Part shown: positions 1 through 64,000 of the stretch, piece after piece
How the letters are laid out: each line of letters starts with the position of its first letter
Position numbering within the stretch: the stretch's first letter is position 1
Assembly (NCBI GenBank): GCA_030428615.1
Contig: JAUIDN010000006.1
Location: 62,001-126,000 of the forward strand
Source: Alphaproteobacteria bacterium
GTDB lineage: Bacteria; Pseudomonadota; Alphaproteobacteria; Sphingomonadales; Emcibacteraceae
Direction of reading: 5' to 3'
Length of the DNA: 64,000 bases
Notes under the pieces: generated by a model
Database searches by the model: none
Told to the model about the DNA's origin: nothing
The model's input: the letters and a program-made list of their open reading frames with translations, nothing else
Program-made: the position numbers and the translations under genes

Positions 1-168
1 ACCAATCAGGAACGTATCGATTACGCTCTTGATCTTAAAAATATGGCCGAAGAAAGAGGGCGTATTCAATCGGATCTTCCGAAAATGGAAGCGGACCTGG
101 AAGCAGCGCGATATGATCTTGACATGTATGTTGCAAGCATTGCACCAAAATATCCCGGTGCATTATAA
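1..168 (+). CDS. C-terminal end of an unidentified charged, probably helical protein (5' truncated)
   Basis: The frame is open from base 1 and runs 55 codons to TAA at 166-168, so only the tail of the protein is in the window. The residues are rich in Glu, Arg, Lys and Asp with hydrophobics at roughly heptad spacing, as in a coiled coil or long helix, and the protein ends in APKYPGAL. No motif allows a family to be named. A hairpin at 176-201 follows immediately, which supports a real gene end here. Confidence 0.6.
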   Translation, partial: TNQERIDYALDLKNMAEERGRIQSDLPKMEADLEAARYDLDMYVASIAPKYPGAL

Positions 169-175
169 AAAATTA

Positions 176-201
176 AGCCCCAAACTATGTTGGTTGGGGC
201 T
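176..201. terminator. Bidirectional intrinsic terminator between convergent genes
   Basis: AGCCCCAA at 176-183 pairs perfectly with TTGGGGCT at 194-201 around a 10-nt loop. On the minus strand the stem is followed by a T-rich run (complement of the A-run at 167-172), so it is a good terminator for the small secreted protein gene. On the plus strand the T-tract is weaker, but it sits 8 nt after the stop of the truncated gene. Confidence 0.75.
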
Positions 202-210
202 CACTGACCT

Positions 211-456
211 TTAATTTTGCCTTCTTTTCGGCGGCTTAGGCTTGGATTTTGCCGCACTGGACTTAGCCTGTCCTTCCGCCTTTTTCGCCTTTGTATTCAT
301 TTTAGCTTCAGCAGATTCCCCTTTATCTGCATTTTTCTCCATCATTTCCTTTGCTTTTTCCGCAGATTGCGGAGCGGCTTGAAATGCAGATGCTGAAGAC
401 ATGGTAAAACCGATGGCAATAAGGGAAGTCATTAAAAAAGTTGTATACTTATTCAT
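211..456 (-). CDS. Small secreted Lys/Ala-rich protein, function unknown
   Basis: 81 residues counted from the ATG at 456. AGGAG lies 6 nt upstream of that ATG, so it is preferred over the in-frame ATG 18 bases further up. Residues 1-24 form a classic Sec signal peptide (Lys near the start, hydrophobic core, cleavage after Ala-Ser-Ala). The mature part of about 57 residues is almost entirely Ala, Lys, Glu, Ser and Gln and ends in a basic Lys-Pro/Arg tail, so it is probably disordered or helical. No family is recognised. It is monocistronic, between the hairpin at 176-201 and the ZntB gene. Confidence 0.7.
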   Translation of the reverse strand: MNKYTTFLMTSLIAIGFTMSSASAFQAAPQSAEKAKEMMEKNADKGESAEAKMNTKAKKAEGQAKSSAAKSKPKPPKRRQN

Positions 457-574
457 AATAATCTCCTGTCTCATAGGAATGACATTCTAGTCATAATAAG
501 GCTATTTAAAGGCAACATAAAATAAAAACGGTAATTGACCCGCCAATCCTTTTTATTTTCGATGGCAACCTTAT

Positions 575-1549
575 TCAAAACCATTTCATTTTTTTGAAGA
601 CAAGCACCTGGGCTATAACAACGGCGACAAGCATTCCGCAGAATATCCAGAACGCTTCGCTATTTTCCGCACCGGGCATCCCACCTATATTTATGCCAAG
701 AAGTCCGGTTAAAAACCCGAGTGGCAGAAATATTGCCGCAATAACCGACAGAATATACATATTTTTGTTCAGTCGGTCGGACATGATATTTGCAAGTTCG
801 TCCTTAACAATTTGCGCCCGTTCCCGGATAGCGTCAAGATCTTCGACATACCGTAAAACTCTATCATAATTTTCCTGCAAATGTCTTTTGGTGTTCGCTG
901 TTACCCATGGAAGATCTGACACCCTAAGTTGGCCAATCGCATCTTTTTGCGGTGCCATATAACGACGAAGTACAATCGCTTTTTTTCTTATGTCGATAAT
1001 GTTTTCACGCAATGATAAGTTCGGCTTTTCAAGAATTTGCTCCTCCACATCATCGGTTTTTTCATCGAGTTCTGTAATCACGGGTTCGATACGTTCAAAT
1101 AATCTGGATACCAGCATAGAAACAAATTGCCCGGCGTCGGTTGGGCCAGTGCCTGATTTCAATTTCTCTTCAACATCTTTGATCGCTTTCAACTGCCTTT
1201 TCTGCACACTGATAATTCTAAATTTATCGACCCAGAGGCGGATTGAAACCATGTCTTCCGGATCTGCATCTTTATTCAGATTTACACCACGCAATATGAT
1301 GATAGCGCCGTCGTTGATTTCGGTTACACGCGGTCTGGTTTCTTCCGCGAGCAACGCTTCGACCACAAAATTATCCAGATAGCCAAGTTCGCTTTTTAAC
1401 CAATCCTTGGTTTTTGGATTGCTTCGATCCAATTGAACCCACGCGAGTTGCTCATCTTTAATCTTCTGACTGGCTATTTTCACATCATTAATAGCCGTAC
1501 CCCCACCCGCACCATCAATTTCATAGGCACCTAAAATTGTATCGCTCAT
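575..1549 (-). CDS. zntB: ZntB/CorA-family divalent metal (Zn2+/Mg2+) transporter
   Basis: 324 residues, the usual length for the CorA superfamily. A long acidic and helical cytoplasmic domain (about 1-260) precedes two C-terminal membrane helices (about 263-285 and 297-317). The loop signature between them begins Gly-Ile-Asn (about residue 284) followed by IGGMPG, which is the ZntB form rather than the CorA form (GMN). In known members a homopentamer conducts metal ions; ZntB-type proteins take up zinc in symport with protons, and older work describes efflux, so direction is uncertain. Its start overlaps the stop of the upstream MscS gene by 4 nt (ATGA), implying a coupled two-gene unit for ion balance. 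Confidence 0.88.
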   Translation of the reverse strand: MSDTILGAYEIDGAGGGTAINDVKIASQKIKDEQLAWVQLDRSNPKTKDWLKSELGYLDNFVVEALLAEETRPRVTEINDGAIIILRGVNLNKDADPEDMVSIRLWVDKFRIISVQKRQLKAIKDVEEKLKSGTGPTDAGQFVSMLVSRLFERIEPVITELDEKTDDVEEQILEKPNLSLRENIIDIRKKAIVLRRYMAPQKDAIGQLRVSDLPWVTANTKRHLQENYDRVLRYVEDLDAIRERAQIVKDELANIMSDRLNKNMYILSVIAAIFLPLGFLTGLLGINIGGMPGAENSEAFWIFCGMLVAVVIAQVLVFKKMKWF

Positions 1550-2499
1550 TTCAGATCCTCAATATTTTTAACGTGCACATCACGTTGCGGGAACGGTATT
1601 TCAATATTGTTGGCTTCAAATTTATCCCATATGGAAAACAAAATATCGCTTTTGGGTCTGATGCGGCCCTCAATGATGTTATCAACCCAGAAATACAGCG
1701 TAAACAAAACGGCGCTGTCCGCATAATCCGTTAAAAAGCACTCCGGTTCCCTTTGCGTGCTGCATCTTGGATGCTCCCTTGCCGCTTCAAGGATCAGTTC
1801 ATATGCTTTTTTTATATCGCTTTTATAGGAAACACCGATATTGATATCCAGCCGCCCCAATGTATTGCTATAGGTCCAGTTGGTTACCCTGTTGGTGATA
1901 AAATCCTCGTTTGGGATCATTATTTCCCGGCTTTCGAAGGTTTCAATCAACGTGAACCTTGCACCAGTATGTCTGACAAACCCTGAAGTCCCGTCATCCA
2001 GTTCAATCAGATCATCTTCAACCACCGTTTTTTCAAACAAAAGAATTAACCCACTAATGAAATTGGATGCGATTTTCTGAAGGCCGATGCCAATACCAAT
2101 ACCGATGGCACCGCTGAATATTGCAAGTCCCGTAAGGTCAATCGCCAGCAGATCGAGAGCCATCAAGAACGCTATAAAATAGACAAGCATCTGAAATGCT
2201 TTGACGATAATCGCCCTGTTGCTGGCTTTTATGTTCTGAATATTTTTTAAATGCGCTTCTCCGAAATCAGAAAATATACCTGCGATCCAGAATAATGATA
2301 TGATGATAATCGACGCACGTAAAATGAGATAGGCGGAAAAACGTCTGTCACCCAATTGAAATGACAGCGCATCTGAATCCAGAAATTCCTGTATCGGCGT
2401 CATATATCCAAGGAACCCAAGGGCGAAAAACCCTGCGACGACGATGACCAGTAATAATTTCGCCACCCATGACCGCGGTTTCAAGAGAGATTTCCACAT
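1546..2499 (-). CDS. MscS-family small-conductance mechanosensitive channel
   Basis: 317 residues. Hydrophobic helices at about 12-34, 57-78 and 97-118 are followed by the Gly/Ala-rich pore helix typical of MscS (about 124-156, with repeated Gly-Ile pairs and the sequence LQKIASNFISG). The soluble beta domain and alpha/beta C-terminal domain follow, including the conserved IPN motif (EIMIPNEDF). Family members open under membrane tension to release solutes on hypo-osmotic shock; a heptamer in the inner membrane is expected. First gene of a two-gene unit with the ZntB-like transporter, overlapping it by 4 nt. Confidence 0.88.
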   Translation of the reverse strand: MWKSLLKPRSWVAKLLLVIVVAGFFALGFLGYMTPIQEFLDSDALSFQLGDRRFSAYLILRASIIIISLFWIAGIFSDFGEAHLKNIQNIKASNRAIIVKAFQMLVYFIAFLMALDLLAIDLTGLAIFSGAIGIGIGIGLQKIASNFISGLILLFEKTVVEDDLIELDDGTSGFVRHTGARFTLIETFESREIMIPNEDFITNRVTNWTYSNTLGRLDINIGVSYKSDIKKAYELILEAAREHPRCSTQREPECFLTDYADSAVLFTLYFWVDNIIEGRIRPKSDILFSIWDKFEANNIEIPFPQRDVHVKNIEDLK

Positions 2500-2536
2500 A
2501 AATTGCTGCGCCCTTTGCTGTTTCTACACCTTCGTG

Positions 2537-3658
2537 TTAGCCTAATATTTCCTTGTATAAATTATAGACGTTAATTCCGGTAATCTTTTCTGCGTCATCC
2601 TCGCTTAACCCGCGCTCGAGAAGTTTATCCCAGATAACTTCCATACGCCGCGGGGAATTAAGTTCCTCGAAATAAAGCGGTACCCGCCTGATGTCGAACC
2701 GTGGGCCTTGCTCGCGCTGCATTTCCGCCAGATATTCATCCGTTACGACCAAACGGCGATGATCCCTATCCGATCCGATGCAGACATGATCAATCCCAGC
2801 CACATTAACTGCATGCATGACATGATCAAAATAAAGCTCTACCATTCCATAACGTTCAAGCGTCATAAAGGTCCTTATTTGCGTAATCCCGGCAACACCG
2901 CCCTTATCAGCAAGTTTCCGGAATACGTCATCCGGCATGCTGCGCGAGTCTTCTCTAAGCGCATCACATGCCGTATGAGAGATATGAATTGGCCTATCTG
3001 ATATTTCGATGGCATCCAGGGTTGTTTGCTCATTTGCATGGCTAAGATCAATAATCATGCCGATGTCATTGAGCTTTTCAATCAGTTTCGCACCAAAATC
3101 CGTTACGCCCGAGCCATGCTTTTCCATACAACCCGATCCGGCGTAATTTTGGTAATTGTAGGTAAGTTGACATGACCTTTGCCCAACCCCATAAAACACA
3201 TCAACATTATCAAGATCACGCATAAAATGATCCGAATTCTGCGTCAGATAAAAAATAGCCATCTTTCCTTCTGCACGCGCACGGTCAATGTCTGCTGAGG
3301 TCGTACCTTTAAGATAAAATTTTGATTTTTCATCAATATGACGGTCAAACCACAACATTTCTTCGAGCGCAGATTGAAACCCTCCTTCCACCGAAAGATT
3401 ATCCTGACGCGGATTCCCACAGGTCACTGTAATAGAACGCATTCCGGCCGCGAGCATTTCCTCAATCAATTCGTCTGTATAAGTGTCACGAATTTCACCC
3501 ATCGCATCAATGACCAAAGCGTTACGCTTCGGATCCCACGGCTTCCCAACAAGAGCCGGGGTAAAATTTGGGTCATTGCTTTGTGATAGCGCTATATTCG
3601 GCAGCGCAGCCATAAGCGGAAGCGCCGATGCGCCAATCATAAATTCACGTCTGTTCAT
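2537..3658 (-). CDS. Tat-exported M19 (membrane dipeptidase)-like protein A, altered metal site
   Basis: 373 residues. The N-terminus NRREFM followed by a hydrophobic stretch and Ala-Leu-Ser is a twin-arginine signal. The rest follows the M19 renal-dipeptidase fold order: first strand motif (51-55), Q140 region, LTY (about 167), DLSH (H207), ISHT (H228) and GSD (295-297). M19 enzymes cleave dipeptides with two zinc ions. Here the first HxD ligand pair reads Met53-x-Glu55, the bridging Glu reads Gln140 and the substrate-side His of LTH is Tyr, while H207, H228 and D297 remain. The activity may therefore be changed or lost. It lies 3 nt after paralogue B, so the two are translationally coupled, and both are divergent from the amine oxidase array. 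Confidence 0.8.
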   Translation of the reverse strand: MNRREFMIGASALPLMAALPNIALSQSNDPNFTPALVGKPWDPKRNALVIDAMGEIRDTYTDELIEEMLAAGMRSITVTCGNPRQDNLSVEGGFQSALEEMLWFDRHIDEKSKFYLKGTTSADIDRARAEGKMAIFYLTQNSDHFMRDLDNVDVFYGVGQRSCQLTYNYQNYAGSGCMEKHGSGVTDFGAKLIEKLNDIGMIIDLSHANEQTTLDAIEISDRPIHISHTACDALREDSRSMPDDVFRKLADKGGVAGITQIRTFMTLERYGMVELYFDHVMHAVNVAGIDHVCIGSDRDHRRLVVTDEYLAEMQREQGPRFDIRRVPLYFEELNSPRRMEVIWDKLLERGLSEDDAEKITGINVYNLYKEILG

Positions 3659-3661
3659 TAT

Positions 3662-4735
3662 TTACCCTATTATTTTTTCATAAAGATTATAGACATTCTG
3701 ACCCATCACTTTTTCAAGTTGCCCTTCGGAAAGTCCGCGGTTTTTAAGATTATCCCAAATCACTTCCATTCGACGCGGTCCGTTTAGATCCTCAAAATAA
3801 AGCGGGTATTCTTCCGCATTAATATGGCCTTCCTCCGCAATAAGTTCAGCGATATATTCTTCCGTCATCGTAAGTCTGCGGTGATCACGGTCAGAACCGA
3901 TACAAACATGATCAATACCACACACATCAATTGCATGCATGATGTGATCATAATAAAATTGCGAATTCTGGTCCTTGGTCATAAACCCACGCATTTGTGT
4001 GATTCCGACAAGTCCGTCTTTTTCTGCAAGGCGGCGCAATATCCTGTCCGGCATATTACGTGGATGATTAAATAAATCCTTGCAGCATGTATGGGAAATA
4101 ATAATTGGTTCTTTGGACGCATTAATCGTATCAAGCGTTGTCGCCTCATTTGAATGACTAGTGTCAACGAGCATACCTATATCATTCATTTTTTCCACCA
4201 GCTCATGGCCAAATGTTGTAAGGCCGGAACCATTTATTTCCATACAGCCGGCTCCCGCCCAGTTTTGATAATTATATGTTATCTGGCTTGAACGCAGACC
4301 CATGTCATAAAAAACATCAACGTTATCAAGATTACGCATAAAATGTGTTGAATTCTGTGTCAGGTAAAATACTGCTATTTTGCCCTGCTCACGCGCCTTT
4401 GCGATATCTTTAACCGTTGTGGTGCGCATATAATATTGCGGCTTACTATCCAGAAAACGGTTATAATATAAAAGTCCCTCCATCGTGTCATTATAGGCCT
4501 TTTGCCCCTGCACTTTCGGATCTACAAGCGTCACACAAATAGAACGAATACCACTCGCAAGCATTTCTTCGACAAGACTATCTTCATATACATCACGAAG
4601 TTCACCCATGGCATCAAATATAAGCGTTTTACCATTCCAAGGCGTGCCTGTAGCTTCTGCAAACGAAATATTCGGCAAACCTGCCAAAAGCGGCATTGCC
4701 GCGGCCCCTGCCAGAAATTGTCTCCTGTCAATCAT
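3662..4735 (-). CDS. Tat-exported M19 (membrane dipeptidase)-like protein B, altered metal site
   Basis: 357 residues from the ATG at 4735, chosen because GGGAG sits just upstream and the Tat motif DRRQFL then falls at the very N-terminus; an ATG 45 bases higher lacks this. It is a paralogue of the next gene over the whole length and shares the same substitutions: DAMGE in place of the metal-binding D-G-H-N-D type motif, Gln in place of the bridging Glu (LTQN), and LTH changed to ITY. The two later histidines (TSH and ISHT) and GSD are retained. The conservation of identical changes in two copies argues for a distinct subfamily rather than decay. First gene of the two-gene unit; its 5' region is shared with amine oxidase 1. 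Confidence 0.8.
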   Translation of the reverse strand: MIDRRQFLAGAAAMPLLAGLPNISFAEATGTPWNGKTLIFDAMGELRDVYEDSLVEEMLASGIRSICVTLVDPKVQGQKAYNDTMEGLLYYNRFLDSKPQYYMRTTTVKDIAKAREQGKIAVFYLTQNSTHFMRNLDNVDVFYDMGLRSSQITYNYQNWAGAGCMEINGSGLTTFGHELVEKMNDIGMLVDTSHSNEATTLDTINASKEPIIISHTCCKDLFNHPRNMPDRILRRLAEKDGLVGITQMRGFMTKDQNSQFYYDHIMHAIDVCGIDHVCIGSDRDHRRLTMTEEYIAELIAEEGHINAEEYPLYFEDLNGPRRMEVIWDNLKNRGLSEGQLEKVMGQNVYNLYEKIIG

Positions 4736-4921
4736 TGCGATCTCCCATTTTGTTATTGGTATTATTTTAATCGACAACATATCAGACGACCATCAAAGAT
4801 AACAAGCAGAATTCAATTATAATTTGACTCATACTGATCATTTAATGCTATTATTTCATCATACTAAAAATAAAATAACAGTGCGGGACTTCAGACAAAA
4901 TATTGACATGGAGCAAGACAA

Positions 4922-6508
4922 ATGACCGACCCAAACAAAAATAACCTTACAAAACGCGATTTTTTACAAACCCTTGGTATGATTGGTGGTTCAGCAGCTG
5001 TAATGACCGCACTTTCAGGATTTGAACATAGCCTCGCATCCGATATGACCGCACCACCAGATCTGGCCACTTCAGGAAATGGTAAGAAAATCATTATTCT
5101 GGGTTCTGGCATGTCGGGCATGGTTTCAGCGCTTGAACTTGGAAAAAAAGGATATGACATTGAGGTTCTTGAGGCACGGGACTTCGCAGGTGGTCGTAAT
5201 TCCTGCTCCCGCAAGGGGACCAAAGTAACCCACGCTGACGGAACAACGCATGTATGTGATTTTGATCATGACCAATATTTAAACCATGGTGCTTGGCGTA
5301 TCCCGGGACAACATCATTCAACACTTCATTATGCGCGGTCACTTGGTGTTCCGCTCGAAGTAATGCTTAATCACAGCACGCAAAGCTATTTATACAGTGA
5401 GGACATTGAAGGTCCGCTAAACGGAAAGCGTGTAAGACGAATTCACGCTGAAACAGACCGGCTTGGGAATGTCGCAGAACTCCTTGCCAAATGCGCCAGT
5501 GGCGGTGCCCTTGATGATATGATGGCCAGGGAAGATGTGGAAAAGCTTCTCGAATATCTGCGTAGTATGGGACTTATCAATAACGAAACATTTGAATATC
5601 AGGCAAACAGCGTTCGCGGTTACGCTTCCTATCCGGGCGCAGGCGAAAACTACGGAACATTGTCAGAACCATACCCATTCAGCGATCTTTTGAATCTAAA
5701 TATGGAAACACGGGAACTTACGGCTGATCACCCGACCACGATGTTCCAGGCCGTCGGCGGGATGGATCAAATTGCCTTCGCAATTCGTGATGCAATCCCC
5801 GCGGGCACAATCAAGCTGAACAAAGAAGTTACAAAAATATCGCAATCTGAAAACGGTGTGGTCATTAGTTATAAAGACACCAAGACGGGTGAACAGACAA
5901 CAACGACAGGTGACTACTGTATTTCGACAATTCCTTTTGCCGTTGTCACGGAAATTGAAAACGATTTTTCACCAGCAATGATTGACGCCATGAAAACCCC
6001 TGCTCCAAGTCACGTGGCAAAATTCGGTCTTCAGATGACCCGGCGTTTCTGGGAACAGGATGATATGATCTATGGCGGCAATTCATCAACCAGCATGGCT
6101 GGCTCTATCGCATATCCGTCATCCGACCTGCACGGAACACAAGGTGGCGTGCTTCTGGCTTCCTATTTATTTGGTGGTAGGGCCGATGATTTCAGCAAAT
6201 TGAACATGGATCAAAAAATTGAAAATGCACTTTCCATCGGTGAAAAAGTACACCCGGGTAATTATCGGAAGCATTTCAATGGCAAGGCCGCTGGTATCGT
6301 CTGGCATGATGAAAAATATAATAAATCCGGTTGGTCAAGTTGGCGTGGTGACAGCATAAAAAAACTACCAACCATTTTGAAGGGTGAACGTCGCGTTCTA
6401 TTTAGCGGCGACTGTATTTGTCCGCGTCTTTCCGGGTGGCTAGCAGGAGCCATTGAAGGAGCTTGGCTAACCATGCAGGAAGTTGACAAGCGAGTCGGCA
6501 TGGGTTGA
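4922..6508 (+). CDS. Exported FAD-dependent amine oxidase 1 of 5
   Basis: 528 residues. The N-terminus has a Tat-like signal with Lys-Arg in place of the Arg pair (TKRDFL at 10-15) and a hydrophobic segment to about residue 40. The Rossmann FAD site follows (GSGMSG at 61-66, acidic E84, GGR at 90-92), then a substrate domain and the flavin-contacting region FQAVGGMD. The C-terminal block ends in GW-GAIEGAW. The usual AGE-H-T motif near the end reads SGD here. This is the flavin monoamine oxidase / L-amino-acid oxidase family, which makes imine, H2O2 and ammonia; the substrate cannot be read from sequence. GGAG lies about 10 nt before the ATG, and a strong terminator at 6532-6563 separates it from copy 2. 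Confidence 0.85.
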   Translation: MTDPNKNNLTKRDFLQTLGMIGGSAAVMTALSGFEHSLASDMTAPPDLATSGNGKKIIILGSGMSGMVSALELGKKGYDIEVLEARDFAGGRNSCSRKGTKVTHADGTTHVCDFDHDQYLNHGAWRIPGQHHSTLHYARSLGVPLEVMLNHSTQSYLYSEDIEGPLNGKRVRRIHAETDRLGNVAELLAKCASGGALDDMMAREDVEKLLEYLRSMGLINNETFEYQANSVRGYASYPGAGENYGTLSEPYPFSDLLNLNMETRELTADHPTTMFQAVGGMDQIAFAIRDAIPAGTIKLNKEVTKISQSENGVVISYKDTKTGEQTTTTGDYCISTIPFAVVTEIENDFSPAMIDAMKTPAPSHVAKFGLQMTRRFWEQDDMIYGGNSSTSMAGSIAYPSSDLHGTQGGVLLASYLFGGRADDFSKLNMDQKIENALSIGEKVHPGNYRKHFNGKAAGIVWHDEKYNKSGWSSWRGDSIKKLPTILKGERRVLFSGDCICPRLSGWLAGAIEGAWLTMQEVDKRVGMG

Positions 6509-6531
6509 CCCATTAACCACAAAAAAATGAT

Positions 6532-6563
6532 AAAAGGCCCCGTTTTAAGCGGGGCCTTTTTTT
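6532..6563 (+). terminator. Strong intrinsic terminator after amine oxidase 1
   Basis: AAAAGGCCCCG (6532-6542) and CGGGGCCTTTT (6550-6560) form an 11-bp perfect stem with a 7-nt loop, followed by a run of seven T (6557-6563). It should end transcription from copy 1, which implies that copy 2 and the following copies have their own promoter in 6564-6661. Confidence 0.93.
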
Positions 6564-6661
6564 ATGATTATAGCATATTGTTATATTATATCGTATATGT
6601 TATGAAATCCTTATTAACTATATGGGAAAAAATTACGAGAAAATATACGGGACAATGTATA

Positions 6662-8266
6662 ATGACTGATCAATTGAATGATTTCGCGGGCATAAGCAAA
6701 CGGGACTTTTTACAAAAATTGGGCATGATTGGCGGCTCCGCCGCTCTATATACCGCAATGCAGGGGCTGGAAATAGTGCATGCATCGGCGATGAGTGCAC
6801 CTCCTGCCCTTTCAACCGATGGAACCGGAAAAAAAGTGATCATTCTTGGGGCAGGACTTTCGGGGCTCGTCACTTCCCTTGAACTTACAAAAAAAGGGTA
6901 TGACTGCGAAATAATAGAGGCACGTGCTTTTGCTGGTGGTCGCTGTCAATCCGCAAGAAAAGGCAAAGTCATTCAGGAGCTTGGCGGTGAACGTCAGGTA
7001 TGTAATTTCGAACACGGGCAGTATCTTAATATTGGCCCGTGGCGTATTCCTGCTGAACATAAGGCGGTTATCCACTATTGTCGCGAATTGGATGTGGCGC
7101 TTGAGCCAATGATCAATAAATCGGTACATGCGTACTATTATAGTGAAAACATTGACAGCTCACTTAAGGGAAAGCGCCTGCGCCAGGTGGAAATTGATGT
7201 TGATCGTGCCGGAAATGTGAGTGAACTTCTTGCAAAAGCCGCAAATAACGGTGCATTGGACGATACGTTTAATGCCGAAGACAAAGAAAGACTGCTCGAA
7301 TATCTGACATCCACCGGTCTTCTTGATCGGGAAGAACTGACCTACCGCGCCAATCGTGCACGCGGCTACGAAAGTTATCCCGGCACCGCACTTGATGCAG
7401 GCAACCTTTCCATTCCATATGATTTTGCAGAAGTTCTAAAATTAAAACTGGGAACTCGCTGGGCGACAGCAGACCACCCGGCCGTTATGTTCCAGGCTGT
7501 CGGTGGCATGGATCAAATTCCAATGGCAATGAAAAACGCGATAAAGCCCGGCACTATATCATATAACTCAGAAGTCATAAAAATTCAGCAATCCGATGAC
7601 AATGTGACGATTACCGTGATGAATACAGAATCCGGTGACATCAACACGGTAACAGCCGATTATATAATCTCCACAATTCCTTTTTCCGTCCTGAGTAGCA
7701 TTGAAAATGATTTCAGCGCCGAAATAAAAGATGCGTTGAAATCTGCCACGAGCTCACCTGCATACAAAATTGGCCTTCAGATGACCCGTCGTTTCTGGGA
7801 AGAAGATGATATGATTTACGGTGGCGCGTCCTATTCCGATATTGAAGATCACTATCAGACAAGCTACCCATCATCCAATCTATTTGGAAAGCATGGTGAT
7901 GTAATGCTCGCCAATTATAAATTCGGTGGCGGCAGCGTAGAGCTCTCAAATCATACAATTGCGGAACGCATCCAACATGCGCTTATGTGCGGCGAAAAAC
8001 TGCACCCTGGAAATTTCCGAAAACATTATAACGGCAATGCAATTTCCATGTCATGGCATAAGGATAAATATTCATTGGGTGGTGCATCCAGTTTCCGCAG
8101 CAATCGTCTTCGGCGCAAGCATATCCCAACGATTATCAAGGGGGAAAAACGCGTTATCTTCTCCGGTGGTGGTGTATCACCGTACCATAGCGCATGGATG
8201 ACGGGTGCAATCGAGGGCGCCTGGAACATGATGAAAGAATTCGACAAACGTGTCGCGCAAACATAA
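6662..8266 (+). CDS. Exported FAD-dependent amine oxidase 2 of 5
   Basis: 534 residues from the ATG at 6662. A start further upstream at 6527 would begin before the terminator hairpin and place about 45 odd residues ahead of the signal, so it is rejected. The same order as the other copies is visible: Tat-like SKRDFL signal with Lys-Arg, cleavage region near HASA, Rossmann GAGLSG, GGRC, FQAVGGMD, the long insert with RRFWEEDDMIYGG, and the C-terminal SGGG ... W-GAIEGAW block. No strong ribosome site is visible (GGGAC 10-13 nt upstream). Its leader around the ATG closely resembles that of copy 3, pointing to recent duplication. Predicted reaction: oxidation of an amine or amino acid outside the cytoplasm with H2O2 release. 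Confidence 0.85.
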   Translation: MTDQLNDFAGISKRDFLQKLGMIGGSAALYTAMQGLEIVHASAMSAPPALSTDGTGKKVIILGAGLSGLVTSLELTKKGYDCEIIEARAFAGGRCQSARKGKVIQELGGERQVCNFEHGQYLNIGPWRIPAEHKAVIHYCRELDVALEPMINKSVHAYYYSENIDSSLKGKRLRQVEIDVDRAGNVSELLAKAANNGALDDTFNAEDKERLLEYLTSTGLLDREELTYRANRARGYESYPGTALDAGNLSIPYDFAEVLKLKLGTRWATADHPAVMFQAVGGMDQIPMAMKNAIKPGTISYNSEVIKIQQSDDNVTITVMNTESGDINTVTADYIISTIPFSVLSSIENDFSAEIKDALKSATSSPAYKIGLQMTRRFWEEDDMIYGGASYSDIEDHYQTSYPSSNLFGKHGDVMLANYKFGGGSVELSNHTIAERIQHALMCGEKLHPGNFRKHYNGNAISMSWHKDKYSLGGASSFRSNRLRRKHIPTIIKGEKRVIFSGGGVSPYHSAWMTGAIEGAWNMMKEFDKRVAQT

Positions 8267-8360
8267 CGAAGAAATAATGGCGAGTCCGGTAATAACATGT
8301 CCGGTTTTCTGCATTATCCGAACACATTTTTTTAAAATATATTGATACTGGACAGATATA

Positions 8361-9953
8361 ATGACTGATAAATTTGATGATTTAAGTAAACGTGATTTCC
8401 TGCAAGCTATTGGTATTCTTGGGGGGTCCGCCGCAATGTTAAGTGCCATGGGTGCTTTTGACAAATCCATTGCTTCTGACATGACAGAACCGCCCGAAAT
8501 GCACACTGACGGAACGGGAAAAAAAATAGTGATCCTTGGTGCAGGACTCGCAGGCATGGTTCTCGGACTGGAATTAAGCAAAAAAGGATATGAAGTTGAA
8601 ATTCTGGAAGCTCGTTCATTCGCCGGCGGCCGCTGTCAGACTTCACGCAAAGGCACCGTTATTCATGAAATTGGTGGCGAGCGTCAGGTCTGCGATTTTG
8701 ATAATAACCAGTATGTAAACCACGGTCCCTGGCGCATTGCACAGGAACATCATTCTGTATTGCATTATTGTCACTCACTCAATGTTGAACTTCAGCCAAT
8801 GATCAATCAGAGCGCACAGACCTATATATATTCAGAACAGGCGGAAGGCGCTCTTAAGGGAAAAAGGATCCGTCATGTTCATGCAGAAATTGACCGTCAC
8901 GGAAATATCTTTGAACTGCTGGCAAAATGCGCATCTGATGGCTCACTTGACGATAAAATGAATGCCGAAGATCGCGACCGTCTTCTGGAACACCTCAAAG
9001 CAACAGGACTGATTGACCGTAAGGAACTTAATTATGTCGCAGGACGCGCCCGGGGGTTTGAAAGCTATCCCGGAGCGGCGATGAATTTTGGCAAGTTTTC
9101 CGAACCATATGATTTTTCTGAGCTCTTAAAAGTACGCGTCGGCACTCGCTATGATACTGCAGATCATCCGGCCGTCATGTTTCAACCGATCGGCGGCATG
9201 GACATGATTGCAAAGGGATTATTTAATGCGCTTCCAAAAGGAATGGTTAAATTCAATAAGGAAGTCACAAATATTTTACAAACCGATAGTGGCGCTGTCA
9301 TATCTTACTTCGATACGGAGACTGGCGCGGAGACAAGAGCAACAGGTGACTATTGTATCTCCACCATTCCATTCTCGGTTCTGACCACAATCGACAACGA
9401 TTTCGCAGACGACATGATTACGGCGCTTAAAAGCCCGCGCAGCGCACCTGCTTACAAAATAGGGTTGCAGTTTGACCGCCGTTTCTGGGAAAAAGATGAA
9501 ATGATTTATGGTGGTGTCACACAAACGGACATCCCCGGCAACAGGATAATTTCGTATCCTTCCAACGATCTTCACAGTCCACATGGCGGTGTCCTTCTCG
9601 CAGACTATGAATTTGGGGCCCAAGCCGTTCAAAATAGTAATCTTTCAAATGCAGAACGTATCGAACAGGCGTTATCAGCGGGGGAAAAAGTCCACCCGGG
9701 CCACTACCGAAAACATTATAACGGAAAAGCCATGTCCATGGCCTGGCATAAGGAAAAATACTCCCTCGCCGGATGGGTCGGATGGTCGGCCCGCGGTCGT
9801 GTACGTCAACTCCCCACCATCTTAAAAGGTGAACGAAGAGTGCTGTTTTCCGGTAACGGCATCAGCCCAATTCTTGACGGTTGGCAGGCCGGTGCCATTG
9901 AAGGTGCCTGGTATACGATGCAGGATCTGGACAAACGGATCGCGCAGAGCTAA
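8361..9953 (+). CDS. Exported FAD-dependent amine oxidase 3 of 5
   Basis: 530 residues. SKRDFL Tat-like signal, GAGLAG Rossmann motif, GGRC, YVNHGPWRIA, FQPIGGMD, FDRRFWEKDEMIYGG and SGNG near the C-terminus align with the other four copies along the full length. In copies 2-5, but not copy 1, the stretch before the GxWRIx motif contains GGERQVC or GERQVC. The gap from copy 2 is 94 nt with only a weak inverted repeat (CCGG arms), so read-through from copy 2 is possible. GGACAG lies about 8 nt before the ATG. Family-level function is secure; the substrate is unknown. Confidence 0.85.
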   Translation: MTDKFDDLSKRDFLQAIGILGGSAAMLSAMGAFDKSIASDMTEPPEMHTDGTGKKIVILGAGLAGMVLGLELSKKGYEVEILEARSFAGGRCQTSRKGTVIHEIGGERQVCDFDNNQYVNHGPWRIAQEHHSVLHYCHSLNVELQPMINQSAQTYIYSEQAEGALKGKRIRHVHAEIDRHGNIFELLAKCASDGSLDDKMNAEDRDRLLEHLKATGLIDRKELNYVAGRARGFESYPGAAMNFGKFSEPYDFSELLKVRVGTRYDTADHPAVMFQPIGGMDMIAKGLFNALPKGMVKFNKEVTNILQTDSGAVISYFDTETGAETRATGDYCISTIPFSVLTTIDNDFADDMITALKSPRSAPAYKIGLQFDRRFWEKDEMIYGGVTQTDIPGNRIISYPSNDLHSPHGGVLLADYEFGAQAVQNSNLSNAERIEQALSAGEKVHPGHYRKHYNGKAMSMAWHKEKYSLAGWVGWSARGRVRQLPTILKGERRVLFSGNGISPILDGWQAGAIEGAWYTMQDLDKRIAQS

Positions 9954-10016
9954 CACGACACTTGCAATGTTATAACAATCCCTTAATATGATTTTAAACG
10001 ATTAGGGGATTACATT

Positions 10017-11612
10017 ATGACACAAGAGAACAACAATACTGATTTTACCAAACGCGATTTTCTAACCCGCATCGGCATGGTTGCCGGCACCTCTGCCATG
10101 ATGACGGCGCTTGCTGGATGGGACATGTCAATGGCATCAACTATGACTGCTCCACCTGCAATGTCGTCCGATGGCAAGGGTAAAAAAATTCTGATCCTTG
10201 GCGCGGGCCTGTCCGGCCTTGTCTGCGCACTCGAACTTTCAACAAAAGGCTATGACATACAGGTTTTGGAAGCCAAGGAAACGGCGGGCGGCAGATGCAT
10301 GTCTGCACGCAAGGGTACCGTGATCGAAGACGTCGGTGGCGAACGCCAAGTTTGCGACTTTGAAAATAATCAGTACCTGAACGTTGGCCCGTGGCGCATC
10401 CCGCCGCAACATCATTCAACCTTATATTATTGCCGTACACTTGGCGTGGCGTTGGAACCATTTATCAATAAATCGTTTGATGCCTATTATTATCAAAGTA
10501 ATGGTGATGGGCCACTGTGCGGCAAGCCAATTCGTCAGTTTGAAATTGATATGGACCGTACCGGACATGTGGACGAACTGCTGGCAAAATGTATTACCGG
10601 CGGCGCGCTGGAGGATAAACTGACCAAAGAAGATCAAGAAGCATTACTTGATTACTTAAAATCAACCGGTTTGATCGACCGCACTGAGCTTGATTACCAC
10701 GCAAACAGGGTTCGCGGATGGGAAAAAATGCCAACCGTTGGCACTGATAAAGGTAAGCTGTCCGACCCATATGGATTAGCCGATTTATTGAAAATGAAAT
10801 TGGGCAGAAGAAATCCGGATTCAGAGCACACACCCGCTTTATTTCAACCTGTCGGTGGAATGGACCAGATACCACGTGCGCTGGAACGGGCACTGCCAAA
10901 CGGGATCATCCGCTTCAATTCGGAAATTACAGATATTATTCAATCCGACGATGGCGTTTCTGTTACAGTTACAGAAACAAAAACCAACAAAACGGAAATT
11001 TTGCAAGCTGACTACGCGATTTCGTGCCTTCCATTTCCGTTGCTCAATAAGATCAATACCGATTTCAGACAAGATGTTATCGACGGGCTTAAAGCGCCCT
11101 CCTCCGCACCGATTGTCAAGCTGGGGCATCAATTTTCCGAACGGTTCTGGGAAACACAGGAAAATATTTTTGGCGGCATAACCGTGAATGATATTGATGA
11201 AAGTGGTAATATAAGCTACCCGTCATCGGAATTATTTAATGGAAAAACCGGTGTTGTTCTTACAGCTTATGCTCATCGGGGTGGCGCCATTAAACTCGGG
11301 AACCGGAGTATCGCAGAGCGTATTGAACGTGGCCTTGAGATTGGTGAAATGGTCCATCCCGGACGTTTTAGGAAATATTTCAACGGCAAAGCCATTTCCA
11401 TGGCCTGGCATAAACAAAAATATAATCTTGCAGCATGGGTGGCGTGGTCACGGCGCAATATCGACAGCAAAATGCCGGCTTTGGTAAAGGGCGAAAAACG
11501 CGTGCTATTCAGTGGCAATGGTATGGCACCATACCATCAGGGCTGGATGTTCGCTGCTATTGAGGCCGCATGGAATTCCATTGGGGATCTGGATAAACGA
11601 ATTAACATGTAA
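10017..11612 (+). CDS. Exported FAD-dependent amine oxidase 4 of 5
   Basis: 531 residues with AGGGGA 9-10 nt before the ATG, the clearest ribosome site of the array after copy 1. TKRDFL Tat-like signal, GAGLSG Rossmann motif, GGRC, VGPWRIP, FQPVGGMD and SGNG are present. It is the most diverged copy in the middle and C-terminal parts: FQ-PVGG is kept, but the helix after RRFW reads ERFWETQENIFGG and the segment normally STIPF reads SCLPFP, so its substrate pocket may differ. 63 nt separate it from copy 3 with no terminator seen, consistent with a polycistronic message for copies 2-5. Confidence 0.85.
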   Translation: MTQENNNTDFTKRDFLTRIGMVAGTSAMMTALAGWDMSMASTMTAPPAMSSDGKGKKILILGAGLSGLVCALELSTKGYDIQVLEAKETAGGRCMSARKGTVIEDVGGERQVCDFENNQYLNVGPWRIPPQHHSTLYYCRTLGVALEPFINKSFDAYYYQSNGDGPLCGKPIRQFEIDMDRTGHVDELLAKCITGGALEDKLTKEDQEALLDYLKSTGLIDRTELDYHANRVRGWEKMPTVGTDKGKLSDPYGLADLLKMKLGRRNPDSEHTPALFQPVGGMDQIPRALERALPNGIIRFNSEITDIIQSDDGVSVTVTETKTNKTEILQADYAISCLPFPLLNKINTDFRQDVIDGLKAPSSAPIVKLGHQFSERFWETQENIFGGITVNDIDESGNISYPSSELFNGKTGVVLTAYAHRGGAIKLGNRSIAERIERGLEIGEMVHPGRFRKYFNGKAISMAWHKQKYNLAAWVAWSRRNIDSKMPALVKGEKRVLFSGNGMAPYHQGWMFAAIEAAWNSIGDLDKRINM

Positions 11613-11691
11613 TGATTTATAATGGCTGGGGTGGTCTTTTAAATTCGACTCAGTTAATGTGCTGTACAGATGTATAAAACCGGGGCACAAA

Positions 11692-13302
11692 ATGATTATA
11701 AAAGATAATTCGATAACTGAAATTCAGATCAGTAAACGTCAACTTCTAAAATCTATCGGTATGGTTGGCGGATCAACCGCTGTCTTTGCCGCCATGCAGG
11801 GTTGGGATATCGCGGGCGCAACCGAACCGAAAAAAGCGCCGCCGGAAATTGCATCAGACGGCCATGGAAAAAAAATAATCATTCTTGGAGCTGGTCTCTC
11901 CGGTATGGTTGCTGCTTTAGAATTATCAAAAAAGGGTTATGAATGCCAAATCCTGGAAGCCGATGATAAAATTGGGGGGCGCTGTCAATCTGCACGTAAA
12001 GGAAGTGTCATTCACGAAATTGAAGGGGAACGACAGGTTTGCGATTACGATGCAGGACAATATTTCAATTATGGTCCATGGCGAATTCCCGCACAGCACC
12101 ACCCAACATTACATTATTGCCATACTCTTGGTGTGGCACTCGAGCCGTTAATCAACAAATCGCCAATGGCTTATTATCTTGGGAATAATATTGAAGGGCC
12201 GCTAAAGGGAAAAAGGCTTCGCCAGGGCGATGTTGATTTTGACCGCCAGGGTCACATTGCTGAACTTCTCGCCAAGTGCGCGGATCAAGGCAGACTTGAT
12301 GACATGGTCTCGGTCGAAGACCGCGAGCTTCTTCTGGAATATCTTAGAAATCAGGGACTTATCGACCGACGTGAACTCGACTATAAGCCAAATCGTGCGC
12401 GCGGCTGGAAATATTATCCCGGTGCCGGTGAAGATTTTGGCGAATATGCCGATATTTACAAGCTCACCGACCTATTTAAAATGAAAGTGGGTACCCACCT
12501 AGAAAATGAAGATCATCCGATCGTTATGTTCCAATCGGTTGGCGGCATGGATAGAATTGCCCACGCCCTTTATAATGCACTGCCGAAAGGGATTGTTCAA
12601 TTAAACAAGGAAGTCACAAACATCCGCCAAACAGATGACGGCGTATCAATTAAGTATAAAGATACCAAATCCGGCAATGAAATGACCGCAACGGGCGATT
12701 ATTGCATTTCGACCATTCAGTTTCCCGTTGTTTCAAAAATTGAGAATAATTTCAACACAGACCTTCAAAATGCATTGAAGGCACCAGCTGGCTCCCCTGC
12801 TTTTAAGCAGGGATTGCAGTTCAATCGGCGATTCTGGGAGCAGGACGATATGATTTACGGCGGAAACTCAATGACCGACATTCCCGGGCATTCGGTCACC
12901 GCTTATCCGTCGTCCGATCTTCATAGTAACGGCCCGGGGGTAGTTCTTGGTTCCTACATCTGGGGTGGTGAAGCGGCTCGACTTAGCAATTTAAGTGTCA
13001 AGGATCGGGTGGAATTCGCCCTCAGCGTCGGCGAAAAGCTCCACCCCGGAAACTTCCGTCATCACTTTAACGGAAAAGCTATGACAATCGGCTGGCATAG
13101 AATGCAATATCATCTGGGCGGATGGGTTACATGGACACGCCGCAAACGTCAACGGCAACTTCCTGTCATTCTAAAGGGTGAAAACAGGGTTCTTTTCTCT
13201 GGAAACGGTATCGCAACCATCCAAAATGGTTGGATGGTCGGTGCTATTGAAGCTGCATGGCTTACGATCAGTGAACTTGATAAACGCGTCAGTCAGAGTT
13301 AA
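11692..13302 (+). CDS. Exported FAD-dependent amine oxidase 5 of 5
   Basis: 536 residues from the ATG at 11692 (GGGG about 7 nt upstream); an upstream in-frame start at 11659 adds 11 residues without a ribosome site. The signal is SKRQLLKSIG, again Lys-Arg, with Leu in place of Phe. Rossmann GAGLSG, GGRC, YGPWRIP, FQSVGGMD, NRRFWEQDDMIYGG and SGNG are conserved. The stop codon TAA is followed directly by the ATG of the small membrane protein at 13303, so that gene is probably translated with this one. Last oxidase of the array. Confidence 0.85.
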   Translation: MIIKDNSITEIQISKRQLLKSIGMVGGSTAVFAAMQGWDIAGATEPKKAPPEIASDGHGKKIIILGAGLSGMVAALELSKKGYECQILEADDKIGGRCQSARKGSVIHEIEGERQVCDYDAGQYFNYGPWRIPAQHHPTLHYCHTLGVALEPLINKSPMAYYLGNNIEGPLKGKRLRQGDVDFDRQGHIAELLAKCADQGRLDDMVSVEDRELLLEYLRNQGLIDRRELDYKPNRARGWKYYPGAGEDFGEYADIYKLTDLFKMKVGTHLENEDHPIVMFQSVGGMDRIAHALYNALPKGIVQLNKEVTNIRQTDDGVSIKYKDTKSGNEMTATGDYCISTIQFPVVSKIENNFNTDLQNALKAPAGSPAFKQGLQFNRRFWEQDDMIYGGNSMTDIPGHSVTAYPSSDLHSNGPGVVLGSYIWGGEAARLSNLSVKDRVEFALSVGEKLHPGNFRHHFNGKAMTIGWHRMQYHLGGWVTWTRRKRQRQLPVILKGENRVLFSGNGIATIQNGWMVGAIEAAWLTISELDKRVSQS

Positions 13303-13557
13303 ATGGAACGATACAGGCAGCAAATATTTATCGCCTTCGGGTATTTCTGCTTTTTTGCCGCCCTGATTTTCTTTTGCTTCGGCGCAGGAATAATGGCATT
13401 GCTTGTTTATTCGCTTTTTGACAATGCCGGTGATGGGGCCAGTGCGGGGCTTATGATCCCTTTTGGATTGATTTTAATGTTCATGGGCGCCGCTATTTTT
13501 AAACTGGGTCAAAATATTGTAAAATCTCCCAATGGGGAAGAAACTGAAGACGAATAG
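13303..13557 (+). CDS. Small two-helix membrane protein following the amine oxidases
   Basis: 84 residues. Two hydrophobic segments (about 9-37 and 48-68, rich in Phe and Gly) are separated by a short Asp/Gly loop, with a basic to acidic C-terminal tail (KSPNGEETEDE). No family is recognised. Its ATG starts on the base after the stop of amine oxidase 5, which suggests coupled translation and a role linked to the oxidases, for example a membrane anchor or electron and cofactor handling, but this is only inferred from position. Confidence 0.65.
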   Translation: MERYRQQIFIAFGYFCFFAALIFFCFGAGIMALLVYSLFDNAGDGASAGLMIPFGLILMFMGAAIFKLGQNIVKSPNGEETEDE

Positions 13558-13683
13558 TACACATCTGTTATCACAGTAACTTCATTAAGCAGCGCGGGCG
13601 ATGCATAATTCATCATTCAAAAAAGAAAATCTTCAAAAACCCGATCATCTGGGATATAAACCAAAAAAATGAATTAAAATTTT

Positions 13684-13941
13684 ATGGCAAACAAAAACAA
13701 AACCGAGAACGCAATATTCAATTACAAAACCCTGAAGTTGATCATGATTGGGTTTGGCAGTTTCCTTGTCGCCGTTGGACCACTGTATGCCTATTTCATC
13801 GCGACCACGGTTGGTCTTGAAAATTTAGGGGATGTGATCTGGACGTTTATTTTTGCTGTTCTGGCCGGTCCGGCTGGCATTTACATCTGTATCATCGGCA
13901 GAAAGATGAAAGGCCCCATTATCAAGAACGATGATCAATAG
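13684..13941 (+). CDS. Small two-helix membrane protein
   Basis: 85 residues. A polar N-terminus (about 17 residues) is followed by two hydrophobic helices (about 18-42 and 52-74) and a basic tail with GRKMKGP. The layout matches the proteins at 13303 and 14074, and the last helix plus basic tail is most like that of 14074 (Gly-Arg-Lys-Met versus Gly-Ser-Tyr-Met-Arg-Arg). No good ribosome site is seen before the ATG. Function unknown. Confidence 0.55.
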   Translation: MANKNKTENAIFNYKTLKLIMIGFGSFLVAVGPLYAYFIATTVGLENLGDVIWTFIFAVLAGPAGIYICIIGRKMKGPIIKNDDQ

Positions 13942-14073
13942 ATTTGATAAATTCCCGCATATTTTTCTAAAATCAACCATTTGCTAACCTTCATGACCTA
14001 TAATGTGTGTTTATGTTGAAAATCAATATGTTAAGTGGTTTTCAAGTGCAAACATCGGATGGAAAGGGCAAAA

Positions 14074-14313
14074 ATGATTAATAAATCAAAGCAAATTGCC
14101 AATTTTATTTTCTATACAGGTATCACCATTTCCGCACTTTTCGGCAGTGCCAGCCTCACTTATATTTTGAATATTCCTGAATATACCGGAAATGATTTTC
14201 TTATCGTTATCTTTGGTATTCTACCTGCAATGGGCGGCCTCGCGCTTGCGTACATGGGAAGTTACATGCGCCGCAAAAATAAACGAATGCGCAGCCCGCA
14301 TCGCGTAGAATAG
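14074..14313 (+). CDS. Small two-helix membrane protein
   Basis: 79 residues from the ATG at 14074, which has GGAAAGGG just upstream; an in-frame ATG at 14035 lacks one. Two hydrophobic helices (about 10-32 and 41-62) and a strongly basic tail (RRKNKRMRS) predict both termini in the cytoplasm. Third of a run of small two-helix proteins after the amine oxidases. No family is recognised. Confidence 0.6.
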   Translation: MINKSKQIANFIFYTGITISALFGSASLTYILNIPEYTGNDFLIVIFGILPAMGGLALAYMGSYMRRKNKRMRSPHRVE

Positions 14314-14400
14314 CCCCATTTCAAATTGCCATTTGAGAAGTTCGTTTTATCTGATATCCTGCCGATAATTTTATGGTTAATATCAGAATAAAGGTTTTTA

Positions 14401-14958
14401 ATGGCCAATAAAAACGTTGTTACAGCAGACGATGTGATCAATTTCTGGTTCTATGAGATTGATCCGAAAAAATGGTGGGTAAAGGACACCGAATTCGACG
14501 CGCAAATAAAAGCCCGTTTTCATGACATTTATAAAAAAGCCGCCGTTGGGGAATTGGTGAACTGGCGTTATAAGCCGCTTTCATCGCTTGCAGAAATAAT
14601 TATTCTGGATCAGTTTCCGAGGAACATTTTCCGCGATAAGAAACAGGCATTTGCAACTGACCCACTGGCAGTTTGTTTGGCCCAGGTTGCAATTGATAAA
14701 GGCTTTGATCAGGAACTCGAGCCATCAAAACGCAGTTTTATGTACATGCCGCTTATGCACAGCGAAAGTGCAGAAATTCATAAAGTAGCCGAATTACTGT
14801 TTTCCGCGCCTGGACTTGAAAATAATTACGAGTTTGAACTTAAACACAAGGCCATTATCGATCGTTTTGGCAGATATCCTCATAGAAACAAAATTTTAGG
14901 TAGACGTTCTACAAAAGCTGAACTAGAGTTCCTTAAACAACCGAACAGTTCGTTTTAG
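14401..14958 (+). CDS. DUF924 family protein
   Basis: 185 residues, typical for DUF924 (PF06041). Hallmarks visible are VINFWFYE near the N-terminus, W-KD-EFD-QI--RF, the central LILDQFPRN-type motif (IILDQFPRNIFR), MYMPLMHSES and the C-terminal DRFGRYPHRN. The family has an all-helical TPR-like fold; its biochemical role is not established. AAAGG lies 6-7 nt before the ATG. It ends 7 nt before the diaminopropionate ammonia-lyase gene, so the two are probably cotranscribed. Confidence 0.9.
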   Translation: MANKNVVTADDVINFWFYEIDPKKWWVKDTEFDAQIKARFHDIYKKAAVGELVNWRYKPLSSLAEIIILDQFPRNIFRDKKQAFATDPLAVCLAQVAIDKGFDQELEPSKRSFMYMPLMHSESAEIHKVAELLFSAPGLENNYEFELKHKAIIDRFGRYPHRNKILGRRSTKAELEFLKQPNSSF

Positions 14959-14965
14959 GGATAAA

Positions 14966-16129
14966 ATGAAACATTATAATAATAATCCAACCTATCAGAA
15001 CACAGATCACATACTTAATCCCAGATTATTCGATAATGCTTATGAAAGCATTAGTGGCTGGCCTGATTATACGCCGTCGTCGCTACAATCGCTCCCCTGC
15101 CTTGCCGCGGAATTTGGCATTGGGCAAATTTATTACAAGGATGAAAGCGAGCGGTTTGGCCTTAAAAGCTTCAAATCGCTTGGCGGTGCCTACGCGGTAA
15201 TTCAAGTACTCACTGAACATCTGCGTGTTATATTGAGCGACAATAGCATCACAGGAGTGGACATCAAGTCCGGAAAATATCGCGACCTTTTAAAGGGATT
15301 TACGGTGGCAACCGCCACGGATGGCAATCATGGGCGCTCTGTCGCCTGGGGAGCGCAACAGTGCGGCATAAAGTGCAAAATCTATATGCACAAGGGCGTA
15401 AGCCAAAGCCGTGCTATCGCTGTTGAGCTTCTCGGGGCGGAAGTTATATGGGTTGACGGTAATTATGACGACAGCCTTAGCAAGGTGAAACGCGACTCCA
15501 TCGAAAATGAGTGGCACATTATTTCAGATACCTCCTATGAAGGTTATACCTATATCCCTAAATTTGTAATGGCTGGCTATACGGTCATGACAAAAGAAAT
15601 TATGGGTCAGTTAAAAGATGACCAGATACCTACCCATATCATAATACAAGGAGGTGTCGGGGGACTTGCCGGCGCCATCTGCGCGCACGCGGCAATGATT
15701 TGGGGCGAAAGACGGCCAAAATTTATTGTGGTTGAGCCGGAAACCGCTGACTGCCTTTATCAAAGTGCGAAACTGGGGGAACCTAAATTGGTTCATATTG
15801 AAAAAGAAACCTTGATGGGGGGGCTCTCCTGCGGTGAAGTATCCATAATCGGGTGGGGAATATTAAAGAATAATGCCGATCATTTTATCACCATTTCAGA
15901 TGATAACGTAAAATCAGCGATGCGCGTCATGGCATTGGGCGTTGGCACAGACCCATCAATTGAAGCGGGTGAAAGTGCTGTAGCAGGGGTCGCTATGCTC
16001 ATGGAATTAAGAGACCATCCGGAAATTAAATCCGAGCTAGGGCTTGACGAAAATTCCCGCGTACTTCTTTTCGGAACCGAGGGAGCAACAGACCCGCAAC
16101 TCTATGACGAAATTGTTTCCGGGGGCTAA
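14966..16129 (+). CDS. dpaL: Diaminopropionate ammonia-lyase (PLP enzyme)
   Basis: 387 residues. It belongs to the fold-type II PLP family. The Schiff-base Lys is K70 in GLKSFKSLGG, preceded by YYKDES; the phosphate-binding loop and substrate motif TDGNHGR, the glycine loop QGGVGGLAG and the C-terminal FGTEGATD are all present and match DpaL rather than threonine deaminase. The reaction splits 2,3-diaminopropionate to pyruvate and two ammonia, with D-serine as a possible side substrate. It likely shares a transcript with the DUF924 gene and overlaps the convergent TPR gene by 4 nt at the 3' ends. It fits an amino-acid nitrogen scavenging role. Confidence 0.9.
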   Translation: MKHYNNNPTYQNTDHILNPRLFDNAYESISGWPDYTPSSLQSLPCLAAEFGIGQIYYKDESERFGLKSFKSLGGAYAVIQVLTEHLRVILSDNSITGVDIKSGKYRDLLKGFTVATATDGNHGRSVAWGAQQCGIKCKIYMHKGVSQSRAIAVELLGAEVIWVDGNYDDSLSKVKRDSIENEWHIISDTSYEGYTYIPKFVMAGYTVMTKEIMGQLKDDQIPTHIIIQGGVGGLAGAICAHAAMIWGERRPKFIVVEPETADCLYQSAKLGEPKLVHIEKETLMGGLSCGEVSIIGWGILKNNADHFITISDDNVKSAMRVMALGVGTDPSIEAGESAVAGVAMLMELRDHPEIKSELGLDENSRVLLFGTEGATDPQLYDEIVSGG

Positions 16130-17055
16130 TTCCCACCAATCATTATAAGCTCTGCTTCGGATGGCCAGAATCCTCGCGGGCCGCTGTCGGTGGTTTCGTT
16201 CCAAAGTTTAATGGCAGCGTCATTATTACCTTCAAAATGGTCTTTCATGGCAACAGTGTATTTTCCGATCACATCCGCATTTTCCAGAAATTCTTTACGG
16301 CTATAAAGCCCCTTAAGGTAATTGACCGCGCGATGATACTGGTCATTTTCAATCAGATCGGCCTCATCAGGTACTTTCTTAAGTTCATCTTGCGCTTCAC
16401 CGTGTCGTCCAAGCTTACGCAGTGCCATATATTTCCATAGTGTCACAGGTATAAGTTCTTCCATATAAGCAAACCGGACGGGGACGTTGATCGCTTCGTT
16501 CATTCCTTCCAAAACCATTTTATAATCCCCCGTTGCCATGCTGGTTTGCCCCAGATAATATGGGATATTCTGTTTAAATGTTGATATGGTTAAGTCAAGC
16601 GCATTGGCAATACCGTTTGGCTCATAGCTATCCGGTTGATCCTTCAGAAGCTCTCCCGCTTTTTTATAATCGGCAATTGCCTGATCCCATTGATAATTCC
16701 GCGCCAGATGGCGACCACGATAACGGTATAATTTATAACTGTCGGGAAATTTTTTAAGACCTTCTGAGAAAACCTGTATCGCTTCCGGTAACCGACCAAG
16801 GTACCCATAGCGGCGCCCCAACCAAGCATAACTATCCTCGCGTTCCGGCGCAACGTCCATCAGTGCCTTGGCTATCTCGAGATCCTTTTCCAAGCGTGTC
16901 TGGGTATCAGGGCTAAACTTTGTTTCCCTGAAGGCACGTCCCGTTGGTGTGTGTGTCATCGCGAAAGCAGCTTTAACCACACCGTCATGGTTTTCCGCCT
17001 GTGTTTTCAGGGTAAAGGATAAAGTTAAAATGAACAAAACAGCAAAAAAGCGCAT
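16126..17055 (-). CDS. Exported TPR-repeat protein (paralogue 1)
   Basis: 309 residues from the ATG at 17055, which has AGGGGAG 5 nt upstream and begins a clear Sec signal peptide (hydrophobic core, cleavage near TQA-EN). The body holds several tetratricopeptide-like helix pairs (for example EREDSYAWLGRRYGYLG, then AIQVFSEGLKKFPDS, then the YRGRHLARNYQWDQA pair). It is a full-length paralogue of the gene upstream (17085-18041), 29 nt apart, so a duplicated periplasmic protein pair in one unit. Role unknown. Confidence 0.75.
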   Translation of the reverse strand: MRFFAVLFILTLSFTLKTQAENHDGVVKAAFAMTHTPTGRAFRETKFSPDTQTRLEKDLEIAKALMDVAPEREDSYAWLGRRYGYLGRLPEAIQVFSEGLKKFPDSYKLYRYRGRHLARNYQWDQAIADYKKAGELLKDQPDSYEPNGIANALDLTISTFKQNIPYYLGQTSMATGDYKMVLEGMNEAINVPVRFAYMEELIPVTLWKYMALRKLGRHGEAQDELKKVPDEADLIENDQYHRAVNYLKGLYSRKEFLENADVIGKYTVAMKDHFEGNNDAAIKLWNETTDSGPRGFWPSEAELIMIGGN

Positions 17056-17084
17056 TTGTGCTCCCCTTAAGGTAAAAATTAATC

Positions 17085-18041
17085 TCATTTAAGATTTAGC
17101 AGTTCTACTTCCGCCAGCCAATATCCCTTGTGATTATCATTGGTGACGGTGGTAAATACCTTTTTTGCGGCGTCGTCATTACCGTTAAAATAATCAACCA
17201 TCCCTATTGTATATAACCCAATGCTGTCGGCGCGCCCCATAAACTGGTTACGGGTGTACCGTCCCTGCAGAAACTGCACCGCTTCATAATAATCCTGATT
17301 CGAAATAATGTTTAGTGTACGGGGGATCGCTTTAATCATATCTTCCGCTTCTTTATGCTGTCCCAGCTTTCTCATGGCCATATATTTATAAAGGCTCGTT
17401 GAAACAAGGAAATCATCTTGGTCAGAAAGTTCATTTACCTCTACCGCTTTATCCATATATTCAATGACGGTATCATAATCACCCGTAGCCATGCTGCTCT
17501 GTGCAAGATAATAATATATGTTCCGCTTAAAGGTACTTGGGCTAAAGTTTGACCGGCCGGGTATACCTTTCTGGCTTGGGGTTACATCAAGACTTTCAAC
17601 AAGCGCTTCTGCACGGCGCAAATCTATAATCCCTTCTTCAAATTGATAATTTCTGATCAGATGAAATCCACGATAACGATAAAGAGCATAACTTTCCGGG
17701 AATAATTCAAGGCCTTCTGTAAATATCTCAATTGCTTTGGCATAATTGCCCAAAAACCCTTCTCGACGCCCGCGCCAGCTATATGAGCTTTCTTTAAGTG
17801 GAGCTGATGCAAAAACCGAATTTGCCGTCGCCAGATCCCCGTCGAACCATTTTTTGCTGAACTGGTTAAATTCTTTGTCACGAAAGACAACCCCAGAAGG
17901 TGTTGATGTCACGGCGTAAGCCGCCAATACAACCGGATTATCTGAAACTTTGGTTTCCGAAGTTGTATTTACCTGCGCATACCCCCCTGCTGTGCTTCCA
18001 AATATCAGTCCAATTACCACAGGCAAAATCAAAGCACGCAT
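17085..18041 (-). CDS. Exported TPR-repeat protein (paralogue 2)
   Basis: 318 residues from the ATG at 18041 (AAGGAAA upstream), giving a Sec signal peptide that ends near GYAQ. The frame is open much further upstream but that part overlaps the divergent gene and has no ribosome site. The TPR-like repeats align with those of the downstream paralogue: SYSWRGRREGFLG, YAKAIEIFTEGLELFPES, YRGFHLIRNYQ, SSMATGDYDTV, KYMAMRKLGQH. First gene of the pair; 133 nt separates it from the divergent ArsC/phosphatase-like gene. Confidence 0.75.
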   Translation of the reverse strand: MRALILPVVIGLIFGSTAGGYAQVNTTSETKVSDNPVVLAAYAVTSTPSGVVFRDKEFNQFSKKWFDGDLATANSVFASAPLKESSYSWRGRREGFLGNYAKAIEIFTEGLELFPESYALYRYRGFHLIRNYQFEEGIIDLRRAEALVESLDVTPSQKGIPGRSNFSPSTFKRNIYYYLAQSSMATGDYDTVIEYMDKAVEVNELSDQDDFLVSTSLYKYMAMRKLGQHKEAEDMIKAIPRTLNIISNQDYYEAVQFLQGRYTRNQFMGRADSIGLYTIGMVDYFNGNDDAAKKVFTTVTNDNHKGYWLAEVELLNLK

Positions 18042-18174
18042 AAAATTTCCTTTTATATTATTTTCTGTTGCATCATAGTGGTGCATATTGTCGCGATGAT
18101 AAAGTGTAAGTGACAAAAATAGTATTAAAAAATCCGAAATTTTCATGTCGAAATAATAAAGGATCTCCATAATA

Positions 18175-18633
18175 GTGAAAATATTATATCTTAGCACTAA
18201 TAACATTTGCCGAAGCATAATAGCCGAATCAATTACCAGAAAATATGCGGTCGACAATGTTAAGGGCATGAGTGGCGGCACACACCCAGGGGATGATATT
18301 CACCCGGTCGCTCACCGGATACTCAAAAATCATCATTTCAGTTCAGTAAATCTGGTCGGAAAGTCGTGGGATCTTTTTTCCAGCTGGGAACCTGACATTG
18401 TCATTACGCTATGTGATAAAGTCTTAAAAGAAAAATGTCCCACATATGTCGGAAAATCAGTTCATGTCCACTGGGGATTGCCCGACCCGACAAAACAATT
18501 CGGCAATATGGAAGAAAATTTTACCAAAATATTGACTATACTGGATGAACGTATAACAAAGATGCTTGAAGTCGATCTTGAATCGCTGAGCAAAGAAGAA
18601 CTTCGAGCACATCTTAAAAAGGTTGCCCAATGA
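18175..18633 (+). CDS. ArsC / low-molecular-weight tyrosine phosphatase-like protein with Ser in place of the nucleophilic Cys
   Basis: 152 residues, GTG start with AAAGGA about 10 nt upstream. The N-terminal P-loop that normally reads C-T-x-N-x-C-R-S reads STNNICRS here, so the nucleophilic Cys is Ser while the rest of the loop is intact. The ArsC-type region further on (ITLC, KCP about 8 residues later, and the VHWGLPDP acid-loop region) is conserved, including two cysteines in the place of the redox shuttle pair. Thioredoxin-coupled ArsC proteins reduce arsenate using three cysteines, and phosphatase relatives need the first one. Catalysis by the known route is therefore unlikely. It overlaps the next gene by 4 nt. 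Confidence 0.75.
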   Translation: MKILYLSTNNICRSIIAESITRKYAVDNVKGMSGGTHPGDDIHPVAHRILKNHHFSSVNLVGKSWDLFSSWEPDIVITLCDKVLKEKCPTYVGKSVHVHWGLPDPTKQFGNMEENFTKILTILDERITKMLEVDLESLSKEELRAHLKKVAQ

Positions 18634-19580
18634 AACTAAGATTTATCACACCTGTTCTAGCAATAATATGTCTTGCTGCTTGTGATCAAACCCCGGAAGA
18701 AAGCCATTGGTACGATTCAATGCCGCGGGAAAGCTGGTCGAAATTTGATCTGGTTGATACCAATCAGAATTGGTTTGAAGTTTATAAAGTAACTGACAAT
18801 ACTTACGCCATTTATGAACCTAATCAATGGCAGGAAGCCATAAGTTATCTGTTGATTGGTACGGAACGCGCCATGCTTGTCGATACATTGCAGGGAATTG
18901 GTGATTTAAAGGCGGTAACCGACCAGCTGACCGGCCTGCCAATTATTTTAATGAACACGCACAGCCATTACGACCACGTAAGCGGTAATTACCAGTATGA
19001 AACAATATACGGACGTAACACGCCTTACACATTGGCAAACGCGAAGGGCAAATCCAACGCGGAAATTGGAAACGCCGTTACTGCTGATACCATTTGGAAA
19101 AACCTGCCCGCGGGCTTTGATTACGGAACATATGAAAGCAAACCATACGAAATTGACAAATTTGTTGATGATGGTGAAATAATTGACCTTGGGAACCGTG
19201 AAATAAGAGTTGTTTTTACACCCGGGCATTCTCCGGACAGCGTTATCTTGATAGATAAAGAAAACCGAATGATGTTCACCGGTGATACTTTTTACCCTGC
19301 ACCGATATATGTGTACTCCGATACGGCGAACTTCCAGGATTTCTTTTTATCCTCACAAATCATGTTCGGATATAGAAATGATGTGGATTATTTAATGCCG
19401 GGTCATAATGAAACCATGCAGCCGGCATCCTTTCTGAATGAATTACGATCTGCGACAATGGCAATCGTCAACCCGACAACAGAATTTATACAGGGCGACG
19501 GACAAAAAACATATAACTTCGGTGCTTTCAGCATCATTGTAAAAGATCCGCTTGATTTCGGTATAACAACGGGTGATTAA
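18630..19580 (+). CDS. Metallo-beta-lactamase-fold lipoprotein
   Basis: 316 residues. The N-terminus is a lipoprotein signal with lipobox LAAC (Cys18). The MBL metal motif THSHYDH (about residues 109-115), a later GHS (about 200) and the D in TGDTFYP (about 218), and the C-terminal GHN complete a two-metal hydrolase site. Substrates of such periplasmic MBL lipoproteins vary and cannot be told here. It overlaps the ArsC-like gene by 4 nt, so the two are translationally coupled; AAGG lies before the ATG. Confidence 0.85.
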   Translation: MKLRFITPVLAIICLAACDQTPEESHWYDSMPRESWSKFDLVDTNQNWFEVYKVTDNTYAIYEPNQWQEAISYLLIGTERAMLVDTLQGIGDLKAVTDQLTGLPIILMNTHSHYDHVSGNYQYETIYGRNTPYTLANAKGKSNAEIGNAVTADTIWKNLPAGFDYGTYESKPYEIDKFVDDGEIIDLGNREIRVVFTPGHSPDSVILIDKENRMMFTGDTFYPAPIYVYSDTANFQDFFLSSQIMFGYRNDVDYLMPGHNETMQPASFLNELRSATMAIVNPTTEFIQGDGQKTYNFGAFSIIVKDPLDFGITTGD

Positions 19581-19713
19581 AAATCATTCGTTAATCATGT
19601 GTGGATTGAATTTTGTCCGCGCCGGTTAAATAATTTTCCTTGAAAAAACGTTCTTTATATTGTCATCTTCTTTTGGAGTATAATATTCCGACATCAAAAC
19701 TGAGGAATGGCTT

Positions 19714-20412
19714 ATGACAAGATATTTCAACGGATTTAAAGACGAATTCTGGAACTTCTTTGATGAATTAAAGGAAAACAACAACCGTGAATGGTTTACG
19801 GAAAATAAAAGCCGATATAAAAATGATGTCGTTACCCCCTGCATGGACTTTATCGTCGACATGGGTGAACGGCTAAAGGAAATATCCCCGCATTATACAG
19901 CAATTCCAAAGGCAAATGGCGGTTCGCTTTTCCGTATTTATCGCGATGTCCGCTTTTCGAAAGATAAACGACCCTATAAAGAAACTGCGGGCATTCAGTT
20001 CCGCCACAAGTTGGGAAAAAACGCTCACGCGCCGGGATATTATGTCCATCTGGAAAAAGGGAACTTGTTTTATGGCGGTGGCATCTGGATGCCGGAAGCA
20101 CCGGCCCTTGCCAAAATCCGTGACCGGATTGCAGAATACCCACAGCGATGGCAAAAGGTTATTGAAAATGAAGACATACTCAAAAATTTCGGTGGCGTAG
20201 GTGGTGAAGGCCTGACCCGCCCCCCGCGCGGTTATGATGCCGATCATCAATATATTGAAGATATTAAACGGAAAAGCTTCTTCGCGATGCATAACCGGGC
20301 GGATCGCAAATTGGTCAAATCTGCTGAATTTATTGATGATGTCGTGGAAAAATTCGACGCAGCAGGTCCACTGATGGCTTTCATATGTGATACCACCGGT
20401 GTTGAATTTTAA
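19714..20412 (+). CDS. DUF2461 domain protein (TIGR02453 family)
   Basis: 232 residues. The N-terminal FF-EL-ENN-REWF, the SLFRIYRDVRFSKDKRPYK segment and the AGIQFRH motif are hallmarks of DUF2461, and YYVHLE followed by FYGGGIWMPE completes the pattern. The family is widespread and uncharacterised. GAGG lies 8 nt before the ATG. It stands alone on the plus strand, its 3' end 1 nt from the convergent DUF1801 gene. Confidence 0.88.
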   Translation: MTRYFNGFKDEFWNFFDELKENNNREWFTENKSRYKNDVVTPCMDFIVDMGERLKEISPHYTAIPKANGGSLFRIYRDVRFSKDKRPYKETAGIQFRHKLGKNAHAPGYYVHLEKGNLFYGGGIWMPEAPALAKIRDRIAEYPQRWQKVIENEDILKNFGGVGGEGLTRPPRGYDADHQYIEDIKRKSFFAMHNRADRKLVKSAEFIDDVVEKFDAAGPLMAFICDTTGVEF

Positions 20413-20413
20413 T

Positions 20414-20830
20414 CTATTTCAAATGATAGGTAAGTGCTAAACTGATCATATGGCGAAGGGCGTCGTCCGGAATCTCATCTCCTACTTTAAATAATATCCC
20501 GCGATTACCATCGTATTTAAAACTGTCGCCATAAATATGTCTTATCGTTTCAATTAAATTTGTGCTGCAATTAACGTAAAGGCCAAATGTGTCGAGGGAT
20601 TTCTTTTCCATACCAAGCCGAATGGGCGTTCCCGAACGATTGTTACCGACATAACTTGGTTGTCCCCATTTAAGGCTTTCTTCGATCTGGCCAACGGCGG
20701 AATTTCTTTCGGCTTCTTCATAAATAATGGCCCTTATGCGCAATAGTTTCTCACCTATTACATTAGGATAATGATTATAAGTGTCTATAATATTTTCATT
20801 TTTTGATATTTTTTGATTTACCATTTTCAT
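20414..20830 (-). CDS. DUF1801 (YdhG-like) protein
   Basis: 138 residues from the ATG at 20830; an ATG at 20824 is equally possible and neither has a clear ribosome site. Motifs EESLKWGQPSY and the GLYVNC / F-Y--NRGILF--G pattern fit DUF1801, a family of small alpha/beta proteins of unknown function. The start lies inside the 3' end of the thioesterase gene (overlap about 35 nt), so it is the last gene of a three-gene minus-strand unit with the GNAT protein and thioesterase. Confidence 0.82.
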   Translation of the reverse strand: MKMVNQKISKNENIIDTYNHYPNVIGEKLLRIRAIIYEEAERNSAVGQIEESLKWGQPSYVGNNRSGTPIRLGMEKKSLDTFGLYVNCSTNLIETIRHIYGDSFKYDGNRGILFKVGDEIPDDALRHMISLALTYHLK

Positions 20831-21578
20831 CAACCGCGACCATTACAAAATCACTATCAGCACAAAATGTACGCTTCCCGGTAAGGAGTTCTTCCCCCCA
20901 CATTTTAACATTCACTGTAAGCGACTTTGTCCCTATCCGAACCACTTTGGCGGAAAGATCAACGATTCCGCCGATAGCAATCGGGGCCATAAAATTGGTT
21001 TTTTCAAGGGACGCAAGAACCATAACCTCGCGGCATTTACGGGTTGATGCAATAAATCCGGCCTTGGCCATTAACGACAACCCGTGCCCGCCGAAAAGTG
21101 TTCCGTGATGATTGGTATCATCCGCAAAGACAAGTTCTACAATACGTAAATCTGCGTCCGGCTCCGCATGGCTTCTTTTTGTTAATTTCAAATCTGACAG
21201 TGATAAATCGCTAATGTCTTCATCGTCACTTCCCGCGACGGCCACCATATTGAAAATGCCGCGCGTACAAACCACCTGGTTACCCGAAAGCATATCTTCC
21301 GCACGCATCACCACTTCAACCTTCAGGGACCGTCTGCCCGCCTTTATAACCTTTGCGGCGAAATCGACAATATTTCCTTTAAAAGCCGGCTTTGCGAAAT
21401 CGATATTATCACAGGATGCTGTGACAAAATGTCTACGCCCGTAGCGTGTCGCCGCAATAAAGGCCACTTTATCCATGTAACTTAGCGCCGCTCCTCCAAA
21501 CAGTGTTTCATGATGATTTATGTTTTTCGGAAACACAATATCTGTCAGGTGAATGGTGCTATCGGTGTGATGAGACAT
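20796..21578 (-). CDS. Acyl-CoA thioesterase, two fused hotdog domains
   Basis: 260 residues made of two similar hotdog domains. Domain 1 (about 8-125) carries NHHETLFGG and domain 2 (about 140-255) carries NHHGTLFGG, the YciA/ACOT-type active-site motif. Each domain continues with the IASTR or IAATR and V--S-----F--P motifs. Single-domain YciA enzymes work as dimers or trimers of dimers; here the two halves are fused, as in eukaryotic ACOT7. Predicted to hydrolyse acyl-CoA to free acid and CoA. Its ATG follows directly on the stop of the GNAT gene. Confidence 0.88.
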   Translation of the reverse strand: MSHHTDSTIHLTDIVFPKNINHHETLFGGAALSYMDKVAFIAATRYGRRHFVTASCDNIDFAKPAFKGNIVDFAAKVIKAGRRSLKVEVVMRAEDMLSGNQVVCTRGIFNMVAVAGSDDEDISDLSLSDLKLTKRSHAEPDADLRIVELVFADDTNHHGTLFGGHGLSLMAKAGFIASTRKCREVMVLASLEKTNFMAPIAIGGIVDLSAKVVRIGTKSLTVNVKMWGEELLTGKRTFCADSDFVMVAVDENGKSKNIKK

Positions 21579-22130
21579 CTACAAATCCTTATTCATAGTT
21601 ATGACCGGTATCCCGACACCATTATCAGCGGCATCCATTCGGCGATCAACTTCCACAAAACCATGCTTTTCATAAAGCGGAAGCCCCGCGAGCGTCGCCC
21701 CAAGCGTCATTTTTGTAAAGCCCGCATCCTTCGCCGCCTGTTGACAGATTTCCATGATATAGCTGCCAATACCCTGCCGCGCCCAGTCGGGGTGGCAATA
21801 CATCGCCCGTATGCGCGCGCGGTCCTTACCGGGATCCAAAAGTTCGGCACTGCGTCCCGGCGAATGATTACCACCATAAAGGGTTGCCCGCTTGCCCCAT
21901 CCGCCGCACCCGACAACAGTTTCCTCATCTGTTCCCTCACCATGCAGGATAAGGAAATATGTCTGATCCTCAATAAGTGTGGTATCAATTCCCATAAACT
22001 GATAGGCCACTTCCAGTTGGTCCTTATCCAGAAAGTCCTTCTGAAGATCGTAGATCGCACGGTCCATAAGGTCCCTTATGATGGGAATATCATCCATTGT
22101 TGCCAATCTGTGAGTGAATTTTTTACTCAT
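21579..22130 (-). CDS. GNAT-family N-acetyltransferase
   Basis: 183 residues from the ATG at 22130, which has AGGAAGGA directly upstream; a start 21 bases higher overlaps that site. The acetyl-CoA site is visible as ARQGIGSYIM (Q/R-x-x-G-x-G/A type), preceded by the beta strand with IRAMYCHPDWARQG and followed by LGATLAGLPLYEKHGF. Substrate unknown. First gene of the unit GNAT - thioesterase - DUF1801. Confidence 0.85.
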   Translation of the reverse strand: MSKKFTHRLATMDDIPIIRDLMDRAIYDLQKDFLDKDQLEVAYQFMGIDTTLIEDQTYFLILHGEGTDEETVVGCGGWGKRATLYGGNHSPGRSAELLDPGKDRARIRAMYCHPDWARQGIGSYIMEICQQAAKDAGFTKMTLGATLAGLPLYEKHGFVEVDRRMDAADNGVGIPVITMNKDL

Positions 22131-22215
22131 ATTTCCTTCCTGCCCTTGCAAACAACTGTAAATTATACTTTAGTATTTTTGAAAAAATACGAAAACATAT
22201 ATTTCGGGGTTTGTC

Positions 22216-23175
22216 ATGAAATTAATTAAACTTGTTCTGTTTATCACGATTGCATTCATAAGCACGCCGGTGATCGCACACCAGGATCCTGATCAATCGG
22301 GTTATATCCAGGTGGATGGTGGAAAAATCTGGTATCGGTTAAACGGGCTTGAGCATCTTGGTAAAAGACCTGCAATCATCGCCATGCATGGTGGCCCCGG
22401 TGGCACACATCGCGGTCTCATGCCCTATGTGGAACTTGCAGATACATATCCCGTAATCCTTTATGATCAGCTTGGAAACGGGATGTCATCTAAATTTGTT
22501 GATGACCCGAATGATCAATCAACCTGGACCGTCGAACATTTCGTCAAGGAAATAAGCCAAATTCGCGAAGCACTTAACCTTGATGAAGTGATTATCGCCG
22601 GCCACAGCTGGGGCGGGACATTATCCGCTGAATATGCCGTCAAAAATGAGGCCGGTCTTCGTGCGGCCATTTTCGGTAGCCCGCTTATCTCAACGCCACA
22701 GTGGGTCTCTGATAACAGAGAATGGATTTCACAGATGCCACAGCAATATCAGGATGCCATCAACAAGAACGAAGCGGCCGGCACATTTGATAACCCTGAG
22801 TACCGCATGGCAGAGCGCGCTTTTTATGATCGCCATATGTGTCATAGCGATTGTGTTGATCGTGGTTTTCGCGATAACGCAATGTCCGGAAACCGGGAAA
22901 TGTATCAAACCATGTGGGGGCCAAGCGAATTTACCGCCAACGGAACGTTGGCCAATTACGACATAAGCCCGAAACTTCACACGGTTGAAGTTCCTGTTCT
23001 GATGATCTGTGGTGAATATGATGAAGCAGCGCCAAAAAGTTGCTACAAATTTGCCGGCATGATTGATGATGCAAGAACCGTTATTGTCCCCAACGCTGGA
23101 CATGCCATCCTCTCGGAAGGCAAGGATCTGGTTGTTTCAACCATTCGCGAATTTCTGGCAGAAACGGTGAAGTGA
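22216..23175 (+). CDS. Exported prolyl aminopeptidase-like alpha/beta hydrolase (S33)
   Basis: 319 residues with a Sec signal peptide (cleavage near VIA-HQ). The oxyanion motif HGGPGG, the nucleophile elbow GHSWGG (Ser about 141), the acid in CGEYDEA and the His in AGHA give a full S33 proline iminopeptidase-type triad; YDQLGNGMS also fits. Family enzymes remove N-terminal proline or act on tripeptides. A secreted location is less usual and would fit extracellular peptide use. Two Cys (MCHSDC) in the cap could form a disulfide. GGGG lies 8-10 nt before the ATG. Confidence 0.85.
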   Translation: MKLIKLVLFITIAFISTPVIAHQDPDQSGYIQVDGGKIWYRLNGLEHLGKRPAIIAMHGGPGGTHRGLMPYVELADTYPVILYDQLGNGMSSKFVDDPNDQSTWTVEHFVKEISQIREALNLDEVIIAGHSWGGTLSAEYAVKNEAGLRAAIFGSPLISTPQWVSDNREWISQMPQQYQDAINKNEAAGTFDNPEYRMAERAFYDRHMCHSDCVDRGFRDNAMSGNREMYQTMWGPSEFTANGTLANYDISPKLHTVEVPVLMICGEYDEAAPKSCYKFAGMIDDARTVIVPNAGHAILSEGKDLVVSTIREFLAETVK

Positions 23176-23186
23176 CAAACCGGGCG

Positions 23187-23591
23187 CTAAGCTTCCTTAT
23201 TCTTATCGTCCCAGATTTTTGGCTCCCAAAGTTCAATCTTATTCCCGTCCGGATCCATAATCCACGCGAACTTCCCATTTTCATGGGATTCCGGGCCATT
23301 GATAATCTCCACCCCGTTATCCTGAAGCTGCTTCATCATCCCCGCCATATCGTCAACACGGTAATTGATCATGAAACTGGCGTTGCTTGGTGAGAACCAT
23401 TCCGATCCCTTTTCCGCAACATGCCAGACCGTCATCCCGCCGTCTTCTGCGGTATCATCTGGCCATTTCAGAACAGCACCACCCCATTCTTCCAGATCAA
23501 TACCCAGATTTTCCGAGTACCAGTTAATGAGTGCTTTGTTATCGTTTGTTGATTTGAAGAAAACGCCACCGATACCGGTTACTTTTGCCAT
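23187..23591 (-). CDS. VOC (glyoxalase/bleomycin resistance) family protein
   Basis: 134 residues, one vicinal-oxygen-chelate domain. Visible are the N-terminal GIGGVFFKS, WYSENLGI, the FMINYRVDD strand and the C-terminal AWIMDPDGNKIELWEP motif with a metal-type Glu. Likely a metal-dependent enzyme or binding protein; no specific substrate can be named. Convergent with the hydrolase gene, 11 nt apart. Confidence 0.85.
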   Translation of the reverse strand: MAKVTGIGGVFFKSTNDNKALINWYSENLGIDLEEWGGAVLKWPDDTAEDGGMTVWHVAEKGSEWFSPSNASFMINYRVDDMAGMMKQLQDNGVEIINGPESHENGKFAWIMDPDGNKIELWEPKIWDDKNKEA

Positions 23592-23676
23592 TTGAGCCTC
23601 CCCTGCTTGATAAGCAATAGACAGAATAGCCGCAAAAGCGGGTCACGGCAAAATGAAATTTAACCTGTTAAGATTT

Positions 23677-24273
23677 TCAGCGGCGGTGACGCGCGCCAAC
23701 CTTCCTGAAACCGAACAATCCGCCAATTGCAGCCATAAACATCCACACTGCCGCTGGAAGCGGTGTTGGTAACACCTGAACAACAGATATATGACTTAGC
23801 TTGCCAATATTCCCATCATAAGATACTGGAAATCCCGGGTCATTAATATTGAACACGGCATACGCGAGACTTGAAAGATTCCTAAAAACATAAGAATATA
23901 CTGTTGGCCCGCCAGGGCCCGGTGTCAAATTTCCGCTTTTAAGGATAAAATAAGCCCCCTGCCATGCTTCCGGCAGCGCAAGTGAATATGTATTCGCTTG
24001 CCCGTCAACCGCTTCCAGGACCAGCGGCAATTCGCCACTGCTTGGGCTTTGGGTAAATTTCTGAAGGGCGGTTACAGTACCTGGGCCAGAAAACCCTTCG
24101 ACACAGGCGATTTCCGTCGCATCCCCTGACGGTAATCCGTTACAAGCGCCCAGAAAATCGTCGACACTGCCGACAACATCCAATGTTATTGCCATTGCAC
24201 TTGATGTGAATATGAAAATTCCGACGACCGCTGCCCCGATCAATCGAGTTGCTTTTTGCCCTAAAGAACCCAT
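23677..24273 (-). CDS. VPLPA-CTERM sorting-domain exported protein
   Basis: 198 residues from the ATG at 24273 (a start 33 bases higher is possible). A Sec signal peptide (hydrophobic run ending SSAMA) precedes a Cys-containing beta-rich domain. The C-terminus is a textbook PEP-CTERM relative: PTPLPAAVW, a hydrophobic helix, then an Arg-rich tail (FRKVGARHRR). Such tails are recognised by an exosortase (XrtD-type for VPLPA) and cut on export. No exosortase is in the window, so it must lie elsewhere if functional. Body function unknown. Confidence 0.82.
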   Translation of the reverse strand: MGSLGQKATRLIGAAVVGIFIFTSSAMAITLDVVGSVDDFLGACNGLPSGDATEIACVEGFSGPGTVTALQKFTQSPSSGELPLVLEAVDGQANTYSLALPEAWQGAYFILKSGNLTPGPGGPTVYSYVFRNLSSLAYAVFNINDPGFPVSYDGNIGKLSHISVVQVLPTPLPAAVWMFMAAIGGLFGFRKVGARHRR

Positions 24274-24612
24274 TAAATACCCAGTATATTTATTACCATA
24301 ATACAAAATTCGTGAGCGATTATTTTACTATATTTGCAGCACTCTATCAATATTTGCTTATCAATTTTTATTGATTAAAAACAATAGTTTACATATTAAC
24401 CATATTTGTTAACCTTAACTTTCTCGTCACAAATCCCGTGAAAAGCACGAAAATAGTTAAAATTTTATATAATTTACATCCGATTCTCGGATTGGTAACA
24501 AGCCTAGATAAAATCCCAAATTAATTTAAGCGCTATTCATCTTGCACCAACAATAATATAACAATAAACTACGTTGGATCAAACCAATATCCGCCGGGAG
24601 CAAAATCATCAA
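24274..24612. other. AT-rich gap between divergent genes (VPLPA-CTERM protein and molybdoenzyme)
   Basis: About 340 bases with no supported gene. It is strongly AT-rich around 24340-24490 and holds a cluster of TTAA tetramers near 24396-24416 (TTAACC, then TTAACC nine bases later, then TTAA), which resembles loosely spaced CtrA half-sites but lacks the N7 spacing. Promoters for both flanking genes must lie here; no convincing -35/-10 pair stands out. Confidence 0.4.
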
Positions 24613-26670
24613 ATGAGCCCTGAAATTCATTACAGCGCCTGCCCGCATGACTGTCCGTCCACGTGCGCTTTGGTTATTGAAAAATTGGGACCAGGCACTA
24701 TTGGTCGCGTTAACGGCAATCCTGAAAATACATACACCGCCGGTGTGATTTGTGCAAAAGTAGCCCGTTATGCGGAACGCACCCACAATCCGGATCGATT
24801 AACAGTACCCCTAAAACGGGTGGGACCAAAAGGATCCGGTGAATTTAAAGAAATTACGTGGGACGAAGCCCTCGACGAGGTCGCTAATGCTTTTCGGAAT
24901 AACTCGGAAAAATATGGCCAGGAAACGGTCTGGCCCTATAATTATGGCGGCACAATGGGGCTTCTGCAATGCGGTGGCATGGAACGACTTAGAAACGAAA
25001 TGGGTTATTCCAATATGCGCTCAACCACCTGCAGTGGCTTGGTTGATACCGGATGGCTTGCGGGGTTTGGAAGTAAAATTGGCCCTGATCCACGCGAAAT
25101 GGCGGAGGCAGATCTGATTGTCATTTGGGGTACCAATGCCGTTTCCACGCAAGTCAATGTCATGACACACGTATCACGCGCCAAAAAAAATCGAAATGCA
25201 AAAGTAATCGTCGTTGATCCTTATGAAAACCCGACGGCCAAAACTGCGGATATCCATATCGCGCTTCGACCTGGAACAGATGGCGCCCTTGCCTGTGCAC
25301 TTATGCATATCGCTTTTCGTGACGGCTATGCGGACCGGGAGTATATGGATGAATTCACAGATGTGCCAAAAGAACTGGAAGACCATCTCAAAAATCGCAA
25401 CCCGGAATGGGCATCAAACATAACCGGACTTTCAATTGACGAAATTGAAAATTTTGCCGAAATTTATTTTAAAACTGCAAGAGCGTATATTCGTCTTGGA
25501 TACGGGCTTTCGCGATGCCGAAACGGTGCTGTCAATGTCCACGCGGTATCCTGTATCCCCGTCGTCGCCGGGAAATGGAACGCGCCGGGATCAGGTATTT
25601 TCTTTAACAGCGGAGGCATTTATCATTTTGATTATACCTTAATTGAAGGCCGCGATGTAACCAAACGCGGAGTTCGCACAATTGATCATTCCCGGATCGG
25701 ACCGGCACTCACCGGGGATAAAGCCGATTTGGGAGAAGGTCCTCCGATAACCGCAATGCTCATTCAGGGAACAAACCCGATGGTAATCGCGCCCGATCAG
25801 AATAAAGTCCGCGAGGGCTTTCTGCGCGAAGACCTGTTTGTTTGCGTCCACGAGCAGTTTATGACCGAAACTGCCTTGATGGCGGATATCGTCCTGCCGG
25901 CAACCACGTTCGTTGAACATGATGACATTTACAAAAGCGGTGGACATACCTTTATTCATTATGGGCCGCAGATCATTGAACCCGTCGGCAAAAGCCGATC
26001 CAATCACTATGTTATCTGTGAATTGGCCAAACGTCTGGGTGCAAAGCACCCTGGTAACAGCATGACGGCAAATGAAATTATCGATGAGACCCTTAAATTA
26101 TCCGGGTTTCCCGATCTGGACAACATGAAGAAAACGCATTTTCACGACTGCGCGCAAAGCTTTGAAAAGCACCATTTTATTAATGGATACCCATGGCCAG
26201 ACAAAAAATTCAGGTTCAAACCCGGCTGGGAGAATATCGGCCCACGCGGCCATGAATTACCACCCCTGCCCGATCATTGGGACGTACCCGGAGGTGTGGA
26301 TGACGAACATCCCTTTAAGCTGATAACGCCGCCAGCAAGAAATTTTCTGAATAGCAGTTTTAACAACACACCTACATCACTGAAAAGGGAGATAAGACCA
26401 ACACTGCAAATTCATCCTGATGACGCTCATGACACGAATACCAGTGATGGTGATTTGGTTACGATCGGTAATAAACTCGGCCAGATTAATCTCTACGCAA
26501 AAATAACAAAAGGCGCAAAACAGGGTGTTTTAGTGGCCGAGGGCATCTGGTCGAACAAAACATTCAAAGATGCTATGGGAATTAACCAACTTGTCAGCGC
26601 CGAAGTCACCGCTCCCAACGGTGGTGTGGCTTACCATGATAATGGTGTCTGGCTGCGCCGAAATAGATAA
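24613..26670 (+). CDS. Molybdopterin oxidoreductase, DMSO-reductase superfamily, stand-alone
   Basis: 685 residues from the ATG at 24613 (GGGAG about 11 nt upstream); a TTG at 24574 is less likely. The N-terminus binds a [4Fe-4S] cluster through C-x3-C-x3-C (PHDCPSTC) plus ICAK. The region TTCSGLVDTGW is where the Mo ligand (Cys or Ser) falls. The bis-MGD motifs follow (IWGTNAVSTQ, DPYENPTAK, RPGTDGA, GTNPMV, MTETALMADIVLPATTFVEHDDIY), then a C-terminal molydopterin-dinucleotide-binding beta-barrel. There is no Tat signal, so it is cytoplasmic. No electron-transfer or membrane subunit genes are adjacent, so its partner and substrate are unknown. Confidence 0.87.
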   Translation: MSPEIHYSACPHDCPSTCALVIEKLGPGTIGRVNGNPENTYTAGVICAKVARYAERTHNPDRLTVPLKRVGPKGSGEFKEITWDEALDEVANAFRNNSEKYGQETVWPYNYGGTMGLLQCGGMERLRNEMGYSNMRSTTCSGLVDTGWLAGFGSKIGPDPREMAEADLIVIWGTNAVSTQVNVMTHVSRAKKNRNAKVIVVDPYENPTAKTADIHIALRPGTDGALACALMHIAFRDGYADREYMDEFTDVPKELEDHLKNRNPEWASNITGLSIDEIENFAEIYFKTARAYIRLGYGLSRCRNGAVNVHAVSCIPVVAGKWNAPGSGIFFNSGGIYHFDYTLIEGRDVTKRGVRTIDHSRIGPALTGDKADLGEGPPITAMLIQGTNPMVIAPDQNKVREGFLREDLFVCVHEQFMTETALMADIVLPATTFVEHDDIYKSGGHTFIHYGPQIIEPVGKSRSNHYVICELAKRLGAKHPGNSMTANEIIDETLKLSGFPDLDNMKKTHFHDCAQSFEKHHFINGYPWPDKKFRFKPGWENIGPRGHELPPLPDHWDVPGGVDDEHPFKLITPPARNFLNSSFNNTPTSLKREIRPTLQIHPDDAHDTNTSDGDLVTIGNKLGQINLYAKITKGAKQGVLVAEGIWSNKTFKDAMGINQLVSAEVTAPNGGVAYHDNGVWLRRNR

Positions 26671-26769
26671 AATCTATGCGTACCCGCTAATCTATTATTA
26701 ACCAATTAAATATATAATCATCTCCTTAATTGTTAGTTTTATTTTGTTAGTATATCCAGGGATATAAGT

Positions 26770-29160
26770 TTGCCGCGAAACCTTTTAACCAAATATTTGC
26801 CGGTTCGGCTGATCTTAATGACGATCGCTATTTTGCTGTCCCCTTACATGCATTTCGATGTGCTATCGCAGGATAAATCAGAAAATATTGTCCTTACTGC
26901 CGAAGAAAAAAGCTGGATTGCAAGAAATCCGATAATCGTTACTGCAAATCCTGCGGGTCTCGCACCATTTATTTTTACGCATAATAACGGCGAAGTAGAT
27001 GGCATCGCTTTTGATTATTTAAATCTAATAGGCAAGAAAGTCGGGTTGACTTTCTGGTATTCTAAACAACAGCCATGGAATGAGATGATGGAAAGCCTGC
27101 GGGCAGGAAAGATTGACATCATCCATAGTGCAGCTGCCAATGAGAACAGGTCTAATCACATCACCTTTACAGAGCCTTATTTGTCAATACCGTACGTCAG
27201 CATGGGGCGAACCGGATCAGCAAAAATAAGGACAACAGCGGATTTGGCGGATAAAAGGATAGGTGTTATACCCGGTTTTATAACAACAGAAAGGTATCTG
27301 CAATCCTACCCCGATTATGATTACGTTTTCTATAATAATATAGCTGATGCTTTAAAAGCGCTTGCCGCATCACAAATAGACGTCTTTACCGGAAGCCTTG
27401 TGCCAATTAACTACGCCATACTCGAGAATTTCATACCCGGTCTAGAGGTTATCGGCAATGGCGTCGTCATGAAAAACAATTTCCTTGAGCAACGTATCGG
27501 GGCCCTCCACAAAAATAGAATTCTGATTGATATAATAGAAAAAGGCATGAGCGCGGTCACAAAAGAGGAATTTATGGAAATTTCAAACCAGTGGCAGCAA
27601 AAACAGCTTTTTGATATTCAGGCGGAAATTGGACTAACAGACAACGAAAAAATGTGGATTTCAAATCATCCGACAATTAAGGTGAGTCTCGACCCGAAAC
27701 TCATGCCACTTGCCTATGTAAACGACAGAGGTGAAATTGAAGGGATCACAGGTGATTACCTTTCTTTAATTGCTGACAAGTTAAATGTCGAATTTGAATG
27801 GATTGGAAACACATCTTTTTCCGAAGGGATGGAGAGAACAAAAAAAGGTGAAGCTGACTTGGTTGCTTTGCTGTCTCGTACAGATGAAAGAGAAAAGTTT
27901 CTTACTTTTACGGACAGTTTTTCCGATATATCACACATGATTTTCAGTCGTGCCGGAGGGGAGTTGTACGGGAATCTCGAAGCTTTAAGTGGAAAGAAGA
28001 TTGCTCAGGTAAAAGATTATGATGTTACCAAAGCTATTGGGCGGGACTATCCAGATATCGAGATAATCGAAGTAGAAACCGTCTTGGATGCTTTAAAACT
28101 AGTCTCAACAGGAGATGTAGAAGCGCATATCGGAAGCATACCCATTACGACTTATCAGTCATCTTCGGCCGCTATATCAAATATCAGTGTGGTCGGTGAA
28201 ACTCCCTATAGCAGTCACAATGCCATCGGCGTCCGGTCTGATTTACCGCTTTTGGCGAGCGCTATGCAAAAGGCGATGAAATCAATCACCACAGAACAAA
28301 AGGCAGAAATATTAAGGCGGTGGATTGGTTTAAAAGCGGAACCTACGGTTGATTATACACTTGTCTGGGAAATACTTTTAGGCTCTACATTGATCATTGT
28401 GTTCTTTGCCGCATGGAACAAAAAACTAAAAGAAGCGCAGGAAAAAGCAGAAGCAGCCAACGTCGCCAAATCCGCGTTTCTGGCCAATATGTCTCATGAA
28501 ATAAGAACGCCTCTAAATGCCATCATTGGTTTTTCTGATGCTATGCTTATGGGCTTGGGCGGTGAAGTGATTAATCCCATACACAAAGAATATTTAAACG
28601 ATATTAAAAACAGCGGTGAACATCTTTCAACGGTAATCAAAGATATTCTCGACCTTTCGAAAATTGAAAACGGCAAGTGGGTTCTGCAGGAAGAGGCATT
28701 TATCCTCAACAACTGCCTTGAAGACGCCTTGAAAATAGTTCGGCCGCAGGCGGAAACCAAACACATCAGGATTGATTATGATCCCGGCAATCCTCATAAA
28801 ATATTTGGCGATACCCATGCCTTTAGAAGGGTGATTATTAATCTGCTGTCCAACGCGCTGAAATTTACACCGGAAAATGGCTCTATTGGCTGTTCAATAC
28901 AATCTAGCGAGCGTGAAGGTATCTGTGTCAAGATTACGGATACTGGCATTGGTATTCCCGCAGACCGGATCGAAGAGGTACTGAAGCCATTCGAACAAAG
29001 CCATATGGATTATGAACTTAACGAAGAAGGTACCGGTCTGGGACTTCCGATTGTGAAGCATCTGGTTGAAATGCATGACGGCAAATTTGAACTTAGCAGC
29101 CAGGTGAATATAGGCACAACGGCTAGCATCCACCTTCCCCCAAAACGTCTTGTCGCCTAG
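26770..29160 (+). CDS. BvgS/EvgS-like sensor histidine kinase with two periplasmic binding domains
   Basis: 796 residues, TTG start with AGGGA about 8 nt upstream. An N-terminal signal or membrane segment (about 10-32) is followed by two tandem solute-binding (SBP_bac_3, Venus-flytrap) domains, about 45-275 and 290-525, then one membrane helix (about 530-548). A short coiled linker leads to HisKA with H576 in SHEIRTP. The HATPase follows with N-box [16 protein letters not shown] and GTGLGLP. BvgS relatives carry receiver and HPt domains after the kinase; none is present here and no response regulator gene is adjacent. Ligands of such domains are often amino acids or small acids. It overlaps the convergent GNAT gene by 4 nt. 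Confidence 0.88.
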
Positions 29161-29612
29161 CCCTTTTCCTTCAGCAACGGTTTTTCGTAATGAACAAATC
29201 CGGTTCTGTTTGCTACACGGTCATAAAGTAGCTGCGCAGTCTTGTTGCTTTCCTGTGTCATCCAGTAAACCGTGTTTGCGCCCGCTTTAGTGGCTACCTC
29301 GTGTACCGCGTCACTAAGGGCACGCCCCACTCCCCGCCCGCGCACTTCCGGAATTGCAAAAAGATCTTGCAAATAACAGTTATCTGCTGATGACCAGCAG
29401 GTCCGGTGATATAAATAATGGACAATACCTATCAGTTGATCCTGCTGAAAAGCGCCTAGCGCCCACATCGGCTGATCTGGTTGATGAAACCTCTCCCAGG
29501 TATTTTTAGTGACTTCGTCCGACACCGACGATTGATAAAATTTCAGATACTCCTGCCAAAGCGGATACCATTCCTCATATTGATCATACTCAAGTGGTCT
29601 AACCCCAATCAT
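29157..29612 (-). CDS. GNAT-family N-acetyltransferase
   Basis: 151 residues. Typical GNAT order: W--Y--FY near the N-terminus, [10 protein letters not shown], the [22 protein letters not shown] acetyl-CoA motif (R-G-x-G-x-G/A region), then [25 protein letters not shown]. The YLQDL and RGRGVGRAL features match small acetyltransferases that act on amino-acid or peptide substrates, but none can be assigned. It lies 11 nt downstream of acdS on the same strand and is probably cotranscribed with it. Confidence 0.85.
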
Positions 29613-29623
29613 CTGCGAATTCC

Positions 29624-30655
29624 CTAACCATTTCTGAAGGTATACCCATACCCGTTAATTGCTGGCACGCCACCAAGATGGGCGTATAAAATTTTTGACC
29701 CTTTCTTAAAATACCCCTTTTTCACCAGATCCATCATTCCCTGCATTGATTTTCCTTCATAAACCGGGTCAGTCATCATCCCTTCAAGCCGTGCACAAGT
29801 TCTGATCGCCTCTTTTGTTTCTTCTGATGGCACACCATAATAAGGATAAGCATAATCTTCATGCAGAACAATATCCTCTTCTGTAATGTCCTGCTCAAGC
29901 TCAACGAGCTTTGCCGTGTTTAGCGCAATTTCAAGTACCTGTTCTTTTGTTTGCTGCGGTGTCCCGCTCGCGTCAATGCCAATCACGTTTCGTGCCCGCC
30001 CGTCGGCCGCAAACCCAACAAGCATCCCCGCATGCGTTGACCCCGTCACCGTACAAACAACAATATAATCAAACTTGACGCCCATTTCCTCTTCCTGGGC
30101 GCGCACCTCTTCTGCAAAGCCGACAAATCCAAGGCCACCATATTTATGCACGGATGCCCCAGCCGGGATTGGGTATGGTTTACCCCCTTTATCTTCCACA
30201 TCCTTTATTGCGTTCTCCCAGCTTTCACGAATGCCTATATCAAATCCTTCATCGACCAGTTCCACGTCGGCCCCCATCACCCGGGATAGAAGAATATTAC
30301 CCACACGATCATATACAGCGTCTTCATGTGGTACCCAGCTTTCCTGCACTAGTCGGCATTTAAACCCAATTTTTGCCGCCGTCGCCGCAACAAGGCGTGT
30401 ATGATTTGATTGAACCCCACCGATGGAAACAAGCGTATCCGCACCTGATGCAATGGCATCCGGTACAATATATTCAAGTTTGCGTAATTTATTGCCCCCA
30501 AATGCGAGGCCGGAATTGCAATCTTCACGCTTTGCGTAAATTTCAACATCACCGCCGAGGTGATCACTTAGAGCATTTAATTTCTCAATCGGTGTTGGTC
30601 CAAATGTTAACGGATATTTTTCAAATTTATCAAGTCTGGTAAGGTTTTTTGCCAT
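29624..30655 (-). CDS. acdS: 1-aminocyclopropane-1-carboxylate deaminase
   Basis: 343 residues. A PLP enzyme with Schiff-base Lys K56 in GGNKLRK. The two residues that separate true ACC deaminases from the closely related D-cysteine desulfhydrases are both of the deaminase type: Glu300 (DPVYEGKS) and Leu327 (AHLGG), offset by 5 from the usual E295 and L322. The reaction opens ACC to 2-oxobutyrate and ammonia. In plant- or alga-associated bacteria this lowers host ethylene and supplies nitrogen; in a marine cell a nitrogen role is likely. The Lrp-type regulator is divergent, the usual acdR-acdS arrangement. Confidence 0.92.
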
Positions 30656-30797
30656 CGTATGGTCCTTTGTAATTTAATATGTGCCGATAGTAGCAAATCA
30701 ACTCTGAAATGTCCTCTCTAACTTAGTCGATAATTTATTCATTATTGACATTAAACTTGATATAATCTTACATTATGTTCCATTATCTAATAAAATT

Positions 30798-31277
30798 ATG
30801 AAAGTTTCTTCCATGAATCAAACATTGGATAAAACCGACCTTAAGATTCTCCGCCACCTACAAAGGGACGGGCGCCTAAATAATGCTGATCTTGCGGAAA
30901 TGATCAATGTGTCCCCTGCCACCTGCCATCGTCGTACACAGCGGCTTTTTAACGAAGGTTTTATATCATCCGTTCGCGCAACTATCGAACCGGAACCCGT
31001 TGGCCATGGCGCGCTTGTCATGGTTGGGGTTGTACTTGACAGATCAACGAAGGAAAGTTTCCGTGATTTTGAGGAAGCGGTCTTAAAGCTTCCTTTCGTA
31101 TTGGATTGTCACCTGACCGCGGGTGATTTTGACTATCTTCTCAAAATTCGCGTTCGCGACCTTAAGGATTTCAGTAAACTTCACGGTGATAGACTTCTTG
31201 GCCTGCCCGGTGTTCGCCAGACACGAACCTTTTTTGTGATGAAGGAAGTGATTGATAACGCCCCATTGGATTTCTGA
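30798..31277 (+). CDS. acdR: Lrp/AsnC-family regulator, probable AcdR
   Basis: 159 residues. An N-terminal winged helix (LDKTDLKILRHLQRDGRLNNADLAEMINVSPATCHRRTQRL) and a C-terminal RAM/AsnC domain (about 75-155, with CHLTAGDFDYLLKIRVRD) are clear. It is divergent from acdS across 142 nt, as known AcdR regulators are, so it likely activates acdS in response to an amino acid such as leucine or to ACC. Start ambiguous between ATG at 30798 and ATG at 30813; neither has a good ribosome site. The gene symbol is by context. Confidence 0.82.
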   Translation: MKVSSMNQTLDKTDLKILRHLQRDGRLNNADLAEMINVSPATCHRRTQRLFNEGFISSVRATIEPEPVGHGALVMVGVVLDRSTKESFRDFEEAVLKLPFVLDCHLTAGDFDYLLKIRVRDLKDFSKLHGDRLLGLPGVRQTRTFFVMKEVIDNAPLDF

Positions 31278-31291
31278 TCCGCAAATTCATC

Positions 31292-31930
31292 TCACCTACT
31301 CTCAAGCAACCAAATTTCTTCGAAGGCCTCATACTTTCCTCTAAATCCACCCGGTACCTTACTACTTTCAAGCAGTAGTAAATTATACTTTTTCTCATAA
31401 TGCAGGAATAGCTCTTCATGGTTGATGGAGAACGGTGGGCCATCCACCAAGCTTTGATCATAACGATAAGTAATAAGCAACTGCGCTGCTTTTTGGGAGA
31501 TCTTTGATACATGACCTGCATATCGTCCTCTCATATCATCAGGCATAGCCACAAAGGCCGCCCTATCATATATGACATCGATCGGACCAAGCTCCGTGGC
31601 CGATAAATTAAAAATATTTCCAACAAATATATCCAGATTATTATGACTATAACGCTTTAAGTCGCCCACCATCGTTATTGTGGGATCAATCCCCAACCCC
31701 AAAAATAATTGTGTTACAGCAAATTCACTTAATTCTACACCGACAACATGAAGCCCCTTGTTTAAAAGCCAGCCGATATCAACGCTCTTACCGCAAAGTG
31801 GCAGAAATACATTATCATTTTTAAACGCGCGAATTCGATCCCAGTATTTTATGAGATGTGGGTTTACATCATTTTCATGGAACGCGGTCGCCCCATCCTT
31901 CCAGCGCTCTATCCAGTAGTTTGAATCCAT
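31292..31930 (-). CDS. tpm: Thiopurine S-methyltransferase (TPMT) family protein
   Basis: 212 residues from the ATG at 31930, with AAAGA 6 nt upstream; ATG 31936 is the alternative. Family marks are YWIERW and FHENDVNPHLIKYW, the SAM-binding VFLPLCGKSVDIGWLLNKG and VVGVELSEFAV, then DVIYDRAAFVAMP and ITYRYDQ. Bacterial members methylate selenium, tellurium or thiol compounds. A MerR regulator is divergent and the shared gap holds a perfect SoxR-box-like operator placed in a MerR-type promoter that reads into this gene, so induction by the regulator is likely. Confidence 0.9.
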   Translation of the reverse strand: MDSNYWIERWKDGATAFHENDVNPHLIKYWDRIRAFKNDNVFLPLCGKSVDIGWLLNKGLHVVGVELSEFAVTQLFLGLGIDPTITMVGDLKRYSHNNLDIFVGNIFNLSATELGPIDVIYDRAAFVAMPDDMRGRYAGHVSKISQKAAQLLITYRYDQSLVDGPPFSINHEELFLHYEKKYNLLLLESSKVPGGFRGKYEAFEEIWLLESR

Positions 31931-31959
31931 CAACATTCTTTCACAATTTATCTTCTTTT

Positions 31960-31988
31960 TTGACCCGGATGGTCACTGGTGATATGCT
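31960..31988 (+). promoter_or_regulatory. Probable promoter of the MerR-family gene
   Basis: TTGACC (31960-31965) and TATGCT (31983-31988) are 17 bp apart on the plus strand. The expected start point near 31995 falls inside the operator palindrome at 31992-32011, so regulator binding should repress its own gene while remodelling the divergent promoter. Confidence 0.55.
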
Positions 31989-32014
31989 ACTACCTCAAGT
32001 TAACTTGAGGTCAA
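31984..32014 (-). promoter_or_regulatory. MerR-type promoter of the TPMT gene
   Basis: On the minus strand TTGACC (plus 32009-32014) is the -35 and TAGCAT (plus 31984-31989) the -10, separated by 19 bp. The long 19-bp spacer filled by a palindrome is the signature of promoters activated by MerR proteins through DNA twisting, and the arrangement matches that of E. coli soxS. The start point would lie near 31976, about 45 nt before the gene. Confidence 0.72.
31992..32011. promoter_or_regulatory. Perfect 20-bp palindromic operator, SoxR-box-like
   Basis: ACCTCAAGTT and AACTTGAGGT are exact inverse complements with no gap. The inner 18 bases equal the E. coli SoxR site in the soxS promoter, CCTCAAGTTAACTTGAGG. 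It lies between the divergent TPMT and MerR genes and also contains the GAGG ribosome site of the MerR gene. Confidence 0.9.
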
Positions 32015-32021
32015 GAACATA

Positions 32022-32456
32022 ATGAAAATTAAGATTATCGACATTGGCGAAGTCAAGCGGCACTCCGGATATCCGGCGTCCACCTTGCGTTATTATGAAG
32101 AAAAAGGTCTCATCCAATCGGTTGGACGAAAGGGTTTAAGAAGGCTTTTTAGTTCGGATGTTCTAATCCGGTTGGATTTGATTACGCTTGCCCGGCGGGC
32201 AAACTTTTCACTTGATGAAATTGCAGACATGCTAACGCCATATGGCCCAAGGATTGATCGTAAAAAGCTTTTATCCAAAGCTGGCGAGCTTGACCAAACT
32301 ATAAAAAAACTTACGGCAATGAGGGAGGGATTGCTACACACAGCGAATTGCCCCGCCCCAAACCATTTTGAATGCCCGACCTTCCGAAACCTGCTTCGTG
32401 TCGCCAGAAAAAGCGAAATCAGAAAACAAAGAAACAATACTCGAGCGTCAACATAA
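32022..32456 (+). CDS. MerR-family transcriptional regulator
   Basis: 144 residues. The N-terminal winged helix (DIGEVKRHSGYPASTLRYYEEKGLI) and the following RLDLITLARRANFSLDEIADML region are MerR-type, followed by a dimerisation helix (about 80-108). Two Cys lie near the C-terminus in NCPAPNHFECPTF. SoxR needs four clustered Cys for its 2Fe-2S centre and these are absent, so it is not SoxR despite the SoxR-like operator; the two Cys could bind metal or sense oxidants or electrophiles. The operator overlaps its ribosome site. Convergent with ada (6-nt gap). Confidence 0.87.
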   Translation: MKIKIIDIGEVKRHSGYPASTLRYYEEKGLIQSVGRKGLRRLFSSDVLIRLDLITLARRANFSLDEIADMLTPYGPRIDRKKLLSKAGELDQTIKKLTAMREGLLHTANCPAPNHFECPTFRNLLRVARKSEIRKQRNNTRAST

Positions 32457-32462
32457 CTTGTT

Positions 32463-33515
32463 CTATGATTTCTGCCTTCGTTCCGCATCAATAAGCGCGC
32501 GTTTGCGGTCAAGCCCCCATCGGAACCCGCCCAGACTGCCATCACCGCGTAAGATACGGTGGCATGGCACCAGCACCCCTATATTGTTCCTGGCGTTGGC
32601 GCTGGCAACGGCGCGAACCGCGCTTGGGATACCCATCCGTTCTGCCTGTTCCTTATAACTGAGCACTTCCCCGGGCTTTACACTCATTAAAAAGCGCCAG
32701 ACCTTTATCTGAAACGCTGTTCCGTTCAGATGCAAGGGGATTTCCGGTTTTTTAGCACCGTGGCTGATGTGCCGCTCAAACACCTCAATCCATTGATTAA
32801 GATGCGCATCGCTTCTTTTCGGTGTCCGGCTTAAAACCGCATGGGGGTATTCTTCCCGTAACTGGTCCAGAAGTTCCTGTTCCGTATCACCAAAATGAAT
32901 CATGCAGACACCACGGTCTGTTGCAGCCATAATGATACGCCCGAGTGAACACGTGCGAATGGCGTATGAAATTTCCTCTCCCTTGCCACCTGCGCGGTAA
33001 GCCGCCGGGGTCATTCCGATCCGGCCATCGATCTGTTCATAAACCCTGCTTGATGAACCGTATCCCGCTTCATAAATGGCCCCGGCAATGTCGTCGCCGC
33101 TTTTAAGCGCAGATTTGAAATTATTAAGTCGCAAACCGTTCTGATATTCTTTAGGGCTCACCCCATAGGTGGCTTTGAACTTCCGTTGAATATGATGTGG
33201 GCTTAATTTTGATATTTCCGAAAGCGTTTCAAGTGTAATTTTTTCATCCGAATGATTTTCAATATATTCCGCGACTGTGACAAGCGGGTTAACATCACGC
33301 GGGTTACATTTTTTACAAGGGCGAAGCGATTGTTTCTCCGCCTCTTCGCATGTTTTGAAAAAGCGCATATTTTCCGGTAGCGCCGGGCGCGATGGGCACG
33401 ACGGCTTGCAATAAACCCCCGTTGTAATCACACCATAATAAAATTTTCCGTCAAAACTTTTATCGCGGTTTTCAATGGCGTTTAAAAAATCCTGTTCATT
33501 CATTTCTTCAAACAT
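32463..33515 (-). CDS. ada: Ada: methylphosphotriester/O6-methylguanine methyltransferase and activator
   Basis: 350 residues with the full three-part Ada layout. The N-terminal zinc domain holds C36, C40, C67 and C70 (C36 takes methyl groups from DNA phosphotriesters and switches the protein on). An AraC-type helix-turn-helix follows (about 85-175, LSEISKLSPHHIQRKF, then PKEYQNGLR). The C-terminal O6-methylguanine transferase has the acceptor C318 in PCHR plus the FQIKVW and SYKE motifs. It would activate its own gene and other alkylation repair genes such as alkB at 38406. Alone on its strand. Confidence 0.93.
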   Translation of the reverse strand: MFEEMNEQDFLNAIENRDKSFDGKFYYGVITTGVYCKPSCPSRPALPENMRFFKTCEEAEKQSLRPCKKCNPRDVNPLVTVAEYIENHSDEKITLETLSEISKLSPHHIQRKFKATYGVSPKEYQNGLRLNNFKSALKSGDDIAGAIYEAGYGSSSRVYEQIDGRIGMTPAAYRAGGKGEEISYAIRTCSLGRIIMAATDRGVCMIHFGDTEQELLDQLREEYPHAVLSRTPKRSDAHLNQWIEVFERHISHGAKKPEIPLHLNGTAFQIKVWRFLMSVKPGEVLSYKEQAERMGIPSAVRAVASANARNNIGVLVPCHRILRGDGSLGGFRWGLDRKRALIDAERRQKS

Positions 33516-33601
33516 TGGAATGCTCCATATTGATTAATAATAGGCTCATTTTATGCGTTTGCCAAAATCATTCGCTCCGAATATTGCGGTTATATAAATT
33601 A

Positions 33602-33630
33602 TTGACAATGACAGAAGGCTACCTTATTGA
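33602..33630 (+). promoter_or_regulatory. Possible promoter before the glyoxalase-superfamily gene
   Basis: TTGACA (33602-33607) and TATTGA (33625-33630) with a 17-bp spacer. This would leave a GC-richer 130-nt leader (about 33637-33767) before the ATG at 33768, with a short GC hairpin (GCCGC/GCGGC near 33652-33664). Moderate match only. Confidence 0.4.
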
Positions 33631-33767
33631 AGGTCCACGGTTTGGGATACCTGCCGCCCGCGGCGAACGCCATGGTGAAATTCCCAATTGAAATTTTGGT
33701 GATCCATTTTCGGACTTCACAGCAAAGCGGGCCCTGTCGATTTTGTCCATTTGAATGGAGAAATATC

Positions 33768-34193
33768 ATGATTAATCATGAATTCACGGCCGAAAGCCTT
33801 AAATTACAGGCAAAACGCCTGAGAAACTACCTTACCACCAAAGACATTGATTTAAGCCACAGCACTATACTTGAAGCGCTTGCCCATCAATATGGCTATC
33901 GTGACTGGAATGTGCTTTCGTCCAAACTCGCGGAACCATGCTGGCCATCCGTCGGTGAACGGGTCACGGGCACTTATTTGGGGCACCATTTTAACGGTAT
34001 CGTGCGTTCCGTACATATCACCAAAAATGAAGGCATCCGCCGATTTCATTTTCAGTTTGATAAACCGGTTGATGTGGTGAAATCCGAACATTTCAGCAAT
34101 TTTCGAAAACGCGTTTCCGCCGATCTGAATAAAACCCTCAGGAGCGTAAACAGCAAAGGTGAAATTGATGATATTCTGGTTTTAAGTAACTGA
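33768..34193 (+). CDS. Small glyoxalase-superfamily-type protein
   Basis: 141 residues from the ATG at 33768 with GGAG 7-8 nt upstream. The frame continues up to a TTG at 33627 that also has AAGG 8 nt upstream, so a 188-residue form is possible, but the extra part looks non-conserved. The N-terminal region (ESLKLQAKRLRNYL, then LSHSTILEALAHQYGYRDWNVLSS) matches the small proteins annotated as glyoxalase superfamily (Glyoxalase_8), often fused or paired to VOC domains. The remaining 80 residues look like a small beta domain with GTYLGHHFNGIV. Function unknown. A terminator follows at 34200. Confidence 0.65.
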   Translation: MINHEFTAESLKLQAKRLRNYLTTKDIDLSHSTILEALAHQYGYRDWNVLSSKLAEPCWPSVGERVTGTYLGHHFNGIVRSVHITKNEGIRRFHFQFDKPVDVVKSEHFSNFRKRVSADLNKTLRSVNSKGEIDDILVLSN

Positions 34194-34199
34194 CGAATT

Positions 34200-34234
34200 A
34201 AACCGGGGAATTTCAACAATTCCCCCGGTTTTTT
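34200..34234 (+). terminator. Intrinsic terminator
   Basis: AAACCGGGGAATT and AATTCCCCCGGTTT form a stem of about 13 bp with a single extra C bulged and a short loop, followed by six T (34229-34234). It ends the glyoxalase-superfamily gene and sits 17 nt from the 3' end of the convergent amidohydrolase gene. Confidence 0.85.
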
Positions 34235-34250
34235 CACAATCAATCGATCT

Positions 34251-35945
34251 CTATCGACGATAGGTTACTTTGCCATCCACAATAGTCATGACCGTTTCAC
34301 TATCCATGATTCCAATCGGGTCAATTTGCATCCAGTCTTTATCAAAGATTGAAAAATCAGCCTTTTTTCCGACTTCAATCGTGCCGCGGATTTTTTCCTG
34401 AAACGCGGCCTGCGCGGCCCAAAGCGTCATGGTCTTAAGCGCCTGGTCATGGCTCAGCTTTTCTTCGATATGCCAGTCATCGTTATAAAAGCCGTTAAAG
34501 TCGGTCCGCTGCACAAGGGAGAAAAATTCAACCCGCGGGTCGCCCACTTCCACCGGTGCATCAGTCCCGGCAGAAAAGCGGATGCCCTGATCAATCAATG
34601 ATTTCCAGAGATATGAATATTTAAGCCGTTCCGACCCGATCCGTGCCGGTGCAAAATAAAGATCTCCTTTCACAGTGGAGGCTTCCACAACGGCAATAAT
34701 ATCAAGATCTAGATAACGTTTCTGATCATCCGGATGGGTCATTTGCGCGTGTTCAATCCGCCAGCGTGGGTCCGCGTCCACCCGTTCTGTGACAGGCACC
34801 GCGTTAAATGCTTCTTCGTATAGATCAAGAACGAAACGGTTTGCATAATCACCGATAGCATGGGTTTCGATCTGAACCCCTTTTTTAAGGGCTTCTATCA
34901 TCACAGGAAGGGCTTGATCATGGTCAATAAGCTGAAGCCCCTTTCCTTCTGCATCATCATACGGCTCTAGCAATGCCGCGCCTCGGCTGCCCAACGCGCC
35001 ATCGGCGAAATACTTGATCCCCTTGATATCAATCATATTATCCGGTGAAATTTCCGGCCCGCGGTCAAGAAGCTTGCGTGCTTCATCCCCCATATTCATA
35101 GCATAATAAATGCGTGTCTTCAGGTTTCCTTCTGAATGAATTTCTTTAATGATATCAATATCCGCATAGGTTCCACCCGCCTGCTGGACCTGTGCCCAAC
35201 CCATGCGGGACATAAAATCAAATCCGGCTTGAAGCGATCTTTTATCCTGGTCCCGGCTTGGCGCGGGAATATGACGACGGATTAAATCCATCGCATTATC
35301 AATAAACATACCTGTCGGCTCGCCGTTTTCATCACGCAGGATTTGCCCCCCTTCCGGGTCGGGTGTGTCGCGGGTGATACCTGCAATTTCCATTGCTTTG
35401 CTGTTGGCAACAATCGAATGTTCCCCGGCGCGGTTTGCCACAACCGGGTTATTGGGACTAAACGGGTCAAGATCATCTTTATTTAAAAAGCGATTTTCCG
35501 TCCACTTCTTTTCAATCCAACCAACACCGACAACCCATTCCCCTTCGGGGGTGTTTTCGACATATTCCCTGATTTTCGCAACCGTTTCACCAAGGTCATC
35601 AATCCCCTGAAGATTAAGGCCAAGCTCCCGTTGACCAATCCATTTAATATGAACATGCGCGTCTGTAAGTCCGGGAAAAACAGTATTGCCTGCCATATCA
35701 AGCACTTCGGTATTTTCACCAGTGAAAGCAGCAACGTCTGCGTTTGAGCCGACAAAAATAATTTCATCACCCTTTATTGCCACCGCTTCGGCGGTCCATT
35801 GGTCATCATTCGCCGTGTAAATGGTCGCGTTATTAATCACCATATCGGCCGCATTTTCCGGGTCAACGCCGTCTGCCTGCCGATAAAAGAAAATGATGTA
35901 GATAATAATCGCGGCTATTGCGGCGATAATGATTTTATTTCTCAT
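34251..35945 (-). CDS. YtcJ-like amidohydrolase, membrane-anchored (paralogue 2)
   Basis: 564 residues from the ATG at 35945, which overlaps the end of the upstream paralogue by 11 nt and has GGAAAG upstream. An N-terminal hydrophobic anchor (about 5-21) is followed by the amidohydrolase-3 fold: metal motif DAHVH (about 94-98), KYFADGALGSRGAAL, the HAIGD motif (THAIGD), WRIEHAQ, and the C-terminal SAGTDAPVE. These enzymes hydrolyse amide or N-formyl bonds. The segment that in paralogue 1 and in most family members reads QPSH reads EAST here, so activity may differ. Second gene of the pair. Confidence 0.85.
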   Translation of the reverse strand: MRNKIIIAAIAAIIIYIIFFYRQADGVDPENAADMVINNATIYTANDDQWTAEAVAIKGDEIIFVGSNADVAAFTGENTEVLDMAGNTVFPGLTDAHVHIKWIGQRELGLNLQGIDDLGETVAKIREYVENTPEGEWVVGVGWIEKKWTENRFLNKDDLDPFSPNNPVVANRAGEHSIVANSKAMEIAGITRDTPDPEGGQILRDENGEPTGMFIDNAMDLIRRHIPAPSRDQDKRSLQAGFDFMSRMGWAQVQQAGGTYADIDIIKEIHSEGNLKTRIYYAMNMGDEARKLLDRGPEISPDNMIDIKGIKYFADGALGSRGAALLEPYDDAEGKGLQLIDHDQALPVMIEALKKGVQIETHAIGDYANRFVLDLYEEAFNAVPVTERVDADPRWRIEHAQMTHPDDQKRYLDLDIIAVVEASTVKGDLYFAPARIGSERLKYSYLWKSLIDQGIRFSAGTDAPVEVGDPRVEFFSLVQRTDFNGFYNDDWHIEEKLSHDQALKTMTLWAAQAAFQEKIRGTIEVGKKADFSIFDKDWMQIDPIGIMDSETVMTIVDGKVTYRR

Positions 35946-37629
35946 AGGTAATCTTTCCGCCAACAATGGTCATTAAATTTTCACTGGTTAAAATATCTGC
36001 TTCCGGGATCGTCATCCAGTCACGATCAAATACCGTGAAATCAGCATACTTGCCCACTTCAACGCTACCCCGCAGATTTTCCTGAAACGCGCCATACGCG
36101 GGCCAGATCGTAAACATTTTAAGCGCTGTTTCCCGTGTTACCGCAAGTTCCGGATGCCATCCTTCTCCCGATGTACCGTCAAGGCGCTTACGCGCCACCG
36201 CCGCATAAAACTCGATACGCGGATCACCAAGTTCCACCGGCGCATCCGACCCGCCAAGGATCATAAGTCCCCGATCAACAAGCTGCTGCCACGGATATGA
36301 ATGTCCAAGCCGTTCTGGGCCAAGGCGGTCCGGCGCAAAATTAAGATCCCCGATCCCGTGGGATGGCTGCATCGACGGGATGATACCCAGATCAACAAAA
36401 CGCTGCTGATCTTCTGCGGGGATAATCTGCGCATGTTCAAGTCGCCAGCGTGGGTTTTTCACCGCCCATTCGTCCTTCGGGACACCATTGAATGCTTCTT
36501 CGTACCAGTCAAGAAGCGAACGCACCGCGCGGTCACCAATAACATGGGTTTCCACCTGCAACCCCTTGCGCAACGCGTCACGCAATATCGGTTCAAGTTC
36601 CTCTTTTGTTGTGCGATTCATAAAACCGTTATGGTCGGCATCCGCATAATTTTCAATCAGCGCTGCCCCACGGGAGCCAAGTGTCCCGTCAATATAGACC
36701 TTTATCCCGCGAAGGTCGAACATATCATCATCCGTTACTTCCCGACCGCGTTCAAGGATTGTTGCCGCCTCCATCACATTTGCCGCCGCATATATACGGG
36801 TTGACATACCGCCTTCTGCGTGGATTTCCTTCATGATTTCGACCTGTTCATACGGCATGCCCGCGTCCTGGGTTTGTGTCCAGCCAAGCTTCGCATTTTC
36901 ATACATACCCTGGGTCAGACTGTCTTTGATATATTCCTTTGTTTCAGGTGGAATGATGCTTCTGAAAATTTCCATAGCGGTTGCAAGGACATATCCGTTG
37001 GGTGTACCGTCCGCATCACGTTCAAATTTACCGCCGGTCGGATCGGGCGTGTCTTTGGTCACACCGGCCAGTTCCAGTGCCTTACTGTTCACGAGCGCGG
37101 ATACCCCGTCCGCACGCGGCATAAACAGCGGTTTATTCGCCGTGAACGGGTCAACATCATGTTTGGTCAGAAAACGTTCCTCATCGGTCCATTCCCGTTC
37201 GATCCAGCCACGACCCTGCACCCATTCGCCGTCAGACACATTTTCGGCAAATGCCTTGATGGCATCAACCGTTTCTTTTAATGTTCCAATCCCGAACAGG
37301 CTTAATGTCTTCGGGCGTTTTCCGACCCCTTCCACATGCTGGTGGCTGTCGGTAAGTCCCGCATAGACATATTTTCCCGCCATATCCATGATGCGTGCGT
37401 CCCCGCACATATATTTTTCAGCGTCCGCATTGCTGCCGACAAAAATAATTTTATCGCCAAGTGTCGCGACGGCCTCCGCTGTCCATTGGTTATCATTTGC
37501 CGTGTAAATGGTTGTATTATACATCACCATATCTGCTGGCTCGCAGACCGCTTCCACCTCGGTGTCCTGACCACACCCCGAAACCATCAACATTAATGCC
37601 GCAATTCCACAAAAATTTCTGAACTTCAT
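35935..37629 (-). CDS. YtcJ-like amidohydrolase lipoprotein (paralogue 1)
   Basis: 564 residues with a lipoprotein signal (VSGC lipobox, Cys19). The amidohydrolase-3 motifs are complete: DSHQH (about 97-101), KVYIDGTLGSRGAAL, THVIGD, WRLEHAQ, SMQPSHGIGD and GGSDAPVE. Predicted to be an outer-envelope or periplasmic hydrolase of N-acyl or amide compounds. It is a full-length paralogue of the gene downstream and overlaps it by 11 nt, a tandem duplication with coupled translation. Confidence 0.86.
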   Translation of the reverse strand: MKFRNFCGIAALMLMVSGCGQDTEVEAVCEPADMVMYNTTIYTANDNQWTAEAVATLGDKIIFVGSNADAEKYMCGDARIMDMAGKYVYAGLTDSHQHVEGVGKRPKTLSLFGIGTLKETVDAIKAFAENVSDGEWVQGRGWIEREWTDEERFLTKHDVDPFTANKPLFMPRADGVSALVNSKALELAGVTKDTPDPTGGKFERDADGTPNGYVLATAMEIFRSIIPPETKEYIKDSLTQGMYENAKLGWTQTQDAGMPYEQVEIMKEIHAEGGMSTRIYAAANVMEAATILERGREVTDDDMFDLRGIKVYIDGTLGSRGAALIENYADADHNGFMNRTTKEELEPILRDALRKGLQVETHVIGDRAVRSLLDWYEEAFNGVPKDEWAVKNPRWRLEHAQIIPAEDQQRFVDLGIIPSMQPSHGIGDLNFAPDRLGPERLGHSYPWQQLVDRGLMILGGSDAPVELGDPRIEFYAAVARKRLDGTSGEGWHPELAVTRETALKMFTIWPAYGAFQENLRGSVEVGKYADFTVFDRDWMTIPEADILTSENLMTIVGGKITYEK

Positions 37630-37732
37630 TTATTCTTCCTGTTATTTTATTTTCTGAAAAACAATATTCGGATATTGGTTTTTAAATATTTCCTTCATTT
37701 TCCCCTAAAACATTAAGAAGGATTTGAAAGAC

Positions 37733-38419
37733 ATGCAAGGGAATTTAAATTGGCGGGATATTCAATCGGATCTGCTTGAAAACGGATTTACCCGATTATC
37801 CGGTGTACTTGGTCCGCAAAGCTGCGATGATTTAATTGCCGCCTATGAGGATGACATTTACCGCAGTACCATTGATATGAAACGATATAATTTCGGCCGC
37901 GGCGAATATAAATATTATTCATATCCCTTACCCCAACTTATTACGGCGCTTAGAACATATTTTTATAAACATCTGCGCCCTGTCGCAATTGAATGGTCGG
38001 CGCGGTTAAAAACAGATTTTAATTATCCCGAACAACACAACGACTACCTTAAAATATGTCTCAAACATGGTCAGCAACGACCAACACCGCTTATCCTTAA
38101 ATACGGACCTGGTGATTATAATACCCTTCATCAGGATCTATATGGTGAAATTCACTTCCCATATCAGGCCGCGATCATGCTTTCCGACAAAGACGATTAT
38201 ACCGGTGGCGAATTTACGTTGGTTGAGCAACGGCCGAGAATGCAGTCGGTTGCCCATGTCCAGACGCTTAATAAAGGTGATGCGATCATTTTTGCCGTAA
38301 ATGAGTTTCCAAAAATAGGTAAGCGCGGTTATTATCGTGCTAAGTTACGTCATGGCGTCAGTGCCCTGAAAAACGGCAAACGCCATACACTTGGGATAAT
38401 TTTACATGATGCAAAATGA
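37733..38419 (+). CDS. 2OG-Fe(II) oxygenase (Oxygenase-NA type)
   Basis: 228 residues from the ATG at 37733; AAGGA is 11 nt upstream, whereas a TTG at 37724 would be only 2-3 nt from it. The double-stranded beta-helix is marked by the iron ligands HxD in NTLHQDLYGE and the distal His in LRHGVSAL with RHTLGIILHDA beyond it, and by LILKYGPGDYN before. The protein family often lies next to ada or alkB in alphaproteobacteria. Its 3' end overlaps alkB by 14 nt, so they form one transcript and it may act on alkylated nucleic acid or protein. Confidence 0.85.
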   Translation: MQGNLNWRDIQSDLLENGFTRLSGVLGPQSCDDLIAAYEDDIYRSTIDMKRYNFGRGEYKYYSYPLPQLITALRTYFYKHLRPVAIEWSARLKTDFNYPEQHNDYLKICLKHGQQRPTPLILKYGPGDYNTLHQDLYGEIHFPYQAAIMLSDKDDYTGGEFTLVEQRPRMQSVAHVQTLNKGDAIIFAVNEFPKIGKRGYYRAKLRHGVSALKNGKRHTLGIILHDAK

Positions 38420-39047
38420 CCTTTTCAGCGATATTTCCCCGGAAATGGAGGAACTTGCCCCCGGTATCTTTCTGTTTCAACGCTACGTGGATGAAACAGA
38501 AATTTTCAACATTGTAAATTACGCCCGGGCAGAAGCGCCCATCCGGCATATGATCACCCCCGGCGGCAAAAAAATAAATGTATCCGGCGTTAGCATGGGC
38601 GATGCGGGATGGTATTCTGACCGGCGTGGATACAGATACGAAAAAACCGACCCGCTGAGCGGTAAACCCTGGCCAAAGATACCGGATGATATCGGCGAAA
38701 TAGTAACCATCGCGGCGGCGAAGGCAGGGTTTAATAATTTTGTCCCCGATAGCTGCTTTATCAATTGTTATGAACCCGGTGTGCGCCTCACCGCCCATAT
38801 TGATCAGGACGAGGTTGATTTTTCGAAGCCGATTGTATCCATTTCCCTCGGCGTCAGCGCCATATTCCAGGTATTTGGTGAAAAACGTGGCGGTAAAGCC
38901 ATGAATATCCCACTCCATTCGGGGGATCTTCTTATCTTCGGCGGTCCGGCCCGTCGTCATTATCATGGTGTTAAAAAAATTGAAACCCAAAGTCACCCGC
39001 TTACCGGAGATAAAAGATACAATCTGACTTTTCGTAAGGCACTTTAA
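38406..39047 (+). CDS. alkB: AlkB, DNA/RNA alkylation repair dioxygenase
   Basis: 213 residues. The iron triad is H131-x-D133 (AHIDQDE) and H187 (HYHGVKK), and the 2-oxoglutarate-binding arginines fall in RYNLTFR (204 and 210). The N-terminal nucleotide-recognition region includes GGKKINVSGVSMGDAGWY. It oxidatively removes methyl groups from 1-methyladenine and 3-methylcytosine. It overlaps the 2OG oxygenase gene by 14 nt. ada lies 5 kb away on the other strand and could activate this unit. Confidence 0.92.
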   Translation: MMQNDLFSDISPEMEELAPGIFLFQRYVDETEIFNIVNYARAEAPIRHMITPGGKKINVSGVSMGDAGWYSDRRGYRYEKTDPLSGKPWPKIPDDIGEIVTIAAAKAGFNNFVPDSCFINCYEPGVRLTAHIDQDEVDFSKPIVSISLGVSAIFQVFGEKRGGKAMNIPLHSGDLLIFGGPARRHYHGVKKIETQSHPLTGDKRYNLTFRKAL

Positions 39048-39143
39048 AATAACAAAAAAATACTCCAGTCACATTTTCAACATGTTTATACAGTTCAATT
39101 CATGTATAATAATTATTTAACAATCACATGACACAATTGGGGC

Positions 39144-39968
39144 ATGGTTATCAGGAAACTTAAATATATTCTTCTCGGTTGCTTTTGTTTTTGTGCCTGT
39201 CAATTCGCGACTGCACAGGAAACAGAGGAAGAAAATGATGAAGGCTTATGGAACTATAAGCGCTTCCTGCTGGATGAAAATGGGAAATGGTCGGTTGGCA
39301 CGGGTGCAATCATCCGGAATTCGCCCTTTCGCGGCGAAAAAGTTTCCGTTTTTCCGTTTCCAATCGTTGATTACAGCAGTAAGAACCTCTTTATCCGAGA
39401 AATGAAGGCCGGATACCACATTATCCATGTCGACGATCCCTATAAGGGCGGTGTATTTTTTGACACATTTCTTGGTGCAAGAATGCGTCCCGGCGACGCG
39501 AGGCGAAAATTTTCAATCGACGCTGGCCTGCGAGCGGGGTATCAGCATCCGTTCGGTTCAGTTGCCGCATCATTTTCGCAGGATATAACCAGCGCTTCAG
39601 GCGGCAAGGAAGCCAGCGTTTCCTATAGCTTCACATTTTTAAACAAGAATAAAAATTCAATAATCATTCCACGCCTGACCGTAACCTGGCAGGACAGAAA
39701 AATGGCCGATTATCTGTGGGGCATTTCGCAGGAAACAACCGACAAAATGATCGCCAACGGCGACGAAGTGATCCTTTCACCATACACCATAAATAAGTCC
39801 GTCATCAATTACAGCGCCGGAATTATCCATATATATAAATTTGACGACCACTGGAACAGCATCCTCGGTGCTCAGGTCGCATTGCTCGACGATAAAATCA
39901 TGGACAACCCCGGCATTGAACGACGGTTGGATTATTCATTCATTGTCGGCGCGGCTTACACTTTTTAA
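39144..39968 (+). CDS. MipA/OmpV-family outer-membrane protein
   Basis: 274 residues: signal peptide (to about ATAQ), then a beta-barrel with alternating hydrophobic strands and a C-terminal aromatic (AYTF) as in outer-membrane proteins. Motifs such as VGTGAIIRNSPFRGEK, FPFPIVDYSSKNLF and RAGYQHPFG are typical of MipA/OmpV. Family members scaffold murein synthesis or transport small molecules. A second, diverged member lies at 58405. Confidence 0.85.
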   Translation: MVIRKLKYILLGCFCFCACQFATAQETEEENDEGLWNYKRFLLDENGKWSVGTGAIIRNSPFRGEKVSVFPFPIVDYSSKNLFIREMKAGYHIIHVDDPYKGGVFFDTFLGARMRPGDARRKFSIDAGLRAGYQHPFGSVAASFSQDITSASGGKEASVSYSFTFLNKNKNSIIIPRLTVTWQDRKMADYLWGISQETTDKMIANGDEVILSPYTINKSVINYSAGIIHIYKFDDHWNSILGAQVALLDDKIMDNPGIERRLDYSFIVGAAYTF

Positions 39969-39990
39969 CGCAAATCGCTATACGCTTAAA

Positions 39991-40449
39991 TTAATAAGGC
40001 ATGTAAACGGTCGGCGTGTATGGCTCCAGTTCATATTGACTTTGAACGAAGGCAACAATGTCAATCAATTCATCCACGGTCATGATTGAATTATAATTAC
40101 GCATCATCGATTGTTGAGCATCAGGCGCGGGTGTCATTCTATATTGTTCGGAAACCTTATGTGACGGGTTGATGATGGACGTCACAAGCTCCCCATAAGT
40201 CTTGATCTGTGTTGTTTTACCGCCAAGATGGACATTCATAATCGGGTCAATCCCTTCCGGCGCATTCATGTCATCCTCATTTCCCGCAACGGTGTGACAA
40301 TCAATGCAACGAAATTCAACAAAATATTGTCGACCGTATTCTACGTTTCCGTCAGGCAGAGTAAACCCTCGAGAAGATTTCGGTCCGTAATCGCAGGATG
40401 CCAGCATTAAAAGCATCATTGCGGTGAATATTGTTCCAATAATTTTCAT
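39991..40449 (-). CDS. Class I c-type cytochrome lipoprotein
   Basis: 152 residues. Lipobox LASC (Cys19) then a mono-heme domain with CIDCH (about 48-52) and a likely axial Met in the second half (SIMTVDEL). The C-terminal helix has ELIDIVAFVQSQYE as in cytochrome c. It would be anchored at the membrane and carry electrons in the periplasm; no oxidase or dehydrogenase gene is adjacent. AAGGGA abuts the ATG. Confidence 0.88.
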   Translation of the reverse strand: MKIIGTIFTAMMLLMLASCDYGPKSSRGFTLPDGNVEYGRQYFVEFRCIDCHTVAGNEDDMNAPEGIDPIMNVHLGGKTTQIKTYGELVTSIINPSHKVSEQYRMTPAPDAQQSMMRNYNSIMTVDELIDIVAFVQSQYELEPYTPTVYMPY

Positions 40450-40683
40450 TCCCTTGTCCTTTCAACATATTTTGCATAAACATTTATTTGCGCGATTATA
40501 ACATTATTTAGGTGGTTGGTAATGACTCTGATCAATTTTTTGTAAAAACATTTAACTAAATGGCAACGAAAATAACAGGCGACAAGCTAACCCGCTGGAC
40601 GGGCAGACATTCCCCGTCTAAGATATAAAAAAACGAATAGATCAGGAGCAATCCATATAATTAAGTAAAATAAGGGAAAAATC

Positions 40684-42465
40684 ATGTCTACGGGGTTACT
40701 GGCGGTATTATCGCTTCTGCCGATCATTTCAGTTGCAGTGTTTCTGGTGCTACTTCGCTGGCCCGCCAGCCGGGCAATGCCCATTTGTTATCTTGTGGCT
40801 CTCGCGCTGGCACTTTTGGTTTGGCAGGTCCCATTCGTAAAGGTAATGGCAGCATCCTTCAATGGGCTCGTTGATGCAATTGAGCTTATTTACATTATCT
40901 TTGGGGCCATCCTTCTTTTAAACACGTTGCAGGAAAGCGGCGCACTCAGAACGATCCGCAAAGGTTTTTCAGACATCACACCTGACCGGCGCATTCAGGT
41001 GATTATCATTGCCTGGTTGTTCGGATCCTTCATTGAGGGGTCGGCGGGGTTTGGCACACCGGCGGCCGTTGTTGTGCCGCTCATGGTTGGGCTTGGCTTT
41101 CCTGCAATGGCAGCCGTTGTTGCCGGTATGATTATCCAAAGCACACCCGTGTCATTCGGTGCCCTTGGCACGCCGATGCTAACCGGTGTTTATACGGGCC
41201 TTTTCGGCGATGCCGAGGTACTCGCCTACTCCCAAAGTCTTGGTCTTGAATGGCTTGACTTTATAGCCTTTATAGCCGCCAAGGTCGCAATCCTGCATGC
41301 AGCAGCGGGAACCTTTATCCCGCTTATCCTCGTTTCGTGCATGACTTATTTTTTTGGAAAAAATAAATCCTTTGCCGAAGGGCTTAAAATATGGCGCTTT
41401 GCGCTGTTTGCCGCCCTCTCAATGACTATACCCTATCTTCTTGTGGCACAGTTTCTAGGACCTGAATTTCCTTCACTTTTTGGTGGCCTAATTGGGCTTG
41501 CCATCGTTGTGACAGCGGCCCGTGCTGGTTTTCTAATGCCAAAGGACGGCGATATTTGGGATTTCGAAGATAAGGACGATTGGAACCCGCATTGGATTGG
41601 CAAATTTGAAATCAGGGAAACCCAGATAGAAGGCAAATCAATGAAACTTGCAAAAGCATGGCTTCCTTATGTCATTGTCGCCGCCCTTCTGATACTTACG
41701 CGGTTGCCGCAACTCCCCTTTTCATCGATGCTTCGGGGCGAATTTTCTACATTTACACTAAGCAATATATTCGGCACCGACATCGGACAATCGATACAGC
41801 CGTTCTATACACCAGCAACGCTTTTTGTAACGGTTTCAATTATTACGTACTTCATTCATGGTATGGGCGGAAAATCTTATGCGCGTGCCTGGAAGACATC
41901 GGCAAAAACAATTATTTCCGCGGGTGCTGCGCTTGTCTTTACCGTGCCAATGGTGCAGGTTTTTTTGAATTCGGATGGCGGCGCGGCCGGTTATGATCAA
42001 ATGCCCATCGTCCTTACCGAAGGGGTTGCCGCACTGGCGGGAACAGCTTGGCCATTCTTTGCCACATTCATCGGAGGGCTCGGCGCCTTCGTCGCCGGAA
42101 GCAACACGGTCAGCAACATGATGTTTTCGCTGTTCCAGTTCGGTGTTGGGGAGAGAATAGCCGCCGATCCCACATGGATCGTCGCGCTTCAGGCGGTAGG
42201 CGGCGCTGCCGGTAATGTAATTTGCGTCCATAACGTAGTTGCCGCTTCCGCTGTTGTCGGGCTTATCGGTCGTGAAGGGGAAATCATCCGCAAAACGTTA
42301 CCCGTATTTCTTTATTACGCGCTTTTTACCGGTTCCATTGGATATGGCATTGTTTCATTCGGAAAAAGCGGCTTGTTGAATATCGGCTTTATAATTGCCG
42401 CGACCATGGTACTGACGGCTATTGCCATAATAATCCGGCATGGCAGCAGCGAGGACACACACTAA
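40684..42465 (+). CDS. lctP: L-lactate permease (LctP family)
   Basis: 593 residues with about 14-16 membrane helices. Family motifs are [21 protein letters not shown] (about 118-138, quoted only in part here), [15 protein letters not shown] and the C-terminal [20 protein letters not shown] plus [19 protein letters not shown]. It imports L-lactate, and some members glycolate, with protons. GGA lies 6-8 nt before the ATG. No lactate dehydrogenase gene is adjacent. The gap 40450-40683 upstream holds nothing recognisable. Confidence 0.93.
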
Positions 42466-42480
42466 AATTTTATTGGTTAG

Positions 42481-43374
42481 TCAAGGAACCTTGTTCATCG
42501 CAGCCAATGTACCGGGCAGAAGTGATTTTACATTCTCATCATCACTCTGCGATGCGTTTATATAAATTGCGGATAAAAATGCGGTGATATTATGTCGCTT
42601 CGCGAGCCCCGATTGTGAATTAAAAGCCTCTGCCCAATCATTAAGTTCCGGCCCCGGCCTCACTATGTCATTAAACCAGGTGGTCCATTCCGTTTCCTTA
42701 ATTTTCCCTTTCATTGCAATGAATATCACCGGCCGGGCAAGCCTCGCTGGTTCGCCATATGTATAAAAAACACCCTTTGGTGTAATCTGACTGGCGATTG
42801 CGTTAATTATTGCTCGGTGATGATCCACACCTATTTGATCATTCAGCGTAAGTTGCATAAGCAAATCTGCCGTATGCGCAACACCGTGCCGCCAGCCTTC
42901 ATCGCCATCAAATCCCCTATAGTCGTTAATCGATTTCAAATAACGGGTTCCGACTTTGACAATATCCGACCGTTCAAGTTCGGTCATATAAGGCTTAATC
43001 CTATCGGTTCTGGCGACTTCGGCGACGCAAAGTGCAGAAAAAGGTTTTAGAAACCCGTCTGGATCTGGCTTTTTCGGATTCAAAGCATTTTCACATTTTT
43101 CAAGAAGGCCGCGTTTGCCGCGATCACTAACACGTGCTCCCCGCAAAAGCACCACCAAACCTTCATAGGCGATCCCGTCCCTGATTTCGGAATCAGGGTT
43201 ACCAAGACAGTCCGCCAACAGCATCGAGAGCGCATCATCCGTCATTTCGGCATCCGGTTTGAATCCATTTTGCTTTAGGGCATCAAAGAATGCGCGGTCA
43301 TGTTTACCCGCCAGACATTCATTCGTTTGCTGACCATTGGAAGACGTTGTAAAAAGCGCCAACATGATAACCAT
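42481..43374 (-). CDS. Exported DUF2785 protein
   Basis: 297 residues. A short hydrophobic N-terminus (ending SSNGQQ) looks like a signal peptide whose first part is cut: the same frame stays open upstream and would add a Lys-containing n-region if a non-ATG codon near 43420 were used. The DUF2785 hallmark DYRGFDGDEGWRHGVAHTADLL is at about 148-170, with Y-GEPARLARP later. HEAT-like helical repeats are expected. Function is not established. Confidence 0.8.
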   Translation of the reverse strand: MVIMLALFTTSSNGQQTNECLAGKHDRAFFDALKQNGFKPDAEMTDDALSMLLADCLGNPDSEIRDGIAYEGLVVLLRGARVSDRGKRGLLEKCENALNPKKPDPDGFLKPFSALCVAEVARTDRIKPYMTELERSDIVKVGTRYLKSINDYRGFDGDEGWRHGVAHTADLLMQLTLNDQIGVDHHRAIINAIASQITPKGVFYTYGEPARLARPVIFIAMKGKIKETEWTTWFNDIVRPGPELNDWAEAFNSQSGLAKRHNITAFLSAIYINASQSDDENVKSLLPGTLAAMNKVP

Positions 43375-43481
43375 ACCAACGCATAAAAATGCGGGATTTG
43401 TTTTACTTTGAATATGAATGTTCAGTTTCCCTTATCATCCGATTGTATCATTTTAACATTACCCCAAAATCAAAAATAAAT

Positions 43482-44855
43482 TTAGTCTTTATTACACGGT
43501 ATTATAATCTTTGTTGAAAGTCCGGGGGCGTTGTCATCAAGCTTTAATTCAAATTTGTGAATCTTGACGATAATTGACACAAGATAAAGCCCCAAACCCA
43601 TGCCGGTACTTTTTCTTTCCGGCGAAAGCCTTATGAACCTTTGTATCGCCTTATCACGGTTCTCCTTTGATATACCGGGTCCGTTATCTGAAATATTGAC
43701 GGTTATTGATCCACCGGTTTTTTCCGCAGATATATTAATTTTCGCGCCTTCGCCGGCATATTTTATTGAATTTTCTATAAGATTGGATATTGCCTGTGCG
43801 ATAAGCTGGGCATTCGCTTTAATGATAATATCATCCTGTGGTATTGACAATGCAAGCCCCATACCATTTTCTTCTGCCAGAGGACTGTATAGTTCATAAA
43901 CATCGGTCAACAGGGCCGACAAATCAACATTCTTCATCTGGGTTTCCGATAACCCGGTTTCCAATCTGGCAATATTAAGCAATGAATTCAAATCCTTTAA
44001 AATCCGGTCGGTTTCGACGATAGCCTGTTCTATTGCGGCGCCCGCTGACGGGTCGTTATTCAATTTATTTTGTGATTGTTCCAAATGGCTGCGCAGCCGG
44101 GTTAAGGGACTACGCAAATCATGAGCCATACTTTCCGTCGCGATTTTTAATTCTTCGATGAGGTCTTCTACTTTGCCCAGCATCTCATTCAATGTCATAG
44201 CCAATTGATCAAATTCATCATGCTTTGCCGTAAGCGGAATTCTTTGTGAAATATCACCGTCCATGATCGATCGCGCCGTCGTATCTATCGATTTTAATCG
44301 ACGAAGCACCAGCCGGGAAAATATGACACCACCAATTAACGCCAGAATAACAACAATAATTAACGCCCAGATCATCGCTTCAGTAAGGGTTTCCTGGAAA
44401 TCGCGCCGGGCACGCATGTCACGTCCGACCAATAATTTTGCCCCAAGACCAAGCGTATAGGCACGCGCACCAACCAGTACGGTTGACGCTGTATCCGTCC
44501 GGTAAAGCGAAAGCAATGTCCATTCACCATCGGTTCTGATATCCGGCCACTGTGAAAGATTTCCCACAATTCGTTGATTATTGGGCGCAGAAAGCAGATA
44601 TATGGCATCCCCGTCAGCAACTTCAACACGCCGTGAAAGGGCCGTTCTTAACCTCGCCAGTCCGCCGGCACGATATTCATCCTCCAATGATCTGATTTCC
44701 GCCTCGACCACTTCCGCGACCTCATTTTCGATCACTTCAACCGTCGAAAAATAAACAAAACCAAGGATTGCCGCAATGGAGCCCACATTAAAAAGCACAA
44801 AAGCCAGAATGTTTCTCGCATAGGCGCTTTTTGGGAGTAGGGAAATTTTAATCAT
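43482..44855 (-). CDS. Membrane sensor histidine kinase, HAMP type
   Basis: 457 residues. Two membrane helices (about 15-37 and 160-182) bound a periplasmic domain of about 120 residues. HAMP follows (about 183-235), then HisKA with H245 in MAHDLRSPLTRLR, then the HATPase with N-box NLIENSIKYA, DNGPGISKENR and GMGLGLY. It overlaps the response regulator gene by 4 nt (ATGA). The HtrA gene lies upstream on the same strand, so envelope stress is a plausible signal. Confidence 0.9.
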   Translation of the reverse strand: MIKISLLPKSAYARNILAFVLFNVGSIAAILGFVYFSTVEVIENEVAEVVEAEIRSLEDEYRAGGLARLRTALSRRVEVADGDAIYLLSAPNNQRIVGNLSQWPDIRTDGEWTLLSLYRTDTASTVLVGARAYTLGLGAKLLVGRDMRARRDFQETLTEAMIWALIIVVILALIGGVIFSRLVLRRLKSIDTTARSIMDGDISQRIPLTAKHDEFDQLAMTLNEMLGKVEDLIEELKIATESMAHDLRSPLTRLRSHLEQSQNKLNNDPSAGAAIEQAIVETDRILKDLNSLLNIARLETGLSETQMKNVDLSALLTDVYELYSPLAEENGMGLALSIPQDDIIIKANAQLIAQAISNLIENSIKYAGEGAKINISAEKTGGSITVNISDNGPGISKENRDKAIQRFIRLSPERKSTGMGLGLYLVSIIVKIHKFELKLDDNAPGLSTKIIIPCNKD

Positions 44856-45532
44856 GGAGCAACACCAATTCTGTACCCCGCACCGCGCACAGTATGGAGC
44901 AGTGGTTTATCATACCCCTGGTCAATTTTGCTTCGAAGTCGGCTTATATGAACGTCGATAACGTTTGTGTGCGGATCAAAATGATAATCCCAAACCTGTT
45001 CAAGCAGCATGCTTCGGGTGGCGATCCGGCCTTCATTTCGCATAAGATATTCAAGGATTTTATATTCACGGGGCTTCAAATCAATAACATTGCCAGCACG
45101 TTTTGCCTGCCTTGTTTTAAGATCAAGTTCCAGATCACCAACCGTTAGAATATCTGAGTTGCCAATTGTTTCTGTCCCCCTCCTCAACACGGCCTCAAGT
45201 CGCGCCAGAAGTTCCGAAACCGCAAATGGTTTGGCAAGATAATCATCCGCTCCCGCTTTTAAACCTTCAATCCTGTAATCAAGTTCCCCAAGGGCAGAAA
45301 GAATGATAACCGGTGTTTTAACCCCTTCCGACCTTATGGCCTTTAAAACAGATATACCATCAAGCCGTGGGAGCATACGGTCAAGAACAATAGCATCATA
45401 ATTGCCTGATACGGCTTCGGAAAGACCATCAATCCCATCGGCCATCACTTCTGCAACATGCCCGTGCTGTTCCAGACTTTTTGAAACATAGCCCGATATT
45501 TCCGGATCATCTTCAATTATTAGAATACGCAT
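44852..45532 (-). CDS. OmpR/PhoB-family response regulator
   Basis: 226 residues. Receiver domain 1-115 with acidic pocket EDD (7-9), phospho-acceptor D51 in VLDRMLPRLDG and K in DYLAKPF (about 102). A winged-helix DNA-binding domain follows (about 130-224, REYKILEYLMRN ... VIDVHISRLRSKID ... LHTVRGAGYRI). It is read with the kinase downstream. The gap to htrA contains a strong 16-bp hairpin, so it may be partly uncoupled from htrA transcription. Confidence 0.92.
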   Translation of the reverse strand: MRILIIEDDPEISGYVSKSLEQHGHVAEVMADGIDGLSEAVSGNYDAIVLDRMLPRLDGISVLKAIRSEGVKTPVIILSALGELDYRIEGLKAGADDYLAKPFAVSELLARLEAVLRRGTETIGNSDILTVGDLELDLKTRQAKRAGNVIDLKPREYKILEYLMRNEGRIATRSMLLEQVWDYHFDPHTNVIDVHISRLRSKIDQGYDKPLLHTVRGAGYRIGVAP

Positions 45533-45626
45533 ATATTCCCTTATAGTGGTTAGGAAAACTATCCATGAGGTCCAATATTATAAATGTAATCCCGACGTAA
45601 AATCAAACGACAATAATCTGTTGGTA

Positions 45627-45677
45627 TAAGCCCATATTGTCCGATAGGGAGTGAGGGGTCGGGACAATATGGGCTTA
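45627..45677. repeat. 16-bp perfect inverted repeat between htrA and the response regulator gene
   Basis: TAAGCCCATATTGTCC (45627-45642) and GGACAATATGGGCTTA (45662-45677) are exact inverse complements around a 19-nt purine-rich loop. It starts 6 nt after the htrA stop (minus strand). No T-run follows the stem in either direction, so it is not a classical terminator; an RNA-stabilising or attenuating hairpin, or a protein-binding site, is possible. Confidence 0.8.
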
Positions 45678-45683
45678 ATCGGG

Positions 45684-47150
45684 TTAAGCGCGGTCAAACG
45701 GAACGGCTACAAAGCGCTTACCCTGTCTGTTTTTTACCCGAAGTAACACGGCTTCCTTGTTTTCGGCGGCAGCCTTCGCCAGTTCATCCTGAACATCTGA
45801 CAAGCTTTCCACCGGCTCGTTATTCACGGATTCGATCTTGTCACCGACGCGAATATTGGTTTGGGCTGTTGGGCTATTCGGATCAATTTCAACCACTTCC
45901 AGCTTCTGATTAAGCGCCAGTCCAAGATGTGGAACCTCGTCACCGTCACCTCTGAAGGATGCTCTGGTGACTTTTGTATCGTCTTCGAACGCGCCGATAT
46001 TTACTTTCTTTGTTTCTTTGTCTGAATTTCGCCATATATCAACATCGACCGTTGAATCGGCCTTTGCCTTCGCCACCAGTTTGGTTAAATCCTTAAGGTC
46101 CTCGATTTCATTGCCATCAAACGCAATGATCACATCGCCTGGTTTCAATCCGGCTTCTTCGGCAGGACCGTCATCAACAACTTCCGCAACCAGAGCACCG
46201 TGTGCTTTTTCAAGCCCCAGGCTTTCCGCAATATCATCGGTTACCGGCTGGATTGAAATCCCCATCCAGCCGCGTTCAACAACACCATCATCTATCAAAT
46301 CATCGACAATGCTTTGCGCCATATCCGAAGGGATGGAAAACCCGATCCCGACATTGCCGCCGCCCGGTGAATATATAGCGGTATTAACACCAATCACTTC
46401 GCCGTCTTCATTAAACAGCGGTCCACCGGAATTTCCCTTGTTTATAGGTGTGTCGGTTTGGATAAAGTCATCATATGGTCCTGATCCTATTTCCCGGCCA
46501 CGTGCCGAAACAATCCCAGAAGTCACAGAGCCGTATAGTCCGAATGGTGAGCCAACAGCAAACACGGAATCACCAACCCTTGCCTTGTCTGAATCTCCCC
46601 ACTTGACGGTGTCAAATTTTTCGTCCGCTTCTATTTTCAGAACAGCAAGATCCGTTTTCGGATCGGTGCCAAGAACCTTTGCCGTAAGCTCACGACCATC
46701 GTTTAAACGAACGGTGACCGTTTCAGCATTATCAACCACATGGTTATTGGTAATGACGATGCCATCACCTTCAACGATAAAGCCGGACCCGATCGCTGCC
46801 GGTTGTTGTGGCTGAAACCTGCGATCCGGCTGACGAAATCTTTCGCCGCCCCTGAACTGCCTGAAAAATTCTTCAAATGGATCTCTCATTCCGTCGGGTA
46901 GTTCGTCAAATTCCTGCACAACATTTGAACGGACTTTACCTTTTGAAATCACCTGAACAACCGCCGGACTGACTTCTTCCACCATATCAGCAAGGTTCGA
47001 AACAGCCGCGGGCTGAGCAATGTAACGGACATCCTGCACCATATCCTTGTTCGTTCTGCTCGTATCCGCCAGACCGTGCGAAACAGCAACAACACTTGTT
47101 CCGGCAAGCAGACCAACGGCGAGACTCTTAAATAGTGATCGATTAAACAT
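45684..47150 (-). CDS. degP: HtrA/DegP-type periplasmic serine protease
   Basis: 488 residues. Signal peptide (about 1-28), a Pro/Arg/Gln-rich loop (about 80-118), and a chymotrypsin-like protease with triad H137 (TNNHVV), D167 (TDLAVL) and S241 (GNSGGP). Two PDZ domains follow (about 290-375 and 395-485), the first with GWMGISIQPV and AGLKPGDVI. DegP cleaves or refolds misfolded envelope proteins. It is followed by the two-component pair on the same strand, a common alphaproteobacterial order that suggests joint envelope-stress control. The gap 47151-47325 ahead of it is AT-rich. Confidence 0.93.
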   Translation of the reverse strand: MFNRSLFKSLAVGLLAGTSVVAVSHGLADTSRTNKDMVQDVRYIAQPAAVSNLADMVEEVSPAVVQVISKGKVRSNVVQEFDELPDGMRDPFEEFFRQFRGGERFRQPDRRFQPQQPAAIGSGFIVEGDGIVITNNHVVDNAETVTVRLNDGRELTAKVLGTDPKTDLAVLKIEADEKFDTVKWGDSDKARVGDSVFAVGSPFGLYGSVTSGIVSARGREIGSGPYDDFIQTDTPINKGNSGGPLFNEDGEVIGVNTAIYSPGGGNVGIGFSIPSDMAQSIVDDLIDDGVVERGWMGISIQPVTDDIAESLGLEKAHGALVAEVVDDGPAEEAGLKPGDVIIAFDGNEIEDLKDLTKLVAKAKADSTVDVDIWRNSDKETKKVNIGAFEDDTKVTRASFRGDGDEVPHLGLALNQKLEVVEIDPNSPTAQTNIRVGDKIESVNNEPVESLSDVQDELAKAAAENKEAVLLRVKNRQGKRFVAVPFDRA

Positions 47151-47325
47151 TTCATTCTCCTGATTAACATCAATTGTTATGTCCGGAATATAAAATGGGA
47201 AGATGAACGCATTCTGTCGGTAACATTACAAAAATTTAATGTTGTGAATTATAAGAATTATTGATCCATTACATTAAGCACACATTGCTCTTGCATTCAC
47301 TTTCTTCACACTATAAATATTTTTG

Positions 47326-47778
47326 ATGCATCTAGCCCTTTATCAACCCGATATTCCGCCAAACACCGGCACCATCATCCGCATGGCCGCGTGCCTTGGG
47401 GTGCCGGTTCATATCATCGAACCTTGCGGGTTTCCTTTTGGTGAAAAGTCATTCCGCCGCGCCGGAATGGATTATATTGACCAGAGCAGAATTACGCGTC
47501 ATTCATCATGGGAAAGTTTCCTCGACAGCATAGCCGGGCAGCGCATCATTCTGCTTTCGACAAAAGCGACCAAAAGTTATACAGAATGTTGCTTTAAGAA
47601 AGATGATATTTTGCTGCTTGGTCAGGAAAGTGCGGGCGTACCACCAGATGTTCATAGCCGCGCCGATGAACGACTGCATATTCCAATGGCAAAGGATACA
47701 AGATCATTGAATATTGCCGTCTCAGCAGCTATGGTTCTTGGCGAAGCATTAAGACAAACAAATGGATTTCCCAAATAG
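47326..47778 (+). CDS. trmL: tRNA (cytidine(34)/uridine-2'-O)-methyltransferase TrmL
   Basis: 150 residues from the ATG at 47326 (a TTG directly before it is in frame). A SPOUT trefoil-knot methyltransferase: N-terminal [41 protein letters not shown], then the knot motifs [11 protein letters not shown] and [18 protein letters not shown]. It methylates the wobble ribose of tRNA-Leu. hemF begins 5 nt after its stop. Confidence 0.93.
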
Positions 47779-47783
47779 ATAAA

Positions 47784-48638
47784 ATGAGCACCGAAGAACA
47801 AAAAGAAAAAGCAAAAAACTGGTTTGAAACACTACGTGATCAAATTTGCGACAGTTTTGAAAAAATAGAAGATGACGTCACCGGCGTTTATACCGACCTT
47901 GACCCCGGACGGTTTGAACGCAAACGTTGGTACCGAGATGATGATCCGAAAAAGGGTGGCGGCACCATGGCGGTGATGAAAGGACGCGTATTTGAAAAAG
48001 TGGGCGTAAATATTTCCACTGTGTACGGGGAATTTTCCCCGGAATTTGCCAAACAGATTCCAGGCGCTGACGAAGATCCACGTTTTTGGGCCAGCGGCAT
48101 ATCGCTTGTTGCGCATATGCACAATCCAAAAGTACCCGCCGTCCACATGAATACCCGCCACATTGTGACCACCAAGGGATGGTTTGGCGGTGGAGCGGAC
48201 CTGAATACCGCGTTCCCCAATCATTTTGATACCAAGGATTTCCATGCCGCTTTAAAAAAAGCCTGCGATAGACATAATGAAGAATATTATGAGCGCTACA
48301 AAAAATGGTGTGATGAATATTTCTATGTGCCGCACCGGAACCGCGCGCGCGGCGAAGGCGGTATTTTTTATGATCAACTGAATACCGGTGACTGGGATGC
48401 GGATTTCGCCTTTACACAGGATGTCGGTCAAACCTTTAATGAAATATATCCCGCCCTTGTTCGCCGCCACATGAATAAGGAATGGACGTTCGAAGAACGT
48501 GAAGAATTATTATATTACAGGGGCTTATACGCCGAATTTAACCTTGTTTATGATCGTGGGACCGCCTTTGGGCTTAAGACCGGCGGCAATGTTGATGCCA
48601 TCCTTATGTCACTTCCGCCCCATGCAAAGTGGAAATAA
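47784..48638 (+). CDS. hemF: Oxygen-dependent coproporphyrinogen III oxidase
   Basis: 284 residues. Conserved blocks: [79 protein letters not shown] and [19 protein letters not shown]. It performs the aerobic two-step decarboxylation in heme synthesis. It lies between trmL and a lipase-like gene, the latter starting on the last base of its stop (TAATG). Confidence 0.95.
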
Positions 48639-49480
48639 TGCCCTGGTCGGACATTGAAAAACAAATACGCGACGAAGTCAAAAACTTGGGCGGCAGATAT
48701 GTATGGACAGATGTCGCCCTTCAGGGAAATTATCATATTCAACGAAATGTAAACACCGGAAGGTACCGCCTTCTTGACGGGGACCGGCGCAGATTACTGC
48801 TCGCCGGATACGAATCCTGTAAGGAAAAACTTGACGACATAGGACCGAAATTTGAGAGCAGGCATCTGGTTTTGCTGATCCATGGTCTTGGCCGTCACGC
48901 CGGGATCATGGATAAACCGAAACTTGCATTACGCAAAGCCGGCCTTGCCGCACATTCGCTCAATTACGCAACCCTGTTTGAAGGGGTAAATGAACACGCA
49001 ACGCATTTCACACACCTGCTTGAAAATTTAAAGGGAATAGACAAAGTATCATTTGTTACCCACAGCCTAGGCGGCCTTGTTGCGAGAGAAATATTACGTC
49101 GATCCCTTGTCTGGAACGGTGTAACAGCGAACAAGCTTGTCATGATGGGAACCCCAAACAAGGGGGCACAGATTGCTGAATTTTTAAACCGGATGAAAGC
49201 CTATCATTTTATTTCCGGACCATCCGGGCAGGATGTGAGGCCAAATCTGTTGGTAAAGGAACTCCCCGAACCGCCAATTCCAACTCTGATAATTGCCGGT
49301 GGAACCGGCACGGATACGGGGTTTAACCCCCTGCTTGCCGGCGATAATGACGGCATAGTCACCGTGGCGGAAACCCGTCTTGACAGCCCCCATGAATTTA
49401 AACTGGTAAAAGTGATCCACACAACAATCATGGATCACGAAGAAAGCATCAATGCAACAATTCAGTTTCTGGCAGACTGA
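48638..49480 (+). CDS. Lipase/esterase-like alpha/beta hydrolase
   Basis: 280 residues from the ATG at 48638 that overlaps the hemF stop by one base. The oxyanion region HLVLLIHGLGR and nucleophile elbow THSLGG (Ser about 144) are clear; GDNDGIV and the HTTIMDHE end provide the acid and His. It resembles EstA / palmitoyl-thioesterase-type lipases. There is no signal peptide, so it is cytoplasmic. Its last 32 bases overlap the 3' end of the convergent CCA-transferase gene. Confidence 0.8.
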   Translation: MPWSDIEKQIRDEVKNLGGRYVWTDVALQGNYHIQRNVNTGRYRLLDGDRRRLLLAGYESCKEKLDDIGPKFESRHLVLLIHGLGRHAGIMDKPKLALRKAGLAAHSLNYATLFEGVNEHATHFTHLLENLKGIDKVSFVTHSLGGLVAREILRRSLVWNGVTANKLVMMGTPNKGAQIAEFLNRMKAYHFISGPSGQDVRPNLLVKELPEPPIPTLIIAGGTGTDTGFNPLLAGDNDGIVTVAETRLDSPHEFKLVKVIHTTIMDHEESINATIQFLAD

Positions 49481-50654
49481 AGTCATTTTCGATCCAGTCC
49501 TGCTCAAGCCTCTTTAATTCTATCCCGACATCACGGCCCGCAGGCCACCCTTCGGCAATCAGGTCCTGCCCTCTAAATGGCATCTTCGGTATTTCATAAT
49601 CATTAATATAATAAAGCGTTTTAGGGTCCAGAACACCCTGCCTTATCAAATTGTGAATGACTACATCCTTCCCCCGCAGATAAAGCACTTTTCTCAGGGT
49701 TTTCGCTCTCAGGTCATGTTTATGATATTCTTCGGCAAAACTAAGTAACATATCCCGGTCCTTATTTGAAAGGCGAAGACGCCTTGCCGTTTCCTGGATA
49801 ACGTCATTATCTCGCGGCAACAGGCACGAAAGTCGCCCAAGGACATCTTTTCGTTTCAGTTTTTTCTCAAGTTTCACATATTTCAAAAATGTGTCGTATG
49901 GAACAGCATCAGGTATTATCTCCCTCAATATACCGATTGTAGAGAGTATAGGGACCGCCTGCATCACTCTTTTTGATAACAATATTTTACCAAATTCCTG
50001 CCAGACACGCTCACCTGAAAGGTCTTTAATCATATTTTTAAGTTCAACACAGGCGAGCATACCTGCCTCATCAACGCCGCCGACTTCTATATCTGATGAA
50101 AAACGGAAAAACCTTAATATCCGCAGCGCATCTTCGCGAATACGTTCACGAGCATCACCAATAAAACGTACCTTAGCTGCTTTTAAATCTTTAAAACCGT
50201 CCAGAGGGTCAAAAACAACACCGTTTATATCCACATAAAATGCGTTTATGGTGAAATCACGCCTTTTTGCGTCCTCAATCCAATTATCCGTATATTCGAC
50301 CAAGGCATGGCGTCCATCAGTGGATACATCGCGGCGCAGAGTTGTAATTTCAAAATGTTTCTTATCAATTACGGCGGTAATTGTACCATGATCAAGTCCG
50401 GTCGGGATGACTTTTATACCCGCACGTTCAAGCCTTTTCATGTTTTCTTCCGGCCTTAATGTCGAGGCAATATCAATATCGCCGATTTTCCTCTTATTCT
50501 GCCAGAAAATATTCAATAATGCATCGCGAACCGCACCACCCACGATACGCGCCTCACCTGGATGCTCGTTAAGCACAGACATTACAGCAAGAAGCTCAGG
50601 TTTTCTAAGCCATTTGCTATCGCCAATATTAAGCAGCACACCGTTCATATTCAT
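49449..50654 (-). CDS. cca: CCA tRNA nucleotidyltransferase / poly(A) polymerase family
   Basis: 401 residues (starts at ATG 50654 or 50648). The nucleotidyltransferase head has GGAVRDAL, the catalytic GDIDIA, RRDVSTDGRHA and RRDFTINA; then GDARERIREDALRILRFFRFS and the helical neck and body with a C-terminal RNA-binding region ending in GW-AGRDVG--L. It adds or repairs the CCA end of tRNA. Its start overlaps the NUDIX gene stop by about 26 nt: a conserved alphaproteobacterial run DUF1285 - NUDIX - CCA. Confidence 0.92.
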   Translation of the reverse strand: MNMNGVLLNIGDSKWLRKPELLAVMSVLNEHPGEARIVGGAVRDALLNIFWQNKRKIGDIDIASTLRPEENMKRLERAGIKVIPTGLDHGTITAVIDKKHFEITTLRRDVSTDGRHALVEYTDNWIEDAKRRDFTINAFYVDINGVVFDPLDGFKDLKAAKVRFIGDARERIREDALRILRFFRFSSDIEVGGVDEAGMLACVELKNMIKDLSGERVWQEFGKILLSKRVMQAVPILSTIGILREIIPDAVPYDTFLKYVKLEKKLKRKDVLGRLSCLLPRDNDVIQETARRLRLSNKDRDMLLSFAEEYHKHDLRAKTLRKVLYLRGKDVVIHNLIRQGVLDPKTLYYINDYEIPKMPFRGQDLIAEGWPAGRDVGIELKRLEQDWIENDFSLPETELLH

Positions 50655-51309
50655 TTACCAATTTTGCAAAACGTACAAGCATCGCCGCTGTAGCACCCCA
50701 TATTTTATGTTCATCATGCGGGAATACATAATAATGACGATCAGCACCTTTCCACCTTAAACTTTCAATCTGATGGTTTCTTTCATCCAAAATGAAACCC
50801 AGCGGCACTTCAAAGACCGCTTCCACTTCTTCCTGTTGTGGAATGATATCAAATTCAGGATTAACGAAACCGACAACAGGCGCGACACTGAACCCGGTCA
50901 CTGTTTCATAATCCTCCATCGCACCGATGACTTCAACATTAGTTTCCGGCAGATTTACTTCTTCCTGTGCTTCACGCAATGCCGTTGCCATTGCATGAAG
51001 ATCATTTTCGTCACATCTGCCACCGGGGAAGCTAATTTGACCACCATGACTTTTAAGATGTGACGATCGTTTCGTCAGTAATATCGAAAGCTCGTTTCCA
51101 CGTTCCACGATCGGCACAAGCACAGCAGATGCCTTAAGCGGTAATTCATTTTGAATGAAGTTCCTGTCTTTAAACAATTCACCCGGTCGGTAGAGTGAAT
51201 GATCCCCCCCAGAGGGTCTTATCCAGGCACGTGCTTCCGCAGGTGTCAGTGCGCGCCTCATGATCGGGTCATGGCGTTCAAATATCCTTGTAATAAGTCT
51301 TTTCATCAT
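50629..51309 (-). CDS. CoA pyrophosphatase, NUDIX family
   Basis: 226 residues. The NUDIX box is complete (GGRCDENDLHAMATALREAQEEVNL region, with REAQEE giving the metal ligands), preceded by the CoA-specific LTKRSSHLKSHGGQISFPGG motif. It hydrolyses CoA to phosphopantetheine and 3',5'-ADP. It lies between DUF1285 and the CCA-transferase on the same strand. Confidence 0.92.
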   Translation of the reverse strand: MMKRLITRIFERHDPIMRRALTPAEARAWIRPSGGDHSLYRPGELFKDRNFIQNELPLKASAVLVPIVERGNELSILLTKRSSHLKSHGGQISFPGGRCDENDLHAMATALREAQEEVNLPETNVEVIGAMEDYETVTGFSVAPVVGFVNPEFDIIPQQEEVEAVFEVPLGFILDERNHQIESLRWKGADRHYYVFPHDEHKIWGATAAMLVRFAKLVNEYERCAA

Positions 51310-51348
51310 CTAATTAATTTTCCAATTCATTAAAGCGATATTTCATTC

Positions 51349-51915
51349 TCAACCCTCAAGCGGGAAAAATACCCCGCCACTCCATACACCGTAATTACCT
51401 TCATATTCTTGCGCATAATCTGCCAGTTGGTAAAAAACACTGCGTGACATAAGCGCATCCAGATTGGCCCTTACCCGGACGTAAGGCGATGGTTCGCCCG
51501 TTTTCTTATCAACAACCACCCTTATCGGGTTATCTTTGCCTGCTTTGACAAAATCACCCACGTTTGTCTTAAAGATGATATCCGTATCGTGTTTTTCAAT
51601 ATCGACCGCTAAAAAGGGAGCGTCATCAACCTGTATCCCTACCTTTTCAACAGGTGTGACCAGAAAATACTTATCATCATCACGCCGAAGAATTGTCGAA
51701 AATAGTTTCACCATCCTCTCCCGCATGATTGGTGTACCCATATAGTCCCATCTGCCGTCGCGGCGAATACGCATGTCGATCTCTCCACAATAGTCCGGGT
51801 TCCAAAGATCTACTGGGGGAAGCTTCTTTTCAGCAAGGGCTCTTTCGGCCTCCAATGCAAATGTTTCAGGCCTAAAAGTTGAAGTATTATGGGCAGTTAC
51901 GTTCATCTTTGTCAT
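51349..51915 (-). CDS. DUF1285 family protein
   Basis: 188 residues. WNPDYCGEIDMRIRRDGRWDYMGTPIMRERMVKLFSTILRRD is the family block (given here only by its ends), followed by YFLVTPVEKVGIQVDDAPF and YVRVRANLDALMSRSVFYQLADY. Structures of this family show a two-domain beta fold; the role is unknown, but the gene is steadily linked with the CoA pyrophosphatase and CCA-transferase as here. Confidence 0.92.
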   Translation of the reverse strand: MTKMNVTAHNTSTFRPETFALEAERALAEKKLPPVDLWNPDYCGEIDMRIRRDGRWDYMGTPIMRERMVKLFSTILRRDDDKYFLVTPVEKVGIQVDDAPFLAVDIEKHDTDIIFKTNVGDFVKAGKDNPIRVVVDKKTGEPSPYVRVRANLDALMSRSVFYQLADYAQEYEGNYGVWSGGVFFPLEG

Positions 51916-51977
51916 AACGTACTCCTATAACAAGTATATGAAAATAATATTACACTTTTTAGATAGTTTTTTAAAGG

Positions 51978-52460
51978 TTAAACTCGCGATATTTCGCCAA
52001 TAACATTGTAAAATGAACCAGTTAGAAGTTCCAATGCTAACAGCCTAGAAAGGTCATCCTGACCTTTCATGGTAATATTTTCGGCGCACTTACGGCTGAA
52101 GCCAAGACGTGAATAATAACTTTCATCGCCAACAAGGATCACGCGACTATGACCAAGCTCTTTTGCCCGTTCCAGGCCATGTTTCATAAGCTTTATGCCG
52201 TACCCCTGCCCCTGCAGTTCCGGTTTCACCGCAATCGGGCCTAATAGAAGTGCATCATGTGAACCTATTTTCACGGGCCAAAAACGAAGGGTCGCAATCA
52301 ACTTTCCATCGTCTTTAACCACGAAGGCCAAATCGGCTATCGGATCTACACCTTCGCGCAGTGCATAGGCCGCTTTCTTAAAACGGTCTTCGCCAAACGC
52401 AACATCAAGAAGTTCTTCCACAGATTGGGCATCGGACGACTGTTGCAATAAAATATCCAT
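51978..52460 (-). CDS. GNAT-family N-acetyltransferase (YhbS-like)
   Basis: 160 residues. LLLGPIAVKPELQGQGYGIKLMKHGLERAKELGHSRVILVGDESYYSRLGF is the YhbS-type acetyl-CoA block (named by its ends), with Q-G-Q-G-Y-G binding the cofactor. Substrate unknown. Alone between the porin and DUF1285 genes. Confidence 0.88.
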   Translation of the reverse strand: MDILLQQSSDAQSVEELLDVAFGEDRFKKAAYALREGVDPIADLAFVVKDDGKLIATLRFWPVKIGSHDALLLGPIAVKPELQGQGYGIKLMKHGLERAKELGHSRVILVGDESYYSRLGFSRKCAENITMKGQDDLSRLLALELLTGSFYNVIGEISRV

Positions 52461-52587
52461 GAAACTTACCGTTTGTTAAAAAGTTCCAAGCAAATATCAT
52501 ATAAGAATCACAATATCCAGCAAATAATACGTTTTATGACTATAATTTCCGAATATAATTCGTTTTATAATAACAAAACAAAATATT

Positions 52588-53976
52588 CTAAAACCCAAAC
52601 AGGAATCTGAGATTGAAACTATCAATAATATCTGTTTTAACATTCATCGCATTTTTAACAACCGTATGCCCGTAATTGCCCTGTATCTTCATAGAGTCAT
52701 TTAAATACCAATCGGCAGCAACAATAATAGACTTCTGCTTTCTTCCGAATATTTCATGGGTAAAATCGGCGATATCATATCGGGCGGCCAGCCTAACTTC
52801 TCCCATTCCCCCTTTACCAACCGGGTTACGGATATCCACTTTATTAAACCGACCATCGGTTCCGTCAATTGTGCGTTCGCCCCCCGTAGGGAAAAAACTG
52901 ATCTCAACATATCCACCCTGATAAGCGGGGTCTTGTGCTGTAAGTATTTCTAATGCGGATAATTTATTTTTCACTATCCCGTATTCTGCCTGCACGGCGA
53001 AGGATTGATACGTGGTCACGAATTCAGCATTATAAAACATTTCTGACTTAATGTTAAACTCTTGCGATGCCAAGGGTTTCAAATCCCCCTGTTTGACAAA
53101 CGGTCTCGCACTATAATTTAAGTCAAAACTGTTTCCGTTTTCGTTTCGGTAAAAACCTGAAAAACCGAAATGCACCCCAACGCCATTTTCGAACCGCGGG
53201 CTAAAGGTCGCCCTGGCGGAAGCCATATTGTTATCATCAATTGATGCATTGCCCGTTGCAACGTTTTCAAAAAAATACCCCCCACTTAAGGACCAATTAT
53301 CACCGTGATGTGAAACACCAACCCCAACACGCGGGTTTATACGCATTGCATTTATGAACGCCGCGCGTTCTGCAAACGCTGTATTTGGCGGCGGTGTAAG
53401 TTTATCAAGTGTATTATATGTACGCGTTTGTCCCACGACGAATGTTGTATTACCCACGGTATAGTCAACATAGGCCAGTTTGACTTCAACCTCATTATCA
53501 ACAAATTTTGCCGCCATTCTGTAATTAAAAACGCCAAACGCTCTTCCGCGAACCCCCAATTCTAAATGCCTGAGATTGGTACCATTTATTTTATCTTCTG
53601 GCCTTTCTGCGCCATCCCCGTCCTTAAAGGAAACAATGGAATAGTCGTAGGTAATCCTACCATTGATCTGAAACTGAAAGAGATCATCTTTTGAGCTTAT
53701 TCTTGGTCCGGGCGTCCATTCAAGAATTAAATCATTTCCACTAATTTCATCAGTTTGCTGGCCCGACTGCTGGGATGCGTCCGAACCATCTTCTGCATTG
53801 ATCCCATCGACCCGCGCTTTTAAGTCATCTATCTGTCTTTGAAGGCCTTTTACATCAGGTTTTTCAAATTCCTGCGTCGCGCTTTGATCCGTTGTCTGTG
53901 CACTCGCGGATATTGCCAACGATCCAAACGCCAATAACATACTCCCAGCGGCAGGCAAAAACATATTCAATTTCAT
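52588..53976 (-). CDS. OprP/OprO-like porin
   Basis: 462 residues. Signal peptide (ending SASA), then a coiled-coil segment (about 36-60, VKGLQRQIDDLKARVDG) that probably trimerises in the periplasm, a Ser/Gln linker, and a 16-strand-type barrel beginning FQFQINGRITYDY and ending in Phe (NLRFLFGF). The motifs RHLELGVRG, GQTRTYNTLDKLTPP and the C-terminal GNYGHT fit phosphate/polyphosphate-type porins; actual solute unknown. Confidence 0.87.
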   Translation of the reverse strand: MKLNMFLPAAGSMLLAFGSLAISASAQTTDQSATQEFEKPDVKGLQRQIDDLKARVDGINAEDGSDASQQSGQQTDEISGNDLILEWTPGPRISSKDDLFQFQINGRITYDYSIVSFKDGDGAERPEDKINGTNLRHLELGVRGRAFGVFNYRMAAKFVDNEVEVKLAYVDYTVGNTTFVVGQTRTYNTLDKLTPPPNTAFAERAAFINAMRINPRVGVGVSHHGDNWSLSGGYFFENVATGNASIDDNNMASARATFSPRFENGVGVHFGFSGFYRNENGNSFDLNYSARPFVKQGDLKPLASQEFNIKSEMFYNAEFVTTYQSFAVQAEYGIVKNKLSALEILTAQDPAYQGGYVEISFFPTGGERTIDGTDGRFNKVDIRNPVGKGGMGEVRLAARYDIADFTHEIFGRKQKSIIVAADWYLNDSMKIQGNYGHTVVKNAMNVKTDIIDSFNLRFLFGF

Positions 53977-54251
53977 TAAGATATACCCAATGTAATATTA
54001 TTTCTTTTTTTGAAATTAACGATTGAATGCCGCTCGTCAAGCAGTAGTTCACATTTTTGTTAAAAATAGAAGCGTACTTTTTTACCCCTTTTGGGGTGAG
54101 TCGTTCTAATCAGCAGGAATAATTTTAAAATCATGGCATTAATTTTAGCAGCCAAAATAAAAATTTGTGAATATTTCTATCTAATTATTTGAAATCATTA
54201 ATAAAATAAAGGTCGAATTCCATTTAGCCTAATTTCCCACATCAAATTGTT
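53977..54251. other. Upstream region of the porin gene, AT-rich
   Basis: About 275 bases of very AT-rich sequence between the porin start and the inverted repeat at 54252. No ORF or clear RNA gene is seen; the porin promoter must lie here. Confidence 0.4.
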
Positions 54252-54278
54252 AAAGGTTAATCATGTGGATTAACCTTT
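54252..54278. repeat. Perfect 11-bp inverted repeat
   Basis: AAAGGTTAATC (54252-54262) and GATTAACCTTT (54268-54278) with a 5-nt loop. It lies just ahead of the candidate small RNA, so it could be an operator for it or for the divergent porin gene; the AT-rich stem with a T following could also be a weak terminator. Confidence 0.7.
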
Positions 54279-54296
54279 TGTCAATAAATCTTACCT

Positions 54297-54364
54297 AACC
54301 TTTAAATTGATTATTTCCTCCCCCAAACTTGGGCGGCCTCACGTTACAGAGCCGCCTTTTTTTT
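54297..54364 (+). ncRNA. Candidate small RNA A with intrinsic terminator
   Basis: A strong terminator (GGCGGC at 54332-54337 paired with GCCGCC at 54351-54356, extended by TC/GA with one bulged C, then eight T to 54364) stands in a gap between divergent genes, so no upstream plus-strand gene needs it. The short transcript would also contain the C-rich stretch CCTCCCCC (54317-54324) followed by a small CCCA/TGGG hairpin. C-rich loops of this kind can pair with ribosome-binding sites in alphaproteobacterial sRNAs. The 5' end is estimated. A similar element lies at 62166-62229. Confidence 0.55.
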
Positions 54365-54437
54365 GTCAAAATCACGTGGTTAAGTCAGTTTGGGATATTT
54401 TAAGAAGGAAACGCTTGTAACTTGGGTATAAAATAAG

Positions 54438-54452
54438 TTAATAAATGGTTAA
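54438..54452. promoter_or_regulatory. CtrA-type box (TTAA-N7-TTAA)
   Basis: TTAA at 54438-54441 and 54449-54452 with exactly 7 bases between, and a third TTAA 6 bases further (54459-54462). This is the full CtrA consensus spacing. It lies about 60 nt before the ATG of the outer-membrane protein gene at 54513, so control of that gene by CtrA is possible. Confidence 0.5.
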
Positions 54453-54512
54453 TAATGGTTAAAACTTTAAAGAAAATAGCGTCGCGCAAAAGCACAAGGG
54501 GGAAAAGGCGAA

Positions 54513-55412
54513 ATGATCAATAAGTCATTTGTAAAGACTTCAATTCTCCTCAATATCGCACTCGTGGCTTTTCATAATTCGCCCGCGTTATCACAAAGTG
54601 CGCCAGCTATGCCGGATGTGGAGCAACCACAAACATATGACGCTGATTCAATCGCAGACGATTATGAAGCTGTACCGCTTTATGATGAAGAAGAATGGAT
54701 TATCACAACTGGCTATGATTATAGCAGCGGTCAATTTAATCTTCCGGCAAATACAAATATAAGCTACATACCCTACAGCTTAAGATATAACACAGGGCCA
54801 TGGAGCTTTCGTGCGAGCAGCGGCTATATAAGCTTTGCCTCACCGCGAAATGTTATCACAGCGCTTGACGGCGTGCCTCTGGTTACTGACGTCGAACTGG
54901 ATTTTAATGAACAACGAAGAAACTCAAGAAGAAGTGGTTTTGGGGATGTTTATTTAAGTGCCACATATTCAGTAGACAATCCCTATAACGATGATTTTCA
55001 AATCGACCTGACCGGACAGATTAAAATACCCACCGCCGACGAATATAAGGGACTTGGGACAGGAAAAGTTGATTACGCCATTAAAACTGACGTGTCCTAT
55101 CTGATCGGAAACTTTATGCCGTTTGCAACGCTCGGTTATCGTTTCATTGGAAAATCAGATTTATATGACCTTCAAAACAGTTTTTTCGCCTCTATCGGAG
55201 CATCATATTTCATCACCTATGATACGAGTGTTGGTGTCAGTTATGAATACCGGGAGAGTGCGACGCCAGGGTTTAATAGCCCGAAAGAAATATTCGCCTA
55301 TACGGACGTTCAGATAGATGACCGTTGGGGAGTAAACTTTTACGGCGTAGTCGGCCTTAACAATGTGACCACGGACTACGGTCTCGGCACCCAGATACGG
55401 TTCAAATTTTAG
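54513..55412 (+). CDS. Outer-membrane beta-barrel protein (MetA-pathway phenol-degradation/transporter-like)
   Basis: 299 residues: signal peptide (to about ALSQ), an acidic linker (DADSIADDYEAVPLYDEEE), then a barrel of about 12 strands with alternating polar and aromatic residues and a C-terminal Phe (IRFKF). The GDVYLSATYSV, DLTGQIKIPTADEYKGLGTGKVDY and SYEYRE patterns match the PF13557-type outer-membrane proteins. Solute unknown. A CtrA-type box lies upstream. Confidence 0.75.
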   Translation: MINKSFVKTSILLNIALVAFHNSPALSQSAPAMPDVEQPQTYDADSIADDYEAVPLYDEEEWIITTGYDYSSGQFNLPANTNISYIPYSLRYNTGPWSFRASSGYISFASPRNVITALDGVPLVTDVELDFNEQRRNSRRSGFGDVYLSATYSVDNPYNDDFQIDLTGQIKIPTADEYKGLGTGKVDYAIKTDVSYLIGNFMPFATLGYRFIGKSDLYDLQNSFFASIGASYFITYDTSVGVSYEYRESATPGFNSPKEIFAYTDVQIDDRWGVNFYGVVGLNNVTTDYGLGTQIRFKF

Positions 55413-55459
55413 CATTATTGAGTAGCTCTTTAACATTTAAATGTTTAGTCTTCGTTTTA

Positions 55460-55753
55460 ATGGTTGCTATTGAAAAGAACTTATTAACCCCTCATCACGC
55501 AGTGTTTTACACGGCACAAACGGTGCTATGGATTATATATGGTTTAATATTTCGATTGATCTGGATCGGATATGATTATTACATTCCCCCATCACCTCTT
55601 TGGTTTTTAACCTATGTTACCGGTGGTTTTATCGGAACGACTATACTGGCATTTATTTATTGGTCCTGCCGCAGTAAAAATTTTTATATACAGTTTCTGG
55701 TCGCAATTTTCGCAACCATTTCCATAGCAATAATTTGGCGTTTTTTTTCATAA
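55460..55753 (+). CDS. Small three-helix membrane protein
   Basis: 97 residues from the ATG at 55460; a TTG at 55418 is in frame and would give 111 residues. Three hydrophobic segments (about 15-36, 48-68 and 75-95) rich in Ile, Trp and Tyr are clear, with a Tyr/Pro-rich loop between the first two. No family recognised and no strong ribosome site; it follows the outer-membrane protein by 5-47 nt and may be cotranscribed. Confidence 0.5.
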   Translation: MVAIEKNLLTPHHAVFYTAQTVLWIIYGLIFRLIWIGYDYYIPPSPLWFLTYVTGGFIGTTILAFIYWSCRSKNFYIQFLVAIFATISIAIIWRFFS

Positions 55754-55812
55754 TAATTTCCCCTAATATTATTAAGGGGGCTTTAAATATCTGTCCTTCT
55801 GCAATATTCACT

Positions 55813-58233
55813 TTAAATCGGCTCACCCGGTGGTATCGGTGCAATCTCCGACGCCTTAGGCATATATTCACCTTTCAAAAATAGGCCAATACGTCTGGCT
55901 TGCGCCTGATAAAATGCCTTATATTCTCTTGTCATCTCATCATTTTCAATGCGGTCTTCAAGTATCCCTTTCAACCCGTTTAAATGCGATGCCGTCATTG
56001 CCTGCGCGGCGGGGCTCGCGTCATTATCACCAGCCGTCATCATCATATAATGAACAAATACATGCCCGACACGACGATGAACCGCTGCTTTTAACGGATC
56101 ATCTTCTATCCGGGGTGCCAGAATTGTGCGACTGGCAATCTTGACGATATATCGATCAAGGCTTATTTGGCCGCTATCGCGTACATTAAAATCATTAATT
56201 CTGGCCAGACGCTCCTTGTTAAACAGTAGTCCCAGTGTGTGATTAGCGTGGGCTTCTGCAAGCGCGAGCGCATCAAAACTCGCACCGGTATCGCGCGGGA
56301 AGCTTTCATTAGTAAGCTCATAGCCAAATGCCTTCGGCGGAATAAGGTCAAGAATATGCTTCGGCAATGTCAGATAATCTGCACTCAATGCCGTCAGGAC
56401 AATATCCGTTGCCGCATCCTGTCGCATACGCGATACCACGCTGTGGCGGGGGACAAGATTTTCACCTTTTACCTCATACCCGTAAATCATCCCGCCGATG
56501 GATTTTGCGGCCGCATTAATCTGAAATCTGGGCAAGTAATAAAGTGGCACCAAAGTTTCCTCAAGCTGCGAAAGCGGCGTTCCTGTTGCAATATTATCAA
56601 GACCGAATTTCGATAATGCCACCCGGCGCACTTCATAAAGGTTTTTTGTACTTTCAAGCACATCATCGCCGAAATCCCAAAGATGGCTGTCCGCATGCAG
56701 GCTTGCTGCACCGCGACTATCCGGTCCATCCGCAACAAATTTATGGCCTGCCGCATAGGCATCTTCCATAATTTTTTTCATACCCGCTGCTTCATCAGCA
56801 TCATTTTCATATTGACGGTAGCCCCAGTTGACGGCAATTTTATTCCAGTTACCGATTTTTTCCCGGTACGGGTTGCTAATATCAACGTTCCCATCACTAT
56901 CAAGGGTGATCTTCGGATGCGGATAATCCATCACGTCATCATCACCGAATATACTGGCGATATAATTATGGGCAAATCCAAGCGTATGACCAACTTCATG
57001 GGCCCCTAACTGCCGCGTGCGCGCAAGAACAAGTTCCAGACTCTCATCGGTATTTTTGCCGTCCGCATAGGGGCCAGTTACCGCGTTCGCTATCATGAAA
57101 TCCTGACGTGATCTGAGTGACCCCAGTGTCACATGCCCTTTTATGATTTCCCCGGTTCTCGGGTCACGGACGCTGGCCCCATATGACCAGCCGCGGGTTG
57201 AACGATGCACCCAGTTTACGACATTGTAGCGGACATCGTCAGGATCCATTCCTTCCGGCATGATTTTTACCTGAAACCCGTCTTTAAACCCGGCAGCTTC
57301 AAAGGCTTCCGCCCACCAGCTTACACCATCAAACAATGCCTGTCTGATCGCCGGTGGTGCGCCGCTATCAATATAATATATGATCGGCTCAACCGCTTCT
57401 GACACGTCTGCATCCGGTCTTTTCTTTTCAAGCCGGTGGCGGGAAATATACTTTTTTGAAATCGGGTCTGTAATGTCCGTTGCATAATCAATCACTTCAG
57501 TAAAATTAAAACTCATCGCCGGGTGAAAAGCGCGTGGTTTGTAATTATCATCCGGAAGTTCCACAAACGAAATTCGCTGCTTCAATGTGATGATTTTCGG
57601 ATTGGCCGCAACCGAGCGAACAAAACTCCCCGGATCATCGCCCATGAATGTCACCGTGGATTGAAGTTCGGTATTTTTTGGAAAGGTTTTTACAAATTCA
57701 AAATCAACAAAACTGCGATCCTGATCAAGACTGAAATCCCCCTGCCCTGTGCGTTTTATTTTTGCTGCACTTTGGTGCTGGTCACTAAGCATCATTTCAG
57801 TAACATCAATTAGGGTAGCATCTCCTTCGCTCGCGACCGCTTTGAAGCTCCATACAATTGAGGGCGCGAATGCATTAATCGCCGCAAGTCTTTCCCTTGG
57901 ATTATCGCTATTGGCCACAAACCGGGTGTTTTTTTGATGCAGTAATACTTTTTTTCCAACGCGATCAAAATAAACGAGCTTTGTACCGCCGAGCTGTCCG
58001 CGGTCCAATGCCACATCATTTGAACCTAGGGCACCTGGAAGGCTGACCTTATAGATAAAATCCTCTTTCATCCGATCAACCGACAAATAGACTTTGCCTT
58101 CTTCATGATCAAGATAAAGATCAAAGAACCCCTCTCTGGATTCCATACCATCGGTAAAATCTGAAATTGATTGCGCCTGTGTGCTAACGGAAAACCATAT
58201 GAGAGTAATAGTGATCAAAAATGTCCGCAACAT
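55813..58233 (-). CDS. Exported zinc-dependent metalloprotease (DUF5117/DUF4953-type)
   Basis: 806 residues from the ATG at 58233, which has AAGGGG 6 nt upstream; the ATG two codons earlier is too close to that site. Signal peptide, an N-terminal beta domain (about 20-270, with DRGQLGGTKLVYFDRVGKKVLL), then a metzincin-type catalytic domain with HEVGHTLGFAHN (about residues 404-415) and a later DVMDYPHP Met-turn, then a helical C-terminal domain. This matches the large secreted zinc-dependent metalloproteases common in marine bacteria. It would degrade peptides outside the cytoplasm. Confidence 0.88.
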   Translation of the reverse strand: MLRTFLITITLIWFSVSTQAQSISDFTDGMESREGFFDLYLDHEEGKVYLSVDRMKEDFIYKVSLPGALGSNDVALDRGQLGGTKLVYFDRVGKKVLLHQKNTRFVANSDNPRERLAAINAFAPSIVWSFKAVASEGDATLIDVTEMMLSDQHQSAAKIKRTGQGDFSLDQDRSFVDFEFVKTFPKNTELQSTVTFMGDDPGSFVRSVAANPKIITLKQRISFVELPDDNYKPRAFHPAMSFNFTEVIDYATDITDPISKKYISRHRLEKKRPDADVSEAVEPIIYYIDSGAPPAIRQALFDGVSWWAEAFEAAGFKDGFQVKIMPEGMDPDDVRYNVVNWVHRSTRGWSYGASVRDPRTGEIIKGHVTLGSLRSRQDFMIANAVTGPYADGKNTDESLELVLARTRQLGAHEVGHTLGFAHNYIASIFGDDDVMDYPHPKITLDSDGNVDISNPYREKIGNWNKIAVNWGYRQYENDADEAAGMKKIMEDAYAAGHKFVADGPDSRGAASLHADSHLWDFGDDVLESTKNLYEVRRVALSKFGLDNIATGTPLSQLEETLVPLYYLPRFQINAAAKSIGGMIYGYEVKGENLVPRHSVVSRMRQDAATDIVLTALSADYLTLPKHILDLIPPKAFGYELTNESFPRDTGASFDALALAEAHANHTLGLLFNKERLARINDFNVRDSGQISLDRYIVKIASRTILAPRIEDDPLKAAVHRRVGHVFVHYMMMTAGDNDASPAAQAMTASHLNGLKGILEDRIENDEMTREYKAFYQAQARRIGLFLKGEYMPKASEIAPIPPGEPI

Positions 58234-58404
58234 TGCCATCCCCTTGTAAATTGTTATGAACCAAGACCATAAATTGAAAAGACTGCAACATCAAGCGAGC
58301 GATACCGAATAATAACCGTTCGCAGCATTTTTTTTAATCTGATGGCATCATATATTACGTAAAACCAAAGTAGTCGATTACTCATTCAAGGATGCCGTTA
58401 GATA

Positions 58405-59208
58405 ATGAAAACAATGTTCTTAATCTTCTTAATGCTTTTGGTACCCACGTTATCTTTCGCGCAGCAAGGTGCCCGCCCGGGAGAGGACCGGGACAGCTGG
58501 ACATTTCTAATCGCAGGCGGGCCATTCATTTTTCCGGAATTCGAAGGTGCAACCAATTACCGCGTTCTGCCAATACCCTTTTTTCGGGCGTCAAAAGGAA
58601 ATTATTTCATCCAGACAGAAGGCCCCGGTTTAACCGCAAACCTGTTTAATCATCGAAAACTAAAATTTGGACCGTCCGTTCAATATCGTGGTGAACGTGA
58701 TCAGGATATAAATAATTCTATCATTCAGCTGTTTGAAACCATTAACAGCACTGTAGAAGCAGGTGGCTTTATATCTTACAGGTTTTCTCTCGAAAATCCG
58801 GGTGAAGCTATCACGGCGAGAATTAAGACAATGATTGATCTTGGCGATGCGCATAACGGTTATAACGTCAGTGCCTCACTTTCTTACGGCAGGATAATTG
58901 GACTAAAAACAAGGGTTAATGTCTCGTTGGGCTCAACATATGCCGATCAAAATTATAACAATACCTATTTTGGTGTAAGCCAAACTGATGCGACGCTTAG
59001 CGGTTTTAATATTTATCAGGCGAATAGTGGCATTAAAGACATCGGTGGGACCATAAACATAGCACACCCGCTCAGTAACGGTTGGGGCATAACAGGTCTA
59101 GTCGGATATAAAAAACTACTCTCTCCGGCTGCGAACAGTCCCATTATCCAAAATGCTGGCACAGACAATCAATTCCTTGGAAGCGTTGCCCTGTCATATA
59201 GGTTTTAA
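58405..59208 (+). CDS. MipA/OmpV-family outer-membrane protein
   Basis: 267 residues. Signal peptide ending LSFA, then a beta-barrel starting at IAGGPFIFPEFEGATNYRVLPIPFF, with the family motif on P-F-F and GPSVQYRGERD, and a C-terminal Phe (LSYRF). It is a diverged relative of the protein at 39144. The start ATG at 58405 gives a clean signal peptide. It is followed 54 nt later by a lipoprotein gene that may share its transcript. Confidence 0.85.
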   Translation: MKTMFLIFLMLLVPTLSFAQQGARPGEDRDSWTFLIAGGPFIFPEFEGATNYRVLPIPFFRASKGNYFIQTEGPGLTANLFNHRKLKFGPSVQYRGERDQDINNSIIQLFETINSTVEAGGFISYRFSLENPGEAITARIKTMIDLGDAHNGYNVSASLSYGRIIGLKTRVNVSLGSTYADQNYNNTYFGVSQTDATLSGFNIYQANSGIKDIGGTINIAHPLSNGWGITGLVGYKKLLSPAANSPIIQNAGTDNQFLGSVALSYRF

Positions 59209-59262
59209 TGCTTTATTTGATCTAAATTTATTGTACTCTATTGTGAACGAGGTGAGAAAATA

Positions 59263-60165
59263 ATGCGAAAATTAATAATCTATCCTACTCTATTGGCCCT
59301 TTTCGGCTGCTCAGATCAGAACACTGACACAAATCGCACAGCGGTGGATCATGCGGACTATGTAGTGATCGGAAAATCCGTAAACACCCGTCAGGAGCAT
59401 TCAGGTGAAGACAAACTTCTGAACACCGTTTTCTTTGCGGAAATTTTCCAGACCGACTATGCCACCCGGCAAGGCGGCACCGTTAAGAAAGCCATTCTAA
59501 CCGGACCGGGCAAAGCTTCAGATGGGCTTGCATTCTCCGACGAAATGACGCCGTACTTAACCGGCGCGCGCACAACAACCATCGAAGAACTCGATGAACT
59601 TTTCCCCGACAGCACCTATTATTTTAGCTTTGACACACCCGATGGTAAAATCGACAGCTTACCCGCAACCTTTAGGCGCGATGGGGACGAAAGCCTTAAC
59701 CCCGGGCCAATAACAATTTATCTTTCGCAAAATGGTGTTCCGGCCGACCCAAAAGCCATTGATCCTGACCAGGACCTTAGAATTACCTGGAGCCCGTTTG
59801 AGAAAGGCAGCGCCGACCCCAATGATATCATAGACGATATGATATATGCCATGTTCGGTAACTGTATGGGCCAAGAAACAGTCCATAGCGGACATGCATT
59901 CGACCCCGGCAGCCTTACATATGTTGAAGATGGATTTACAATACCAGAAGCCGCGCTTCATGCAGGACAGCCATTTATGATTGAAGTAGAACATTCAAAC
60001 ATGGAGACGGATATTTATCAGGATATTGAAATCATCGTTACATACGCGGCTTCAACATTCCTTGACATCAGAACCACCGGTGAAAATACCGAAAACCCCG
60101 CCTGCCCGACCGTGCCCTATGCTTTCGATGGTGGCGCAACCGACAGGGATAGAGCGCCAGAGTAA
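59263..60165 (+). CDS. Lipoprotein of unknown function
   Basis: 300 residues with lipobox LFGC (Cys16). The mature protein is acidic and has no obvious catalytic motif; repeated Asp/Gly-rich loops (PDGKIDS, DPDQDLRITWSPFEKGSADPNDII) suggest a beta-sandwich, possibly with Ca2+ or carbohydrate or cell-surface roles. Three Cys in the mature part could form disulfides or bind metal. GAGG lies before the ATG. No relative recognised. Confidence 0.6.
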   Translation: MRKLIIYPTLLALFGCSDQNTDTNRTAVDHADYVVIGKSVNTRQEHSGEDKLLNTVFFAEIFQTDYATRQGGTVKKAILTGPGKASDGLAFSDEMTPYLTGARTTTIEELDELFPDSTYYFSFDTPDGKIDSLPATFRRDGDESLNPGPITIYLSQNGVPADPKAIDPDQDLRITWSPFEKGSADPNDIIDDMIYAMFGNCMGQETVHSGHAFDPGSLTYVEDGFTIPEAALHAGQPFMIEVEHSNMETDIYQDIEIIVTYAASTFLDIRTTGENTENPACPTVPYAFDGGATDRDRAPE

Positions 60166-60169
60166 GGAA

Positions 60170-60586
60170 TTAATCCGGGAAATGCGCTTCGTTGTTGATT
60201 TTACCGGCAAAGCTCTGAAACATTTTCAGCGCCTTATCCGATAATTCATTCACAACGTTTAAACCATTGTCTGTGAATTTAATTTCATTATCATTACACT
60301 CAACAATACCTTTATCTTCGAGACAGCATACGCGTTTCATAAGATCTTCATGCGCTAATCCGGTTTTTCTCATGACGGTGTCAAGCGACAAAGGAGTATA
60401 GATCTGGGTTTACATCGTGTTCACTAATAACTCGGTCCCGAATGGGCATTCGAATTCAGATTTAATCAATGCCGAATAGAATCCGATAAACTGGTTTACC
60501 ATCAATCGTTGACTGTGATTAAACACGGTATCCTTGTCCTGACCATCCTGTGATTGGCCCTTACCAATTTTTTCGACGCAATTCAT
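60170..60586 (-). pseudogene. MarR-type winged-helix protein gene with an in-frame stop
   Basis: Reading from ATG 60586 gives 58 codons (ending LLVNTM) to TAA at 60410-60412. The same frame then continues without another stop for 79 more codons (from 60409 to 60173), ending ...KINNEAHFPD at TAA 60170-60172. The second half has a winged-helix shape (SLDTVMRKTGLAHEDLMKRVCCLEDKGIVE ... IKFTDNGLNVV) and the first half the dimerisation helix of MarR regulators (QRLMVNQFIGFYSALIKSEF). One nonsense change would restore a 138-residue MarR-like protein. Alternatively it is two small ORFs. A TTG at 60391 could restart translation. Confidence 0.6.
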
Positions 60587-60737
60587 AACGTTTTCTCTTT
60601 TAAATATTGCTGATTCAAGTGTTACAATTTTATTACGCGTTACATCAAGGTGCTGCGTTATAATGATTAGTGTGCTATACTTAAAATACCGATTTAGTAT
60701 GATTTCAATGTTCTAAGGTTATGACTAAGGGCAACAC

Positions 60738-61616
60738 ATGGAATTACATCAAATTCGTTATTTTCTGGAAACTGCGGAAACCCTGAATTTCACAAGGGCG
60801 TCCGAAAATTGCCATGTGTCTCAACCCGCCCTGACACGCGCCATAAAAAAACTGGAAGATGAACTTGGCGGGCTGCTGTTTCGCCGGGAACGAAACAAAA
60901 CTCACCTCACGGATCTGGGCAAAGTGATGCAGCAATATTTAAGCCGTGTTGATGCATCAACCAGAGAAGCCGAACAGGCGGCACAAAAGGTTCTCAATCT
61001 TGAAAAAGCATCCATAAATGTGGGGATCGTCAGCACAATTGATCCTTCATACGTTGTTGAATTTTTATCAAAATTTCGCGTCGAACATCCCGGCATTGAT
61101 ATCTCGCTTCACCATCTGGATACTGAGTCCATGAATGAAAAGCTTCTTTCGGGCGAAATAGACTGCGTGCTGCTTGGAGCGTCAATTTCACTTTTGGATC
61201 GGTTTGATTGCACACCTCTATATGAAGAAAAACTGGCCTTGGCCTTTCCAAAAGGGCACCGTTTTTGCAAATTTAGTGTAATCCCGTTGAAAGAGCTGAG
61301 CGGCGCAGGCTTTCTTGACCCTATAAGCAGTGAACTTCGTGATGCCATACTGGATTTTTTTAAAAGCAATAATGTTGAACTCAATATTTTTTACCGAAGT
61401 GATCGGGAAGACTGGATTCAGAACATGGTGCTGAAAGGCATGGGGGTCAGTATCGTAACGGAAAATTCCATTTTATTGGCAGGCCTGGACAGCAGGCCAA
61501 TTGAAAATATGAACCTGTCCCGCACCATAGAGCTTGTAACCGTCGCCGGGCACCGTCGCTCCGCCGCGCTTGATGCCTTTATCACATTGATCACAAAACA
61601 TTCATGGTGGCAATAG
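60738..61616 (+). CDS. LysR-family transcriptional regulator
   Basis: 292 residues. Winged helix at 1-60 (ELHQIRYFLETAETLNFTRASENCHVSQPALTRAIKKLEDELGG region) and a periplasmic-binding-protein-like effector domain (about 90-290) with the usual GIVSTIDP entry and GMGVSIVTE loop. Target and inducer unknown; LysR proteins often control the divergent gene, which here is the broken MarR-like gene, or the convergent MAPEG gene. GGG lies about 9 nt before the ATG. Confidence 0.9.
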   Translation: MELHQIRYFLETAETLNFTRASENCHVSQPALTRAIKKLEDELGGLLFRRERNKTHLTDLGKVMQQYLSRVDASTREAEQAAQKVLNLEKASINVGIVSTIDPSYVVEFLSKFRVEHPGIDISLHHLDTESMNEKLLSGEIDCVLLGASISLLDRFDCTPLYEEKLALAFPKGHRFCKFSVIPLKELSGAGFLDPISSELRDAILDFFKSNNVELNIFYRSDREDWIQNMVLKGMGVSIVTENSILLAGLDSRPIENMNLSRTIELVTVAGHRRSAALDAFITLITKHSWWQ

Positions 61617-61647
61617 CCGCATACCGTTTTTCTAGTCCTGCTTTTAT

Positions 61648-62031
61648 CTATGCAATACGCATTATAGCGCCAATCAAGCCGCCAACGATAAGAATTAATA
61701 TCGGTAAAAAACTGAGCGCAAATCCGATAGTTCTTTTGGCGGGATCAGATACATATGATTTCATATAAATATAACGCCCGATTATATACACAGCCCCCAA
61801 AGCGGCGGCGACATCCGCGCGCCAAACCATGGCAAAGATGACAATTGACGGCACAAATGCGACTAAAAGCTCCATTGTATTTTGGTGTACCCGATAGTAA
61901 CGCTCAAATTCCGGATCACCGCTTACGGCTGGTGCTTTAATACCGGTTTTCCCACGAGCTTTTCCAACCAATATTCCAAAATACAGGTATTCAAGCAGTG
62001 CAATCGTGATAGCAATTAGAACGAGATCCAT
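61648..62031 (-). CDS. MAPEG-family membrane protein
   Basis: 127 residues. Four membrane helices (about 2-24, 51-70, 72-92 and 102-124) and the MAPEG hallmark FERYYRVHQNTME at about 42-54. Eukaryotic members conjugate glutathione to lipid hydroperoxides and eicosanoids; bacterial members handle glutathione-dependent detoxification. Convergent with the LysR gene. Confidence 0.88.
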   Translation of the reverse strand: MDLVLIAITIALLEYLYFGILVGKARGKTGIKAPAVSGDPEFERYYRVHQNTMELLVAFVPSIVIFAMVWRADVAAALGAVYIIGRYIYMKSYVSDPAKRTIGFALSFLPILILIVGGLIGAIMRIA

Positions 62032-62104
62032 AAAATTCCCTTCCCTTGATAATTAAAAAACACTCATTTTAAAAGAGCTTATGGCATCATTCATGGACTG
62101 TCAA
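62032..62104. other. Promoter region of the MAPEG gene
   Basis: Short AT-rich stretch upstream of the minus-strand MAPEG gene. No distinct promoter could be called by eye. Confidence 0.3.
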
Positions 62105-62119
62105 TTAACCAAAAATTAA
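62105..62119. promoter_or_regulatory. CtrA-type box (TTAACC-N5-TTAACC)
   Basis: TTAA at 62105-62108 and 62116-62119 with exactly 7 bases between, each followed by CC, a close match to the CtrA consensus. It lies about 35-50 bases ahead of the -10-like TATATT (62154-62159) of candidate small RNA B, a place from which an activator could act; it could equally serve the divergent MAPEG gene. Confidence 0.55.
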
Positions 62120-62165
62120 CCGCAGATTTTAAGACTTTGTTAACAGGTTTGTCTATATTATGGCA

Positions 62166-62229
62166 TCACGCTTAAACCTTTGGGCGGCCGTTCCCCCTAT
62201 CGAGTTCAAATCAGGCCGCCCTTTTTTTT
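62166..62229 (+). ncRNA. Candidate small RNA B with intrinsic terminator
   Basis: GGGCGGCC (62182-62189) and GGCCGCCC (62214-62221) form a perfect 8-bp stem with a 24-nt loop containing TTCCCCC, followed by eight T. As for candidate A, it sits between divergent genes where no gene needs a terminator on this strand. TATATT at 62154-62159 would place the start near 62166, giving an RNA of about 64 nt. The terminator stem core and C-rich stretch are shared with candidate A at 54297-54364. Confidence 0.6.
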
Positions 62230-62464
62230 GCCCTCCATTTTAAAAATTAAAGCTAAATTCGGCAGTGTTCTTAATGCTGTAAAATTGCTGTGATATTTTT
62301 ATTCGTTCAACCCAATAATCACAAAATTCGATTTTTTCCTTTAATTCCCACCGTAACAATGATTAGATAGTTTCAACAATAATCGTGATAAAAAGTCCTA
62401 AACACAGATCATTAAATCGCCGATGACAACCATCGAGCCAACATTAAAAAAAGAGGAAGAAATA
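62230..62464. other. Leader region of the RidA gene pair
   Basis: About 235 bases between small RNA candidate B and the RidA start. AT-rich up to about 62400; the frame of the RidA gene is open back to 62423 but without a better start. A promoter for the RidA - RidA - DksA unit is expected here; none is clear. Confidence 0.35.
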
Positions 62465-63010
62465 ATGAAAAGAAGAAGTTTTTTTGCAGCCGCCGGTTTA
62501 AGCGCACTTGCCGTCAATATGATATCAAGCAAAGCAACCGCACAAATGGGCGGAAAAATTGATGCCAAACTGGCAGAACTTGGTGTTGAAGTGGCGGCCG
62601 CCGATGCGCCGGTTGCCGCTTATGTCGGATGGCGTAAAGTTGGTAATATGGTCTACATCGCCGGACAGGTTCCCCGCGACGAAAATGGCCCGATTGTCGG
62701 TAAACTTGGCGCCAACATGACTACAGAACAAGGGTATGCCGCCGCCCGCGCTTGTGGTGTTTCAATATTAAGTCAACTAAAGGCTGCCTGTGACGGTAAT
62801 CTAGACCGGGTCGTGAAATGCGTACAAATTCAGGGGCTTGTAAATTCAACGGATGACTTCACGGAACAGCATCTGGTCGTAAACGGTACATCGGAACTTT
62901 TCAGGGACATCTGGGGTGAACCGGGGCTTGCCGCTCGTGCAGCCGTCGGTACCAATAGTCTGCCACTGGGGATCGCCTGCGAGGTTCTCGCTGTATTTGA
63001 GGTAGCATAA
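62465..63010 (+). CDS. Tat-exported RidA-family protein
   Basis: 181 residues from the ATG at 62465 (GAGGAAG upstream), so that KRRSFFAAAGL forms a twin-arginine signal with cleavage after TATA. The RidA-like domain (about 45-180) has KVGNMVYIAGQVPRDENG, the Leu-rich GVSILSQLKAACDGNLDRVVKCVQIQGLV and a C-terminal AARAAVGTNSLPLGIACEVLAVFE. The Arg in ARAAVG is in the position of the catalytic Arg that hydrolyses 2-imino acids in RidA. Export from the cytoplasm is unusual for this family. The next gene starts on the last base of its stop. Confidence 0.85.
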   Translation: MKRRSFFAAAGLSALAVNMISSKATAQMGGKIDAKLAELGVEVAAADAPVAAYVGWRKVGNMVYIAGQVPRDENGPIVGKLGANMTTEQGYAAARACGVSILSQLKAACDGNLDRVVKCVQIQGLVNSTDDFTEQHLVVNGTSELFRDIWGEPGLAARAAVGTNSLPLGIACEVLAVFEVA

Positions 63011-63573
63011 TGTTACGTCGCGCGTTATTTGCTGGCGCACTGGCGTCTTTACTTGCCGCCTGCGGTAAATCAGAAGACCCGGCGCCGCAAGAAAACCAAA
63101 CGACTGATACGCAGCCAACATCGCCCGCAGGGCGTATTGATGCAAAACTTGCTGAACTCGGAATTGTACTTCCGGAAGCGACAACCCCAATCGCAGCATA
63201 TACGCCAATCCGCAAGGTCGGCAATATGGTCTATATCGCGGGACAGGGTCCACAAATGACCGGCACAGTCGGCATTGAATATACCCGCAAAGACGGCTAT
63301 GAAGCCGCAAGGCAGGCAGCAATCAGCATTCTGTCTCAGCTAAAAAAGGCATGTGACGGCGATCTCGACCGTGTTGTGCAATGTGTGCAGCTCCAGGGGC
63401 TGGTGAGATCCACACCGGATTTCACCGAACAACATCTGGTTATAAACGGCGCTTCGGAACTGCTCCGTGACGTATTTGGTGAAGCGGGACTTGCCGCGCG
63501 GGCTGCTGTTGGCACCAATGCGCTACCTGTCGGTTTTGTTTGTGAAGTCATCGCCACCTTTGAGATAGCATAA
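63010..63573 (+). CDS. RidA-family lipoprotein
   Basis: 187 residues with lipobox LAAC (Cys19), then an unstructured Gln/Thr/Pro linker and a RidA-type domain that aligns with the upstream protein (KVGNMVYIAGQGPQ ... ISILSQLKKACDGDLDRVVQCVQLQGLV ... LAARAAVGTNALPVGFVCEVIATFE). It is a paralogue placed in a different compartment mode: membrane-tethered rather than free. It overlaps the upstream RidA stop by 1 nt. Imine or enamine hydrolysis in the periplasm is the inferred role. Confidence 0.85.
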   Translation: MLRRALFAGALASLLAACGKSEDPAPQENQTTDTQPTSPAGRIDAKLAELGIVLPEATTPIAAYTPIRKVGNMVYIAGQGPQMTGTVGIEYTRKDGYEAARQAAISILSQLKKACDGDLDRVVQCVQLQGLVRSTPDFTEQHLVINGASELLRDVFGEAGLAARAAVGTNALPVGFVCEVIATFEIA

Positions 63574-63574
63574 G

Positions 63575-63907
63575 GTGGCTTTAAATCAGGAAAAATTTAA
63601 AAAGCTCCTCCTGTCGCGACAGGGGGAGCTTCTCACGTTAGCAGAAGATACAAAAGAAAACTCGGCACCCGTGGAACTCGATCAGACCATGGTCGGACGT
63701 CTTTCCCGTATGGACGCTATGCAGGGCCAAGCTATGGCCGAAGAGGTGAAACGCCGCCGCGATAACGAACTAAGCCGTATCAGGGCAGCGCTTCAAAGAA
63801 TAGAAGAAGATGAATACGGTTACTGCCTTTCCTGCGGTGATGATATCGCCGAGAAACGGTTAATACTTGATCCATCCATCTCACTTTGCAGCAAGTGTGC
63901 TGTTTAG
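63575..63907 (+). CDS. TraR/DksA-family zinc-finger protein
   Basis: 110 residues, GTG start one base after the RidA lipoprotein stop, hence coupled. A helical N-terminal part (long coiled-coil, about 5-75) is followed by a four-Cys zinc motif CLSCG and CSKC (about residues 85-108). DksA-type proteins bind in the secondary channel of RNA polymerase and act with ppGpp; this short form resembles the smaller DksA homologues. Confidence 0.87.
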   Translation: MALNQEKFKKLLLSRQGELLTLAEDTKENSAPVELDQTMVGRLSRMDAMQGQAMAEEVKRRRDNELSRIRAALQRIEEDEYGYCLSCGDDIAEKRLILDPSISLCSKCAV

Positions 63908-63911
63908 ACAC

Positions 63912-64000
63912 CTACCCCAAAGATTTAAGAGCTGCATTCCAATTATCGAGCGCTTTTTTAAGCAACGCATGCGGAACACCAATATTCATACGCATGAAAC
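63912..64000 (-). CDS. C-terminal end of a PLP aminotransferase / C-S lyase (PatB/MalY-like), truncated
   Basis: The last 28 residues up to TAG at 63912-63914 read FMRMNIGVPHALLKKALDN and so on. The pattern R-x-N-(I/L)-G-x-P followed by an amphipathic helix is the C-terminus of class I/II aminotransferases, best fitting PatB/MalY-type cystathionine beta-lyases (there RLN-GCPR). The start lies beyond the window. Convergent with the DksA-like gene, 4 nt apart. Confidence 0.6.
   Translation of the reverse strand, partial: FMRMNIGVPHALLKKALDNWNAALKSLG

Follow-up and report, generated by a model that had tools for sequence, protein, structure and literature searches.

Two adjacent genes in the window (the whole stretch of DNA that was analysed, 64,000 nucleotides) encode proteins that, judged by sequence, are members of the M19 fold family and are not two-zinc M19 dipeptidases, because the three residue features that define the latter (the HxD ligands, the bridging Glu and the substrate His of the LTH motif) are all replaced. 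Both belong to a branch of M19 that we name after its DAMGE motif. We give a probability of about one half to our preferred reading, in which these proteins would be periplasmic hydrolases that hold at most one metal and free an amino acid from a conjugate.

The gene pair and its surroundings

The pair lies divergent from an array of L-amino-acid-oxidase-like genes, and the window's two TPR genes (16126–18281) lie beyond this array:

2537–3658, minus strand: M19-fold protein with an altered site, copy 1 (P0001, 373 aa), with an RR Tat-like motif at the N terminus
3662–4735, minus strand: M19-fold protein with an altered site, copy 2 (P0002, 357 aa), with an RR Tat-like motif; AF2 pLDDT 90.9
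4736–4921, no strand: divergent intergenic region of 186 bp separating the M19 pair from the first oxidase
4922–6508, plus strand: L-amino-acid-oxidase-like flavoprotein 1, with a K-R-type Tat-like start
6527–8266, plus strand: L-amino-acid-oxidase-like flavoprotein 2, likely start near 6659
8361–9953, plus strand: L-amino-acid-oxidase-like flavoprotein 3; nearest solved structure 2jae, an L-amino acid oxidase (E 8e-79)
10017–11612, plus strand: L-amino-acid-oxidase-like flavoprotein 4
11659–13302, plus strand: L-amino-acid-oxidase-like flavoprotein 5
14966–16129, plus strand: diaminopropionate ammonia-lyase-type PLP enzyme (NF006058, 484.8 bits, cut-off 276)
16126–17088, minus strand: secreted TPR protein 1, 44–50% identical to the TPR proteins of DAMGE clusters outside the window's genus
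17085–18281, minus strand: secreted TPR protein 2, likely start near 18041

The open reading frames of P0001 and P0002 are separated by three bases, and their products are 57% identical. For P0002, the ATG at 4735 gives the 357-residue protein, and a longer open reading frame extends to 4780. Both proteins match Peptidase_M19 in Pfam (PF01244; E 1.3e-67 for P0001 and 1.1e-70 for P0002), which places them in M19 by sequence, and neither P0001 nor P0002 received an enzyme name from NCBIfam. With such a match, automatic annotation is likely to call them dipeptidases though the residues that define this chemistry are gone. The same genome encodes two more M19 proteins, adjacent to each other, with a canonical site. 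An N-terminal RR motif was found in 47 of 54 DAMGE members, as compared with none of 41 proteins of the 2i5g-like (IDGL) type and 2 of 41 canonical M19 proteins, while the TAT_signal match of P0002 lay below the Pfam cut-off; the DAMGE-branch proteins look like Tat-type exported proteins of the periplasm.

The five tandem oxidase-like genes (4922–13302) are mutually 47–58% identical, and two further copies lie elsewhere in the genome. By gene lists, the divergent M19/oxidase layout recurs in relatives of the same lineage (L006, L007, L008, L010, L011 and L013). Elsewhere in the window are a 1-aminocyclopropane-1-carboxylate deaminase (29624–30655, minus strand; TIGR01274, 586 bits, cut-off 392), tandem similar amidohydrolase-like proteins with export- or lipoprotein-like starts (34251–37629, minus strand; from the open reading frame list only) and two adjacent YjgF/RidA-type proteins with export-like N termini (62423–63573, plus strand). 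RidA proteins are usually regarded as cytosolic.

Half of the metal site is replaced and half is kept

Site positions are given in what we take to be human renal dipeptidase numbering (H20, D22, E125, H152, H198, H219, R230 and D288). The original prediction had both copies replacing HxD by Met-x-Glu, the bridging Glu by Gln and the LTH His by Tyr, and keeping DLSH/DTSH, ISHT and GSD; all of this is found in both. The altered motifs start at residues 51 and 41 (DAMGE, in P0001 and P0002, respectively), 138 and 125 (LTQN) and 165 and 152 ((L/I)TYN), and the kept motifs at 204 and 191 (D(L/T)SH), 226 and 213 (ISHT) and 295 and 280 (GSDRDHRR). When both are aligned by MAFFT with three canonical M19 proteins (two encoded in this same genome), the His and Asp of HxD face Met and Glu, the bridging Glu faces Gln and the substrate His faces Tyr. 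A profile-profile alignment confirmed the columns of the Glu, His152, His198, His219, Arg230 and Asp288. As this alignment is local and begins after the HxD region, the HxD column is assigned from the MAFFT result and from the P0002 AF2 model, in which DAMGE closes the first barrel strand (39–44), the place of HxD in M19. The kept residues in P0002 are His194, His215, Arg226 and Asp282.

Across the branch, Met, Glu and Gln are fixed in 54/54 members and Tyr in 53/53 readable ones. The second-site His pair, the carboxylate-binding Arg and the catalytic Asp are retained, and these two His, Arg and Asp are invariant (HHRD) in every readable row of the 146 M19 proteins compared. An HxD motif relocated elsewhere, which would have undermined the prediction, is not shared among the 54 members: P0002 lacks any His before residue 131, H107-I-D109 of P0001 is a chance match that is not common to the family, and some H-x-D/H occurs between the DAMGE region and QN in 10 of the 54.

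The DAMGE proteins form one branch of M19

A scan with one genome per species yielded 50 loci; it is biased, as its search words were RMEVIWD and LxDAMGE. Its record titles name Alpha- and Gammaproteobacteria, Acidobacteria, Bacteroidetes groups, Gemmatimonadetes, Marinimicrobia and Aminicenantes, and the 54 sampled members span six phylum-level groups and all carry the changes. Profile searches covered 299 genomes of the phylum, 32 of the family and 296 of the order. The original prediction would have failed if most close homologues had the canonical motif and activity. All 27 distinct proteins scoring above 400 bits in these searches have DAMGE, QN and TYN, with a search profile that was itself built from DAMGE proteins. 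In the phylum sample, no protein of the DAMGE type scored below 566 bits and none of the other types above 262 bits.

The 146 non-redundant M19 proteins were tabulated by their site letters: MEQYHHRD in 53 (and one more with a deletion), L-QYHHRD in 40, HDEHHHRD in 33, HDEWHHRD in 8 and other combinations in 11. HxD pairs with Glu, and loss of HxD with Gln, in all readable rows except L121 (HPEY). The MAFFT alignment excluded duplicates and fragments (L002, L003, L004, L049, L050, L053 and L054), and the tree, computed by a quick method, took 145 of the 146 rows, leaving out the fragment L049. All 54 DAMGE rows fall on one side of a branch (SH-aLRT 99), and a second branch (SH-aLRT 97) likewise has all 41 HxD rows on one side; the DAMGE clade is nearest to rows of the NALGG type (SH-aLRT 97), and no HxD member was found inside it among the proteins recovered. 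The proposal of a distinct subfamily is thereby supported. By sequence, the DAMGE proteins belong to a wider set of M19 proteins lacking HxD, of which they are one branch and in which 2i5g is also found. Two proteins grouped with 2i5g by their letters, L156 and L158, form a separate long branch in the tree. The eight HDEWHHRD proteins are of the HxD type with Trp at the substrate-His column, and four of them (L135, L139, L140 and L146) lie within one 8-row tree group (SH-aLRT 100). Among open-licence papers, we found no description of the DAMGE branch or of its gene cluster.

These patterns bear on whether the proteins could be ordinary two-zinc dipeptidases that tolerate Met, Glu and Gln as ligands. 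The canonical fold and half-site speak for this. Against it, the four changes are fixed together, Gln and Tyr also occur in other non-HxD branches, and M19 proteins with an intact site are already present twice in this genome. Zinc is not usually bound by Met, and Gln, unlike a carboxylate, cannot form a bridge between two zinc ions. We consider this explanation very improbable.

Clade-specific residues at the catalytic end of the barrel

The AF2 model of P0002, built with 35 homologues (mean pLDDT 90.9, pTM 0.88), best matches 2i5g among solved structures (Z 43.3, rmsd 1.9, 311 aligned), followed by porcine (Z 40.7) and human (Z 40.0) dipeptidase 1 and other M19 proteins (Z 35–40); among the matches listed, the next family after M19 appears at Z 17. 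Sixteen positions of the mature protein (M43, G44, E45, R47, Y124, Q247, R249, R283, H285, R286, E301, N318, P320, R322, E324 and Y352) are at least 98% fixed in DAMGE members and occur in 0–12% of 85 other M19 proteins; R5 and A42 show the same pattern. Seven of the sixteen (E45, R47, Q247, R249, R283, H285 and R286) directly follow model strands 39–44, 242–245 and 277–279. Residues just after the strands form the catalytic end in barrels of this kind, so seven fixed new positions there suggest that the site was rebuilt rather than decayed. Going by the model, we see these clade-fixed positions as the strongest argument that the site may have a new job. A local pseudogene or drift was ruled out by invariance across phyla together with low dN/dS (0.05–0.08 in the three of ten pairs with a finite, computable dS; the other pairs were saturated).

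Oxidases accompany the pair in one genus

Oxidases of the window's type were found at 11 of 51 DAMGE loci, the window included, all in the window's lineage; as L030 and L196 look like one contig, this becomes 10 of 50, and the locus counts include at least one double. Partial oxidase copies or fragments occur at L012 and L053, also in the window's lineage. The oxidase listed under one canonical M19 row belongs to L011, a locus with both M19 kinds. Among the 32 genomes of the family, oxidases are present in 13/13 of the window's genus and 0/19 others, and the M19 variant in 12/13 and 1/19 (G302), respectively. It had been suggested that the variant works with the oxidases and asked whether homologues always adjoin them. 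The first stands as gene co-occurrence within the window's genus, where 12 of 13 genomes carry both, but not outside it, and the answer to the second is no. Absence from most loci rules out the oxidases as a general partner beyond this genus.

A secreted TPR protein accompanies the variant more widely

The gene for a secreted TPR protein goes with the variant across more genomes than the oxidases do. Of the order's 296 genomes, 28 have it: 19/19 with the variant versus 9/277 without (Fisher 1.7e-23, with relatedness left uncorrected, so that the counts are less independent than they look). In genus g158 (16 genomes), the variant and the TPR gene both occur only in G302. Where variant carriers of the order fall outside the window's genus (seven genomes), the TPR gene comes directly after the M19 gene on the same strand.

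Eleven loci that were hand-picked as cluster carriers (L036, L037, L042, L044, L085, L194 and L203–L207) all have the variant, the TPR gene and a TonB receptor. Ten of these loci add a PuuR-like HTH-cupin regulator together with a piperidine-6-carboxylate (P6C) dehydrogenase, and four of the eleven encode a sodium-dependent transporter. The dehydrogenase scored above the cut-off of NF050084 in six of the seven clusters tested. The full cluster is thus seen at 10 loci (11 counting L194) of several dozen, and none of 40 canonical M19 loci has a TPR, TonB or P6C gene. Gene calls came from a simple codon-usage caller, so genes may be missed and starts misplaced.

Outside the window's lineage, neighbours within two genes include DAO (4), Aldedh (3), PALP (3), class-V aminotransferase (3) and M81 (3). 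This Pfam tally used 119/135 neighbours of DAMGE genes outside the window's lineage and 137/147 of canonical M19 genes, with proteins longer than 700 aa omitted; the contrast between the two sets is suggestive only, as the tally covers the 25 commonest families and misses single-member control families. Downstream of the variant, a gamma-glutamyltranspeptidase was identified in L008 and an M20 peptidase in L007, and by clustering both types occur at both loci. In the marine gammaproteobacterial loci L014, L015 and L051 the variant stands with an M81 (MlrC-type) gene, and L014 also has a D-cysteate sulfo-lyase above cut-off and a D-amino-acid-dehydrogenase-like gene.

The tight link to the TPR gene would fit a protein complex, as expected if the M19 variant were a catalytically dead binding protein or helper that, in the periplasm, either binds a ligand of the amino-acid type or offers a substrate to a partner, be it the oxidases or the TPR protein. 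Its catalytic residues are replaced, its carboxylate-binding Arg is kept, and the M19-fold periplasmic protein PvdM (3b40, Z 37.6) is reported to help PvdP (PMC13119372). As PvdP is an oxidising enzyme, this report keeps the explanation a serious one. However, a mere binder would be expected to lose some metal ligands, while here the second-site His pair and Asp are fixed, as nearly are sixteen new positions, and the oxidases are missing from most loci. On balance we find a dead helper doubtful.

The P6C dehydrogenases, and the two unrelated families of flavin oxidases (for amines or amino acids) encoded near the variant, also raise the prospect that the old barrel performs a new reaction, such as hydrolysing or opening the ring of a cyclic imine, an imino acid or its amide, tied to oxidase-made imines or to piperidine-6-carboxylate. 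The new residues E45, R47, R283, H285, R286 and R322 would suit such a change, and so would a 'pepD' gene, presumably of the 2i5g type, that precedes dgcAB (PMC12093977). Set against this, such imines hydrolyse unaided in water, and the other neighbours are peptidases (M81, GGT and M20), which fit ordinary amide hydrolysis. We judge chemistry of this sort improbable.

A proposed periplasmic hydrolase

In our preferred reading of a periplasmic hydrolase, the DAMGE branch would have dispensed with the arm that binds the alpha metal, HxD having become MxE and the bridging Glu a Gln, and with the substrate His, now Tyr. It would also have acquired charged and polar residues that are fixed in this branch. 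At most a single metal would be held by His194 and His215 (P0002 numbering) near Asp282, and Arg226 would bind the substrate carboxylate. The substrate would be an amino-acid conjugate (a small peptide, amide or lactam), imported by the TonB receptor where one is encoded alongside, and the freed amino acid might be degraded by the P6C dehydrogenase in most full clusters or by the L-amino-acid-oxidase array in the window's genus.

With the alpha arm lost and the beta-site His pair and Asp retained, the sequences point most readily to one metal, since a bridged pair that loses one of its metals would be expected to lose HxD and the bridging Glu together. The original suggestion of another metal, or none, would also be compatible with these residues. 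The retained Arg suggests a substrate with a free carboxylate, and the cluster genes suggest a product that enters lysine or pipecolate breakdown; in the window's genus, the analysis suggests a product that L-amino-acid-oxidase-like enzymes can oxidise. The metal may be absent altogether, because in the one-metal amidohydrolases considered the beta site is completed by a carboxylate or Cys, which Gln replaces poorly. Replacement of the substrate His is also expected of a dead enzyme and counts against a hydrolase, and the mixed neighbours outside full clusters count against one common substrate for all members.

A broader proposal, which we put forward as speculative and rather unlikely as a whole, is that of a new barrel enzyme family. 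It would have lost two-zinc chemistry and formed a new site from E45, R47, Q247, R249, R283, H285, R286 and R322 around the kept His pair and Asp. Its substrate in the periplasm would be of the lysine or pipecolate type, either a conjugate or a cyclic compound. Such a family would be the signature of a catabolic cluster that is still undescribed (TonB receptor, PuuR-like regulator, altered M19 protein, TPR protein, sodium symporter and P6C dehydrogenase), rewired in one genus to exported L-amino-acid oxidases. A branch in which the same half-site is lost and a strict new pattern kept would be a clean case of a two-metal enzyme turning into a one-metal or new enzyme, and the cluster offers a concrete substrate lead in lysine or pipecolate derivatives.

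Comparison with known systems

The closest solved structure, the 'amidohydrolase' 2i5g of Pseudomonas aeruginosa, shares the M19 fold, the loss of HxD, the Gln and Tyr and the other His pair, Arg and Asp, and its type is also found within an amino-acid catabolic gene group. It differs in being 26% identical, in the absence of Met-x-Glu, in other neighbours and in its separate part of the tree; the DAMGE proteins lie outside the 2i5g-type (IDGL) branch and carry the RR motif that none of its 41 sampled members has. In the sampled Pseudomonadota loci, relatives of 2i5g adjoin dgcA-like, dgcB-like and similar genes. From the gene clusters in the sampled loci, the 'pepD' before dgcAB, in glycine-betaine catabolism, is probably of the 2i5g type. 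According to PMC12093977, 'pepD' precedes dgcAB (dimethylglycine demethylase) in Pseudomonas and Vibrio; the gene order given there for Vibrio natriegens and P. aeruginosa matches that of the sampled loci.

The renal-type M19 dipeptidases (DPEP1 1itq, Sco3058 3id7 and GliJ 5lwz) share the fold (Z 39–40) and the equivalents of His198, His219, Arg230 and Asp288, but in DAMGE proteins HxD, the bridging Glu and His152 are replaced and sixteen clade-specific positions are added.

PvdM of pseudomonads (3b40) is alike in its M19 fold (Z 37.6), its periplasmic location and its reported role as helper of an oxidising enzyme. PvdM is reported to assist the binding of ferribactin to the tyrosinase PvdP (PMC13119372), and of the pvdMNO genes the first is reported as the essential one (PMC6206403). 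PvdM differs in that its role is siderophore maturation, and the likeness drawn here is one of fold and reported role; moreover, a PvdM-like helper would be encoded with an oxidase throughout, and the DAMGE genes are so only in the window's lineage. One sampled protein considered as a PvdM, L141, was unsupported as such, its best PDB match being 3id7.

The one-metal amidohydrolases have Glu or Cys as the third second-site ligand according to PMC12017989, which treats beta-site one-metal enzymes as an accepted amidohydrolase class; the DAMGE branch has Gln in 54/54. E. coli NagA, a distant fold match (1ymy, Z 16.7), is described in PMC6016474 as mononuclear, its HXH being replaced by QXN, and shows that one metal can suffice for an amidohydrolase. 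As in NagA, the first-strand metal pair of the DAMGE proteins is replaced and the second site, with its His pair and Asp, is kept.

Follow-up and report, generated by a model that had tools for sequence, protein, structure and literature searches.

The window, which is the whole stretch of 64,000 nucleotides that was analysed, contains five consecutive genes for predicted exported L-amino acid oxidases (LAAOs). These genes and the only terminator found among them are as follows.

4922..6508, forward strand: predicted LAAO paralogue C1, 528 aa; intact ORF with a PF01593 match; clade C1 is present in 11 genomes
6532..6560, forward strand: intrinsic terminator after C1, a hairpin; position not conserved in other species
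6662..8266 (ORF from 6527), forward strand: predicted LAAO paralogue C2, 534 aa; the equivalent of Trp-426 is Ala; clade C2 is present in 9 genomes
8361..9953, forward strand: predicted LAAO paralogue C3, 530 aa; AlphaFold model with a pLDDT of 89.1
10017..11612, forward strand: predicted LAAO paralogue C4, 531 aa; basic residue at Tyr+2, which is His here and Arg/His in the clade
11692..13302 (ORF from 11659), forward strand: predicted LAAO paralogue C5, 536 aa; Trp at Tyr+2; clade C5 is present in 3 genomes

A sequence-only reading of this stretch had described five consecutive genes of 528-536 codons with a shared signal and shared motifs, and all five genes are found intact where it had placed them. 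The start codons of copies 2 and 5 are the ATG codons that fit the signal common to all copies. Copies 2-5 are 48-58% identical to copy 1, and the mean column identity across the five copies in the protein alignment is 70%. The Pfam family Amino_oxidase (PF01593) matches all five copies with E-values of 9e-34 to 2e-44, and a search of the five copies against NCBIfam yields sub-threshold matches only, with no equivalog above its cut-off. The GxGxxG motif, the FQ(A/P/S)(V/I)GGMD block and a C-terminal block are present in each copy. The C-terminal block, which had been given as either GAIEGAW or AAIEAAW, is indeed present in all copies, but that of copy 5 is GAIEAAW, a mix of both. Chance is not an issue for these genes, because they are full-length and have orthologues in related genomes.

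The gap after copy 1 is 153 nt long and contains the terminator hairpin, which consists of 13 pairs (7 G-C) and is followed by a T tail. The subsequent gaps are 94, 63 and 79 nt long, and no terminator is found in these gaps between copies 2-5. Thus, the terminator after copy 1 and the short gaps of 63-94 nt without a terminator are both as the earlier reading had described them. A conserved operon plan, in which copy 1 stands apart and copies 2-5 stand together, is rejected, because the terminators of other species sit at different places.

The N-termini of all five copies carry a Tat-like signal, (T/S)KR(D/Q)(F/L)L, which is followed by a hydrophobic stretch. The twin residues of this motif are K-R in every copy of the genus with an intact N-terminus, whereas 15 of 16 relatives sampled outside it have R-R. 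Some known Tat substrates tolerate K-R, and the genome encodes TatC. The array LAAOs are likely exported, as had been proposed for these flavoproteins.

The genes that flank the array are as follows.

2537..3658, reverse strand: M19a, predicted exported atypical M19-family protein; PF01244, E 1.3e-67
3662..4780, reverse strand: M19b, predicted exported atypical M19-family protein; PF01244, E 1.3e-70; divergent from C1
14401..14958, forward strand: DUF924 protein; PF06041, E 1e-63; syntenic downstream of the array
14966..16129, forward strand: PLP enzyme of the diaminopropionate ammonia-lyase family (DpaL); NF006058, 484.8 bits (cut-off 276); syntenic downstream of the array
16126..17088, reverse strand: predicted exported TPR protein; syntenic; adjoins an M19b homologue in another genus
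17085..18281, reverse strand: second predicted exported TPR protein, tandem paralogue of the first; syntenic

In both M19-family proteins of the window, the zinc-ligand motif HxD is replaced by MxE and the bridging Glu (E125) is replaced by Gln, so that three of the five canonical ligands are gone; the ligand positions (His-x-Asp, the bridging Glu and two His) are presumably those of renal dipeptidase. The HxD motif is altered in all copies of the genus, whereas a canonical M19 pair on contig C41 keeps HxD and Glu. The best PDB match of the window pair is 2i5g, annotated as 'amidohydrolase', which by eye also has Gln at the position expected for the bridging Glu. Given these substitutions, the name dipeptidase is not warranted for the window M19 pair. 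The idea that these proteins feed the oxidases as ordinary dipeptidases is weakened by the lost zinc ligands; because the M19 neighbours are not canonical dipeptidases, there is no clear supply of free amino acids from them.

Two further features of the window lie outside the array region. A 1-aminocyclopropane-1-carboxylate (ACC) deaminase (29624-30655, reverse strand; TIGR01274, 586 bits, cut-off 392) is encoded beside an Lrp-type regulator, and the combination of ACC deaminase and LAAO could suit a bacterium that lives close to plants or algae. A tandem pair of paralogous amidohydrolase-like proteins is encoded at 34251-37629 (reverse strand), which adds to the tandem pairs of M19, TPR and Rid proteins in the window.

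Enzyme family and flavin site

When the PDB is searched with a profile of the five copies, the LAAO of Rhodococcus opacus (roLAAO, 2jae) is the top match with an E-value of 2e-95, followed by ancestral and venom LAAOs, and monoamine oxidases are found far below. 2jae is also the best fold match of the AlphaFold model of copy 3, with a TM-score of 0.95 (normalised by target length), a deviation of 1.9 Å and 31% identity. The roLAAO residues Arg84 and Tyr371 contact the carboxylate of the substrate, and in the alignment their equivalents do not vary among the five window copies or among all intact copies of the genus. The fold, the nearest structure and the conserved carboxylate Arg/Tyr pair therefore point to LAAOs of the roLAAO type rather than to open-ended 'amine' oxidases. 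The sequence-only reading had left the choice between amine and amino-acid oxidases open; the copies are flavoprotein oxidoreductases as it had supposed, but the choice is narrowed by this evidence. A generic amine or monoamine oxidase is rejected, because the match to LAAO is far stronger.

The copies resemble roLAAO (2jae, 2jb1-2jb3) in fold, in the equivalents of Arg84 and Tyr371 and, in C1, C3, C4 and C5, in the equivalent of Trp426. They differ from roLAAO in that five copies lie in tandem instead of one, in that GDH is changed to GNG or GGG in C2-C5, and in that the pocket residues vary among the window copies. In snake-venom LAAO, Arg90 and Tyr372 form the corresponding substrate-binding pair (PMC7052187) and match the invariant pair found here. 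The snake-venom enzyme CrLAAO (1f8r) belongs to the same superfamily, but its identity to the copies is ~18% and its TM-score by model length is 0.64, and the venom enzymes are secreted.

The two-dinucleotide-binding fold with the GxGxxG, Glu and GGR motifs for FAD is found in all intact copies, and in the window copies the GGMD motif is conserved along with GxGxxG, GGR and the ribose Glu. At the acidic position of the C-terminal GD/GE flavin motif, C1 has Asp, C2 has Gly and C3-C5 have Asn; roLAAO and each of the 16 relatives sampled outside the genus have Glu or Asp there. Across the LAAO copies of the genus, G(E/D)H has given way to other residues (GNG or GGG in C2-C5). K366 is invariant and corresponds by eye to the conserved Lys near flavin N5. 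Frameshifts or loss of FAD residues had been named as signs of decay; the window copies show no frameshift, but four of them have lost one acid of the FAD site. The five copies are thus assigned, from sequence and model, to the roLAAO-type LAAO family, with a flavin site that is changed in C2-C5.

Distribution and divergence of the paralogues

The number of LAAO copies is 1-8 per genome in 12 further genomes of the genus, and the array consists of one to seven ORFs. The gene order in the genus is two divergent M19 genes, C1, C2 and so on, DUF924, the diaminopropionate ammonia-lyase homologue and the exported TPR genes, and C1 is the first array copy, adjoining the M19 genes, wherever the contig shows it. 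In a complete genome (G012), the array is present at two loci, one with C1-C2 and the M19 pair and the other with C3-C4 and the DUF924, DpaL and TPR genes. In another genome (G001, contig C55; L123, 4776-6390), the C4 orthologue (arr_6/arr_7) is split into frames of 81 and 392 aa and is decaying.

In 19 genomes that represent other genera of the same family, no roLAAO-type LAAO reaches an E-value of 1e-50. In surveys of 289 genomes of the class and 398 genomes of the phylum, which scored the top 5 or top 3 candidates of each genome, a single copy is the rule among other carriers, and no array is found. Likewise, a second LAAO is found at none of 79 LAAO loci outside the genus. The array is genus-specific and syntenic. 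The sequence-only reading had asked whether the array is conserved, and had held that it would be ordinary if the relatives were single-copy cytoplasmic enzymes of known narrow function; most relatives from other genera do have a single copy, but these enzymes appear to be exported and have no known narrow function. That reading had also known of no locus with five such copies, and a search with broad terms in a limited set of open-licence papers agrees, since it yielded no multi-LAAO array. These papers describe the enzyme and the operon with a single copy, but no old syntenic array of multiple paralogues with altered M19 partners.

The conserved neighbourhood bears on what the substrates may be. 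The oxidases might act, together with the M19 pair and the DpaL homologue, on N-terminal residues of peptides, on non-protein amino acids such as derivatives of 2,3-diaminopropionate, or on D-amino acids. This would accord with the syntenic conservation of DpaL and of the altered M19 pair and with the remodelling of the flavin motif from GEH to GNG or GGG. It would also accord with another genus, in which an M19b homologue and a TPR gene adjoin genes that, by eye, look like those of TonB receptors and an amino-acid symporter; no LAAO is encoded there. However, the Arg/Tyr pair typical of the binding of L-amino acids is invariant, and the links to DpaL and the M19 proteins are positional only. 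Such substrates are considered unlikely.

In the phylogenetic tree, each window copy belongs to a separate cross-species clade (C1 in 11, C2 in 9, C3 in 5, C4 in 6 and C5 in 3 genomes), and SH-aLRT values are 99-100 for each of these five clades. The copy of the type found in the operon on contig C32, which is described below, forms its own clade with 10 genomes. A tree constrained to unite the five window copies in one clade is rejected with a p-AU of 6e-66. Recent tandem amplification is ruled out by the tree and this AU test. Between orthologues, dN is 0.10-0.16, dS is at least 2.6 or saturated, and omega is 0.04-0.05 where it is measurable.

The copies might instead be largely redundant, as a dosage amplification that is kept by drift. 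The variation of the array from one to seven ORFs and the broken C4 copy of one species could be explained in this way, but the separate cross-species clades, the rejection of a single window clade, the strong purifying selection and the clade-specific pocket columns all argue against redundancy, which is very unlikely.

When 481 alignment columns are ranked by their ability to discriminate the six clades, the column directly after the carboxylate Tyr is the top one (L/K/E/A/I/P). Tyr+2 ranks 14th (F, Y/F, F, R/H, W, I), Tyr-1 ranks 15th, and the equivalent of Trp426 is replaced by Ala or Ser in C2. Tyr+2 aligns in our alignment with Ile374 of snake LAAO, which is part of the side-chain pocket (PMC7052187). 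Pocket positions are taken from the sequence alignment and not from distances in the model, and the clustering of clade-specific columns near the Tyr, which was recognised after ranking, is post hoc and suggestive only. Because the copies form their own cross-species clades, are under purifying selection and have clade-specific residues beside the Tyr, the duplications are old and the paralogues long-diverged on the evidence of their sequences, and specialisation of the copies for different side chains is likely. A specialised set, as had been proposed, thus accounts for these genes better than recent amplification does, and the clade-specific pocket residues are compatible with the proposal that each copy is tuned to a different substrate. 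With an active-site wall that seems to be conserved separately in each copy, the array has the look of an old toolkit for different amino acids. On this view, C4 would favour polar or acidic side chains and C2 would favour bulky ones.

Operon linkage to cytochrome c and the putative role of the array

Two more LAAO homologues are encoded in the same genome, on contigs C1 and C32. That on contig C32 (L120, 9094-12402) is followed by genes for a c-type cytochrome and two Rid proteins, each of which carries an export signal similar to that of the LAAO. The same order, LAAO, cytochrome c and one or two Rids, is found at 10 of 10 loci of the genus (contig C32 and nine others). At the 79 loci outside the genus, a cytochrome gene is present at 36 (35 from Pseudomonadota and 1 unclassified), a Rid gene at 43 and both at 21; the loci of Bacillota have LAAO and Rid without the cytochrome. 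The LAAO copy on contig C1 (L119, 6484-10443) lies, by eye, directly downstream of a TonB-dependent-receptor-like gene and adjoins apparent mobilisation/relaxase genes.

Neither a cytochrome c gene nor a Rid gene is found beside the five array copies. An exported Rid pair is encoded ~49 kb from the array, at 62.4-63.6 kb of the window.

62423..63010, forward strand: predicted exported Rid-family protein; Tat-like signal; PF14588, E 5.5e-16
63010..63573, forward strand: second predicted exported Rid-family protein; lipoprotein-like signal; PF14588, E 4e-19

The Arg of the R-(S/A/T) motif, which presumably corresponds to RidA Arg105, is conserved in the LAAO-linked Rids and in the window Rids. 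RidA hydrolyses imines made by LAAO (PMC4433059), and the window Rid pair is a possible imine-handling partner of the array in trans.

The arrangement on contig C32, an LAAO with a Tat-type signal, a c-type cytochrome and a Rid, is that of the lao-cccA-ridA cluster of Gluconacetobacter diazotrophicus, which is needed for the formation of indole-3-acetic acid (PMC5053998). The array differs from that cluster in that its copies lack the cytochrome and Rid genes and are flanked by the altered M19 proteins and the DpaL-like enzyme. In Chlamydomonas, a periplasmic LAAO is likewise encoded beside a RidA gene and extracellular amino acids serve as nitrogen source, but one LAO1 gene with LAO2 (Rid) is reported and no paralogue array (PMC10805672).

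The release of H2O2 by the array copies, which the earlier reading had assumed, is one option but not the favoured one. The copies might produce H2O2 against competitors, with several copies giving a wider or stronger output. Marine bacteria are described as having antimicrobial amino acid oxidases (PMC4699246), which belong broadly to the same enzyme family, and the Lys near flavin N5 appears by eye to be kept (K366). However, the coupling of the genus orthologue to a c-type cytochrome at 10 of 10 loci points to respiration, the Tat-like signals suggest the periplasm rather than secretion to the medium, and old, selected differences in the pocket are not needed for the output of peroxide. A role in attack on competitors is quite unlikely. 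Because of the coupling to cytochrome c, a role as respiratory dehydrogenases is at least as likely as the release of H2O2, and the electrons may pass to respiration via cytochrome c.

The favoured reading, to which we assign a probability of roughly 0.6, is that these genes encode an old family of exported roLAAO-type L-amino acid oxidases or dehydrogenases that is specific to the genus. Each LAAO would be folded with FAD and then exported by Tat. In the periplasm, the enzyme would oxidise an L-amino acid by accepting a hydride from its alpha-carbon, and the imino acid would be hydrolysed to a keto acid and ammonia, possibly aided by the exported Rid proteins. The flavin would be re-oxidised by O2, by a periplasmic c-type cytochrome that is encoded on contig C32 and would serve the array copies in trans, or by both. 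With varied pocket walls, the five copies of the array and the two elsewhere would widen the range of side chains, and the cell would gain nitrogen, keto acids and respiratory electrons without first importing each amino acid. The loss of the FAD-site acid in C2-C5, the K-R signal, the lack of a cytochrome or Rid gene in the array and the M19 neighbours, from which no clear supply of free amino acids is expected, are points against this favoured reading. A further proposal, that six or more LAAO-type dehydrogenases of ancient separation, divided by substrate class and sharing one cytochrome c and the exported Rids, form a toolkit for periplasmic amino-acid respiration as a main feeding mode, is conceivable but doubtful.

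If the copies differ in substrate, they would represent a natural series in which the active-site wall of one fold is varied beside a fixed catalytic core, and this series would be useful for learning and engineering the specificity of LAAOs. On the same condition, periplasmic deamination would be seen to be coupled to respiration at a scale that is not described for single lao operons, and ammonia and keto acids, including indole-3-pyruvate, would possibly be released to neighbours.
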